Shown here: positions 1 through 64,000 of the stretch, piece after piece | How positions within the stretch are numbered: position 1 is the stretch's first letter | Layout: every line of letters begins with the position of its first letter | NCBI GenBank assembly: GCA_946406115.1 | Contig: OX291558.1 | Location: forward strand, 21,878,205 to 21,942,204 | DNA length: 64,000 nt | DNA from: Apoda limacodes | Taxonomy: Eukaryota > Arthropoda > Insecta > Lepidoptera > Limacodidae | Reading direction: 5' to 3' | The notes under the pieces: generated by a model | Databases searched by the model: none | What the model was told of the DNA's origin: nothing | Seen by the model: only the letters and a program-made list of their open reading frames with translations | Position numbers and translations under genes: made by a program

Positions 1-395
1 GATGAAAGCCCTACGCAAGTCCTAAGCATCGACTTCGCGCTTTGATCGGACTCGAGGTGACGGGGCATGCTTACATGACTTGGCAGGCAACCCTTGTGTA
101 AATCCTGTCCTGTGTATATGTATATCTTATTGATGAAAGCCCTACGCAAGTCCTAAGCATCGACTTCGCGCTTTGATCGGACTCGAGGTGACGGGGCATG
201 CTTACATGACTTGGCAGGCAACCCTTGTGTAAATCCTGTCCTGTGTATATGTATATCTTATTGATGAAAGCCCTACGCAAGTCCTGAGCATCGACTTCGC
301 GCTTTGATCGGACTCGAGGTGACGGGGCATGCTTACATGACTTGGCAGGCAACCCTTGTGTGAATCCTGTCCTGTGTATATGTATCTTCATTGAT
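1..395 (+). repeat. 131-bp tandem array inside 5' LTR of copy A
   Basis: A 131-bp unit (containing CTTGGCAGGCAACCCTTGTG and CGACTTCGCGCTTTGATCGG) is repeated head to tail; at least three units are visible before the array runs off the left edge. The corresponding arrays are at 12,535-12,975, 21,669-21,990 and 33,957-34,410. Unit number varies between copies: four start points in the 3' LTR of A and the 5' LTR of B, three in the 3' LTR of B. Confidence 0.9.
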
Positions 396-1010
396 GAAAA
401 TCCTACACGCTTTGGTAGACGCTCATTAGAATGGTACAGTTATGTTACATGTAATTGATGGTTATGTTAATGATATCTCTATATCCGCTACTTACTATCT
501 CAATCATTTTAGTCCCGATGTCTTGTTGCGTTGCGGTATGGGTGACCCCCAAAGCAAGCAGACCCTTGGTAGATAGAGGTAGGTGAGGACGGGGCAATCA
601 CAGTAGGGGTTCTTCAAGCGGGGTCTGGCTTGTTATAAGATTAGGGAAGATTGGGGCTTGATGTTAGAGACATACTAGGATAACTGCAGGCTTCAGGAAT
701 CTAAGGGTGTGAGGGGGCTGATAAAACCTAAATCTGGGTTGGCTCCAGTTCCACCCTTCACCGGCGTCGAGTGGGGAAGTTGAACTGTTAGATGCCGTTT
801 AGGTAATGGGTGGCTAAAATTTAATGTGGGATTTTTAACCCAATCTCCTTAAGGAATCCATAGATAAATAGTACCTCCACTCCACCCATTATTGCGACGG
901 ATAGATTTGGAAAGCTAAGTATTATTGTGTTCATATTTAAATATTTGTTTCCTGTGTAAAAATAAACGTAAACCTCATATGTTTTTCAGAGCCGCGACAT
1001 TAATCTAGAG

Positions 1011-1031
1011 AGTCTAATTTTTAATTAGACT
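1011..1031 (+). other. Perfect 9-bp hairpin in LTR
   Basis: AGTCTAATT at 1,011-1,019 pairs perfectly with AATTAGACT at 1,023-1,031 around a TTT loop. An AATAAA-type sequence lies about 50 bp upstream, at 960-965. All four LTRs carry the hairpin. It could act at RNA level (stability or 3'-end formation), but that is speculation. Confidence 0.5.
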
Positions 1032-2689
1032 ATCTAAGCTTTATTTTATTGCTTTATACTGTTTAATTTATGTTTTGACTAAGCCATTTAAGATAAAGAT
1101 GACAGAACTTCAACATTGACCAAACTTTATTAACAGGCTATGAGGTGACGTTAGTGGGTCAGGATTTGTTCTATTCTTCGCCATGAATCACCCCGTTGAA
1201 GACGTATTAGTATAATCATACACAATTCTCTACTAACTGATGAGGCTCTGAATTGTTGTATGGAAAGCCGAAACGTTAAGTTCTAAACACTCAGAAAGGG
1301 CTAACCCTTACTTGATCTGGCTAATGCGCCGGGTCCTGAGTGTGGATATGTCTTCCTTACAATCCACCTTAAACATATTTATTGTGTGTCAAACTAGGTG
1401 TTCTGTCGCCTTAATTACTCTGATGAACAATTCACCACTTAACCATGTGCGTAATCGCACACCTATTTTATTATTTCTTGTGAACTTAGCTTGCACGGCA
1501 TATGTTTCGGGCGAGTATAGCTTCTCCGGACTAGCGGCTATTTAAACTTAAGGAGCCTCGGGTTCGAACCGACCGATCGTAGGTTATATTCAAATAATAA
1601 CGAGATGGTCCCTTTAGTTCCGTAGTTAGTCATAGTAGTAAGGATAAATACATGGTCGTCTGGTTGTTTGCCACCTCCGCAGCGTTATAAATGTAGGAGT
1701 TGGCGGGGAGCACTACTTACCTATCCTAAAGAACAGTTTAAGGCACGGTGTACGAAGGATAAAGGTTATCTATTAACTCAATTACTAAATGACAGGAGGG
1801 CGAAGCCACAAGGTAAGCTAGTTTGATTAAACCTATCTACGAGTCTGTCAGGAGTTGGTCGTTATATACCTTCCTTGTTAAAGGTTCCAAGACGTCAGTC
1901 AGATAATAAGTACGATACAATTGACAACCGCTTAAGGCCAGACGGTACCCTAGGCCCTTAAGGCTATTCAAATTCAAGTTATACATAATTAATTTTCAAT
2001 ATTCATTTTAGCGATCAAGTAGGAACAACCTAGTGTATGAGTTAGGCGAGCGTTAGGTTTTGTCTCAATTTTATAGTTTTGTTTTCATAAACTTTATATT
2101 CTAGTGTAGATAATCGCCATAGCTTGTAACCATAAACTCAATTTTAGATCTAAGAACGAAATTCGTACTGACCGGGTCGCGAGATACTAAACCAAAACCG
2201 AACCAACGTAAATTAGTCGAAGGAAGGTCGAGTAACACGATTAGACTCTGTACCTGCGCAGAAGACTAAAATGTGAACTCTGCGCACCCACGTGACCACG
2301 AGACGCCAGCTGGGCACTTCGACGCACAGGCAAATGTATGGAAAGTCTGACCGGTTAGTCTTTAATTGGCCGAAGGGATAATTCGGTGGCGGGCCCAATA
2401 ATTCTGAATAGAACAACTTACGAACCCTTAAGGAATGGTTGTATATGTGAATTTTCCTGGATGATTCCCAGTTAGGGTTACCCGTAAACGACCTGGAAAC
2501 TAGGATTGGTAGATTTAGATAGACTTCCATACTAAATCGTCCGCCCTTAGCGCCCTCTATAAGACCTCCTCAATATCTCCATTATTAGACAGTTAGCTAA
2601 GATAGCGATCGACCGAGTAATTCCACGATTATTACACAGATGGCGTGAGTTTCAGTGGTAAAATAATAATCATGAATGTATGTGGATTT

Positions 2690-3610
2690 CTGGATACCTA
2701 CGGTTAGGACTATGTTATAACTTTATTTAAAGGGTAGGCTGTAGATGTATTTCAGGGTTACATTTACTTCTAATTTGTTAGTTTGTCTTTACGGCGATTC
2801 TACATATATTATTATAAGATTAGATTAGAAGAGAAGCTAGTAAGGATAGTGGTAGTCTTTTTATATACTTAGATTGCCTTTGGGGTGGCTTCTCGAATAC
2901 CATTACGACTTTATAATTTCACTTAGGGGTTGTTAACGGGTTGTCAACAGGCTCTTTATGCAATTACTAAACTTATCGGTCAGTCTGTGGTGCATTCTTA
3001 AGTGTTATTGAGAGGGTTGTGTAATTTACGTAAGGGCCAGGCCGCGAGTATATTCGTTTTTATCTATATATATATTCAATCTGTTAGTTCATCCGTATGG
3101 TGACCTTTCATATTACATTACAGTTTTATAACTTCGCTTAAGAGATCGATAGCTAGTCTACTAATAATTTATCTATGTACTTAATAGGTCCGCTTGTCTC
3201 CCTAATGCCTTATATATGTTGTTATTAGTTCCGACCTTCACTTAAGCGCAAGCTAGAGAACTGGTGACAGGTTAGTTGTGTAGGTTATAGGTTAATTAAG
3301 GGATCAATAGCGTACCTGCTAATAATTTATTTAGTTATTAAATAGGTCTGTCTGTCTCTTAAATGATTTTGTTATATTATAAGTGTATAAATTTAGTTAA
3401 GGGGAAGCCAGTGAGCTTATTAGTGGTTAGTACTTTCATATGTCTAAGGGTTCTTCCTTTTAAGGTGATTTTCCTACATTACTATGAGGTTACAAGTTTA
3501 CTTAAGGGCAAGATAACTAGTGTATCGATGGACTACTTACCGTTTAAGAGTTCTCCTTTAAGGCGATTTCATACATTACTATAGGATTACGACTTCACTT
3601 AAGGGGTATG
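2690..3610 (+). repeat. Degenerate tandem repeats in LTR (CTTAAGGGG-containing)
   Basis: Several decayed copies of a unit built around ATAACTTCACTTAAGGGG followed by AGGCGATTTCATACATTAC-like sequence recur every 100-200 bp. The equivalent tract is at about 15,270-16,190 in the 3' LTR and, inverted, at about 18,470-19,390 and 30,760-31,680. It suggests the LTR grew by internal tandem duplication. Confidence 0.55.
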
Positions 3611-4258
3611 CGGTCATAGTCGTTATAACTTCAAGGCCTATCGTGTTCGAGGGGTAACCGTGTTATTACGAGACATGTTCGGAGTTGTAAGGAGGTAGCT
3701 AGGCTGGTGAATAGGGTGACTTAGGCTAGGGTACTTCGACTACGTTAGGATAATAAATCGCATATATTTTAATCTGAAACTCGCATTTAGTAATTTAAAT
3801 TCTGGTCTAATGCTAATCAGGACTTAGTGGTTCTGCGGTTAAGGATTAGTTATAGGCCATTGCTTTTAATGTAGGTATAATGTAAAATTAGGGTTTTGAT
3901 TTTGTTCTTTCACACCTGGGACTGATTGAATCCATACCTCTTAGGATCTGGGGTTATTATCGGTCACAACGAGGGGTCCAAATAGACGATTACGCCATTA
4001 GACGATCACAGCCAAATAAAATATTAGCTTTCTTTAATAATAACATTAACGGTTACAAAATACTATTAACATTTCTTTATAATAATAGAGACAACAATAA
4101 TATGTTAGAATTACACATGTCTTCACGTATTCAAATTGGCGAGTACGTCGGTATACTCCACGTGAGTTCAAATTTATAATTTTATTATTTTTATAAAATG
4201 GTGGGGGGGGTTTCTACATTATGTGTTGCCGTTACCAGGATAAGATATAGAACTAAAA

Positions 4259-4295
4259 TAGGCTTGTAAAAGCCTACATTTTGTTGTCGTACAAC
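4259..4295 (+). promoter_or_regulatory. Two hairpins 40 nt after the 5' LTR, one with a GUAA loop
   Basis: TAGGCTT (4,259-4,265) pairs perfectly with AAGCCTA (4,270-4,276) around GTAA, a GNRA-class tetraloop in RNA. GTTGT (4,283-4,287) pairs with ACAAC (4,291-4,295) around CGT. Both hairpins are identical in copy B (30,073-30,109 on -). Leader hairpins at this place in LTR elements commonly serve packaging or dimerisation; the role here is inference. Confidence 0.45.
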
Positions 4296-6239
4296 GGATG
4301 GGAGGTCATTAAAATGGATTTGAGTTGGTGACTGGTGTGACAGAATGGAACCAATAAGCAAGATATAAATCTTGTTTAGAAGGCATTTTGTAGTTGTTTG
4401 TTACTTAAGCTTAGTTATAGACACATACTTTAATATAGCATATATGGGAATTGTAGGCCAAGTTTAGGATAAAACCATGTTAAATTAGTGTAAAAGAATG
4501 GTTTTTATTTTTTAGTTAGGTAGTACAGTACATCTATCTAGGTACTAGTATAGTAAGATATATTCTACGACTTAGGCTTAGATATAGGAAGGCATTACTA
4601 GTAATATGTAGACATAAAATTACGGCTAATACGCAAAATTAAAATTACATTTATAGAATGGTAGGCAGGGGTATGATCTAATAACCTTATTTATAAATAC
4701 ATACTCGTATATCTCAATCATCCGAAACCTAGGGAACGGTATTCGTAAGATAAATCTTACTAGTCTCGTTCAATCTGAACTTCTATGTGGTAGTACCTAT
4801 ATGCATATTGCCATAACATAGGTTTAAGAAAATGTTTAAAAACTAGATTCGAATAAATTTATTATTGGATAGCACTATTCAATAATTATGGACCTTAGCT
4901 TAATGTTGTGAGTACGTTTCGAATAAGCTTGTGAGTGTTGGTTTGTACGTATATGTGTGCGTAAGTAGATGTGGATAAGTATATAAATTCGCAGGTGTTT
5001 TATGGAAGGATTCTTGAACTTGTGATTGTCAACTGATAGAGTGGAGGAGTTAGCCGTACTATTTATAAAAAGGGGAACCCCCTTATGGACTTTAGTGGCC
5101 TGTCGCGAGGCGTATTACCGTATGGACATAGGTTAGAGATCAGTATAGTTGGTGTGGCCTTAATGAACTGTCTATATACGTAGAATTATTATTTAGAGGG
5201 GGGGGGGGCACTGTGGAATAAAGGTCTTATATGCTGGGGGAGGGAGAGGACATAATAAAATAACGAGCATTTAAGAGGGCCCCAACGCACATATACCTTT
5301 GCTATACGGGTGTGTAGCGGGAGTCGACAATGTTAGTTTCAGATAGAGCTCGTTTTCCAGTGGCGTAAAAATATTATAGATAGACCCACAACTTAGCGTA
5401 AAGGGGGGGAAATATTTGATTACAGTTACATCACATGCGATATAAAAATTAAATTACAGTAATTTTCTAGCTATGTAGTTATTTAACATGTCATGAAATA
5501 AATTATGCTCTCGCTACTTGTTGATAACGAGTTATGAATTAAAAATAGAAAAACGGGAAATTCGGCCGTAATTTTCTTAAAAAAAAATGGTTTGGACAGA
5601 AACCGCGCAACCAAATGCAGTAATCTGCTAGTCAAAGAATGTAGAAGGCCATGTTATTTTCGGTTTGGAACTTGCCATAGGACAGCGAAATCGATTTTAA
5701 AACCAAGCAGAAACCCATTGAAGTAGGGTGCAGCCTAAATGTATCATTTTACTATTGAAGAGTTAGAGTGAGCTAATTTATGATTAGGGAATGCATTGAA
5801 AGGCGGGATAGCGAGCATTTGGAATGTTAATGCAGAAGTAAGGTCATAAGGTCACTAAGATATTAGCTAAAGTAGGCCTCATCCATCTCAGTACTTTAAT
5901 TTTATACTAAGTAGCGCTGACTTAGTAAGTTGGGATCATCCCCATAGGCCATTTAGACATATCTGTATATATGTGTAATTATCGGTTTATAAGTTTAGTT
6001 AAAAGGGTATTCCAAAGTACGAACATCTAATTACTGTTTCACTTGACGGTGACGTCTGTTAAGCCCTTAGACCAGGTGAACTTCCTCCAACGGGAAGATT
6101 CATGTCTGGTAGAAGGTAACCTTAACAAAGTAAACAGTAGATGTTAAAACGACTAAATGTACTTTGTGAGTTGTTAGTTTAGGGATATGATATGGTGAAA
6201 GAAAATTATATCAAATAATATAAACGAAAGGAGAAAAGG

Positions 6240-6340
6240 GTGTGCGCTCGAGCGGGGATTTGAACTCGGAGTTTCCCGGGGTCTTGGCGCGAGCGTGAGG
6301 TGTTTCGCCAACGGAGCTGTCTGAGGTGATTCTGTGCGAT
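6240..6340 (-). other. tRNA-like sequence / possible pol III promoter, antisense to element
   Basis: Read on the - strand this has a D-arm-like AGCTCCGTTGGCGAAACACC, a B-box-like GAGTTCAAATCCC and, further on, a T run (CCCTTTTCTCC). The T stem pairs poorly, so it is not a convincing functional tRNA gene. The same sequence occurs in copy B at about 28,020-28,125 on +. It is probably a tRNA-derived relic. Confidence 0.35.
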
Positions 6341-7170
6341 CGAATGTAGACGTTAGGTTTAGATCATCTTTTATAGATTCGTTGCTACCGGTCACGGGCT
6401 ATTAGAATCAAATTTTAGGATACTTTTAGCTCATGCTTTTGCTTGACAAATTATATTACGTTTTGCTTGCCGATAAATATTTTATTACTAGGCGGACCGG
6501 TAATGTCAAAGGGTTTAACCTATTGTGATATTATTTATGAAAGTAATGAATTGGAAGTGTGATACTGAAATGTAGACGGGAAGTGCACTTATGTATGTAT
6601 ATATATATATATATATACACAAATCGGATTAGGGAATGTAACGTATTTAAAGGTAAGGTAGGGTGAGGGAGGGTATTAGGTGGTGTTCGGGTCGGCTATG
6701 CCTATTAACATGTTCCTTTTGAACTAAATAGGTTATTGTTAATAAGTATTATCTGTTCAAAGGGTTTGTTGAGTAGGTGATATGTAGCAACTGAGAAATG
6801 AGGTATGTGTCGGGGATTAAAACCATTGGCAAAGGTCAGGGACCGGGTTTTGTTAGTGTAGTCATGTTAAGGGCAGTTAGAAATAAAATGTACATTACAT
6901 GAGGGGAGGGTACCACAGGATAAATGGTGGAGTTGTTAGGGGAGGGGTCAACATAATAAGTGTTTATTAAACTGTATTAACGTTTATTCAGAATTAGGAT
7001 TCGCATGAAATATAAATATATATATATATATAAATTAGGTTCAATGTAGGATTAGAAGTGAGCTAGAACGTGGATAGATACTATTACCTGCTATGTAGAT
7101 GTGAAACTAAGGCAAAATTATTAAACCCAGCCGAGTAGGACAAGGTTATTATTTAATTTGGTACGAGTCG

Positions 7171-8282
7171 TGAATTGAAATGATTTTGGATTTTTATACA
7201 TGGTTAGTGTAACCCCTGAGATTTTTGCCGTGTGAGTTGCAGGGGGTCGTAATGTTTTGGCAGGTGCGATCCCTGAGTGACCGCGGGCGGTGCATGTCTA
7301 TGTGTGTGTATACATATCAGTATGCATACATGTGTATATGTGTCGAAGTTGAGGTCGGGCCCTGCCTTAATGGTGGGAGAGTCAGGTCCTTAACTGAAAG
7401 AGCGAAAAGGGGTTATGCTGGGGATGTGTTTAAATCGTCGCGAGTAAAGATTGTAAGTTGTTAGGGCCTGAATTGAAATGATTTTGGATTTTTATACATG
7501 GTTAGTGTAACCCCTGAGATTTTTGCCGTGTGAGTTGCAGGGGGTCGTAATGTTTTGGCTGGTGCGATCCCTGAGTGACCGCGGGCGGTGCATGTCTATG
7601 TGTGTGTATACATATCAGTATGCATACATGTGTATATGTGTCGAAGTTGAGGTCGGGCCCTGCCTTAATGGTGGGAGAGTCAGGTCCTTAACTGAAAGAG
7701 CGAAAAGGGGTTATGCTGGGGATGTGTTTAAATCGTCGCGAGTAAAGATTGTAAGTTGTTAGGGCCTGAATTGAAATGATTTTGGATTTTTATACATGGT
7801 TAGTGTAACCCCTGAGATTTTTGCCGTGTGAGTTGCAGGGGGTCGTAATGTTTTGGCAGGTGCGATCCCTGAGTGACCGCGGGCGGTGCGTGTCTATGTG
7901 TGTGTATACATATCAGTATGCGTACATGTGTATATGTGTCGAAGTTGAGGTCGGGCCCTGCCTTAATGGTGGGAGAGTCAGGTCCTTAACTGAAGAAGCA
8001 AAAGGTGTTATGCTGGAGATGTGTTTAAGTCGCCGGGGGAAAAAAAAAAAAAAAAACGTGGGTGTGGCAGCCCTAACAAATTTGCCTTGTGGGATTCAGG
8101 GAGGTTTTAATGTTCCGGCAACTGCTGTTTTGATGGATCGCTTCCGGTGTATGTTTGTATAAGTGTGTGGAGGTATGCGTACATATGTATACGCCGTTAG
8201 TGGAAGTTAGGCTTAACGTGAATGAGGGGTGAGTAGTTAAGGGGAGGAGGGGGATATGCGGGGTATGGGTTTAGGCCGCTCT
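7171..8282 (+). repeat. 298-bp tandem array, three units plus a decayed fourth
   Basis: TGAATTGAAATGATTTTGG recurs at 7,171, 7,469 and 7,767, an exact 298-bp period. The third unit diverges at its end into a run of A (8,041-8,056), and a decayed fourth unit follows to about 8,282. Each unit contains the same 79-codon frame, which I regard as a by-product of the repeat. Copy B has only two good units (about 26,395-27,208), so the array expands and contracts. Confidence 0.9.
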
Positions 8283-8399
8283 AGTATCAGCATTATTACA
8301 CAAGGTTCAAATTTTACAACCGGTTCTTATAGTTGCTGATAACAATTTAATATTTGCTTCTTAATATCATTAAATAAACAACCCTCGGACGTCATTGCC

Positions 8400-9790
8400 C
8401 TGTTCAGACTTTTATACATCATAACGAGCTGAGGTTGAGTGAGGCCTTTGGTCCTTAACTAAAGCAGATCCGTCCTAGCTATTTATTGCTAGAATGAACA
8501 AACTCCACCGTTTGCGTCCAAACATCATCGCCATATTCTAATTACTATATCTATCATAACGAGCTGAGGTTGAGTGAGGCCCTTGGTCCTTAATCGAAGC
8601 GTATACATTATAATGAGCCTAGATTGAGTGAGGCCTTTGGTCCTTAACTAAGGCAGATCCGTCCTAGCTGTTTATTGCTAGAACGAACAAACTCAACTGT
8701 TTGCGTCCTAACGTCATCACCATATTCAAACTACAATATCTATCACAATTACCTACGACTAAAAATGGACAAACTAGACTGTTTGCTTCCGAATGTCATA
8801 AAATGGACAAACTCATCTGGTTGCTTTCGAACATCGTCTAAGGGACAAACTTAACTGTTTATTCCTGAATATCATCAAATGGACAAACTCAACTGTTTGC
8901 GTCCTAACGTCATCACCATATTCAAACTACTATATCTATCACAATTACCTACGGCTAAAAAAATGTACAAACTCAACTGTTTGCTTCCGAACGTCATCAA
9001 ATGGACAAACTCGACTGTTTGCGTCCAAACATAATCGCCATATTGAAACTACTATATCTATCATGACGAGCCGAGGTTGAGTGAGGCCCTTGGTCCTTAA
9101 TCGAAGCATATACATTGTAACGAGCCTAGATTGAGTGAGGCCCTTGGTCCTTAACCGAAGCATATCCATCATGATTACCTACGACTAATAATGGACGAAC
9201 TCAACTGTTTGTTTCCAAACGTCGTTGCCATATTCAGACTGCAATATATATCATAATTACCTACATCTAATAATGGACAAACTGAACTGTTTGGTTCCAA
9301 ACGTCGTCGCCATATTCAAACTACTATATCTATCATGATTACCTACATCTAATAATTGACAAACTCAACTGTTTGTTTCCAAACATCGTCGACATATTCA
9401 AACTACTATATCTATCATAATTACCTACATCTAAGAATGGACAAACTCAACTGTTTGTTTTCAAACGTCGTCGCCATATTCAAACTACTATATCTATCAT
9501 AATTACCTACATCTAATAATGAACAAACTCAACTGTTTGTTTCCAAACATCATCGCCATATTTAAACTACTATAACTATCCCGACAAGCCGAGGTTGAGA
9601 GAGGCCTTTGGTCCTTAATCGAAGCATATTCATCATAACAAGCCTAGATTAAGTGAGGCCCTTGGTCCTTAACCGAAGCATTTCCGTCGTACCCGTCCTG
9701 ATTATCTACGACTAATAATGGAAAAACTCAACTGTTTGCTTCCAATCATATTTCCCTTCTTCGATCTACTATATTCTTCATAACTATCCA
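8400..9790 (+). repeat. Minisatellite with ACAAACTCAACTGTTTG core
   Basis: About fourteen copies of a 20-24 bp core (GGACAAACTCAACTGTTTG plus CTTCC/CGTCC variants) are spaced roughly 37 or 83 bp apart. They are interleaved with a second motif, GAGGTTGAGTGAGGCCCTTGG. The core contains CAAAC...GTTTG dyad symmetry. The matching array in copy B is at about 24,765-26,290 with a somewhat different number of units. Here C exceeds G, opposite to the flanking interior. Confidence 0.85.
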
Positions 9791-10689
9791 TTATATCTGG
9801 TGTTTCCTATCGTAGCGTTGCAGGGGACTGACCTTGTTTCGACAGGGTGGGTCCCTGAGTAGTCGCTGGCTGAGGTTGAGTGAGGCCAGTGGTCCTTAAC
9901 TGAAGCTGTGTTCGTCATAGTTATTTGCTGCATTTGAGTAAAGCACGATCTTAAGCACTATAATTTCTTTTTAATCTCTTACGTTCTATTTCGAGTAATT
10001 ATTATGACGTGTCATTCATTATTATTAGGAGGCTCTTAGGTGATCATCGTAGCTTATTGGGTACAGCCCTTTAAACCAGTTTAGATTAGTGAGGAACATG
10101 ATGAGACAACTAGTACCACGCTAAACCAGGTTTGATTAGTCATCGTCTTGGTACGGAACTATAGTATGAGATTCATTAATATCTAAATGGAAGCAGACCT
10201 TGAACGATGAGATAACCTTGGAGTTGAGGGTGATTATAGGATGGGAGATGTCCATTAAGTTGATTAGTTAGAAATCAGTAGTGTCGAGAGACTGATTTAA
10301 GCTTTAGGTGCTGTTGCTAGTTTTAATAGGGTGAACGTATGATTATGTTTTAGGGTGAACTAAGTTGATTTTACGACGGGGGAATGGATGGAAAACCGTC
10401 GATAATATAAGCGAGAGGGAATTGGAGGAAATGAAAGATAAGGCTAGGACTGAATGGGTAAAGTGCAGTTAAAGGAAGGGTGATCCTTATGAGAAGACAC
10501 GTTGAAAGGAACAATTCCGGTCAGGGAATTTGATGAAAGCGCGTAGAACTGATAACTCAAGTGTGAGGGTGAAGTGGATTAAGAAGTTTTCATTGTTGTA
10601 TAAGGGGCCTTGTGTATTAGTCGCGATACCGCTCTCGGAGGAGGTTACGGGAAATTTCGATGCGATTTCTTTTTTACTGACGGCAGGGC

Positions 10690-11010
10690 TAGGATTAAGG
10701 TAAGGATAATATTAGGTTTATTAGGTTCAGGGCAATTAGGGTTAGGTAAACATGAGGTTTATAGGGTTTAGGTACACATAAAATTTATTAGGTTTAGGTA
10801 AACATGAGGATTATTAGGCTTAGGTTACAGATATGTTTAGGAGGTCTAGGTTAACATGAGGTTTATAGTGTTTAGGTTAACATTAGGGTTTATTAGGTTT
10901 GGGTGGACATGAGGGTTATAAGGTTTAGGTTACGGTTATGTTTGGGAAGTCCAGGTCAACATGAGGGTTGTTGGATTTAGGTTTATGTAGGGGTTTTTAG
11001 GTTAAGGTTA
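10690..11010 (+). repeat. Degenerate TTAGG/TTTAGG telomere-like tract
   Basis: TTAGG, TTTAGG and TTAGGG words recur densely, within loosely periodic units containing TTAGGTAAACATGAGGTTTAT. TTAGG is the usual insect telomere repeat, but these copies are interspersed with other words, so this is not a telomere array. The counterpart in copy B is at about 23,510-23,840 (CCTAA on +). Confidence 0.6.
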
Positions 11011-11170
11011 GCGTTATTGCTGAATTAAGGTTAGATTAAGTCTCGAGTAATTTATATGTCATTACTGAACTAGGTTCGAGTTGTAAGTCGAGGTCTTAAA
11101 ACTTAGGTGTAGAGATCCAGTGGTTAATTAAGAAACAAGTCACAACTGATAAGTGTACATTTATGACTTG

Positions 11171-11182
11171 TTGGGGAGGATT
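11171..11182 (+). promoter_or_regulatory. Polypurine tract before 3' LTR of copy A
   Basis: GTTGGGGAGGAT lies immediately before the TG that opens the 3' LTR at 11,183. A purine-rich tract here is where plus-strand DNA synthesis starts in LTR retroelements. It fixes the element's orientation, because the opposite end has no comparable tract. Copy B has the identical sequence at 23,341-23,352 on -. Confidence 0.6.
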
Positions 11183-14100
11183 GTAGTGGTCCCAAGCCTT
11201 TTATAAAGAATTGTAATAATCTGGACCCCACGACACGGTGTTGACATGCTAATTTAAGTTTTAAGAGAGCAGGTGAATTAAAGATAGAATTTATCAATAA
11301 TAAATATAAATTTGATTAATCACCTTCGTAATTCATACCGATCGGATACTCCTAATAAATGGATAGAAAGGAGATCAATGAAGTATGAAGTAAGTGAGGG
11401 GCCCGGATGTCCTCACCGGGGTTCGATTAATATGGTTGTACCTACGTCATAAGGCGTAAATCGCAGTGGGATCCTAAAATCATCAACACAAAGAAAAATA
11501 ATTACTCGTTAAATACGACCGATTCGTAAAGTAGCAGATAACCAGGAGGTTAAAATATATGGAGAATATCGAACGATTATTTTCAGTTAATTGTTATAAA
11601 TATCGTAGGGTGCGAGAGGGATAGTAGAGTAGGCTCCGCGCCGCTTACGACGAGCCTTCAATGTGTAAATTAATCGAAGCTGTATAATCGAGTCACAAAG
11701 AAGCGGAGAAACTAGTTCGGCAGGTAAAGAGTTTAGTAGAATCGGTTTACGATCTCGATATGATGTCCGATTATTACTATAAAGTAACTGGCCACTAAAA
11801 TGCGAAGCACGTGGGTACACGTGGAAGTAAAATAAAGAAGAAATTAACTGGCGCCACAATCCCTAGACACGCCACGCGTTCAGGCCGCGTCTATCGGGGG
11901 GGAGGGGAGAACGGTTATAAGCGATAGGCGTCAGTTGCGGCACCCTTTTTCACTGTCGTCGTGTCGAGAGGCTGGCCGTGCTCGAGATTCCTGAGGAAGC
12001 GGGAAGGACAGGACGAACAAAGATTTGAAGAAATTTAATACCGACGCCGTGCACGTTTCGCCTACATCAAATATCAGTAAGTGTCTTTTGTGAGAACTGA
12101 GGCTAGCAATGTCAACTTATTATTGATGGGTTTGTACTATGGGGCTTTGTGAGGGACTTCCTTTATACCATGGCGTAAGGACTGTGTAAGGGACCGTGTA
12201 AGATGCCACCTTGGTTAAAGTGAAGGGTTGGTTGGGGAAAATTGAAAGTGGTTGACTTTTTGGTTGGGATTCTAGTTGTAAATTTGGAGTAGAGAAGGGA
12301 AAAACCCTTGCTTATTAAAAATGCAGAGGTAGTTTGTTGACATTGTTGGCTATGTACTCTTAAAGGAAAAGAGATTGCCGATTTCTGCAGAAAATTTAGT
12401 GGAGAAAAGGGCTCCTGCCGGGATCGGCGTCTCTTAACATGATGTTGTAAATTTTGTGATACTTTGTGGGAAGAAACCCCGTAATTAGGCTCTGATCTGA
12501 TTAGTTAAGAAATCGTTTAAGATTAGGGTTAAGGTCAGGCAACCCTTGTGTAAATCCTGTCCTGTGTATATGTATATCTTATTGATGAAAGCCCTACGCA
12601 AGTCCTAAGCATCGACTTCGCGCTTTGATCGGACTCGAGGTGACGGGGCATGCTTACATGACTTGGCAGGCAACCCTTGTGTAAATCCTGTCCTGTGTAT
12701 ATGTATATCTTATTGATGAAAGCCCTACGCAAGTCCTAAGCATCGACTTCGCGCTTTGATCGGACTCGAGGTGACGGGGCATGCTTACATGACTTGGCAG
12801 GCAACCCTTGTGTAAATCCTGTCCTGTGTATATGTATATCTTATTGATGAAAGCCCTACGCAAGTCCTGAGCATCGACTTCGCGCTTTGATCGGACTCGA
12901 GGTGACGGGGCATGCTTACATGACTTGGCAGGCAACCCTTGTGTGAATCCTGTCCTGTGTATATGTATCTTCATTGATGAAAATCCTACACGCTTTGGTA
13001 GACGCTCATTAGAATGGTACAGTTATGTTACATGTAATTGATGGTTATGTTAATGATATCTCTATATCCGCTACTTACTATCTCAATCATTTTAGTCCCG
13101 ATGTCTTGTTGCGTTGCGGTATGGGTGACCCCCAAAGCAAGCAGACCCTTGGTAGATAGAGGTAGGTGAGGACGGGGCAATCACAGTAGGGGTTCTTCAA
13201 GCGGGGTCTGGCTTGTTATAAGATTAGGGAAGATTGGGGCTTGATGTTAGAGACATACTAGGATAACTGCAGGCTTCAGGAATCTAAGGGTGTGAGGGGG
13301 CTGATAAAACCTAAATCTGGGTTGGCTCCAGTTCCACCCTTCACCGGCGTCGAGTGGGGAAGTTGAACTGTTAGATGCCGTTTAGGTAATGGGTGGCTAA
13401 AATTTAATGTGGGATTTTTAACCCAATCTCCTTAAGGAATCCATAGATAAATAGTACCTCCACTCCACCCATTATTGCGACGGATAGATTTGGAAAGCTA
13501 AGTATTATTGTGTTCATATTTAAATATTTGTTTCCTGTGTAAAAATAAACGTAAACCTCATATGTTTTTCAGAGCCGCGACATTAATCTAGAGAGTCTAA
13601 TTTTTAATTAGACTATCTAAGCTTTATTTTATTGCTTTATACTGTTTAATTTATGTTTTGACTAAGCCATTTAAGATAAAGATGACAGAACTTCAACATT
13701 GACCAAACTTTATTAACAGGCTATGAGGTGACGTTAGTGGGTCAGGATTTGTTCTATTCTTCGCCATGAATCACCCCGTTGAAGACGTATTAGTATAATC
13801 ATACACAATTCTCTACTAACTGATGAGGCTCTGAATTGTTGTATGGAAAGCCGAAACGTTAAGTTCTAAACACTCAGAAAGGGCTAACCCTTACTTGATC
13901 TGGCTAATGCGCCGGGTCCTGAGTGTGGATATGTCTTCCTTACAATCCACCTTAAACATATTTATTGTGTGTCAAACTAGGTGTTCTGTCGCCTTAATTA
14001 CTCTGATGAACAATTCACCACTTAACCATGTGCGTAATCGCACACCTATTTTATTATTTCTTGTGAACTTAGCTTGCACGGCATATGTTTCGGGCGAGTA

Positions 14101-16802
14101 TAGCTTCTCCGGACTAGCGGCTATTTAAACTTAAGGAGCCTCGGGTTCGAACCGACCGATCGTAGGTTATATTCAAATAATAACGAGATGGTCCCTTTAG
14201 TTCCGTAGTTAGTCATAGTAGTAAGGATAAATACATGGTCGTCTGGTTGTTTGCCACCTCCGCAGCGTTATAAATGTAGGAGTTGGCGGGGAGCACTACT
14301 TACCTATCCTAAAGAACAGTTTAAGGCACGGTGTACGAAGGATAAAGGTTATCTATTAACTCAATTACTAAATGACAGGAGGGCGAAGCCACAAGGTAAG
14401 CTAGTTTGATTAAACCTATCTACGAGTCTGTCAGGAGTTGGTCGTTATATACCTTCCTTGTTAAAGGTTCCAAGACGTCAGTCAGATAATAAGTACGATA
14501 CAATTGACAACCGCTTAAGGCCAGACGGTACCCTAGGCCCTTAAGGCTATTCAAATTCAAGTTATACATAATTAATTTTCAATATTCATTTTAGCGATCA
14601 AGTAGGAACAACCTAGTGTATGAGTTAGGCGAGCGTTAGGTTTTGTCTCAATTTTATAGTTTTGTTTTCATAAACTTTATATTCTAGTGTAGATAATCGC
14701 CATAGCTTGTAACCATAAACTCAATTTTAGATCTAAGAACGAAATTCGTACTGACCGGGTCGCGAGATACTAAACCAAAACCGAACCAACGTAAATTAGT
14801 CGAAGGAAGGTCGAGTAACACGATTAGACTCTGTACCTGCGCAGAAGACTAAAATGTGAACTCTGCGCACTCACGTGACCACGAGACGCCAGCTGGGCAC
14901 TTCGACGCACAGGCAAATGTATGGAAAGTCTGACCGGTTAGTCTTTAATTGGCCGAAGGGATAATTCGGTGGCGGGCCCAATAATTCTGAATAGAACAAC
15001 TTACGAACCCTTAAGGAATGGTTGTATATGTGAATTTTCCTGGATGATTCCCAGTTAGGGTTACCCGTAAACGACCTGGAAACTAGGATTGGTAGATTTA
15101 GATAGACTTCCATACTAAATCGTCCGCCCTTAGCGCCCTCTATAAGACCTCCTCAATATCTCCATTATTAGACAGTTAGCTAAGATAGCGATCGACCGAG
15201 TAATTCCACGATTATTACACAGATGGCGTGAGTTTCAGTGGTAAAATAATAATCATGAATGTATGTGGATTTCTGGATACCTACGGTTAGGACTATGTTA
15301 TAACTTTATTTAAAGGGTAGGCTGTAGATGTATTTCAGGGTTACATTTACTTCTAATTTGTTAGTTTGTCTTTACGGCGATTCTACATATATTATTATAA
15401 GATTAGATTAGAAGAGAAGCTAGTAAGGATAGTGGTAGTCTTTTTATATACTTAGATTGCCTTTGGGGTGGCTTCTCGAATACCATTACGACTTTATAAT
15501 TTCACTTAGGGGTTGTTAACGGGTTGTCAACAGGCTCTTTATGCAATTACTAAACTTATCGGTCAGTCTGTGGTGCATTCTTAAGTGTTATTGAGAGGGT
15601 TGTGTAATTTACGTAAGGGCCAGGCCGCGAGTATATTCGTTTTTATCTATATATATATTCAATCTGTTAGTTCATCCGTATGGTGACCTTTCATATTACA
15701 TTACAGTTTTATAACTTCGCTTAAGAGATCGATAGCTAGTCTACTAATAATTTATCTATGTACTTAATAGGTCCGCTTGTCTCCCTAATGCCTTATATAT
15801 GTTGTTATTAGTTCCGACCTTCACTTAAGCGCAAGCTAGAGAACTGGTGACAGGTTAGTTGTGTAGGTTATAGGTTAATTAAGGGATCAATAGCGTACCT
15901 GCTAATAATTTATTTAGTTATTAAATAGGTCTGTCTGTCTCTTAAATGATTTTGTTATATTATAAGTGTATAAATTTAGTTAAGGGGAAGCCAGTGAGCT
16001 TATTAGTGGTTAGTACTTTCATATGTCTAAGGGTTCTTCCTTTTAAGGTGATTTTCCTACATTACTATGAGGTTACAAGTTTACTTAAGGGCAAGATAAC
16101 TAGTGTATCGATGGACTACTTACCGTTTAAGAGTTCTCCTTTAAGGCGATTTCATACATTACTATAGGATTACGACTTCACTTAAGGGGTATGCGGTCAT
16201 AGTCGTTATAACTTCAAGGCCTATCGTGTTCGAGGGGTAACCGTGTTATTACGAGACATGTTCGGAGTTGTAAGGAGGTAGCTAGGCTGGTGAATAGGGT
16301 GACTTAGGCTAGGGTACTTCGACTACGTTAGGATAATAAATCGCATATATTTTAATCTGAAACTCGCATTTAGTAATTTAAATTCTGGTCTAATGCTAAT
16401 CAGGACTTAGTGGTTCTGCGGTTAAGGATTAGTTATAGGCCATTGCTTTTAATGTAGGTATAATGTAAAATTAGGGTTTTGATTTTGTTCTTTCACACCT
16501 GGGACTGATTGAATCCATACCTCTTAGGATCTGGGGTTATTATCGGTCACAACGAGGGGTCCAAATAGACGATTACGCCATTAGACGATCACAGCCAAAT
16601 AAAATATTAGCTTTCTTTAATAATAACATTAACGGTTACAAAATACTATTAACATTTCTTTATAATAATAGAGACAACAATAATATGTTAGAATTACACA
16701 TGTCTTCACGTATTCAAATTGGCGAGTACGTCGGTATACTCCACGTGAGTTCAAATTTATAATTTTATTATTTTTATAAACTGGGGGGGGCGGGTTTCTA
16801 CA
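11183..16802 (+). repeat. 3' LTR of copy A (complete, 5,620 bp)
   Basis: Complete terminal repeat from TGTAGTGGTCCC (11,183) to TTTCTACA (16,802). From 12,584 onward it matches 1-4,218. The differences I could find are one substitution (C at 2,288 against T at 14,871) and the G-run at the extreme 3' end. The terminal 170 bp differ from the copy B version by a cluster of substitutions and a 4-bp indel. 5.6 kb is far longer than the 0.2-1 kb usual for insect LTRs. No promoter can be assigned with confidence. Confidence 0.85.
12535..12975 (+). repeat. 131-bp tandem array in 3' LTR of copy A
   Basis: GGCAACCCTTG recurs at 131-bp intervals with four start points (about 12,537, 12,668, 12,799 and 12,930). 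The left array boundary GATTAGGGTTAAGGTCAGGC matches the boundary seen in inverted copy B. Confidence 0.9.
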
Positions 16803-16840
16803 TTTTTGGTATTACATTAGGTATACTTGGTATAAATGAC
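16803..16840. other. 38-bp host sequence between copy A and the LINE
   Basis: After the terminal CA of copy A the sequence leaves the element and runs 38 bp to the LINE's target duplication. If A inserted like B, the first four bases (TTTT, 16,803-16,806) should also lie just upstream of A, outside the window. Confidence 0.6.
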
Positions 16841-16852
16841 AACTTGGTTTCA
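16841..16852. repeat. Target-site duplication of the split LINE, left
   Basis: AACTTGGTTTCA, identical to 36,228-36,239. The LINE's TTGATTGATTG tail follows directly. Confidence 0.75.
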
Positions 16853-17862
16853 TTGATTGATTGATTGTTTTATTTAATGGCATTCGTTTAGGAACACATA
16901 GCCACCATCAGTGTTACGTCAAGATTAAATTTAAAAATTACGGTGTACTATATCTTAAGCTGCTGTTGGATTACCTGAAAATAAGGAAAAATATTTTGTT
17001 TTATGATCTACACTATACTACTACTATTATAATGAATCATACATAGTCAATTTTAAATATTAAAAATATACCTATAGTTTTATGTTGTTACTGATGATAA
17101 ATAACGACAGTATGTTAATAGTAACTGGATTTAGATGATGCAACATACACTCAATTGACAATGGTAGTGGGATCTTATTATCTACTAGTGATTTATATAA
17201 ATTGTCATGATTATACTTTGGACATGAGAATACAATGTGGTTTAAATAACCCTCATCAAGGCCACATTCACATAAGGATGAATCACATATTCTTAACTTT
17301 TTTAAATGTACAGGAATACAACAGTGGCCAAATCTCATCCTACTGATGATAGTACAAACTTTTTTATTTGTTTTGTATTTGTAGAACCACGGTTTTTCAG
17401 GAATGATTGGCTGTAGTTTCCTGTAATGATCACCTATATTTTTGCAGTTACGTATCCATCTACAGGACCATCTACGTCTCAAACTTTGACTTGGGATCAA
17501 CAATAAATCTTGAGGATAGTTTTTGAAAGGAACCTTGTCACCACAAATAATGGCTTCCTTAGCTATTTTGTCGGCACTTTCATTTCCACAGATACCACTA
17601 TGACCTGGGATCCAAACTAGTACATCCTGTAATCCTAACTGAGAACACCTAAGTAAGAGTTCTTTACACTCAAATATTATCTGACTCTTAGCATTTGCTT
17701 TAAATGGGTTACACTGTAAAGATTTAGGGGACTAAGGGAAGCTGAACATATTACTGTGTGTGAGAGTTTAAACAGTAAGACATACTTGACTGCTTCTAAA
17801 ATACCCCTGCATTCACCAGTGTACACTGTAGTTTCTGGGGGACACTTGATTTTTTGAACTAT
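16853..17862 (-). pseudogene. LINE RNase H C-terminal half and zinc-finger-like tail
   Basis: Read on -, this begins inside RNase H with the block containing the catalytic glutamate (VYTGECRGILEAVKYV). It continues, after a frameshift near 17,720, to the conserved VWIPGHSGICGNESADKIAK block near 17,600. The tail (17,503-17,072) contains CECGLDEGYLNHIVFSCPKY, the Cys/His motif common at the C-terminus of I/Jockey-type LINE proteins. The N-terminal half of the same domain is at 35,764-36,210. RNase H degrades the RNA strand during target-primed reverse transcription. The copy is dead: 5'-truncated, frameshifted and interrupted. Confidence 0.8.
17859..17862. repeat. 4-bp target-site duplication of copy B, left
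   Basis: CTAT directly before TGTAGAAACC (17,863). It matches CTAT at 35,760-35,763. Four-base duplications are usual for many Gypsy-type integrases. Confidence 0.8.
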
Positions 17863-20800
17863 TGTAGAAACCCCCCACTTATAAAAATAATAAAATTATA
17901 AATTTGAACTCACGTGGAGTATACTGACGTAGTCGCCAATTTGAATACGTGATGGCGTACGTAATCCTAACATATTATTATTGCCTTTATTATTATAAAT
18001 GTTAATGATATTTTGTAACCGTTAATGTTATTATTAAAGAAAGCTAATATTTTATTTGGCTGTGATCGTCTAGTGGCGTAATCGTCTATTTGGACCCCTC
18101 GTTGTGACCGATAATAACCCCAGATCCTAAGAGGTATGGATTCAATCAGTCCCAGGTGTGAAAGAACAAAATCAAAACCCTAATTTTACATTATACCTAC
18201 ATTAAAAGCAATGGCCTATAACTAATCCTTAACCGCAGAACCACTAAGTCCTGATTAGCATTAGACCAGAATTTAAATTACTAAATGCGAGTTTCAGATT
18301 AAAATATATGCGATTTATTATCCTAACGTAGTCGAAGTACCCTAGCCTAAGTCACCCTATTCACCAGCCTAGCTACCTCCTTACAACTCCGAACATGTCT
18401 CGTAATAACACGGTTACCCCTCGAACACGATAGGCCTTGAAGTTATAACGACTATGACCGCATACCCCTTAAGTGAAGTCGTAATCCTATAGTAATGTAT
18501 GAAATCGCCTTAAAGGAGAACTCTTAAACGGTAAGTAGTCCATCGATACACTAGTTATCTTGCCCTTAAGTAAACTTGTGACCTCATAGTAATGTAGGAA
18601 AATCACCTTAAAAGGAAGAACCCTTAGACATATGAAAGTACTAACCACTAATAAGCTCACTGGCTTCCCCTTAACTAAATTTATACACTTATAATATAAC
18701 AAAATCATTTAAGAGACAGACAGACCTATTTAATAACTAAATAAATTATTAGCAGGTACGCTATTGATCCCTTAATTAACCTATAACCTACACAACTAAC
18801 CTGTCACCAGTTCTCTAGCTTGCGCTTAAGTGAAGGTCGGAACTAATAACAACATATATAAGGCATTAGGGAGACAAGCGGACCTATTAAGTACATAGAT
18901 AAATTATTAGTAGACTAGCTATCGATCTCTTAAGCGAAGTTATAAAACTGTAATGTAATATGAAAGGTCACCATACGGATGAACTAACAGATTGAATATA
19001 TATATAGATAAAAACGAATATACTCGCGGCCTGGCCCTTACGTAAATTACACAACCCTCTCAATAACACTTAAGAATGCACCACAGACTGACCGATAAGT
19101 TTAGTAATTGCATAAAGAGCCTGTTGACAACCCGTTAACAACCCCTAAGTGAAATTATAAAGTCGTAATGGTATTCGAGAAGCCACCCCAAAGGCAATCT
19201 AAGTATATAAAAAGACTACCACTATCCTTACTAGCTTCTCTTCTAATCTAATCTTATAATAATATATGTAGAATCGCCGTAAAGACAAACTAACAAATTA
19301 GAAGTAAATGTAACCCTGAAATACATCTACAGCCTACCCTTTAAATAAAGTTATAACATAGTCCTAACCGTAGGTATCCAGAAATCCACATACATTCATG
19401 ATTATTATTTTACCACTGAAACTCACGCCATCTGTGTAATAATCGTGGAATTACTCGGTCGATCGATATCTTAGCTAACTGTCTAATAATGGAGATATTG
19501 AGGAGGTCTTATAGAGGGCGCTAAGGGCGGACGATTTAGTATGGAAGTCTATCTAAATCTACCAATCCTAGTTTCCAGGTCGTTTACGGGTAACCCTAAC
19601 TGGGAATCATCCAGGAAAATTCACATATACAACCATTCCTTAAGGGTTCGTAAGTTGTTCTATTCAGAATTATTGGGCCCGCCACCGAATTATCCCTTCG
19701 GCCAATTAAAGACTAACCGGTCAGACTTTCCATACATTTGCCTGTGCGTCGAAGTGCCCAGCTGGCGTCTCGTGGTCACGTGAGTGCGCAGAGTTCACAT
19801 TTTAGTCTTCTGCGCAGGTACAGAGTCTAATCGTGTTACTCGACCTTCCTTCGACTAATTTACGTTGGTTCGGTTTTGGTTTAGTATCTCGCGACCCGGT
19901 CAGTACGAATTTCGTTCTTAGATCTAAAATTGAGTTTATGGTTACAAGCTATGGCGATTATCTACACTAGAATATAAAGTTTATGAAAACAAAACTATAA
20001 AATTGAGACAAAACCTAACGCTCGCCTAACTCATACACTAGGTTGTTCCTACTTGATCGCTAAAATGAATATTGAAAATTAATTATGTATAACTTGAATT
20101 TGAATAGCCTTAAGGGCCTAGGGTACCGTCTGGCCTTAAGCGGTTGTCAATTGTATCGTACTTATTATCTGACTGACGTCTTGGAACCTTTAACAAGGAA
20201 GGTATATAACGACCAACTCCTGACAGACTCGTAGATAGGTTTAATCAAACTAGCTTACCTTGTGGCTTCGCCCTCCTGTCATTTAGTAATTGAGTTAATA
20301 GATAACCTTTATCCTTCGTACACCGTGCCTTAAACTGTTCTTTAGGATAGGTAAGTAGTGCTCCCCGCCAACTCCTACATTTATAACGCTGCGGAGGTGG
20401 CAAACAACCAGACGACCATGTATTTATCCTTACTACTATGACTAACTACGGAACTAAAGGGACCATCTCGTTATTATTTGAATATAACCTACGATCGGTC
20501 GGTTCAAACCCGAGGCTCCTTAAGTTTAAATAGCCGCTAGTCCGGAGAAGCTATACTCGCCCGAAACATATGCCGTGCAAGCTAAGTTCACAAGAAATAA
20601 TAAAATAGGTGTGCGATTACGCACATGGTTAAGTGGTGAATTGTTCATCAGAGTAATTAAGGCGACAGAACACCTAGTTTGACACACAATAAATATGTTT
20701 AAGGTGGATTGTAAGGAAGACATATCCACACTCAGGACCCGGCGCATTAGCCAGATCAAGTAAGGGTTAGCCCTTTCTGAGTGTTTAGAACTTAACGTTT

Positions 20801-23340
20801 CGGCTTTCCATACAACAATTCAGAGCCTCATCAGTTAGTAGAGAATTGTGTATGATTATACTAATACGTCTTCAACGGGGTGATTCATGGCGAAGAATAG
20901 AACAAATCCTGACCCACTAACGTCACCTCATAGCCTGTTAATAAAGTTTGGTCAATGTTGAAGTTCTGTCATCTTTATCTTAAATGGCTTAGTCAAAACA
21001 TAAATTAAACAGTATAAGCAATAAAATAAAGCTTAGATAGTCTAATTAAAAATTAGACTCTCTAGATTAATGTCGCGGCTCTGAAAAACATATGAGGTTT
21101 ACGTTTATTTTTACACAGGAAACAAATATTTAAATATGAACACAATAATACTTAGCTTTCCAAATCTATCCGTCGCAATAATGGGTGGAGTGGAGGTACT
21201 ATTTATCTATGGATTCCTTAAGGAGATTGGGTTAAAAATCCCACATTAAATTTTAGCCACCCATTACCTAAACGGCATCTAACAGTTCAGCTTCCCCACT
21301 CGACGCCGGTGAAGGGTGGAACTGGAGCCAACCCAGATTTAGGTTTTATCAGCCCCCTCACACCCTTAGATTCCTGAAGCCTGCAGTTATCCTAGTATGT
21401 CTCTAACATCAAGCCCCAATCTTCCCTAATCTTATAACAAGCCAGACCCCGCTTGAAGAACCCCTACTGTGATTGCCCCGTCCTCACCTACCTCTATCTA
21501 CCAAGGGTCTGCTTGCTTTGGGGGTCACCCATACCGCAACGCAACAAGACATCGGGACTAAAATGATTGAGATAGTAAGTAGCGGATATAGAGATATCAT
21601 TAACATAACCATCAATTACATGTAACATAACTGTACCATTCTAATGAGCGTCTACCAAAGCGTGTAGGATTTTCATCAATGAAGATACATATACACAGGA
21701 CAGGATTCACACAAGGGTTGCCTGCCAAGTCATGTAAGCATGCCCCGTCACCTCGAGTCCGATCAAAGCGCGAAGTCGATGCTCAGGACTTGCGTAGGGC
21801 TTTCATCAATAAGATATACATATACACAGGACAGGATTTACACAAGGGTTGCCTGCCAAGTCATGTAAGCATGCCCCGTCACCTCGAGTCCGATCAAAGC
21901 GCGAAGTCGATGCTTAGGACTTGCGTAGGGCTTTCATCAATAAGATATACATATACACAGGACAGGATTCACACAAGGGTTGCCTGACCTTAACCCTAAT
22001 CTTAAACGATTTCTTAACTAATCAGATCAGAGCCTAATTACGGGGTTTCTTCCCACAAAGTATCACAAAATTTACAACATCATGTTAAGAGACGCCGATC
22101 CCGGCAGGAGCCCTTTTCTCCACTAAATTTTCTGCAGAAATCGGCAATCTCTTTTCCTTTAAGAGTACATAGCCAACAATGTCAACAAACTACCTCTGCA
22201 TTTTTAATAAACAAGGGTTTTTCCCTTCTCTACTCCAAATTTACAACTAGAATCCCAACCAAAAAGTCAACCACTTTCAATTTTCCCCAACCAACCCTTC
22301 ACTTTAACCAAGGTGGCATCTTACACGGTCCCTTACACAGTCCTTACGCCATGGTATAAAGGAAGTCCCTCACAAAGCCCCATAGTACAAACCCATCAAT
22401 AATAAGTTGACATTGCTAGCCTCAGTTCTCACAAAAGACACTTACTGATATTTGATGTAGGCGAAACGTGCACGGCGTCGGTATTAAATTTCTTCAAATC
22501 TTTGTTCGTCCTGTCCTTCCCGCTTCCTCAGGAATCTCGAGCACGGCCAGCCTCTCGGTACGACGACAGTGGAAAAGGGTGCCGCAACTGACGCCTATCG
22601 CTTATAACCGTTCTCCCCTCCCCCCCGATAGACGCGGCCTGAACGCGTGGCGTGTCTAGGGATTGTGGCGCCAGTTAATTTCTTCTTTATTTTACTTCCA
22701 CGTGTACCCACGTGCTTCGCATTTTAGTGGCCAGTTACTTTATAGTAATAATCGGACATCATATCGAGATCGTAAACCGATTCTACTAAACTCTTTACCT
22801 GCCGAACTAGTTTCTCCGCTTCTTTGTGACTCGATTATACAGCTTCGATTAATTTACACATTGAAGGCTCGTCGTAAGCGGCGCGGAGCCTACTCTACTA
22901 TCCCTCTCGCACCCTACGATATTTATAACAATTAACTGAAAATAATCGTTCGATATTCTCCATATATTTTAACCTCCTGGTTATCTGCTACTTTACGAAT
23001 CGGTCGTATTTAACGAGTAATTATTTTTCTTTGTGTTGATGATTTTAGGATCCCACTGCGATTTACGCCTTATGACGTAGGTACAACCATATTAATCGAA
23101 CCCCGGTGAGGACATCCGGGCCCCTCACTTACTTCATACTTCATTGATCTCCTTTCTATCCATTTATTAGGAGTATCCGATCGGTATGAATTACGAAGGT
23201 GATTAATCAAATTTATATTTATTATTGATAAATTCTATCTTTAATTCACCTGCTCTCTTAAAACTTAAATTAGCATGTCAACACCGTGTCGTGGGGTCCA
23301 GATTATTACAATTCTTTATAAAAGGCTTGGGACCACTACA
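17863..23340 (-). repeat. 3' LTR of copy B (5,478 bp)
   Basis: Runs from CTACA on the - strand at 17,863 up to 23,340, where TGTAGTGGTCCC begins. It has one fewer 131-bp unit than the 5' LTR. Private changes include A in GGTTCAAACCC near 20,507 (others have GGTTCGAACCC), a one-base deletion near 21,017, and AATAAACAAGG near 22,209 (others AATAAGCAAGG). It carries A at 19,783 (T on the element strand), the variant also found in the 3' LTR of copy A. Confidence 0.88.
21669..21990 (-). repeat. 131-bp tandem array in 3' LTR of copy B
   Basis: AAGGGTTGCC recurs at about 21,719, 21,850 and 21,981, a 131-bp period. This is one unit shorter than in the other complete LTRs and accounts for almost all of the LTR length difference. 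Confidence 0.9.
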
Positions 23341-23352
23341 ATCCTCCCCAAC
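23341..23352 (-). promoter_or_regulatory. Polypurine tract before 3' LTR of copy B
   Basis: On -, GTTGGGGAGGAT abuts the TG of the 3' LTR, identical to copy A at 11,171-11,182. Confidence 0.6.
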
Positions 23353-23509
23353 AAGTCATAAATGTACACTTATCAGTTGTGACTTGTTTCTTAATTAACC
23401 ACTGGATCTCTACACCTAAGTTTTAAGACCTCGACTTACAACTCGAACCTAGTTCAGTAATGACATATAAATTACTCGAGACTTAATCTAACCTTAATTC
23501 AGCAATAAC

Positions 23510-23840
23510 GCTAACCTTAACCTAAAAACCCCTACATAAACCTAAATCCAACAACCCTCATGTTGACCTGGACTTCCCAAACATAACCGTAACCTAAACC
23601 TTATAACCCTCATGTCCACCCAAACCTAATAAACCCTAATGTTAACCTAAACACTATAAACCTCATGTTAACCTAGACCTCCTAAACATATCTGTAACCT
23701 AAGCCTAATAATCCTCATGTTTACCTAAACCTAATAAATTTTATGTGTACCTAAACCCTATAAACCTCATGTTTACCTAACCCTAATTGCCCTGAACCTA
23801 ATAAACCTAATATTATCCTTACCTTAATCCTAGCCCTGCC
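23510..23840 (-). repeat. Degenerate TTAGG-like tract, copy B
   Basis: On + this reads as many CCTAA/CCTAAA words mixed with CATGTTAACC-type spacers. It is the same tract as 10,690-11,010. Confidence 0.6.
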
Positions 23841-24764
23841 GTCAGTAAAAAAGAAATCGCATCGAAATTTCCCGTAACCTCCTCCGAGAGCGGTATCGCG
23901 ACTAATACACAAGGCCCCTTATACAACAATGAAAACTTCTTAATCCACTTCACCCTCACACTTGAGTTATCAGTTCTACGCGCTTTCATCAAATTCCCTG
24001 ACCGGAATTGTTCCTTTCAACGTGTCTTCTCATAAGGATCACCCTTCCTTTAACTGCACTTTACCCATTCAGTCCTAGCCTTATCTTTCATTTCCTCCAA
24101 TTCCCTCTCGCTTATATTATCGACGGTTTTCCATCCATTCCCCCGTCGTAAAATCAACTTAGTTCACCCTAAAACATAATCATACGTTCACCCTATTAAA
24201 ACTAGCAACAGCACCTAAAGCTTAAATCAGTCTCTCGACACTACTGATTTCTAACTAATCAACTTAATGGACATCTCCCATCCTATAATCACCCTCAACT
24301 CCAAGGTTATCTCATCGTTCAAGGTCTGCTTCCATTTAGATATTAATGAATCTCATACTATAGTTCCGTACCAAGACGATGACTAATCAAACCTGGTTTA
24401 GCGTGGTACTAGTTGTCTCATCATGTTCCTCACTAATCTAAACTGGTTTAAAGGGCTGTACCCAATAAGCTACGATGATCACCTAAGAGCCTCCTAATAA
24501 TAATGAATGACACGTCATAATAATTACTCGAAATAGAACGTAAGAGATTAAAAAGAAATTATAGTGCTTAAGATCGTGCTTTACTCAAATGCAGCAAATA
24601 ACTATGACGAACACAGCTTCAGTTAAGGACCACTGGCCTCACTCAACCTCAGCCAGCGACTACTCAGGGACCCACCCTGTCGAAACAAGGTCAGTCCCCT
24701 GCAACGCTACGATAGGAAACACCAGATATAATGGATAGTTATGAAGAATATAGTAGATCGAAGA

Positions 24765-26290
24765 AGGGAAATATGATTGGAAGCAAACAGTTGAGTTTTT
24801 CCATTATTAGTCGTAGATAATCAGGACGGGTACGACGGAAATGCTTCGGTTAAGGACCAAGGGCCTCACTTAATCTAGGCTTGTTATGATGAATATGCTT
24901 CGATTAAGGACCAAAGGCCTCTCTCAACCTCGGCTTGTCGGGATAGTTATAGTAGTTTAAATATGGCGATGATGTTTGGAAACAAACAGTTGAGTTTGTT
25001 CATTATTAGATGTAGGTAATTATGATAGATATAGTAGTTTGAATATGGCGACGACGTTTGAAAACAAACAGTTGAGTTTGTCCATTCTTAGATGTAGGTA
25101 ATTATGATAGATATAGTAGTTTGAATATGTCGACGATGTTTGGAAACAAACAGTTGAGTTTGTCAATTATTAGATGTAGGTAATCATGATAGATATAGTA
25201 GTTTGAATATGGCGACGACGTTTGGAACCAAACAGTTCAGTTTGTCCATTATTAGATGTAGGTAATTATGATATATATTGCAGTCTGAATATGGCAACGA
25301 CGTTTGGAAACAAACAGTTGAGTTCGTCCATTATTAGTCGTAGGTAATCATGATGGATATGCTTCGGTTAAGGACCAAGGGCCTCACTCAATCTAGGCTC
25401 GTTACAATGTATATGCTTCGATTAAGGACCAAGGGCCTCACTCAACCTCGGCTCGTCATGATAGATATAGTAGTTTCAATATGGCGATTATGTTTGGACG
25501 CAAACAGTTGAGTTTGTCCATTTGATGACGTTCGGAAACAAACAGTTGAGTTTGTCCATTTGATGACATTCGGAAGCAAACAGTTGAGTTTGTACATTTT
25601 TTTAGCCGTAGGTAATTGTGATAGATATAGTAGTTTGAATATGGTGATGACGTTAGGACGCAAACAGTTGAGTTTGTCCATTTGATGATATTCAGGAATA
25701 AACAGTTAAGTTTGTCCCTTAGACGATGTTCGAAAGCAACCAGATGAGTTTGTCCATTTTATGACATTCGGAAGCAAACAGTCTAGTTTGTCCATTTTTA
25801 GCCGTAGGTAATTGTGATAGATATTGTAGTTTGAATATGGTGATGACGTTAGGACGCAAACAGTTGAGTTTGTCCCTTTGATGACGTTCGGAAACAACCA
25901 GTTGAGTTTGTCCATTATTGGCTTTAGATAATTATGATGGAAACAGTTGAGTTTTTCCATTTGGCGATATTCCGAAACAGACAGTTGAGTTGGTCCAATA
26001 TTAGCGATAGATAGCTATGACGGATATGCTTCGGTTAAGGACCAAGGCCTCACTCAATCTAGGCTCATTATAATGTATACGCTTCGATTAAGGACCAAGG
26101 GCCTCACTCAACCTCAGCTCGTTATGATAGATATAGTAGTTAGAATATGGCGATGATGTTTGGACGCAAACGGTGGAGTTTGTTCATTCTAGCAATAAAT
26201 AGCTATGACGGATCTGCTTCAGTTAAGGACCAAAGGCCTCACTCAACCTCAGCTCGTTATGATGTATAAAAGTCTGAATAGGGCAATGAC
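24765..26290 (-). repeat. CAACTGTTTG minisatellite, copy B
   Basis: On + the core reads CAAACAGTTGAGTTTGTCC and recurs every 37 or 83 bp, interleaved with GGACCAAGGGCCTCACTCAACCT. Unit order and number differ from copy A, with extra units near 25,880-26,000. Confidence 0.85.
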
Positions 26291-26394
26291 GTCCGAGGGT
26301 TGTTTATTTAATGATATTAAGAAGCAAATATTAAATTGTTATCAGCAACTATAAGAACCGGTTGTAAAATTTGAACCTTGTGTAATAATGCTGA

Positions 26395-27208
26395 TACTAG
26401 AGCGGCCTAAACCCATACCCCGCATATCCCCCTCCTCCCCTTAACTACTCACCCCTCATTCACGTTAAGCCTAACTTCCACTAACGGCGTATACATATGT
26501 ACGCATACCTCCACACACTTATACAAACATACACCGGAAGCGATCCATCAAAACAGCAGTTGCCGGAACATTAAAACCTCCCTGAATCCCACAAGGCAAA
26601 TTTGTTAGGGCTGCCACACCCTCGTTTTTTTTTTTTTTCCCCCGGCGACTTAAACACATCTCCAGCATAACACCTTTTGCTTCTTCAGTTAAGGACCTGA
26701 CTCTCCCACCCTCATGCAGGGCCCGACCTCAACTTCGACACATATACACATGTATGCATACTAATATGTACACACACACATAGACATGCACCGCCCGCGG
26801 TCACTCAGGGATCGTACCTGTCGAAACATTACGACCCCCTGCAACTCACACGGCAAAAATCACAGGGGTTACACTAGCCATGTATAAAAAAATCCAAATC
26901 ATTTCAGTTCAGGCCCTAACAAATTACAATCTTTACCCGCGACGATTTAAACACACCCTCAGCATAACCCTTTTCGCTCTTTCAGTTAAGGACCTGACTC
27001 TCCCACCATTAAGGCAGGGCCCGACCTCAACTTCGACACATATACACATGTATGCATACTAATATGTATACACACACATAGACATGCACCGCCCGCGGTC
27101 ACTCAGGGATCGCACCTGCCGAAACATTACGACCCCCTGCAACTCACACGGCAAAAATCACAGGGGTTACACTGACCATGTATAAAAATCCAAAATCATT
27201 TCAAATCA
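26395..27208 (-). repeat. 298-bp tandem array, copy B (two good units)
   Basis: GAAACATTACGACC recurs at 26,823 and 27,121, exactly 298 bp apart, with a decayed unit and a T run (about 26,626-26,638) further left. One unit fewer than copy A. Confidence 0.9.
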
Positions 27209-28014
27209 CGATTCATACCAACCTAAATAATAACCTTGTCCTACTCGGCTGGGTTTAATAATTTTGCCTTAGTTTCACATCTACATAGCAGATAATAGTA
27301 TCTATCCACGTTCTAGCTCACTTTTCACCTTACGCTGAACCTAATTTATATATATATTTATATTTCATGCGAATCCTAATTCTGAATAAACGTTAATGCA
27401 GTTTAATAAACATTTATTATGTTGACTCCTCCCCTAACAACTTAGCGATTTATACTGTGGTACCCTCCCCTCTCGTAATGTACATTTCATTTCTAACCGC
27501 CCTTAACATGACTACCCTAACAAAACCGGTCCCTGACCTACGTCAATGGTTTTACTCAGACATCAACCCCATTTCTCAATTGCTACATATCGCCTACTCG
27601 ACAGAACCCTTTAAACAGATAATACCTATTAACAATAACCTATTTAGTTCAAAAGGAACACGCTACCAGGCATACCCGACCTGAACACCACCTAATACCT
27701 GCCATTGTCCTATCTTACCTTTAAGTACATTAAATTTCCTAATCCGATTTGTATATATATATATATATATACATAAGTACACTTCCCGTTTACATTTCAG
27801 TATCACACTTCCAATTTATTACCTTCATAAATAATATCACAATAGGTTAAACCCTTTCACATTACTGGTCCGCCTAGTAATAAAATATTTATCGACAATC
27901 AATATAATTTGGCAAGCAAAACCATGATCCAAAAGTATCCTAAAATCTGAATCTAATAGCCCGTGAACGGTAGCAACGAATCTATAAAAGATGACCTAAA
28001 CCTAACGTCTACAT

Positions 28015-28125
28015 TCGATCGCACAGAATCACCCCAGACAGCTCCGTCGGCCAAACACCTCACGCTCGCGCCAAAACCCCGGGAAACTCCGAGTTCAAAT
28101 CCCCGCTCGAGCGCACACCCTTTTC
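28015..28125 (+). other. tRNA-like sequence in interior of copy B (antisense to element)
   Basis: AGCTCCGTCGGCCAAACACC (D-arm-like), GAGTTCAAATCCC (B-box-like) and CTTTTCTCC (terminator-like) occur in order on +, antisense to the element. Stem pairing is weak. Same as 6,240-6,340 on - in copy A. Confidence 0.35.
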
Positions 28126-30072
28126 TCCCCCCGTTTATATTATTTGATATAATTTTCTTTCACCATATCGTATCCCTAAACTAACAACTTACAAAGTACA
28201 TTTAGTCGTTTTAACATCTACTGTTTACTTTGTTAAGGTTACCTTCTACCAGACATGAATCTTCCCGTTGGAGGAAGTTCACCTGGTCTAAGGGCTTAAC
28301 AGACGTCACCGTCAAGTGAAACAGTAATTAGATGTTCGTACTTTGGAATACCCCTTTAACTAAACTTATAAACCGATAATTACACATATATACTGATATG
28401 TCTAAATGGCCTATGGGGATGATCCCAACTTACTAAGTCAGCGCTACTTAGTATAAAATTAAAGTACTGAGATGGATGAGGCCTACTTTAGCTAATATCT
28501 TAGTGACCTTATGACCTCACTTCTGCATTAACATTCCAAATGCTCGCTATCCCGCCTTTCAATGCATTCCCTAATCATAAAATAGCTCACTCTAACTCTT
28601 CAATAGTAAAATGATACATTTAGGCTGCACCCTACTTTAATGTACAGGTTTCTGCTTGGGTTTAAAATCGATTTCGCTGTCCTATGGCAAGTTCCAAACC
28701 GAAAATAACATGGCCTTCTACATTCTTTGACTAGCAGATTACTGCATTTGGTTGCGCGGTTTCTGTCCAAACCAATTTTTTTTCTTTAAGAAAATTACAG
28801 CCGAATTTCCCGTTTTCTATTTTTAATTCATAACTCGTTATCAACAAGTTAGCGAGAGCATAATTTATTCCATGACATGTTAAATAACTACATAGCTAGA
28901 AAATTACTGTAATTTAATTTTTATATCGCATGTGATGTAACTGTAATCAAATATTTCCCCCCCTTTACGCTAAGTTGTGGGCCTATCTATAATATTTTTA
29001 CGCCACTGGAAAACGAGCTCTATCTGAAACTAACATTGTCGACTCCCGCTACACACCCGCATAGCAAAGGTATATGTGCGTTGGGGCCCTCTTAAGTGCT
29101 CGTTATTTTATTATGTCCTCCCCCTCCCCCAGCATATAAGACCTTTATTCCACAGTGCCCCCCCCCCCCCTCTAAATAATAATTCTACGTATATAGACAG
29201 TTCATTAAGGCCACACCAACTATACTGATCTCTAACCTATGTCCATACGGTAATACGCCTCGCGACAGGCCACTAAAGTCCATAAGGGGGTTCCCTTTTT
29301 TATAAATAGTACGGCTAACTCCTCCACTCTATCAGTTGACAATCACAAGTTCAAGAATCCTTCCATAAAACACCTGCGAATTTATATACTTATCCACATC
29401 TACTTACGCACACATATACGTACAAACCAACACTCACAAGCTTATTCGAAACGTACTCACAACATTAAGCTAAGGTCCATAATTATTGAATAGTGCTATC
29501 CAATAATAAATTTATTCGAATCTAGTTTTTAAACATTTTCTTAAACCTATGTTATGGCAATATGCATATAGGTACTACCACATAGAAGTTCAGATTGAAC
29601 GAGACTAGTAAGATTTATCTTACGAATACCGTTCCCTAGGTTTCGGATGATTGAGATATACGAGTATGTATTTATAAATAAGGTTATTAGATCATACCCC
29701 TGCCTACCATTCTATAAATGTAATTTTAATTTTGCGTATTAGCCGTAATTTTATGTCTACATATTACTAGTAATGCCTTCCTATATCTAAGCCTAAGTCG
29801 TAGAATATATCTTACTATACTAGTACCTAGATAGATGTACTGTACTACCTAACTAAAAAATAAAAACCATTCTTTTACACTAATTTAACATGGTTTTATC
29901 CTAAACTTGGCCTACAATTCCCATATATGCTATATTAAAGTATGTGTCTATAACTAAGCTTAAGTAACAAACAACTACAAAATGCCTTCTAAACAAGATT
30001 TATATCTTGCTTATTGGTTCCATTCTGTCACACCAGTCACCAACTCAAATCCATTTTAATGACCTCCCATCC

Positions 30073-30109
30073 GTTGTACGACAACAAAATGTAGGCTTTT
30101 ACAAGCCTA
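30073..30109 (-). promoter_or_regulatory. Twin hairpins after the 5' LTR of copy B
   Basis: On - the sequence TAGGCTT-GTAA-AAGCCTA (30,109-30,092) is followed by GTTGT-CGT-ACAAC (30,085-30,073), 41 nt past the end of the LTR and identical to copy A. Confidence 0.45.
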
Positions 30110-30149
30110 TTTTAGTTCTATATCTTATCCTGGTAACGGCAACACATAA

Positions 30150-33100
30150 TGTAGAAACCCCCCACTTATAAAAATAATAAAATTATAAATTTGAACTCAC
30201 GTGGAGTATACTGACGTAGTCGCCAATTTGAATACGTGATGGCGTACGTAATCCTAACATATTATTATTGCCTTTATTATTATAAATGTTAATGATATTT
30301 TGTAACCGTTAATGTTATTATTAAAGAAAGCTAATATTTTATTTGGCTGTGATCGTCTAGTGGCGTAATCGTCTATTTGGACCCCTCGTTGTGACCGATA
30401 ATAACCCCAGATCCTAAGAGGTATGGATTCAATCAGTCCCAGGTGTGAAAGAACAAAATCAAAACCCTAATTTTACATTATACCTACATTAAAAGCAATG
30501 GCCTATAACTAATCCTTAACCGCAGAACCACTAAGTCCTGATTAGCATTAGACCAGAATTTAAATTACTAAATGCGAGTTTCAGATTAAAATATATGCGA
30601 TTTATTATCCTAACGTAGTCGAAGTACCCTAGCCTAAGTCACCCTATTCACCAGCCTAGCTACCTCCTTACAACTCCGAACATGTCTCGTAATAACACGG
30701 TTACCCCTCGAACACGATAGGCCTTGAAGTTATAACGACTATGACCGCATACCCCTTAAGTGAAGTCGTAATCCTATAGTAATGTATGAAATCGCCTTAA
30801 AGGAGAACTCTTAAACGGTAAGTAGTCCATCGATACACTAGTTATCTTGCCCTTAAGTAAACTTGTGACCTCATAGTAATGTAGGAAAATCACCTTAAAA
30901 GGAAGAACCCTTAGACATATGAAAGTACTAACCACTAATAAGCTCACTGGCTTCCCCTTAACTAAATTTATACACTTATAATATAACAAAATCATTTAAG
31001 AGACAGACAGACCTATTTAATAACTAAATAAATTATTAGCAGGTACGCTATTGATCCCTTAATTAACCTATAACCTACACAACTAACCTGTCACCAGTTC
31101 TCTAGCTTGCGCTTAAGTGAAGGTCGGAACTAATAACAACATATATAAGGCATTAGGGAGACAAGCGGACCTATTAAGTACATAGATAAATTATTAGTAG
31201 ACTAGCTATCGATCTCTTAAGCGAAGTTATAAAACTGTAATGTAATATGAAAGGTCACCATACGGATGAACTAACAGATTGAATATATATATAGATAAAA
31301 ACGAATATACTCGCGGCCTGGCCCTTACGTAAATTACACAACCCTCTCAATAACACTTAAGAATGCACCACAGACTGACCGATAAGTTTAGTAATTGCAT
31401 AAAGAGCCTGTTGACAACCCGTTAACAACCCCTAAGTGAAATTATAAAGTCGTAATGGTATTCGAGAAGCCACCCCAAAGGCAATCTAAGTATATAAAAA
31501 GACTACCACTATCCTTACTAGCTTCTCTTCTAATCTAATCTTATAATAATATATGTAGAATCGCCGTAAAGACAAACTAACAAATTAGAAGTAAATGTAA
31601 CCCTGAAATACATCTACAGCCTACCCTTTAAATAAAGTTATAACATAGTCCTAACCGTAGGTATCCAGAAATCCACATACATTCATGATTATTATTTTAC
31701 CACTGAAACTCACGCCATCTGTGTAATAATCGTGGAATTACTCGGTCGATCGATATCTTAGCTAACTGTCTAATAATGGAGATATTGAGGAGGTCTTATA
31801 GAGGGCGCTAAGGGCGGACGATTTAGTATGGAAGTCTATCTAAATCTACCAATCCTAGTTTCCAGGTCGTTTACGGGTAACCCTAACTGGGAATCATCCA
31901 GGAAAATTCACATATACAACCATTCCTTAAGGGTTCGTAAGTTGTTCTATTCAGAATTATTGGGCCCGCCACCGAATTATCCCTTCGGCCAATTAAAGAC
32001 TAACCGGTCAGACTTTCCATACATTTGCCTGTGCGTCGAAGTGCCCAGCTGGCGTCTCGTGGTCACGTGGGTGCGCAGAGTTCACATTTTAGTCTTCTGC
32101 GCAGGTACAGAGTCTAATCGTGTTACTCGACCTTCCTTCGACTAATTTACGTTGGTTCGGTTTTGGTTTAGTATCTCGCGACCCGGTCAGTACGAATTTC
32201 GTTCTTAGATCTAAAATTGAGTTTATGGTTACAAGCTATGGCGATTATCTACACTAGAATATAAAGTTTATGAAAACAAAACTATAAAATTGAGACAAAA
32301 CCTAACGCTCGCCTAACTCATACACTAGGTTGTTCCTACTTGATCGCTAAAATGAATATTGAAAATTAATTATGTATAACTTGAATTTGAATAGCCTTAA
32401 GGGCCTAGGGTACCGTCTGGCCTTAAGCGGTTGTCAATTGTATCGTACTTATTATCTGACTGACGTCTTGGAACCTTTAACAAGGAAGGTATATAACGAC
32501 CAACTCCTGACAGACTCGTAGATAGGTTTAATCAAACTAGCTTACCTTGTGGCTTCGCCCTCCTGTCATTTAGTAATTGAGTTAATAGATAACCTTTATC
32601 CTTCGTACACCGTGCCTTAAACTGTTCTTTAGGATAGGTAAGTAGTGCTCCCCGCCAACTCCTACATTTATAACGCTGCGGAGGTGGCAAACAACCAGAC
32701 GACCATGTATTTATCCTTACTACTATGACTAACTACGGAACTAAAGGGACCATCTCGTTATTATTTGAATATAACCTACGATCGGTCGGTTCGAACCCGA
32801 GGCTCCTTAAGTTTAAATAGCCGCTAGTCCGGAGAAGCTATACTCGCCCGAAACATATGCCGTGCAAGCTAAGTTCACAAGAAATAATAAAATAGGTGTG
32901 CGATTACGCACATGGTTAAGTGGTGAATTGTTCATCAGAGTAATTAAGGCGACAGAACACCTAGTTTGACACACAATAAATATGTTTAAGGTGGATTGTA
33001 AGGAAGACATATCCACACTCAGGACCCGGCGCATTAGCCAGATCAAGTAAGGGTTAGCCCTTTCTGAGTGTTTAGAACTTAACGTTTCGGCTTTCCATAC

Positions 33101-35759
33101 AACAATTCAGAGCCTCATCAGTTAGTAGAGAATTGTGTATGATTATACTAATACGTCTTCAACGGGGTGATTCATGGCGAAGAATAGAACAAATCCTGAC
33201 CCACTAACGTCACCTCATAGCCTGTTAATAAAGTTTGGTCAATGTTGAAGTTCTGTCATCTTTATCTTAAATGGCTTAGTCAAAACATAAATTAAACAGT
33301 ATAAAGCAATAAAATAAAGCTTAGATAGTCTAATTAAAAATTAGACTCTCTAGATTAATGTCGCGGCTCTGAAAAACATATGAGGTTTACGTTTATTTTT
33401 ACACAGGAAACAAATATTTAAATATGAACACAATAATACTTAGCTTTCCAAATCTATCCGTCGCAATAATGGGTGGAGTGGAGGTACTATTTATCTATGG
33501 ATTCCTTAAGGAGATTGGGTTAAAAATCCCACATTAAATTTTAGCCACCCATTACCTAAACGGCATCTAGCAGTTCAGCTTCCCCACTCGACGCCGGTGA
33601 AGGGTGGAACTGGAGCCAACCCAGATTTAGGTTTTATCAGCCCCCTCACACCCTTAGATTCCTGAAGCCTGCAGTTATCCTAGTATGTCTCTAACATCAA
33701 GCCCCAATCTTCCCTAATCTTATAACAAGCCAGACCCCGCTTGAAGAACCCCTACTGTGATTGCCCCGTCCTCACCTACCTCTATCTACCAAGGGTCTGC
33801 TTGCTTTGGGGGTCACCCATACCGCAACGCAACAAGACATCGGGACTAAAATGATTGAGATAGTAAGTAGCGGATATAGAGATATCATTAACATAACCAT
33901 CAATTACATGTAACATAACTGTACCATTCTAATGAGCGTCTACCAAAGCGTGTAGGATTTTCATCAATGAAGATACATATACACAGGACAGGATTCACAC
34001 AAGGGTTGCCTGCCAAGTCATGTAAGCATGCCCCGTCACCTCGAGTCCGATCAAAGCGCGAAGTCGATGCTCAGGACTTGCGTAGGGCTTTCATCAATAA
34101 GATATACATATACACAGGACAGGATTTACACAAGGGTTGCCTGCCAAGTCATGTAAGCATGCCCCGTCACCTCGAGTCCGATCAAAGCGCGAAGTCGATG
34201 CTCAGGACTTGCGTAGGGCTTTCATCAATAAGATATACATATACACAGGACAGGATTTACACAAGGGTTGCCTGCCAAGTCATGTAAGCATGCCCCGTCA
34301 CCTCGAGTCCGATCAAAGCGCGAAGTCGATGCTTAGGACTTGCGTAGGGCTTTCATCAATAAGATATACATATACACAGGACAGGATTCACACAAGGGTT
34401 GCCTGACCTTAACCCTAATCTTAAACGATTTCTTAACTAATCAGATCAGAGCCTAATTACGGGGTTTCTTCCCACAAAGTATCACAAAATTTACAACATC
34501 ATGTTAAGAGACGCCGATCCCGGCAGGAGCCCTTTTCTCCACTAAATTTTCTGCAGAAATCGGCAATCTCTTTTCCTTTAAGAGTACATAGCCAACAATG
34601 TCAACAAACTACCTCTGCATTTTTAATAAGCAAGGGTTTTTCCCTTCTCTACTCCAAATTTACAACTAGAATCCCAACCAAAAAGTCAACCACTTTCAAT
34701 TTTCCCCAACCAACCCTTCACTTTAACCAAGGTGGCATCTTACACGGTCCCTTACACAGTCCTTACGCCATGGTATAAAGGAAGTCCCTCACAAAGCCCC
34801 ATAGTACAAACCCATCAATAATAAGTTGACATTGCTAGCCTCAGTTCTCACAAAAGACACTTACTGATATTTGATGTAGGCGAAACGTGCACGGCGTCGG
34901 TATTAAATTTCTTCAAATCTTTGTTCGTCCTGTCCTTCCCGCTTCCTCAGGAATCTCGAGCACGGCCAGCCTCTCGGTACGACGACAGTGGAAAAGGGTG
35001 CCGCAACTGACGCCTATCGCTTATAACCGTTCTCCCCTCCCCCCCGATAGACGCGGCCTGAACGCGTGGCGTGTCTAGGGATTGTGGCGCCAGTTAATTT
35101 CTTCTTTATTTTACTTCCACGTGTACCCACGTGCTTCGCATTTTAGTGGCCAGTTACTTTATAGTAATAATCGGACATCATATCGAGATCGTAAACCGAT
35201 TCTACTAAACTCTTTACCTGCCGAACTAGTTTCTCCGCTTCTTTGTGACTCGATTATACAGCTTCGATTAATTTACACATTGAAGGCTCGTCGTAAGCGG
35301 CGCGGAGCCTACTCTACTATCCCTCTCGCACCCTACGATATTTATAACAATTAACTGAAAATAATCGTTCGATATTCTCCATATATTTTAACCTCCTGGT
35401 TATCTGCTACTTTACGAATCGGTCGTATTTAACGAGTAATTATTTTTCTTTGTGTTGATGATTTTAGGATCCCACTGCGATTTACGCCTTATGACGTAGG
35501 TACAACCATATTAATCGAACCCCGGTGAGGACATCCGGGCCCCTCACTTACTTCATACTTCATTGATCTCCTTTCTATCCATTTATTAGGAGTATCCGAT
35601 CGGTATGAATTACGAAGGTGATTAATCAAATTTATATTTATTATTGATAAATTCTATCTTTAATTCACCTGCTCTCTTAAAACTTAAATTAGCATGTCAA
35701 CACCGTGTCGTGGGGTCCAGATTATTACAATTCTTTATAAAAGGCTTGGGACCACTACA
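30150..35759 (-). repeat. 5' LTR of copy B (5,610 bp)
   Basis: Starts TGTAGTGGTCCC at 35,759 (- strand) and ends GGGGGGTTTCTACA at 30,150. It is nearly identical to 17,863-23,340. It carries G at 32,070 (C on the element strand), the variant also present in the 5' LTR of copy A. A private change is AGC in CATCTAGCAG near 33,571. Confidence 0.88.
33957..34410 (-). repeat. 131-bp tandem array in 5' LTR of copy B
   Basis: AAGGGTTGCC recurs at 34,001, 34,132, 34,263 and 34,394, exactly 131 bp apart. An internal A/G variant (CTCAGG against CTTAGG) marks individual units: two adjacent units have CTCAGG here, only one in the shorter array, so one unit was gained or lost. Confidence 0.9.
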
Positions 35760-35763
35760 CTAT
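35760..35763. repeat. 4-bp target-site duplication of copy B, right
   Basis: CTAT directly after the terminal CA at 35,759; matches 17,859-17,862. Confidence 0.8.
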
Positions 35764-36227
35764 GTTATAATTTTCATGATATACACCCACACCGACACAA
35801 CCTTCAGAGCAATTCTTTGAAGCATCAGTAAAGATTGCATGCCAATTTGGCCATTTTTGATCCCTTATTCTGGCAAAGTGTTTTGATGCATAAGGATCAT
35901 TTTTAAATAAATCTAAATTTAAACACATAAATGGTTGGAATAACAGTACATCATAATCAAACAAAAATACAGGAAGTTTTTTAACTTTATGGGTTTGGTA
36001 TTTTAACATTTTAGTCTTACAAAAGCTTAAAACAAGACAGGGGTGTTTCTTATGATTCCAATACTTAGAGGATAGAGTATATCCAGTAAGTAACTGTAAT
36101 TTTGGTAAGATGGGGTGGTTTTCATATTGGAGTGTTCGAAATAAAAACTTATCTGCTAAAAATTGTCTTCTCAGATCTAATGAGGGTTCATTGCATTCAA
36201 CTTGTAACACATTAATTGGAGTTGATT
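35764..36227 (-). pseudogene. LINE segment: post-RT region and start of RNase H
   Basis: Open on - to 36,210, with a stop just upstream. It encodes the region between RT and RNase H (VECNEPSLDLRRQFLADK) and the first RNase H block, WHAIFTDASK, with the first catalytic aspartate followed by GCVGVGVY. The frame is cut by copy B after the codons for NIV and resumes at 17,858 with QKIK. The upstream end (36,227) abuts the 12-bp duplication, so the LINE was 5'-truncated on insertion. Confidence 0.8.
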
Positions 36228-36239
36228 AACTTGGTTTCA
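36228..36239. repeat. Target-site duplication of the split LINE, right
   Basis: AACTTGGTTTCA, identical to 16,841-16,852. Host sequence resumes with CAATGACTTCG. Confidence 0.75.
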
Positions 36240-39200
36240 CAATGACTTCGTTTGTAGAAAAACGTCTAAGCTGTCAAGAATATATTAAAAAAATACCTTC
36301 TAGTTACTACCCTTGTCTATAAAGGAGTCCCGTAGCGTGGCGCTACTGTCTTTAAGTTAACCAAGTTCAAGGTACCTTATCCTACTTAATATTAAAAATT
36401 TGTAAGTTAACATTGTTACTTCATCGCAACAACAACCCCTACGCTAACTGTAGTGAGGGTCGTACGGAGGAAAGCCTCCGCAGCAAAACCGCTCCGGTAA
36501 CCGTACCAGGGCTACCACAGCTTAGTGGAAACTTTACTGTGCAGCCACGCAGGCACTTTGTACTACCGTCGTAAATCGTAAACCCGTACACTAAGCGGCG
36601 ACTTTGTAGGTCGGCCTGACTATGTAAAAGCGATGGTCTTGGGTTGAGTCTGGGCCGCGAGGAGTAAACTCTATAAAAAACTAGGGTTCTCGGGTGTATG
36701 AGAATCTTCTATTACCACTCCATGGGGCTTCGGGTGGTTGGCGGGGCTTGCCATCGCAGCACTAATAGGGAGCTCCCGTCCGAGGAGAGGAGAGGAGGAA
36801 GAATGGAGTCATACTCCCTTTCATTCCTCAAAATCTAGGAGGAGGGGCAGTGGAGGTAAACACAGGATTTTATCGCGGGCCGACGCCGTTGGGGCCTCGG
36901 AAGAATGCAATAGCGTGTCTGTGGCTCCTGAACATGGCGACTGTTGGACACCGCTGGATGTCGCTGGATTGTAGCCGGTCGGCCACGTGATGCGAAAGTA
37001 TAAATGAAGCTTTTCCAGCGAAAAAAAGAAGGATCCCTACGCAGATAACCGAATTAATCGCGTTTTATTTAATTGTAACATATCGTCAAAAAATAACTCA
37101 ATGTATTTAGAGACTTTAAGTCTTAAAGTTCGGGACTGCTACCTTGGGGTGTCAAGTGGTCCAGAACTTTAAAAATGTCGAGATTTCCCAAACTCTAGCT
37201 GTGAAATACGGGTGGATGGACGGACGGACATGACGAAACTTGACGTGACTGACGTTGTCGAGGAAACGCTAAAATGAAAAAACTAACAAGCAATATCTTC
37301 TGGCAAAGTGAAGAACCATATTTGCTTAATTGACCTAACACTACTAATTATATAATAACACTTTAAGTTAAAAGCAATACGGAAGGAAAACTTTAATGAA
37401 TCTTTTGTCAACGTTGCGATTCGGTCGGGAAGTTTTGCAGCGACGTAAATTGCAGGACTGCTGTGCTGCAATGCATTGAAACTTTCCGGGTACAAGTTTT
37501 TCCTTTTATACTGTGGCGTTTTCCGATCAGATATAGGTTAGGTTGTAAGAGTAAATTGAAAGAAGTCATATTACATACCTACTTGCTTAGTGCTTGTTTG
37601 TCATAGATTCAAATTTCATGGCTATTAAATAAATGATTAGTAATATGTTTTTTAACACATTTGCTCACAAATGCATTTACGATAGCTTTCAGAATTATGC
37701 ACCATACAATGGCACGTGTGGTAAAATAGGTACTCTCACATAACCAACTGTTTTACCGCATGCTCCGTTGTATGGCACCGTGCGTGTACTTTACGTTTTT
37801 TTTTTAATTTCAATCCTACCTTCTTGGAAGCGCTTTCGATCTTTTTGACTCACTTTAAAAATAGAAAAAGAGACGAAAGATGTAGTTCTTTATGCCTCAT
37901 TCTTCCGTTCAACATAATACATGTAAAATAAAAATGTCAGTCAGTCAGTTATGCTTTCACGGAATTTCAATAATTGTTAAAATTTTCTAGTTAATTTCCA
38001 AAAGCAATGAACTATCTGTATAATTTCTTATTTGCTATTAAAAACAGTCGAATGATAAAGTTTATTTAATTATTTATAAATTATACTGTTTTATCGCTAA
38101 TGTTTTGTAATAACCAACTTACTATACTTTTCAACAGTAAAACGATTGGGCATTTTTAAATGTTTGTCGCAACAACTTATGTTTTATATCTCTGACCGCC
38201 CGTGTCCTCAGGGATAAATATCGTGATAGTATATTATTATGATTTAATAACAAAAAAATTGCTAAATACTGAAACAAGCAGCCTATACTTACTGAAGGGC
38301 TAGACCAAATAGGACATATATTTTTATAACCCGATTCTTAGTTCTTAATATAATGCTATAAAGAAAAATAACAAACTGAAATAATGCAAAAATGGTATTT
38401 TATCTCTGAATTTTATTGACATATTTCATAAGCCTATGATAATCATTATCTAATCATAAGTCAGTAGTAAAGTATTGGGTACTCTGGACCACCTCCGTTA
38501 CATCAGGCTCATTCTTTTCGCCTGCACTCCGGTGGTTTAACGTGCCCAATTTTATGTAATCGAGATCTTCTTTTTGATGTTTGGAATACATAACCTTAAG
38601 TGTGCCTTGAAGTGTCTTGTTCATCTATAAAAAGAAAAGAGGATTTTTTACTATTATGTACTTATGGTTAAATATAAAAAAAAATAATGAACTTCATAAT
38701 TCACAGCACATCTTGCTTCAAATTTGGGCATCGCGATTTTACTTTCGATATGAACTAAAAAGTTACTGGGTCTTACTACTATACTTGAACCTGTACAAAT
38801 TGCTGTTTTAAAGAAAGAATTTTGTAAATCGGACAAGTGTTTTTAAATTTTTGCACACGAAAGCACTGACAGACAGACAAAAATTAATTGCGTTTTACAT
38901 TCAAGCATCTGATGTGTTCATTGAGCTTCATTTTTTACGGTTTTTTAAAAAAGGAGGAGGATCAATTTGGTTGTATATTGTTTTCTTTAATATTTGTTAC
39001 TTCAGAACTCCGTCATTTATTAGGCGATTTGAAAAGTTTTTAAACATAGGGAAGGATTAATTGGTCCCATTTTAATATAGTAAGGATTGGTTCAAGAAAA
39101 TCAGAGTTTGGTGAGAAAATGTTTTTTTACTTTCTTTCTTAACATTCATCCGCTTGACTAATATATGGTTAAGAAGAAAAATTAAAGAAATTTCTAAGTT

Positions 39201-39490
39201 TCGTTAGCATTGACTTTAAGGACAAACTGAAAAATTAAATTTGTTAAAAAGGGTTACTAAAAATTATGAAACAAAAATTTGTTGCACTGTGTGCAAAGTT
39301 TATAAAAATGTCCATGTTAAATTAAAAATACATTGAATGGAATGTACACCTCTAAAGATTATGGAGAGAGCTATAATAGCAAGTAATAATCTTTGAATAC
39401 TTTTAATTACCATAATTATTAATAAATTTAGATATTTTACATTTTACAAAAATTCTAATAACAAATAAATAAATATAGGTCAAAATTCTG
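36240..39490. other. Stretch without recognised genes
   Basis: AT-rich except for a GC-richer block at about 36,440-36,990 that looks like a fragment of a dispersed repeat; its 78-codon + frame at 36,738-36,974 is arginine/serine-rich low-complexity and not recognisable. A GGACGGACGGACATGACG motif near 37,215 is of a kind common in interspersed-repeat tails. The remainder shows only short frames and poly-A/T runs. Confidence 0.5.
37699..37779. repeat. Short inverted-repeat element
   Basis: GCACCATACAATGG...GTGGTAAAA on the left is an imperfect inverted copy of TTTTACCGCATG...CCGTTGTATGGCACC on the right (arms of about 30 bp). Its reverse complement is clearly related to 63,555-63,612 (both contain GCCATACAA...GCGGTAAAACAG...GAGTACCT). 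It is probably a small non-autonomous dispersed element. Confidence 0.5.
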
Positions 39491-39499
39491 AATATGGCA

Positions 39500-41268
39500 A
39501 GGCTGCACCATCATCGAAACCAAATAACTTCGTCGCGGGTTTCTATTTGTGACGAGTGCCACAAATGCACATGCTGGTAGCTCGGACTATAGATACTGTT
39601 ATTCGAGCCCTTAGCCATCCCATCAGTGTGCTTAGTGACCGATCCCAACGGTGAGCAATGGCTTCTCCGAGGTGTTTGTAAATGAAGACATAAGTGGAGC
39701 AAACACTCCGTCAACTGAAGTTACGAGAGGGGTGAAAGTTGCATGTCGCATCTCACAGAAATTAAAATATTTGCTTTGTTTTTCTTTTTCAGCAGATCAA
39801 AGGACTGAAGCAACGGTATGTGAAATGTAAGAAGGAGCGTCGGTTTCAACAACACGTATATCAAATGACGCCTCCCTCTGAGTATTTCATATACCACGAC
39901 AGGCAAAGTCCCCTCGCAGTCTATTGTCTCCTTCATTTATGATTGGTTCTTTAACTTCATTTCCATGGGGGCATGTTGGCAAAGTTCACAAAAGAGGTAA
40001 CTTATTTCATTGTGACGCCTTGTGATTAGATCTCCAGTTTTGCAACATAGTGAAAGATCTACATTGAAGTCGTAATAACCGCAGCCATCACACAGTTTTG
40101 GCATTGAAACTGGTATTTGATGTTATCGTAATGCCAAAGCATCTTTGAATTTCATTGGAGATAAATCAAAATGGTTACAGAAAGCCAGTTAGATGATTTA
40201 GTTTTTTTTTTTGAAATAGATCTTTCTATAGCTCTTTTATTAATAAGTGAGAGTTTGGCAAGAATAGTTTCAAGAAGTTTGTCATCAAGGGTGCCTTTCT
40301 CCTTGTAGCTTATTTTACGTGCTTCCCTCAAGGATTTGTGATGTAGATTTAGGTCTAAATGTTATTTCTCTTTTAGAGCAGATAAAAGAATTACACAACA
40401 TTTTTTGGGATGTTTTGTAGTTTAAGCTAATCATGTTAAAAGAATCAGATATTGCTAAACCACCTTTGTTGATAGGTAAAAAAAATAAGTTTGCTTCAAT
40501 TAGTGTAACATCTCCTCCAAACAAGGTCGGCAAGAATTTTTTGTGTATTGTGTGTGTGTTAATGGTTCAAAATATTCATTGACATTATTGAAAACTCTAA
40601 ATAAGAATGTGAATCATTGCAGATTTGTGTTAACTTTTCTATCACCGAGATCCATTTTGTTATATTCTTTTTACTAAAATCTTCCTTTCCTTTACCAACA
40701 TAACCTCCTAAGAAGCGTGATCCAGTTACGATTGATAAGTTTTTTCACTTGAAAATATGGTAAGCTAATTGTATATCAATAGATACATCTCAGATACAAT
40801 AAGAAATGATTTCTTACCTTGGGGCAAATATCCATAGGCTGGTCCCTTATTACTGAATTTGTCCCACCATAGACGTAAGTTTTCTAGTTTACTTTGGGCT
40901 GATGAATCATCTGCATACCAACATTGATTAATATTTTGTTCATTTTTAAGTTGTTTAATGATAGGTAGTGTTGCAAGAGCATATAACGGCATGGCCAGAG
41001 GGTCTCCTTGGGTCACACCTTCTTTGCTATATAATCTCATGTCAGAATCACGCATCACGAGTTCTGCATTACCATTATATGTGTTATATAAAAAACGAGC
41101 ACAATGTGGCCAATGTATTCTTGCTTGCCAGAGGGCTAATTGTCTATTTACATTGTTAAAGGCATTATTTGCGTCAACGAGGAACATTCCCCAATTCGGG
41201 CTTGAAAAATATTTGGAGCGAAATGGACATTGCAAATTGTTTGTCGAGATTTCTGCTGGACATGACAA
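39500..41268 (-). pseudogene. Decayed reverse transcriptase relic
   Basis: The best piece (41,268-40,765) has RT blocks in order: WGMFLVDANNAFNNVNR with the first catalytic aspartate, KEGVTQGDPLAMPLYALATL, and CWYADDSSAQ with the paired catalytic aspartates. After breaks, 40,533-40,315 has FLPINKGGLAISD, the GGL-type block that follows the RT in this lineage. About 40,100-39,960 reads DLSLCCKTGDLITRRHNEI, resembling its C-terminal CKKGG...RHD block. The lineage is unlike the Jockey, CR1 and Gypsy RTs elsewhere in the window; I recognise the pattern from animal genomes but cannot name the family. Several frameshifts and stops make it inactive. Confidence 0.65.
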
Positions 41269-41940
41269 GTAATAATCTGCTTCCCGAAAAGTTCATGTAT
41301 TTATATGATCAAGAAATGTGAAAAACATCATTCTCGGAGAATGATTTCTGATTTATTTTGAAGAATGTACATATAGGACAACAATATTAAATTACGCATT
41401 AAATTGACCTAAATATTATTTTTTTCTTAATGAACGTATTCCTTAATATTTATATTTTTTTCAGTTGTAGATAAAATCTTGTATGAAACTGCAAGAAATT
41501 GGTATTTAAGTTTTCGCGCCACGCTTTTTGGTCACGAGAAAAATATTAAAATTACCTTCATTTCGTGATAATTGCATAAATAGATATTACATATAAAATC
41601 TCTATTTCTTTTCAGCGATTAATATAAATTGCTACAGTACAAGGGCTTTGTCAACTTTAATTAAATGCTGCCGTCAAAAGATAATGCTACTAAAAATTAT
41701 AATCACAAACTAATTGCTACAGAACTAAAGCTGTATAATATTCTGTATAAATTATAATTTCAAAGGTAGCCGTAATAAGATGGAATTTGGACCCAGGTGG
41801 GATGGATCTCGGTAAATTTATATAAACGGCATTGGCAAACGACATAATAATAAGTACCCATTTGATGCTCACGGATGCTCCTTGTATTATCTCCAATTAT
41901 AATTATAATATAATTTTAATACCACCAAGTAGCTATAAAA
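41269..41940. other. AT-rich stretch, nothing recognised
   Basis: No frame of note and no repeat structure seen apart from short A/T runs. Confidence 0.5.
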
Positions 41941-41943
41941 AGT

Positions 41944-42210
41944 CGGTGGTGGCCTAGTGGTTTCCGTGCCTGCCTTTCGTTTTGAGGGGCGCTGTAGGTT
42001 CGAACCTGGTATACCTATATATCAATTAGTCTTTTTGTAACTTTTCAGGTGAATCGTTTGTTTAAACCACTGGAATTTTGTTAAGGAAGCCTCCACTTGT
42101 CAAAAAAGTATGTAAATTCCTCAGTCCGCACTTTGCCCGTATGATGGACTATGGTCCACATTACCCTCGCCTAAGGTAAGACGTGGAACGTAAGACTCGA
42201 AGGTTGATAT
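41944..42210 (+). mobile_element. tRNA-derived SINE
   Basis: The head has an A box in GGTGGCCTAGTGG (41,947-41,960) and a B box in GGTTCGAACC (41,998-42,007), 40 bp apart, the internal pol III promoter layout of tRNA-derived SINEs. The body runs through CTTTGCCCGTATGATGGACT to CGCCTAAGGTAAGACGTGG. The 3' limit is approximate. It codes for nothing and would move with LINE-supplied RT. Confidence 0.7.
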
Positions 42211-44410
42211 GATTGGTCATTTAATTGTTGCTTAGCTTAACTAACATCTTGGTTATGTTTTATTTAATCATCAAAATTGAATTTTGCTTTAATATGAGAA
42301 TTAAAGTGAATTTGGATGTTTGTCCAGAAAGTAGTTACTAATAATACGGTTTCCAAAGTTCATTCACTGCTACTTCTTCATTTATCGTAATACTTAAGAA
42401 TCTCTATAGTAAATTTTATGAAATGGAGACAATAAGTTTCTTTCGTAGCGTTAATACTTAAAAATATAGGATTAAGCTAAATTTATACCCTAGGGAGGTA
42501 TAGTTTTATTAGGGACTGTAAGCTCAGATAGAATTGACGTAGATAAAACTAAAATTTCTTAACTACGTTATTAAAGCAAACTGATTGAATTCATCTTTTC
42601 TATTTAATAATCGCAAGTACCTGAGCATGTCGCGTCTTAAGCGTTGAATCTCGTCGCTGACGAGGATAGCGAAATTAAATTTATTTTATAAGCTTCTTAT
42701 ATGAGCGCCAGCAGGCAATTTGAAATGAAAGGACCCAAGGCAATAAGATATTTTTTTATTTATTGCCTTAAATTTTTCACTCTTGTTCCTTATTTTGTAA
42801 TCACTAATGACACATGACGTTTAAATCTATTAATTTAATATTTACTTATACCGTTTTGCTCGAGGAAATTCTGGTTGTTGTGGCAATTGTCGATCTGGAC
42901 GAAAAAAATAAATATCATATTTAACAATCCAGACAAATTGTTTATCCGTGTTTGAAAGAAGTATATATCCGTCCAATTTTAATTATATAAGTGCTTCTAT
43001 TTTTGTTAGGCAAAGGCATAGGGGTTTTCTCTTTAATTTTACCTATTATTTAGAAGGAGGTAAATTACGACATGGGTCATGTAGAAAGCCATCTTATCTT
43101 ATTTTTATTAATCCAATACACTGTATCAGAAGCAGTGTTACAGTAATGGGATTTTCTCGTGTAACTCCTCTTCCATTCCTGGATTTCCACCTGGCTAAAG
43201 TGGTTAGTGATAAAGAGGCTGGCCACATTAGTATGATGTAGTAGGCGTCCAGCCGCTAATTACTCAGCTGGTTTTGTGTAGCATTTCGTGATAAAATTGT
43301 AAACAATGATAACAGAATCACAAACACATAATCTTACTTATTAGACGGTTTTATAATTTATCGTCGCACTGAACGACACGATTTTATCGTGGACTTGCAC
43401 GTCCTTTATAATTCGCCTGTAAAATTAGTTTGTTTTTTGTTTTTTTGTACATAGTGGAGATATAATGTTCTCCAAGACTCAGTTTCTACTTTTACTATAT
43501 ATAATATAATAAAAAAGGGCACAAAAGGCAGATTACATAAAAGTTTTGCCAACCTCCTTTATTAAAACTCAACCTATCAAACATAAACAAGTTAGGCTCG
43601 CAAAAAAAACTTTTTAGTTTATTTGATTTGCAACATTTCCAATAATGGAATTGTAGAATAATGAGATATAGCAACTTTATTTTCATTGTAAGGTACTGAG
43701 AGATCTATCGAAATAAAAATGTAATTATTCAAAAATCTAATTTTAAGTGAATGAACTGTGGTTTCCTCACTATAGGTCATTAATTATTCTTATGCTATGA
43801 CACTACACCTTCAAGTTTGCTGCGGCGATTTCTAAAGGTAAAGCTGAATGTGGTCAACCGGTTAATTGTTGCCGCCGCTCATTTTCAATCGTCTGCATGA
43901 AATCCCTTACATTTCGAACCCCTTCTTTATGTTATAACAAAATCATATAATGTCATGTTGCTCGACGAGAAATTATGAAAGCATCCATACACTTGGCTTG
44001 TTAAATAGTGTTGCATAACTTCAAACTTAGGTAAATCCATTCTTCGTATTTTTAAGACATTGGTGAAAAACTGATTCTGAACGTACCTTAGAGTTTGAAA
44101 CCATAATAAAGTTGAATAAGCGAATAAGGATTATTCAGAAACACCACGATTTTAGTTTTTAAAGCTTAGCCTCAATCCACAAAAATTCCAACCAAAACTG
44201 GAGTACTAATACTCCGCATGATAGAATTAAGCTCGGATTAGAGTACCTACCTAGCTTTAATAAACTAATTTCGTGGAATGAATATTGTATCAGTACAAAC
44301 AGTTGTTCTTAACAGACTCTCACAAGTATCACGAATTCACAGACACTCTCTTAACTCCTATTGAAACCAATTACAATTGCAAAGTTGTACTGCCAAATAC
44401 GCATACGTAC
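42211..44410. other. Stretch without recognised genes
   Basis: AT-rich. The longest frame is 97 codons at 42,948-43,241 (+); it resembles nothing I recognise and has no intron or codon-bias support. No structured repeats noticed. Confidence 0.5.
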
Positions 44411-44662
44411 TGTTATTTATACCCTTAAATAGTATGTAGAAATGCCAATCCCTAACAAACACGAAACCTTTCCCTTAGTCATCAGTTTTAGAACCCAGAA
44501 CAAACCGACTAACGAAAAGCCAGTTTTACGTTACCCATCGTCGCGTACAGACATTTGCTCATCCTTAATTTCACACTGTATTTTATTGAATTATAATTAT
44601 ATTAGTTTTATTTGTGATTTAATTTCTTATTTAAAAACCCGTACTGGATCTTTGGTATAACA
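44411..44662 (+). repeat. 5' LTR of Gypsy element
   Basis: Begins TGTTATTTATACC and ends TTTGGTATAACA, with a TGTTAT/ATAACA inverted terminus. It matches the 3' LTR from about 51,162 (shared TAGTATGTAGAAATGCCAA and GTTACCCATCGTCGCGTACA). Confidence 0.75.
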
Positions 44663-44680
44663 TTGGTGGCAGCGTAAAGA
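44663..44680 (+). promoter_or_regulatory. tRNA primer-binding site of Gypsy element
   Basis: TTGGTGGCAGCGTAAAGAG follows the LTR directly. The TGG matches the CCA end of a tRNA; the primer tRNA cannot be fixed by eye. Confidence 0.6.
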
Positions 44681-45401
44681 GATCATTTTGGTCCCTGGAC
44701 TCCGAATTAAAATGACATTTCTTATTGTGCCAAACTTTGAAAGTGAAACTTTATCGCGTCGGCCCAGTCAAAGAACAACAACGGGCACTCATCTCTGCGT
44801 CCAAGGACGTCATTACGTCATATTCCAAATCCTCTACTGAATCAACCAAAGTCATTGTGACAAAATTTACCTCTGTCTCGAAATCAAGGTCACCATGCTG
44901 AAAGTTCTGCTGAAAAAAAAAGAAGACGAAAGAAAACGTTTTCAAATTCACTGCATACCACATCCAAATTCACCACCCTGACAAAACAAAAATCCTGTAA
45001 GATCTGCTCCTGAAACCATGGTAAACTTCATCGCCTTCACGTCACTGATCCTGTAAATCACCCAGATTTTACTTTCATAGATCTATTTTGTGTGTGCAAA
45101 ATCCAAAAGCGCTCCAAAAGTTAAAATAACAATATTAAAAAGTGAACAACTATTCGTTACAAACATATCACGAATTAACTTTTTATAAATCCTTTGTCTT
45201 TGTGTTCAACTTTCGTGTTCGAGTCACATCTTCCCACCGTATCATATTTCCGTTCCACGAACACGAGCACCTCTCCTCTTATCGAACGTGTTGTCTTACA
45301 AACGACGTGGCTGCCCATTACACCGAAGCGTCGAGCCACCGAAGATTTATTTTGTCTAGATTTAAATTGTTTTATTTAACTTGTTTAATTTAATTTAGAA
45401 A

Positions 45402-46360
45402 ATGGGTCCTAAATCCGATTCTAGTTCCGAACGAAAAGGTGATAAAGTAGATATGGATATACTTATTAAATTTGTTAAGCCATATGACGGATCACGTGAG
45501 AAATTGAACTCCTTTTTAAGTAATTGCAAACGTGCTGTTTTTTTAACGATCAGTAATCAGAGAACAGTCATTTTGTAATATATCATAAGTTAGCGGGAAG
45601 GTAACGCTGAAAGAGCAACTGAGCCGAGTTTTGAAAACACAGTTTGGCGAGAAGAAATACTATAGTCATTTATTAACCGATTTACAGCAATGCATGCAGT
45701 TACCTTCAGAAGCTGCAACCCAGTTTTGCTTTCGTGTGGAAAGCTGCTTGACCAAATTATTGACAGAGCTTATCATATCATACCAAAAAAGCGAACAGCT
45801 GGACGGCAAAATCTCAGATATGGAAGATCTTGCCCTACACACATTTCTTACGGGTCTCTCTTCTCGAATTTCTGATTTTGTGCGTATAAGGGTTTAACCC
45901 TACTACGTTAAATGATGCTATTAATTTAGCAATCTCAGAAGCAAAGATTAGAAATATAAGTATGACAAAACCTAGTATACCAAAGTTTATCTAAACACCT
46001 CGCTTTCCCCGTCCACGCCAAGACTTTGACTCATACAACTCTCAACTTCGCACCCAAAACACGCCAGAAATGTGTAGATTCTGCAAATATCCCGGACACT
46101 CAATAGATCGCAAAAGACAATATAATAACAGTAGATTTGCCTCAACACAACGTCCAGATGTTCACCTTCACGCGCTTCCATGTACATCCCAACCTCGTAA
46201 CGTAGGCCCACAGCCTAATCGCCCGACATTACTAAATCAGAGGCGCATTAACTTTATAAACCAAAACCCTGACAATGACAATCACCAACAATTACAAATA
46301 CTTGCCAATATCGAAAAACCCCAACAATTACATGATTTAAACGAGTAAGGCTTCCCGTTG
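45402..46360 (+). pseudogene. Gypsy gag remnant
   Basis: The ATG at 45,402 opens a frame (MGPKSDSSSERKGDK) that meets stops after about 55 codons. Further capsid-like coding continues in shifted frames (for example 45,631-45,897, with RVESCLTKLLTELI and LALHTFLTGLSS). A zinc knuckle follows at about 46,070 (CRFCKYPGHS), whose last cysteine is not preserved. Gag would form the particle; this copy cannot. Confidence 0.7.
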
Positions 46361-46794
46361 GGTATTGCAGGGGAAAGCTAGGCCATCCAATCGATACCAT
46401 CCCTCAGAACGCGAAGACAGAAAGCAATGCCCTATTAGAAATACCATCTTCTATATCCACTGTGTCCGCTGCACCTAATACGTCTGCTTAACCCACTGGA
46501 TCTATTAAATCTACAATGCCCACCACATTCACTGTATCTGATGTACTACGCCTATTATCTCTACTACATCCACAACATCCACCGTGTCGCAAAATAATCA
46601 ACCACAAACTTCAAACACTCCTTTTACTGAATCCAAACTTCAACGGTTGGGTGGCTGAGCCTTAAACAGCGATACTGTTGCATCCCATGCTAGAAAAAAA
46701 ATCCAGAAACTATCAAACCCATCCTAACTGAAGACAAAAACTGCAAGCGACCTGAAACAGAAAATATAGACATTAAAATCCTGTTACCTCATGT

Positions 46795-47098
46795 TCTATT
46801 CCACACGCCTGTATCTGAAATTGCTTTGACGCTCTTAGTTGACTCAGGTTCTGCCATAAGTCTGTTAAAGCAAAACTCTATTAAGACTCCGCTAAACATA
46901 ATAAAAGAACTTTTATATATAAAAGGCATCGACCCCACCCAAGAGTCAAGCCCTACAATTGGGCACTTTCAACTCAAACTGTTCTTAACCGACAAAATTC
47001 ATCGTAAATTTGTGTCACACACCTTTCATGTGATGCAAGAAATAAACCTTCTATACGTTGGAATAACAGGTAATGATTATGATTATACAAAGTTGTGA
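46795..47098 (+). pseudogene. Gypsy protease remnant
   Basis: LLVDSGSAISLLKQNSI near 46,830-46,880 carries the D-S-G active-site motif of retroviral-type aspartic proteases. The frame ends at 47,098 and further pol-linked sequence continues in other frames to RT. Confidence 0.75.
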
Positions 47099-47495
47099 TA
47101 TTGTTTATACACAGAAAACTCTGAAAATAGGAAGAACAGAACTGAAACTTCAATTTGCCGAACCGATTTATATTATCCCCCCTAGAACTGAAACTATAAT
47201 TGAATGTACCGCCTCGAAACCAAAATTAAAAGGATGCCTGGTACTAGATTAGCACTATTCTGAAAATGTGCTAATAGCTAATTGTTTAGTAAAAGTCAAA
47301 AAATAATAAAAGAAAAAATATATACCAAAGACACTATTACAGTTAGATCTAATCTTAATCTTACACTATTACCAGATAGTAATCAAACAAACATGCCCTA
47401 CTCCATTAATAATCTTTCTGAATAGCTTAATGTAACCAATTGCTTTAATCCCCCACAAGAAGGCCTACATCTACTCAGAACTTCCAATTTAAATA

Positions 47496-48428
47496 GTGAA
47501 GAAGCCAAAGCTCTTCATAAAGTTTGTTGTGACTTCTCCGATATTGTCCATTTACCCAATGACCAACTTACCCATACCAACGCTATCAAACACAACATAC
47601 AAACCACTTCTTCTAACTCTATTAACACTAAATCTTACCGCTTCCCTGAATTCCATGAATCTGAAGTCAATTTTTAAATTAATAAGATGCTAGACCAAGG
47701 AATTATCAAACACACTGAGTGTGTTCCCTGTTAATCTCCCTGGTCCTCTCCCATTTGGGTAGTCCCAAAGAAGTATGACGCTTCTGGACAACGCAAGTGG
47801 GGAGTAGTAGTAGATTATCGCAAGCTTCATGATGTTTCCGTAGGAGACACCTATCCAATCGCACGAACTGCAGAGATATTGTACCAATTAGGAAAAAGCA
47901 AATACTTTTCCATCCTCGACCTTGCATCTGGATTTCATCAAATAATAGTTAACAAAAAAAACGCACCTTCAACAGCTTGTAGTATCCCGCAAAGTCATTT
48001 CGAGATCACTAGAATGCTTTTTGGCATAAAAAATGCCCTTTCCACGTTCCAACGCTTTATGAACTCAGCACTCTCTGGCCTACAGGGCATCCGGTGCTTC
48101 ATTTACCTTGACGATATCGTCTTATATGCTCCTGACCTCGAATCCCATATCGATAAATTAACTTGAGTCTTCTAGAGACTCCGCGATTTTAACCTAAAAC
48201 TCCAACCAGATAAATGCAAGTTTCTTAGGAAAAAAGTAGCGTAGCTTATCATTACAGAAGAAGGTGAAAAACCTAATCCTGAAAAGATTAAAGCTGTGAC
48301 TGAATTCCCAACACCAAAGTGTCCAAAAGATATTTAGTCCTTCTGGGGTTAGTCTTTTACTACCGCAGATTTATTTCAGATTTTTCTAAAACCGCTAAAC
48401 CAGTGAAATCATTACTGAAAAATAATAT
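47496..48428 (+). pseudogene. Gypsy reverse transcriptase remnant
   Basis: SPWSSPIWVVPKKYDASG-type sequence (about 47,740) leads to YFSILDLASGFHQI (first catalytic aspartate), MLFGIKNALSTFQRFMN and CFIYLDDIVLYAPD (Y-L-D-D active site, about 48,110), then DKCKFL and a PNPEKIKAV block. Several in-frame stops occur. The coding sequence breaks at 48,428, where a LINE fragment is inserted. Confidence 0.8.
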
Positions 48429-49446
48429 TGTTTCCAAACACCTGTAACTGCTTTATTCTTTAATATGTCAAAAGCATTTGATTGCGTTTGCCAAACTAAG
48501 TTGTTACAAAAATGTGAAATATATGGAATACGAGGTCATGACTCTGACTGACTGGATAGAATCTTAACTTGAAAGACGTAAACAGCGTGTTGAGATTACT
48601 GCTTTAAAAAATTCAACAGAAATTTTAAAACATAGTTCAACGTTAAGAGTTGTAAAATACGGGGTGCCCCCAGGTAGCGTACTTGGACCACTTTAATTCT
48701 TGATATATTTCAATGATCTACCTAAAGCTACACAACACAAATGTTAAACTGTTTGCCGATGACATATCTCTGATATAAATAAGTATGAAAGTGACATAAA
48801 TATTACAATTTCTTATATATCTAATTGGATGACACAAAATAATTTAACTTTAAATATGGACAAAACAAAATATTTACATTTTTTTTAAAAAGAGAATAAA
48901 CAAATAAAATTAAATATAACTCATGAACTTAAAACTATTGAAGAAACAACATTTGCAAATTTCCTAGTAATAAATATTGATAATAATTTAAATTGGAAAG
49001 CTCATGTAAATAAGGCCACGCCTAAACTAAAAGGGTTTGCTTATACTTTGAGTAGATTTAAATTAACAGTAAATCAAAACACGGCTGAAATTGCATATCA
49101 TGGATACGTTGCTTCTGCATTGCGCTATGGCCTTTACAGGTGGTACCTTAACAGAACTACCAATAAACACTATCAATAAAATTTAAAATAAAATTACGGA
49201 ATTGGCTAATTAATTTTTTTTTAAATTTGACATCACGGAGTAAAATTATAACTAAATAAAGATTAAAATTATAGGTTTAAAATATATCGAAATTATACTA
49301 AATAATATTGAGTGCTATTCTAATAAATATGACATTTAAACTGTAAAACATTTTTTCTCATTTTTATTGTTGAAATTGATTTGGGAATAGGTTTTATTAT
49401 TTACTTATTGTGTGTTTGCATGTTTCAGTAAAACATGGATTGTAAC
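48429..49446 (+). mobile_element. LINE RT fragment inserted in Gypsy pol
   Basis: From 48,441 a different RT type reads TALFFNMSKAFDCV, then GVPPGSVLGP-like sequence near 48,662 and LFADDISL-type remnants near 48,750, as in CR1/Jockey LINEs. The word AAATAATAT occurs directly before (48,420-48,428) and at the end (49,447-49,455), a plausible 9-bp target duplication. Gypsy coding resumes after it. The fragment has many stops. Confidence 0.6.
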
Positions 49447-50205
49447 AAATAATATGTATAAGACCTTGTTTTATGCAAATAAATCTATGAATATGAATAA
49501 ATGCGATAACCACCAAAAACTAGCTTTTAATCAGTTAAAATACTACTATCCTGATTTAACAAAACCTATTGTTCTCACTTGCGACACGTCTAATTTCGCT
49601 TTATTAGCAATTTCATCCCAAGGTCCAATCGCTTACGCATTTACCCTAAATAAAGCTGAATGTAATTACAGCTTCATTGAAAAAGAATGCCTAGCCATAG
49701 TTTGTGGTACCAAAGTTTTCCGCCCATACTATATGGATATCAATTTAAAATTGTCACTGACCACATACCCCTAAATTGGCTCTTTAATTGTAAAGACACG
49801 GGTTCCAAACTCGTAAAATGGCGATTAAAACTCAAAGAGTTTGATTACGAAATAGAATATAAGAAAGGCACAACAAACACTAACGCAGACGCATTGTCAC
49901 GCTTCCCAGTAAACGAGATTCAAAAAGACATGAAAACTCCTCAAAATGACACCGTAAATTTGGGAAATCCTTTACTATCTTCTAGTTACTATATCCCTGT
50001 CCCTAAAAACTTTCACCCTCAACCTCAAATCGCTGACCCGTCAGATACTCTAGAAGAACTTGGTGTGTTGGATCACTGCCAATTTAATGACATCCTAAAT
50101 GTAGATTTCGTACCACTAGATCTTCCATCCTCTTCAAATGTCCTTGTGATTCCTGAAACTAAAAATTTGGAGTTATTGGATAGAAAGCTAGCGTCACGAA
50201 GCTGA
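49447..50205 (+). pseudogene. Gypsy RNase H and N-terminal integrase linker remnant
   Basis: CDNHQKLAFNQLKYYYPDLT followed by VLTCDTSNFALLAISSQGPI (catalytic aspartate), AECNYSFIEKECLAIVCGT (catalytic glutamate), then, across a frame change near 49,770, WRLKLKEFDYEIEYKKG and NADALSRF. This is the standard end of a Gypsy RNase H domain. The zinc-binding part of integrase that should follow seems to be missing. Confidence 0.8.
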
Positions 50206-50229
50206 AATACATCTAAACGCTCAAAGGTA

Positions 50230-51000
50230 ATCTTACAAAGTACTCAGCGGCGTATATTGTCTCAAACGCAACAACAGAAGACCTGTGAATGTTATATCCG
50301 CTTTTGGTATCCCTAAATAAATTGTGACTGATGAGGACACTAACTTCACCGCAGAATAATTTAAAAGGAAATGCGAATTCTTAAAAAATCAAATATGGTC
50401 GACACCATATCACCCTCAAACACAAGGTGCCCTAGAACTTAGCTATTCGACGTTGAAAAAGTACCTAAAATCCTACGTAAATGATAACTATACTGATTGG
50501 CACAAATACGTTTACACCGCTATGTTAGCATATAATACTAACGTCCACTGCACTACACATTTTATTCTATATGAGCTTCTCTTCGGCCATAAGCCATAAG
50601 CCACCTTTCCAAAATTCCATTTACGACCTTCGCCCTGTACTCACTTACCCCGAATATGTAAAAATGCTACACCACCGCTTAAAACTTTCCCGGCAAAAGG
50701 CCCTCGACAATATAAACGCCTCAAAAGAAATATCAAAAACATACTACGACCAACATTCCCCGTCCAGTAAAATACAAAATTGGAGATCTAGTCTATATTA
50801 AAAACCACTTTTGGTTACGTAAAGCACTTTTACCCGTCTGGAAAGGGCCGTACAAAGTTGTGAAAGTGCACGGCAACAATACCTTGACACTAATAAACCG
50901 CCGTCATGTGAAGCACCACTTTCAAACTAGCGTCAATCACCATATAAACCAGCATGTACTCATCTTTAGTTTTAACATTTTCAGAATTGGCCTTCCATAT
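50230..51000 (+). pseudogene. Gypsy integrase remnant
   Basis: FGIPK..IVTDEDTNFTAE carries the second catalytic aspartate. WSTPYHPQTQGALELSYS carries the catalytic glutamate, in the usual HPQTNGALER context with changes. The C-terminal part (about 50,800-50,920) reads LPVWKGPYKVVKVHGNNTLT and RRHVKHHF, the GPY/F-type module. Stops occur after IPK, AE and KP. Confidence 0.8.
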
Positions 51001-51161
51001 ACCTTTTTTGACGCAAACGACAAGCGATGATTACACGCAACCAATCAGTACAGGACCCGGCATCTATTTGGTCAAGAAGATATCCCACTCCCTCGAGTCC
51101 GAATAAACTAATACTTAGTAAACTTCGCCTCAAACGCGAAAGTCTACTCTTAGGCGGGGGG

Positions 51162-51276
51162 TAGTTATACCGTTAAGTAGTATGTAGAAATGCCAACGCT
51201 TAACAAACCCGAAACTTTTCCCTTTTCCCCGTTACCCATCGTCGCGTACAAACATTTGCTTATCCTTAGTTTCATG
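51162..51276 (+). repeat. 3' LTR of Gypsy element, truncated
   Basis: Preceded by the purine tract AGGCGGGGGG (51,152-51,161). It matches the 5' LTR up to about CTTATCCTTAGTTTCA, lacks an internal block of about 50 bp, and stops where LINE-derived coding sequence begins. Similarity to the 5' LTR is visibly reduced, so the element is old. Confidence 0.65.
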
Positions 51277-51940
51277 TTTCTGAGGTAAAACGCAAATTAA
51301 ATGCTGCCTCGAGGTTCAATAACAAAGCAACTGCCAGAGCAAAATTCCAATTCATCAGCAAAATAGGTAGCGAGCTATCCTTCTGGAAGTCGTGCTTTCT
51401 GGTCGCTTGCCAAAGCTGCCGAAGGGAACTTTTGCCAGTTGTCGTTACCACCACTGCGAAAGACCGATGGTGACTGGGCCCATAGAGCTAAAGAGAAAGC
51501 CGATCTACTGGGCAGTTTGCCTTAAACTCGAATATGAACGATGAAGGTGCTGTACCATCTGTTATACCGTAGTGCTGTAAGACCATGCCGGAAATCTCCA
51601 TAACACAGCGGGTGGTCCGGCGGGCGTTGCTTTCTCTAGACGATCATAGGTCGAGTGGGCCAGACGGTATACCAGCAGTGGTGCTAAAGAAGTGTGCTCC
51701 TGAGTAATGTACTGAACTCACGCGCCTCTTCGCTTTACTACTTTACTACTACACTAGGCAATATCCGTCTTTATGGAAGACTGCGAATGTGCACCCGACG
51801 CCCAAAAAGGGCGATAGATCAGATTCATCGAATTTCACGCCTACCGCTATTACCTCTCTCCTCTCCAACGACACGATCTGGTCAGTGACCGTCAATATGG
51901 CTTTCGCCACGCTCGACTGGTGACCTTCTAGTGTATCTAA
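51271..51940 (+). pseudogene. Jockey/CR1-type LINE ORF2 fragment
   Basis: Reads VSEVKRKLNAASRFNNKATA from 51,273, then FWKSCFLVACQ. The first RT block follows: SSGPDGIPAVVLKKCAPE (about 51,655), WKTANVHPTPKKGDRSDSSN and ITSLLS (about 51,860). The order matches the linker and fingers of a Jockey-type ORF2. The palm with the catalytic aspartates is missing and there are several stops. Confidence 0.7.
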
Positions 51941-52876
51941 TTCTAGTGTAACAGATTTGCAAAAAGGCTTCGGAATTTTTAAGAGTCACATCATCAGTCG
52001 TAAACCAATAAAATCATAAAACTAAGACTCTAAACTCTGTCGAACGACTTGGCATTTTTTGTCTTAAGACATCCAATGGTTCGCTCGAAAATTCTTAACA
52101 TTACTGATAAATTACACTTAGAGGCGAGAGATGATGACATGAATGTAAGTAACGACTGAGTTATACTACTACTACTACTGAGGATATATACTGCAAATGA
52201 TGTTTACACTACTCATGCTCTGAAAGAACCTTCATGTGTAGTCAAAAATAGGGTTGAAAGTACGTGTTTGCAGAGATAATTACTACTTGCCCGTTTAGAG
52301 GGAAGAAAGTAAAAATAAAAAAAGCACTTTCTATTTATAATAATAATTAATAATTGTTTATTTCTCTCACAAGCATTAGGTACAACGAGATGTTTTAACA
52401 AGGGCAAGTAGTACATGTTATGCTTGAGAGACAATTGGATGCCAAACTAAGCTGGGCTTGTATTATGGAACCAATTGTCTTTCGTCGACAAGATCGCCTG
52501 TTCTAGATTAGGCATTATAGCGGGTAGGTATTATTTCGTTAAGATTTTACAGAATCTTAAGATAAGAGATACATATTAAGTTCGTAATTTGAACTAAGGT
52601 AATATGAACAATAATAACTTATAATTATACTAAGAAAACAAATGCAGTTTAACAATGTGTGTGTGTGGGTCTGCGTGTGTGTGACTATTAGTTAATTGTA
52701 TGTGTGAAGGTGTGCCTGTAAGTAAGTGAATGTGACATGCGTTATGGTAATTATATATGACACATATGTATAGATATATGTAAATAACATGTAAATATGT
52801 ATTTAATAGAATATTTAAATATACACATAATTATATATTAAGATATAAGAAGAACAATATAAAGATGATTTTCTAA
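51941..52876. other. Stretch without genes; GT-rich microsatellite
   Basis: An AT-rich segment with an interrupted (GT)n tract at about 52,655-52,690. Nothing coding recognised. Confidence 0.5.
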
Positions 52877-52896
52877 AATTTTTTTTTTTTTTTTTA
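52877..52896 (-). other. Poly(A) tail of the LINE
   Basis: A run of about 19 T on + directly downstream (in element orientation) of the 3' UTR; the typical end of a retrotransposed RNA. Confidence 0.7.
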
Positions 52897-53127
52897 TTTT
52901 AATTAGCAATAAGAAGAATATGTTTCCGTGTAGTCTAGAAAGGACAACCAAGCTTTGAGGATAATTTTACATTTGCGATAAGTTTTAGGATACAAATTTA
53001 GGATTTTATTGATTTTATTGTACAAAAAGGGAGCTAAAAATCCTGAGTGATAGGTGCAAAAGGTTGTACTATAGGCTGCAGGATTACATAAGTTATCTGT
53101 TTTTCTTTTTGAATTATTTATAGCAGG

Positions 53128-55839
53128 TTAGAATGTGAAATTCCTGTGGAATTTAAGAGTTGTATTTAGAATAAATAATTGCCGGACTGATAATACCTGG
53201 CTTAACTTATATAGATCATGAGTAGGAAACCTAAATGGTTTATGGTACATGACTTTGAGAATAGATCTCTGTGCCCTTTCTACTTTAATAAGCTTAGTTT
53301 TACAGGCGCCTCCCCAAGCACGAATGCAATATGTGGTAACAGATTGAGCGAGAGCGTAATAAACAGATTTTAAAAGTTGTACATCTAGTGTGCATCGTAG
53401 GGTTTTGAATAAGTAAGTGAGTTTTCTCAGTCGAGATGTTAGATAGTCTATTTGAACTGACCAGTTCAGGTGATTGTCAAGGTAAATTCCTAGATATTTA
53501 ATGCTATCTACGCGGTCGATCGCTGTGCAGGAGCTAGAGCATATAAGGTTAGTATGGCAGGTATGGGCAAGGAGAGAGAATCTGGCGTCTGGTTGAGTAT
53601 TTTTTTTTATTGAGAACGTAATGAATTTTGTTTTTTGGACGTTTAATGTTAGCAGGTTGACATTTAACCAGAGTATGACCTCTCTCAAACCTGATTCAGC
53701 ATTGTTTTGGGCATCTGCCCAGGTCTCTCCATGAAATACTATCGCAGTGTCATCAGCGAATGTAAATATTTTACCATTATAAGGCTTGTAGTTGCACAGC
53801 TCGTTGATGTAAATCAGGAAGAGACTGGGGCCGAGAACGCTGCCTTGTGGCACTCCGTACGAAACAGGTTCGTAAGCACTATAGTTATTATTAATACAGA
53901 CTTTTTGAGTTCTGTCAGTCAAATAGGATTTAAATAATAAGAGAGAATTTCCACGAATTCCAACATTTTCCATTTTTTGAATCAATTTGGGAATAGAGAC
54001 ACTGTCGAAAGCCTTTGCCAAATCCAGAAACAAACCAACACATTTACGCTTTTTATCAATATTGTTAACTATATATTCCGTAAGGGTTGTAACGGCCTGT
54101 TCTGTAGACCTTCCAGCCCTAAATCCGAATTGAGCATCTGAGAGAATGGTTTCGTTTTCTAAAAATGATATAAGTCTTATATTCATTAGTTTCTCTAGAA
54201 CTTTAGATAAAGCTGAGAGGACTGAGATCGGTCTATAGTTATTGACACTGTCTCTGTTCCCACTTTTGAACACAGGGTGTATTAAAGAGCGTTTGAAAAT
54301 ATTAGGAAAAACTCCCTTTTCAAAGCACAAGTTACAAATGTACGTCAAAGGAGGAACGATTTGCATGTGGGCCATCTTAAGTATACGTGAAGGAATGGCG
54401 TCGAAACCCGTGGCAGAGTCATTTTTGAGCCCAAGAATGGTTTTCTTGTATTCATCTTCCGTCGTGTTTAATAATACAAAAGATTTTGAGTGATGTTGTT
54501 CTGTAATATTGGAGTGGATATTAGCGTTGCTAGTCGATTCTAAAATTTTTAAAGCCATCGATTTCCCTACATTTGCAAAATAGGAGTTCACAGAGTTTAT
54601 TGATGAGGTAACACTGCTAGGGTTAATTTTTAGAAGTTCTGTTACTGGAGTTTTAGTCTTATTTGTATTTGAGATTTTCCTAATCACTTGCCAGGTTTTC
54701 TTAGGATCGTTGGCATGTTTACTTAATTCGGATTTCTCATAATTTATTTTGGTCATTCTTAGTAATTTATTGCAGTAGTTTCTGTATCGTAGGTAAGTGA
54801 CTTTTAGTATATCATTGTTTGGTGATTTTTTAAGACTAGAATGAAGCTTATCTCTGTGTTTTATACATTTGAGAAGTCCTGGGGTAATCCAGGGTTTAGT
54901 AGTTTTATTGCGCCGAGATAGAGTAACAGTCTGTGAGTTGGAGGTTATTGCATCAGACAATATATCAACAAGGCTGGCTGCTGCTGCGTTAGGATCATGT
55001 GTATTATATATGTCAGAGAAGTCTGCTTCAGCAAGTTTAGTAAGGACTCCTGGATAGTCAATTTTTTTGTGTAAAAAATTTGATTTAATATATGTTGGTT
55101 TAGTCATAAGGCAAAGAAATATTGGAAGATGATCTGTCAGCACGGTGTCTATGATAAATGTTTTGGATTTCTTTTGTGACTTCATAAAAAAATGATCGAG
55201 GCAGTTGTTCACCCTAGTTGGAAAAGTATGTGTTGGCAAAAAGCCATTTTCGGCCATAAAATTTAGATAAGAGTCGGAGTGAATGTCGTTATTATGTTGT
55301 TTAATGTCTATGTTTATGTCACCAGTAATGATTATTGTATTAAAGCTTGATATTGATTTAAGTACGTTGTTAAGTGAACTTAAAAATTTAGGAATATTGT
55401 GGAATGATGGGGATCTATAAATTGTTACTATTGCTGTATGATTTCCTATCCTAACTACCAGGCAACTAGCATCATCAAAAATAGGTTCTTCTACAGAAGA
55501 TGTTAAGTCATTCTTAATATAAACACAGACTCCATAATTTTGATTATTATAGTTTGTGGTTACGTGAGGTTGATAATTGTCAAGTAAGGGAGGGGATTTA
55601 TTACATCTTAACCAGCATTCAGTAAGTACAATTATGTCAATATCAACATTAAGTCTAGCAAGAAGAGTTTCCAAAGCATTATAATTTTTATATAGACTTC
55701 TTATATTTTGAGTAAATATTTTAAAACAGTTAGGTAATTCAGAAATATTTGTTGAACATTGTTCTTTGGTGATCAGCACAGCTTCTGATATGCTTAAGTC
55801 ATCAAGTTCGTCGTTAATTGCAGTATAAAGGTTATCCAT
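53128..55839 (-). CDS. LINE ORF2: endonuclease-reverse transcriptase, 903 aa
   Basis: An APE-type endonuclease occupies residues about 38-245: Q44-N45 in FTQNIRSLY, E74 in LTECWL, GDIN (D174, N176) and TDH (D236, H237). The RT lies at about 470-745: SATGFDAIP (476-483), NNYRPISVLSALSK, FGFRAGRSTEQ (571-581), LFLDLAKAFD with catalytic D606, GVPQGSVLGP (662-671) and FADDTAIVF with D696/D697. It nicks target DNA and copies its own RNA there. All catalytic residues are present and there is no internal stop. There is no RNase H domain, as in Jockey and CR1 clades. The frame starts 228 bp past the end of ORF1. Confidence 0.9.
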   Translation of the reverse strand: MDNLYTAINDELDDLSISEAVLITKEQCSTNISELPNCFKIFTQNIRSLYKNYNALETLLARLNVDIDIIVLTECWLRCNKSPPLLDNYQPHVTTNYNNQNYGVCVYIKNDLTSSVEEPIFDDASCLVVRIGNHTAIVTIYRSPSFHNIPKFLSSLNNVLKSISSFNTIIITGDINIDIKQHNNDIHSDSYLNFMAENGFLPTHTFPTRVNNCLDHFFMKSQKKSKTFIIDTVLTDHLPIFLCLMTKPTYIKSNFLHKKIDYPGVLTKLAEADFSDIYNTHDPNAAAASLVDILSDAITSNSQTVTLSRRNKTTKPWITPGLLKCIKHRDKLHSSLKKSPNNDILKVTYLRYRNYCNKLLRMTKINYEKSELSKHANDPKKTWQVIRKISNTNKTKTPVTELLKINPSSVTSSINSVNSYFANVGKSMALKILESTSNANIHSNITEQHHSKSFVLLNTTEDEYKKTILGLKNDSATGFDAIPSRILKMAHMQIVPPLTYICNLCFEKGVFPNIFKRSLIHPVFKSGNRDSVNNYRPISVLSALSKVLEKLMNIRLISFLENETILSDAQFGFRAGRSTEQAVTTLTEYIVNNIDKKRKCVGLFLDLAKAFDSVSIPKLIQKMENVGIRGNSLLLFKSYLTDRTQKVCINNNYSAYEPVSYGVPQGSVLGPSLFLIYINELCNYKPYNGKIFTFADDTAIVFHGETWADAQNNAESGLREVILWLNVNLLTLNVQKTKFITFSIKKNTQPDARFSLLAHTCHTNLICSSSCTAIDRVDSIKYLGIYLDNHLNWSVQIDYLTSRLRKLTYLFKTLRCTLDVQLLKSVYYALAQSVTTYCIRAWGGACKTKLIKVERAQRSILKVMYHKPFRFPTHDLYKLSQVLSVRQLFILNTTLKFHRNFTF

Positions 55840-56067
55840 GTTTAAGTTTTATGATTAATGTTTTTGTAAGTATAAAAAAAAAAACATTGCGGAGGTGAGA
55901 ATTACCTTCCCTGAGAAAAAATCATAAGTTTTAATGTGTGTAATTTTTTTTTTTCCGCGGTTTATGTTTGCAGTTAGACTTAGAGTGTTTGTGTGTGTGT
56001 TGAAATAGAAATAGTGTGTGTTGAATTGAAATAGAAAATATAATAACTCTGTAGGTGACTGAAATAG

Positions 56068-56935
56068 TCATAACTGGGTTTTCAAGTCCTGAAGCTGCAT
56101 TTCAGATTTAACTAAGATAGAAGAAGATCCTTCGGTTTTTCTGAGAAACACTCGTCCATTAGAAGTCCAGCAATATTTGTATCCTGCAGTCTTGGTGAGG
56201 TCACGAGCCAGAAAATGTAGTCTGTTTGCTTTGCTTGTCAAATGTTCGACCACGTAAACTGGCGTTTTGTTGTTCAAGGAACCCAGGCAAGACATATCTA
56301 GTTTTTGACTCTTGTTGTCAGCGTTGTATTGCTTGACTGCTTTAAGTATTTTTAATTTGGTCATCGTATTAGTAAATTCAGCAATTTATAGGTTCATTGT
56401 TAACATTCTTACTAGGGACCCTAAAAATTTCTTTTACATCCGTCACATTTACGTCTACCTGGAGGGATTTAGCGAGGTTAGTAACGAGTCCCACAAGATT
56501 TTCTTTTGTTTCACCAGATGTCATTGTCACGTTACGTATTTCAATGGAGGTGCAGCGGGCGTTCCGGTTAACTTCTTCTAGCTTTTCTTCTAACGTCGCA
56601 ATGTATGCCTCGTTGTTACAGCATTTTTTTTCTAGGCTATCGACTTTTAAACGCATTTCCTCGTATTGCACGTAGAAGAAATCCATTGACTTTTCAATTT
56701 CCACATTACTCGTCTTAATTTCCGCCAGTGTACTCTCAATATTTGTTACCCTCTCATCTTGATCTTTTTTCCACGGTGTTAGCATGGACATAATTTCAAC
56801 TTGAAATTGTTTCATGTCATCGTGAGTGAGTTCCGTGCGGGAGCGTTTCAGTCCGCGTAAGGTAATATTTTCCGAGTCGCGTAACTTGCGGAGATCAGTC
56901 TCCGAGCCGGTTTTCTGTGGCGAATGCGTCATCAT
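56068..56935 (-). pseudogene. LINE ORF1: coiled coil plus FP-like nucleic-acid-binding domain, one frameshift
   Basis: The first part (56,935-56,378, 185 codons) has a charged N-terminus and a heptad-rich coiled coil at about residues 40-130 (VTNIESTLAEIKTSNVEIEK, YEEMRLKVDSLEKK), followed by the start of an RNA-binding fold (CTSIEIRNVTMTSGETKENL). A frame change just past 56,390 (one extra A in an ATAAATTGC context) ends it. The next frame (56,364-56,068) supplies the rest (YVVEHLTSKANRLHFLARDL, YCWTSNGRVFLRK), matching the C-terminal part of the FP25K-like domain common in insect LINE ORF1 proteins. Such proteins coat the LINE RNA. Confidence 0.75.
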
Positions 56936-57000
56936 TGTATAAGTGAATTAAACGTACCTAGAATCTTTGTAGAATGGCGTCGTACGTAGCACTGCACTGT

Positions 57001-57390
57001 TGATCGTAGCTCGCGGTTCGTAGCGTCACGTTGTAGACTCGTAGACTTGGAGGCGTTCTACGTAGCACGCTGCAGTATATACGCGTACGAGTAGGATAAG
57101 TTATTACACTTGTCTCTTTTACTCAGCTTAGAGTGGGGTTTGAGGTCTCGCGTAGCTAGGTCGAGCGATAAATTTATGTTAGATGAAAAGTATGCTAAAA
57201 ATAACTTAATTATAATACATTAAGGGTCACTTCCCATTAACAGCTTCACGAATTGTTTATTTTAACTGCGTACACGTCCTTCCTTGGCGCGATCTTGGAC
57301 GGAAGATTAAAACGAAATTTAAAAGCTGACGAATCAATTAAATAGCTTCTTTCTATTTGGTACAGTGCCATCTGTGATTATAAAAGCGAA
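57001..57390. other. Sequence between the two LINEs
   Basis: No gene seen. It includes a motif GGTACAGTGCCATCTGTG...TTATAAAAGCGAA (57,359-57,390) repeated in the same orientation on the far side of the Jockey element (62,473-62,505). Confidence 0.5.
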
Positions 57391-57404
57391 CCAATTTCAC
57401 TTTG
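57391..57404. repeat. Target-site duplication of Jockey element, left
   Basis: CCAATTTCACTTTG, identical to 62,403-62,416. Confidence 0.75.
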
Positions 57405-57417
57405 CGTTCGTGTCTTC

Positions 57418-59052
57418 TCACACACACACAATGTGCGCGTGGGGAAATTTGCTCGAGGCGTGGCCTCCTTCAAATGGTTGCTGTCCGCTGCCCGTGACTA
57501 CGGGCAGGTCCTTGGGTGGGTCTCTGACCGTTGGCTTCCGTGGGTCTTCAGCTAGGAGCTGCCTGGGGCCTACCGCGAAGAGCCCTGCTACCAGCATCGC
57601 CTCCACAAGGACTAGGTCCCGTGGGTAGGCTTTGCTGTCCGGTGGCCGCGCGTGCTGTGGCGCCAAGTCTTTTATGTGCGGCAATCGAGTCTCGTCAGCG
57701 CGCGCGAACATGTTCGTCGCGAGGCGGCCGACGAAGTCGTCCAGTGGCTCGATCTGCAGGTCTCTCTCAATCGTAGCGTTCCTCACGTAGCGGGATGCGT
57801 CGACTATGGTGCGAAGAGCCCTGTTCTGTACTGTGCGTAGTCGCTTGCACTGGGTTTCGCTTAGTAGTGCGAACCATGCCGGCGCAGCGTACGTGAGGCG
57901 GGTTCTGATGTTGGTTTTGTAGACCCTGAGCTTCGTCCCTAAAGGCAGTTTTGCCCTGAGGACTGGAGTGAGCAAAGCCTGTGTGGATCTGGTCTGTTTG
58001 ACGATGCTGGTCACATGCGCCTTCATTATCAGAAGGCGATCAATGGTGACGCCGAGGTATTTCGCGTTGGGGCACCATTTTATTCGTTGCCCTGAGAAGT
58101 GAAGCGGTGGGGGTATCTTCTGTGTGCGTTGCAGAAGGATGGCTTGTGTTTTGCTCACGTTAACCGACAACCTCCATTTGGAGAGCCAGTCTGGCAAGGC
58201 GTCGAGGGTCCGCTGCATCTTGATAGCGGCGTGATCTGGTCTGATGGAGGAGGTCAAGTACGTCGCGTCATCAGCGTACAGTGCCAGCATAGCTCCCCCC
58301 TCCTTCGGGACGTCGTCGGTGTAACATGAGTAAAACGTCGGAGATAGCACACTCCCCTGAGGTACTCCGGCTTCAATGGGGCGCACAGAAGATACTGTAT
58401 CTTCGATCACGAAGCTAAAGTTGTGGTCTTGAAGGAAGCCCTGGATAACCATAGTTATCCTGTGCGGGATCTGGGACGACGAGAGCTTGAACAGCAGACC
58501 TTGGTGCCAAACTCGATCGAACGCCTTCTCCATGTCGAGGAGTACTGCCACAGTGCATTCCTTTTTGTTCGCGACCACCGCGACGTAATGAATTACTCTC
58601 GACAGCTGAAGGGTGGTGGAGTTTTCCGCTCTGAAGCCAAACTGTTCTGCGCGTGGGGTGAAGTGCTCATGCAGGTGTTTCAGCAGGAGCTTTTCGAACA
58701 CCTTAGAGATGTGTGACAGCAAAGTTATCGGTCGGTAGCCCTCAGGTTTTTGAGTGTTCTTGCCAGCCTTAGGTATCATTATGACGTGGCCCAATTTCCA
58801 TGTCTGCGGAAAGTGTCCAGTGCGCATTATGCCGTTGAACAGGTGTGTTCGTAATGCGATCGGTACCTGGAGCTTTGCGGGGTTTGGTCTTGAGGAAGCC
58901 ACGTCTAACTTGACCCGGAGAGATTTGGCTTGAACTGGCGTTCGAGATATTCCGCTAGTATCTCCGCACGGTCTGCTGCACGGTAGCGAAGTGTCCCGTT
59001 GTCGGCTAAGAGTGGTCAAATTGGCCCGGGGGTGCGCGTTACACATCTGCAC
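57418..59052 (-). pseudogene. Jockey ORF2, reverse transcriptase part
   Basis: 544 codons without a stop, but the N-terminal portion looks compressed or shifted compared with intact relatives. RT blocks: THLFNGIMRTGHFPQTWKLG (69-88), IPKAGKNTQKPEGYRPITLL (93-112), EQFGFRAENSTT (136-147), VAVLLDMEKAFDRVW (catalytic D173), EAGVPQGSVLSP (227-238) and ALYADDATYL (259-262 Y-A-D-D). The C-terminal region has the LRVYKTNIRTRLTYAAPAWF block typical of Jockey ORF2. No RNase H. Confidence 0.85.
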
Positions 59053-59089
59053 AGTCGATGTAACGCGTTCCAGTCATCGCCCGCGGTCT

Positions 59090-60190
59090 CTATCGCTTGG
59101 TCCCATGAACTCTTGGTAATGGCATCCTCCAGTCCAGTTCCTTCCTTATCTCTTCAGCCAGCTTGTTAATTCTGCGGCGGAGAGTCGGGCATCGTGTTGT
59201 CTGCCACAATCTACGCAGACGCCTTTTCTCCGAAATGCGATCCGTGACGTGCTTCGGGAGAGGGCGAAGCCTCACCGTGTGCGACGTGGTAGTGGAGGAG
59301 GCTGTCAAGGCGTTCTGCATGGATGTGGTCAGGTCATCGGCAAGTTCCTCAACGACCGCTGCAGTGAGTACGGGTCGACACGGGGTATGGGCTTGCATAT
59401 GTTCCGCAAATTTCTCCCAGTCGGTTCGGACACGAGAAACAGGCGTGCTTCCAGTTGTCGGGCGGGCAGTCAGTATGGCGAGTACGGGCAGATGGTCTGA
59501 TCCCATGTCCTCAGGCAACACCTCTAGTGTGGGTTGGCATCGAAGACCATGGTGTGCCAGTAGGTCGATGACATCTGGTTGCTGGCCAGTCTGGAACGGG
59601 ATGTGTATTGGAATATCCGGACCCATAATCACGCATCCGAACCGTTCAGCGTCGTTGAAAAGCCGTCGACCGTCTGGGCTCATGGTGCCGGTTCAACAGC
59701 AAGCACTCCAACCGGGGTGCTTGCTGTTGAAGTCACCGGCGACGATGGTAGGTGTGGACGAGACCAAAATGTTCCTCAGGTCGTCCTCCTTGATGCGGCT
59801 CTTGGGGTGTTTGTATAGAGCATACAGACAAAGCGCTTCGCTGCTCGTCCATAGCTCTATGCCTAAGGTGTCGAAGGTGTCAGGAGTGACCCGAAGAAGC
59901 ACTTGGTGTACCAGTCTTCGCTTGACTAGGACGGCAAGCCTTCTCCTTGCACTGCCAGTTGCTGGTGAGTCCAGACGGTAGGTGTGGTAGTTCCGCATCT
60001 TCCATACTTCGTTCGCGGTAAGATGGATCTCGCTGAGCAGAACTACATCGACGGTTTGTTCGCTGAGTAGAGAGCGGAGAGCGCTAGTCTTCCTCCGCAG
60101 CCCATTGGCGTTCCAAAATAAAAGTCTTAAGTTGAGACTAGTGAATTTTATTGAGCTCCGACATTCCTCTGAGGAATTGTAGGATCTCAA
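59090..60190 (-). pseudogene. Jockey ORF2, endonuclease part with premature stop
   Basis: From 60,190: FWNANGLRRK (metal-binding asparagine), VVLLSEIHL (catalytic glutamate) and TIVAGDFNSKHPGW (catalytic D and N). An in-frame TGA follows at 59,695-59,693. The same frame continues from 59,692 with PDVIDLL and EDMGSDHLPVLA (catalytic D and H). It then runs out near 59,090 before the RT part. The ORF1 stop and ORF2 start region overlap near 60,187-60,190. The endonuclease would nick target DNA; this copy would yield only a truncated protein. Confidence 0.85.
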
Positions 60191-62070
60191 TAAGAATGTC
60201 GAAAGCCGTGTCTTTCGCTCTCTTCACCGTTGAGGTGTCCTCGTCTCGACCCTTTCTTGTCCGGGGTTGTGGGGGTGGAGCCTGAGATCCAGGCGCTGTG
60301 CTGGTGGCTGGTGTTGGGGCAGGGAGTGCTGCGGGAGCGGTGGAGGTGGCGGCAATTACAGGCGCGGCAGGTGCGGCCGTAACACTCTTTTGTTACGCCT
60401 TCTTGGCCTCTTGTTTTTAACACCGGCGTTGGAGGGCAGATTTGCGGCTGCCATTAACGTGGTACTGCCCGCTTGAGCTTCTACGGTGTTTCTGTGGGCT
60501 TGAATGGTTGGAGGGCCGGTACGAGCTACCGTGCCAGCCTTCTTGTTGCGCGCCTCCTTTTTGAAGACTGGGCTCGAGTAGATGTTTGCAGCGTGGGCGC
60601 CTGCGCAGTTCACGCAGGTAGCAGGAGCGTCGAGGGGCCGCTCGCAGTTGCTGGCAGCATGCTCCTCACCACATCTGATGCACGCTTGCGTACGGTGGCA
60701 GCCGAAGGAGGAGTGGCGGAAGCCCTGGCATCTGTGGCACTGTTTTTTGCCGCGTCAGGCTTCAATCACGACGCCCGGCATGTACAGTAGCTCCGTAATC
60801 AGAAAAATCTGTGATGAGGTGGCTGAGCGTTGGATCTGGCCAAAGAAAATGCGGCCTGGGCGATCCTTCCTGGCGCAGATGTGCTTGAAATACTCTGGGT
60901 CAAAACCAAGATTGCGAAGCTCCTCTTCGATCTCGGTAGGGTTGGTCTCCGCTGGAAGTCCTCGGATTTAAGCGGGCGCTCGGTCTCCAGCTGATACGAA
61001 AACCAGGATACCCATTCACGTTTTTCGAGTTCCGTGAGGTAACGTTGAACAGTTCGATATTCCTGGTCGTCGGTAGGCATGAAGCGTACCCCTTTTCCAA
61101 ACGGGCGCGCATTCGGGGCTCTTCCGAGGATATTCTTGATTTCCTGGACATGTGTCGACCAGTTAGGGAAGACTTCGACGACAAGCGGAGGGTATCTATC
61201 CTTCTTCGTTTGCATTGTCGAAGCGGTGGCAGCAGCAAGCCCAGAAAGAGCGTGCGTGGTAGCGGTAGCAGCAGTAGCAGCGTACGAGGCAGTCGCGGTG
61301 GGACGCGTAGCGGCGGGAGGCGCCGCGGCGGTAGGCGTCGCGGTGAATCTTGGTGCAGCGCTACGCGTAGCGACGGATCGTGGATCAACATTAAGCGTCG
61401 CGGCGGTAGTGCGTGTCGCGGCAGTGGATGGACGCCCCTTCGATTTCTTACTACAGAGTAAGGCGCGAGCTGGTTGGCGTCGCGGTGGCAGCTGGTTTTG
61501 CCTTCCGTTGCGGCAGTGGCGCCGGCTTCTTCGAGTCGAGTGATGCAGGTGACTCCAAATGGACCGTCCTGTTGAGCGTCTACGAAGAGCGGGATAGGTC
61601 CCTGTCGTCCCGTAGATCCTTTCTCTTTGTCTTGGGACTTATGTCCGGCATTGAGGCGCGGAGAGCGTCGGTGCATTGGCGCTTGATGGACGCAAATTTA
61701 TCCTCGTCGTCGCTGCGGGGGCGACGAATCCTTATTGGCATCGTGACGTCGAGTACCTTTAGGTCGATCGGCGTTGAAGGCGCAAAGCGATCTAGCTCGG
61801 GATCGATCGGGGCAAAGTGCCGAGATGACTCTTCGCGTCTTAAAAGGCAGTCTTCGCGGGCCAGAATATTCCTCCTGATACAGTCCTGCATCTGGGCCGA
61901 GAACAACCCACTTTGGAAAACGCGGACGGCGATAATAGTATCGATGTCCAGCGTTTCCCGTTCGTTATGGCTCGAGTTATGGAGCGGCAGGTCCATCGGC
62001 TGGAAAAACTCGCCCCGGGGTTCGGTGGTTTTTTGGGGCCACCGGGGTGGCGCGGGGTGTCTTCACTCAT
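60187..62070 (-). pseudogene. Jockey ORF1 (gag-like) with zinc knuckles, frameshifted
   Basis: A start near 62,070 (MSEDTPRHPGG) changes frame to a charged segment at 61,996-61,580 (DCIRRNILAREDCLLRREES). A low-complexity Ala/Ser/Arg/Pro region follows, then the PRE_C2HC-type region at about 61,215-60,900 (PPLVVEVFPNWSTHVQEI, GRAPNARPFGKGVRFMP). Three zinc knuckles lie at about 60,760-60,570 (CHRCQGFRHSSFGCH, CIRCGEEHAASNC, CVNCAGAHAANIY), with an in-frame TGA just before the first. The final part ends at 60,187. Such proteins bind LINE RNA and direct it to the nucleus. Confidence 0.75.
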
Positions 62071-62402
62071 GTTCGAGTCGACGAGTTAGGCGGTGTGGGA
62101 CGATGCCAGTGGGCTGAGTAGCTCTTCGACGTGAGCCGCCACGTACTATCAGCCCTAGCCCTCTTGATTTGGCGTTCGCGGTTGACGCGCGCGGGCGAAA
62201 GTCCGCGGACTTTCGTTACGAAAGCCGCAAAAATTTCCTATACCAAGGCGGGTCCGAACACCAACACCGAGCAACGAAGACCAGTTACACACGGATGGTT
62301 ACCACGGCACAAAGGTTGCGCCAGGGAGCAATGACCGAATTGTAGTGGATACCAATGGTTTCGGAGGTTACAGGTTACGAACTCGGTCAGCACCATAGCA
62401 GT

Positions 62403-62416
62403 CCAATTTCACTTTG
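62403..62416. repeat. Target-site duplication of Jockey element, right
   Basis: CCAATTTCACTTTG, identical to 57,391-57,404; followed by an A run. Confidence 0.75.
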
Positions 62417-63303
62417 AAAAAAAAAAATAACTCACTATTTATAAACAACATAACAATAGCTTGTAATTATTCGGTACAGCGCCATCTATGTTTATAAAAG
62501 TGAATTAATATTTGTTAAGAAAATAAAACTTTAATTATTTATATCTTATTATCCTCGTATTTGTAGTGTAAAGCACTATGTATCACTCGGGATGAAAGAC
62601 GATTCCCACCTCGTGTGTTTTAAACCTCAAACTACACCCTCGTCGGTAATCAGTCACTTTCACCCCTTGGTGAACAATGAACTATTACACCACACCTGCT
62701 CGGGAGAATATTCATACATATCTAAAAGAACAGTTGAAATTACGCCTTTGCGGAGATGTTTTATAACTAACCTGCTATAGCACGAACGCCAAGCAGGAAA
62801 ATTTCGTTCAATGACCGGTTACTATTTGTCTCTGTTGCACGCGCATAATTATTTGCCGTCGCACTCGCACAGATGCGATGACGTCTGTTATAGAAGAGTT
62901 CAACGGCAAATAATTTAGATTAGTGAATAATAGTATGCAATTTCGATTTTTTTGCTTGTATAGCCATCTAACTGTCATTTCAAAAATACGTGTAACTTTA
63001 TGTAGGAACTTTGATAAATCTTTGTCATTGTTGGTTTTAGGAGTGCTTTTTAACATTAAATATATTGGCCGTAATGAGGACGGCTTAAATTTCACCCGTC
63101 ATTCATTCAAAAAAAACCATTAGAACATTTTCAGAGAATGATTAAATATTTCTTCGAGTTTTTCATGATATAAAATTATTGTGAGCCCTTAAATAGCGTT
63201 CTTGCGATTTTGGCGGTAAGAGTCCATTTTCTGAAATTTGCGCTTCATTTCAAAGTTCAGGTGTAGCAGATTCCATATTAATATTAGATTCCTTGTTTGA
63301 ACT

Positions 63304-63306
<3 letters not shown>

Positions 63307-63335
<29 letters not shown>
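63307..63335. repeat. (TA)n microsatellite
   Basis: About 14 uninterrupted TA units. Confidence 0.9.
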
Positions 63336-63337
<2 letters not shown>

Positions 63338-63554
63338 TACATAATTACATAACAAAAATAAAACAATGAACCTAAAAATAAAAACAAACAAAAATATAAC
63401 TTATTATTTTGTAAATAGATATCAGTCGGAAAGACGTAACAATCTTTTTCTAATATGAAAATGACGCCAATTTCGGATGTTTCTTTTAGTATTAAAGTCA
63501 GTCAAACATCCAGGGAGTTTGGATCGAAATTAAAAAAAAAACTGTACAGGATTC

Positions 63555-63612
63555 GCACGGCGCCATACAATGAAGCGTGCGGTAAAACAGGTACTTATGT
63601 AAGAGTACCTTT
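63555..63612 (+). repeat. Dispersed repeat related to 37,699-37,779
   Basis: GGCGCCATACAATG...GTGCGGTAAAACAGGTACTT...AAGAGTACCT aligns with the reverse complement of 37,699-37,779. Only one arm is clear here. Confidence 0.5.
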
Positions 63613-64000
63613 ATTATCGCGGCGACGTATGAGGATAAAAAGAAAAAAATGATAAGTAATATCTAAAGTTACCCAACAAAATAAGATAATTAATATATTA
63701 TTATATATTGACCCTTTAGTCAAATATGAAAACTACAAACGCCACATTAAAATGATGTAAACTTACATAACACTGAGGACCATACACTGGGCCAGAAAAG
63801 TTTTTTACATTTGCTGTCTGTGTTCCCTTAAAGGCTTGTTTTTATAAGTTGATAAAGTATGAATAAACCTTATAATCTATTAGTAAAGTATACAAAATAG
63901 CCTAAGTCTCCTCCAAAGAGAGGCCTGTGCAATAGGGTGGAGTGAATTTGGCAAAAATATTTTTTTCTTTTCTTTTTTAATCTCCTGTATAATTAATCGA

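What the first reader, a model, noticed from the sequence alone, without database searches (positions are those of the whole stretch)
17863..35759. A complete 17.9-kb mobile element with 5.5-kb LTRs and no proteins
Seen directly: long direct repeats, TG...CA ends with TGTAG/CTACA, a CTAT target duplication, a purine tract before the 3' repeat, and a second near-identical copy. Known: insect LTR elements usually have LTRs below 1 kb and code for gag-pol; non-coding giants (LARDs) are known mainly from plants. Inference: this is a young, non-autonomous giant LTR-type family moved in trans, or a different kind of element that mimics LTR ends. It is the best candidate here for an undescribed system.
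Basis: partly seen in the sequence, partly recalled or inferred. Interest (0 to 1): 0.88.

Follow-up and report, generated by a model that had tools for sequence, protein, structure and literature searches.

The report
Giant gene-less retrotransposon and its driver
In what is probably a moth or butterfly genome, a 17.9-kb mobile DNA element with 5.5-kb repeats at its ends and no recognisable working gene is predicted to copy itself with proteins borrowed from a gene-bearing relative of about 22 kb that shares its ends and leader and with which it has exchanged pieces.

Summary
The element at 17863-35759 has direct repeats of 5478 and 5610 bp, TGTAG/CTACA ends, a CTAT duplication and a polypurine tract that puts it on the minus strand; no Pfam family passes its cut-off in the frames scanned. 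The window's own genome (800 Mb) answered one search: among its 40 scored hits are 18 repeat pairs on 12 contigs, and 18 of 18 have exact 4-bp target duplications. So this is an integrase-inserted LTR retrotransposon family. Four of the 18 pairs enclose a relative of about 22 kb with gag and a Ty3/gypsy pol. These partners share LTR runs identical over up to 2.5 kb, most of the leader, and the last 54 bp with the polypurine tract. In place of gag-pol the window element has 1.2 kb of non-coding DNA with a decayed pol end, whose two stop codons recur in other copies. LTR and leader blocks are shuffled between coding and gene-less copies. Best reading: an old gene-less lineage (LARD type) that jumps in trans and stays compatible with its driver through recombination, most likely RNA template switching. 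Trans-mobilisation is inferred; the primer site is unidentified. New member of a known kind, with an unusually complete partner pair.

The parts
17863..35759 (-). complete non-coding LTR element (copy 1), 17,897 bp
30150..35759 (-). 5' LTR of copy 1, 5610 bp
17863..23340 (-). 3' LTR of copy 1, 5478 bp
17859..17862 (.). target-site duplication CTAT
35760..35763 (.). target-site duplication CTAT
30126..30149 (-). first 24 nt after the 5' LTR, invariant in 16 of 16 leaders aligned; expected primer-binding region, but without the usual TGG start
25978..30149 (-). non-coding leader shared with the coding partner (about 97-99% over most of it)
24616..26027 (-). diverged tandem-repeat block (38/82-bp units); related repeats lie before gag in the partner
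23395..24615 (-). non-coding stretch of the gene-less type, standing where the partner has gag-pol
23849..24130 (-). decayed relic of the end of pol (38% aa identity to residues 1103-1206), two stop codons shared with other copies
23341..23394 (-). last 54 bp before the 3' LTR including polypurine tract GGGGAGGAT, 100% identical to the partner copy compared (L002)
33952..34405 (-). 131-bp tandem repeats inside the 5' LTR (also 21664-21986 in the 3' LTR); unit number differs between the two LTRs
1..16802 (+). second gene-less element (copy 2), cut by the window start: 5' LTR to 4218, interior 4219-11181, 3' LTR 11182-16802; no target duplication
16803..17862 (-). target DNA between the two copies, with part of a decayed RNase H gene of a retrotransposon (17072-17731)

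Best explanation
This is an LTR retrotransposon without recognisable working genes whose LTRs, leader and polypurine tract closely match those of a Ty3/gypsy element of about 22 kb in the same genome, and it most likely moves by having its RNA packaged, reverse-transcribed and integrated by that partner's Gag and Pol. Shown: integrase-type insertion (4-bp TSDs), youth, the coding partner, the shared cis signals, the lack of gag-pol with a decayed pol end, and exchange of LTR and leader blocks between coding and gene-less copies. Inferred: expression from the LTR, packaging in the partner's particles, and that the exchange happens by template switching when both RNAs share a particle, which would also keep the gene-less lineage compatible with its driver.
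For: TSD: 18 of 18 LTR pairs among the 40 hits have exact 4-bp duplications, 14 different sequences. Empty site: joining the flanks of copy 1 carries the target's open frame across the site, from 156 to 215 aa. Youth: 0-4 mismatches between the two LTRs in 12 of 12 pairs, 0 in 5 of them. Partner: 4 of 18 pairs enclose gag (360 aa) and pol (1211 aa); gag is open in 3 of 4, pol in 3 of 4; pol has RT, RNase H and integrase above cut-off and weak protease and G-patch matches; best PDB match Ty3 Gag-Pol, E 7.8e-78. Shared cis DNA: last 54 bp identical to the partner copy compared, leader about 97-99%, first 24 leader bases invariant in 16 of 16 leaders. Old gene loss: the relic carries two stop codons common to win1, win2, C22 and C11 copies; 0 of 300 shuffles gave a match at E up to 10. 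Recombination: exact runs of up to 2531 bp shared by a gene-less and a coding LTR, beside blocks up to 18% different between copies outside the LTR's tandem repeats; neighbour-compatibility test 0.163 against 0.478 +/- 0.005 over 411 sites, 0 of 500 shuffles as low, and still 0.265 against 0.436 +/- 0.007, 0 of 500, over 205 sites without repeats and gapped columns; all four combinations of leader type and body type in 10 leaders.
Against: No RNA, particle or transposition data exist here. The primer-binding site is not identified: the first TGG in the leader is at base 81, and no self-complementary stretch of 11 or more was found. Only four coding copies were read, and one genome search was answered, so another driver is not excluded. 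The relic's pol is only 38% identical to the partner's, so the original driver was probably another lineage. Mosaic blocks could also arise by gene conversion between genomic copies before a copy transposed. The window's second copy has no target duplication.
Confidence: 0.86

Rival explanations
1. The gene-less copies are simply recent internal deletions of the 22-kb element, arising again and again, not a lineage of their own.
For: LTR and leader are nearly identical to the partner's over long stretches in the window copies.
Against: The 1.2-kb stretch in place of gag-pol was not found in the partner copy compared, carries a pol relic only 38% identical with stop codons shared between loci, and is itself up to 13% diverged in its last 560 bp among 10 gene-less copies.
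Confidence: 0.06
2. The element is driven by a different, unseen LTR family, and the similarity to the 22-kb element reflects common descent and gene conversion only.
For: The relic's pol is only 38% identical to the partner's pol, so the original driver was probably a different lineage; conversion between genomic copies can make mosaics; the genome was searched only once.
Against: Cis signals match the 22-kb element over the last 54 bp and the first 24 leader bases; in the pairs compared both LTRs of an element are nearly identical and so carry the same mosaic, as expected if it was present before or made during reverse transcription.
Confidence: 0.1
3. Segmental duplication, satellite or assembly artefact that mimics LTRs.
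For: Two near-identical copies sit tail to tail 1 kb apart, and copy 2 lacks a TSD and has a chimeric left flank, so a misjoin there is possible.
Against: 18 of 18 pairs on 12 contigs with 4-bp TSDs of 14 different sequences, and an empty site for copy 1.
Confidence: 0.02
4. A new class of mobile element with terminal direct repeats that is not a retrotransposon.
For: No coding capacity found and 5.5-kb terminal repeats.
Against: Polypurine tract at the 3' LTR, TG/CA ends, 4-bp TSDs, and coding members with a Ty3-type pol between LTRs of the same family.
Confidence: 0.01

Closest known systems
LARDs (large retrotransposon derivatives) of plants, such as barley Sukkula (name recalled; the kind is described in passages of PMC6431247)
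   Same: LTRs around a long interior that lacks the coding sequence, thought to move in trans
   Different: In a probable lepidopteran; interior 6.8 kb with tandem repeats; a coding partner with closely matching LTRs is identified, and a pol relic remains
Non-autonomous LTR families of Culex quinquefasciatus (PMC3286476, passages)
   Same: Insect; non-coding interiors with tandem repeats
   Different: LTR lengths visible in the passages are 208-931 bp, tRNA primer sites were assigned, and the authors found no master copy; here LTRs are about 5.5 kb, no tRNA site was found, and a likely master is present
Wheat autonomous/non-autonomous pairs: RLC_Angela and Wilma/Sabrina/WHAM (PMC9744471, passages), Cereba/Quinta (PMC11302176, passages)
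   Same: Pairs recognised by shared LTRs or LTR termini (for Cereba/Quinta also the primer site and polypurine tract, per its abstract); LTR or internal exchange attributed to template switching or gene conversion
   Different: Plants; Quinta still encodes Gag; here no gene was recognised, and the exchange shows as kilobase identical runs and as all four leader/body combinations
Ogre of legumes and Burro of planarians (PMC6431247, passages)
   Same: Giant Ty3/gypsy elements; Ogre 16-25 kb with LTRs of 1.9-6.5 kb
   Different: In the partner copies read the only frame of 150 aa or more before gag is one of 157 aa, in a leader insert; the closest named pol relatives are lepidopteran; membership in either lineage was not shown

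Membership tests
LTR retrotransposon | Direct LTRs with TG/CA ends and a constant short target duplication | tested here: met
   18 of 18 pairs with exact 4-bp TSDs; the window's copy 2, not in that list, has none
LTR retrotransposon | Polypurine tract directly before the 3' LTR | tested here: met
   GGGGAGGAT directly before the 3' LTR in the 3' junctions that lay inside fetched stretches; one 3' junction (C27_77) lay outside its stretch
LTR retrotransposon | Primer-binding site complementary to a tRNA 3' end (starts TGG) after the 5' LTR | tested here: inconclusive
   First TGG at base 81 of the leader; 24 invariant bases of unknown partner; the host's tRNA genes were not searched
LARD | LTRs of several kb around a non-coding interior | tested here: met
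   LTRs of about 5.4-5.9 kb in the copies delimited, interior 6.8-7.0 kb in the window, no Pfam family above cut-off in 9 of 15 frames of 90 aa or more
LARD | Transposition in trans by an autonomous element | not testable with these tools
   Only inferred, from shared cis signals and recombination with a coding partner
Ty3/gypsy (for the partner) | Pol order protease, RT, RNase H, integrase, closest to Ty3 | tested here: met
   Pfam order (protease match below its cut-off); best PDB match Ty3 7q5b, E 7.8e-78
Ogre lineage of plants | Extra long open frame between 5' LTR and gag, and pol of the plant Ogre/Tat lineage (lineage name recalled) | tested here: not met
   Frames of 150 aa or more before gag: only a 157-aa one in the 791-bp leader insert, in 3 of 4 partner copies; the named pol relatives above 50% identity are lepidopteran; no tree with plant Ogre was made

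The most novel reading that the evidence does not exclude
A long-lived animal parasite-of-a-parasite: a gene-less giant retrotransposon lineage that lost its own gag-pol, switched drivers, and stays mobile because its RNA repeatedly recombines with the RNA of a 22-kb Ty3/gypsy driver inside shared particles, so that LTRs and leader are refreshed while the dead centre drifts; the 4-kb shared leader would be the packaging and recombination platform, and priming may not use a tRNA 3' end.
Probability: 0.35. Interest if true: 0.62.

Novelty: new member of a known kind. Interest (0 to 1): 0.5.

Why it matters
Gene-less LTR elements in an insect have been reported without a master copy (Culex, PMC3286476, passages). 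Here likely driver and passenger sit in one assembly, both are young, and they carry recombination tracts that show which parts stay in common. It makes the question of how non-autonomous LTR elements remain compatible with a driver testable in an animal, and it adds a gypsy family of about 22 kb with 5.6-kb LTRs in a probable lepidopteran.

Tried and rejected
Rejected: segmental duplication, satellite or artefact for copy 1 (TSDs, empty site); a non-LTR kind of element; recent simple deletion of the partner. Led nowhere: Rfam and tRNA scans; self-priming complementarity; folding of the leader start, z -1.71, 10 of 200 shuffles as good, not significant; exact-pattern scans of viral contigs and genome contigs for the polypurine-LTR junction and the leader start, 0 matches each, as expected for a eukaryote. 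Literature: searches were seen as listings (most listed papers were not opened), with passages of seven papers; no clear lepidopteran precedent appeared there, but the library holds only open-licence papers. Not done: genome-wide copy counts, solo-LTR counts and an unbiased age distribution, because after the genome search did not complete. One search scored only 40 of 520 candidates, so the copies studied are biased towards those most like the window. Of the 4 unpaired hits, 3 have element interior next to the LTR and 1 is undetermined; none was shown to be a solo LTR. Corrected on checking: windows of 20-38% LTR divergence fall in the 131-bp repeat region, where four LTRs carry other sequence and the alignment means little; they are no longer used, and the recombination test was repeated without them. 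Odds for the best explanation were lowered by 0.01 for that.
Full report
What is there. Self-comparison of the window and reading of the boundaries confirm a complete element at 17863-35759 with two direct repeats (5478 and 5610 bp), ends TGTAG...CTACA and a CTAT duplication. The purine tract lies next to the left repeat on the minus strand, so the element reads right to left: 5' LTR 30150-35759, interior 23341-30149, 3' LTR 17863-23340. A second copy reads the other way at 1-16802, tail to tail with the first across 1060 bp that hold part of a decayed RNase H gene. Within each copy the LTRs are nearly identical (copy 1: 4 of 5478; copy 2: 3 of 4218 in the alignment, 4 in that); between copies LTRs differ by about 0.5% and interiors by 138 of 6637. 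The differences argue against a mirror artefact.

No proteins. Of 15 stop-to-stop frames of 90 aa or more inside copy 1, 9 were scanned and none matches Pfam above its cut-off. The 6 left out are 5 counterparts in the 3' LTR and one frame in the tandem repeats. Rfam gives only a sub-threshold match and there is no tRNA.

Genome-wide evidence. The window lies in G000, 800 Mb in 31 contigs. One search with 601 bp of an LTR end was answered: 40 scored hits of 520 candidates, which form 18 pairs 11.5-26 kb apart on 12 contigs, plus 4 unpaired hits. I read both outer flanks of these 18 pairs: 18 of 18 have an exact 4-bp duplication (CTAT, AGCT, GTGT, CGCT, ACCA, AGTA, GTGT, AGGT, TGTT, CCCT, AGGC, ATGT, AGTT, TATG, AGCT, GAGG, AGGC, AGTA). 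The window's copy 2, not in that list, has GGAT and TTTT and thus none. Joining the flanks of copy 1 extends the target's frame across the site from 156 to 215 aa; the target gene is itself broken, with its continuation in another frame. In 12 LTR pairs compared the two LTRs differ at 0-4 sites, and 5 pairs have no mismatch. [quoted passage not shown] The sample is biased to copies like the window's.

The partner. Four of the 18 pairs (C4, C5, C12 and C7 loci) are 15.9-16.7 kb apart and enclose coding DNA. Their frames encode a 360-aa gag-like protein (Retrotrans_gag match below cut-off) and a 1211-aa pol with RT, RNase H, integrase and, more weakly, protease and G-patch; the best solved relative is Ty3 Gag-Pol, E 7.8e-78. 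gag is open in 3 of 4 and pol in 3 of 4. Two partners with both LTRs fully read are 22,129 and 22,327 bp (spacing plus LTR length). Of 507 pol relatives 120 were listed: those with an organism name and over 50% identity are Parnassius mnemosyne, Plutella xylostella, Heliothis virescens and Helicoverpa armigera (56-67%); two at 30-39% are from a pseudoscorpion; unnamed ones reach 72%. With 31 contigs this makes the host a probable moth or butterfly.

What is shared and what is not. Gene-less (N) and coding (A) copies share the LTRs, about 4 kb of leader (97-99%), related tandem repeats, and exactly the last 54 bp with the polypurine tract in the A copy compared. Between the repeats and those 54 bp, A has gag-pol and N has 1.2 kb of other DNA (window 23395-24615). 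This N stretch contains a relic of the last hundred residues of pol, 38% identical, E about 2e-15; 0 of 300 shuffled versions gave a match at E up to 10. The relic has the same two stop codons in win1, win2, C22 and C11, and C4_2525 has the second only. So N did not arise by recent deletion of A; it more likely descends from a related, more distant coding element. Ten N copies are 0-13% apart in the last 560 bp of this stretch. Of the 18 pairs, 9 are N by this stretch (win1, C22, C4_2525, C11, C8, C12_2415, C17, C27_626, C3_1457) and 4 are A; 5 were not typed by interior, though their LTRs start like N's.

Recombination. I aligned 14 LTRs: 3 A, 10 N, and C27_77, which is N-like by its LTR start only. 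Divergence comes in blocks: windows at 0% beside windows at 8-18% outside the LTR's tandem repeats. Inside the 131-bp repeat region four LTRs carry other sequence, and the 20-38% shown there is not meaningful. The window LTR and an A LTR differ at 52 sites, 38 of them in the first 266 bases; elsewhere they share an exact run of 1416 bp, and another N copy shares 2531 bp exactly with an A copy. A site-compatibility test on 411 informative sites gives 0.163 incompatible among near neighbours against 0.478 +/- 0.005 in 500 shuffles, none as low; restricted to 205 sites away from repeats and gaps it is 0.265 against 0.436 +/- 0.007, again none of 500. In 10 leaders typed for a 791-bp leader insert all four combinations occur: N without (5), A without (1), A with (3), N with (1). 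C12_2415 has the same last 560 bp of the N stretch as the window copy while its aligned LTR differs by 6.7%, part of it in the repeat region. In the pairs compared the two LTRs of an element are nearly identical, so the mosaic existed before or arose during reverse transcription. RNA template switching in a shared particle is the simplest mechanism; conversion in a source copy beforehand is not excluded.

How it most likely works. The LTR drives a long RNA (inferred). The shared leader and 5' end let it enter particles made by the 22-kb element (inferred). Pol copies it, using the shared polypurine tract (shown as sequence), and integrase inserts it with 4-bp duplications (shown). Template switches between N and A RNAs (exchange shown, mechanism inferred) keep N's signals up to date with its driver.

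Against and open. The primer site is not found: the leader starts with 24 bases invariant in 16 of 16 leaders, but the first TGG, the usual start of a tRNA site, is at base 81, and no self-priming stretch of 11 or more was found. Copy 2 has mismatched flanks: to its left lies interior sequence of another N copy, a 17-bp filler, and a piece of the 791-bp leader insert, then its LTR. Ectopic recombination or an assembly misjoin could cause this. No expression data exist here.

Comparison. By function it would work like a LARD with its driver. LARD structure is met; movement in trans was not testable. In the papers seen, gene-less LTR families of Culex lack a master (PMC3286476, passages), and wheat provides well-studied pairs with LTR exchange (PMC9744471 and PMC11302176, passages). 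Giant gypsy elements are known from legumes and planarians (PMC6431247, passages). Listings showed no clear lepidopteran precedent, but most listed papers were not opened and only open-licence papers are held. I therefore call it a new member of a known kind.

Noticed in passing
C21:21875300-21876802 (L056, L046), just left of the window: Left flank of copy 2 is a chimera of family sequence: interior 4936-5945 (100%), a 17-bp filler, then part 177-652 of the 791-bp leader insert (100%), then the 5' LTR of copy 2. Looks like a rearrangement or misjoin among copies.
   Followed up: partly
C22:5709022-5741637 region (L005-L007, L039): Three LTRs and two gene-less interiors in tandem inside one TATG duplication, as expected from recombination between LTRs of two elements.
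   Followed up: partly
window 1-35759: Two copies of about 18 kb tail to tail, 1 kb apart: read-through RNA could form a very long hairpin, a possible source of small RNAs.
   Followed up: no
window 30030-30149 (minus): The first about 100 leader bases are nearly invariant in 16 leaders and are predicted to hold a 7-bp hairpin (UAGGCUU-guaa-AAGCCUA); possible packaging or primer region. Overall fold not significant (z -1.71).
   Followed up: partly
window 33952-34405 and the matching place in four other LTRs: In four LTRs (C12_2415, C17_2694, C27_626, C3_1457) the place of the 131-bp tandem repeats is taken by other sequence; origin not traced.
   Followed up: no
window 23519-23787 and 10735-11003: Degenerate AACCTAA-rich repeats in the N-only stretch, reminiscent of telomere-like repeats.
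   Followed up: no
window 45589-51030 (+): Decayed Ty3/gypsy-like pol in several frames (RVT_1 62.9 bits at 47735-48166; RT_RNaseH at 49681-50205).
   Followed up: no
window 53128-55848 (-): Open 906-aa frame with endonuclease and reverse transcriptase, a non-LTR retrotransposon.
   Followed up: no
window 57418-61697 (-): A further probable non-LTR retrotransposon with an open reverse transcriptase frame (RVT_1 125 bits at 57418-59073).
   Followed up: no
window 26635-27203 and 7171-8032: 298-bp tandem repeats in the shared leader, about two units in copy 1 and three in copy 2.
   Followed up: no
C27:774341-780941 (L028): A 3' LTR whose start did not fall inside the fetched stretch; it seems longer than the others. 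Not characterised.
   Followed up: no
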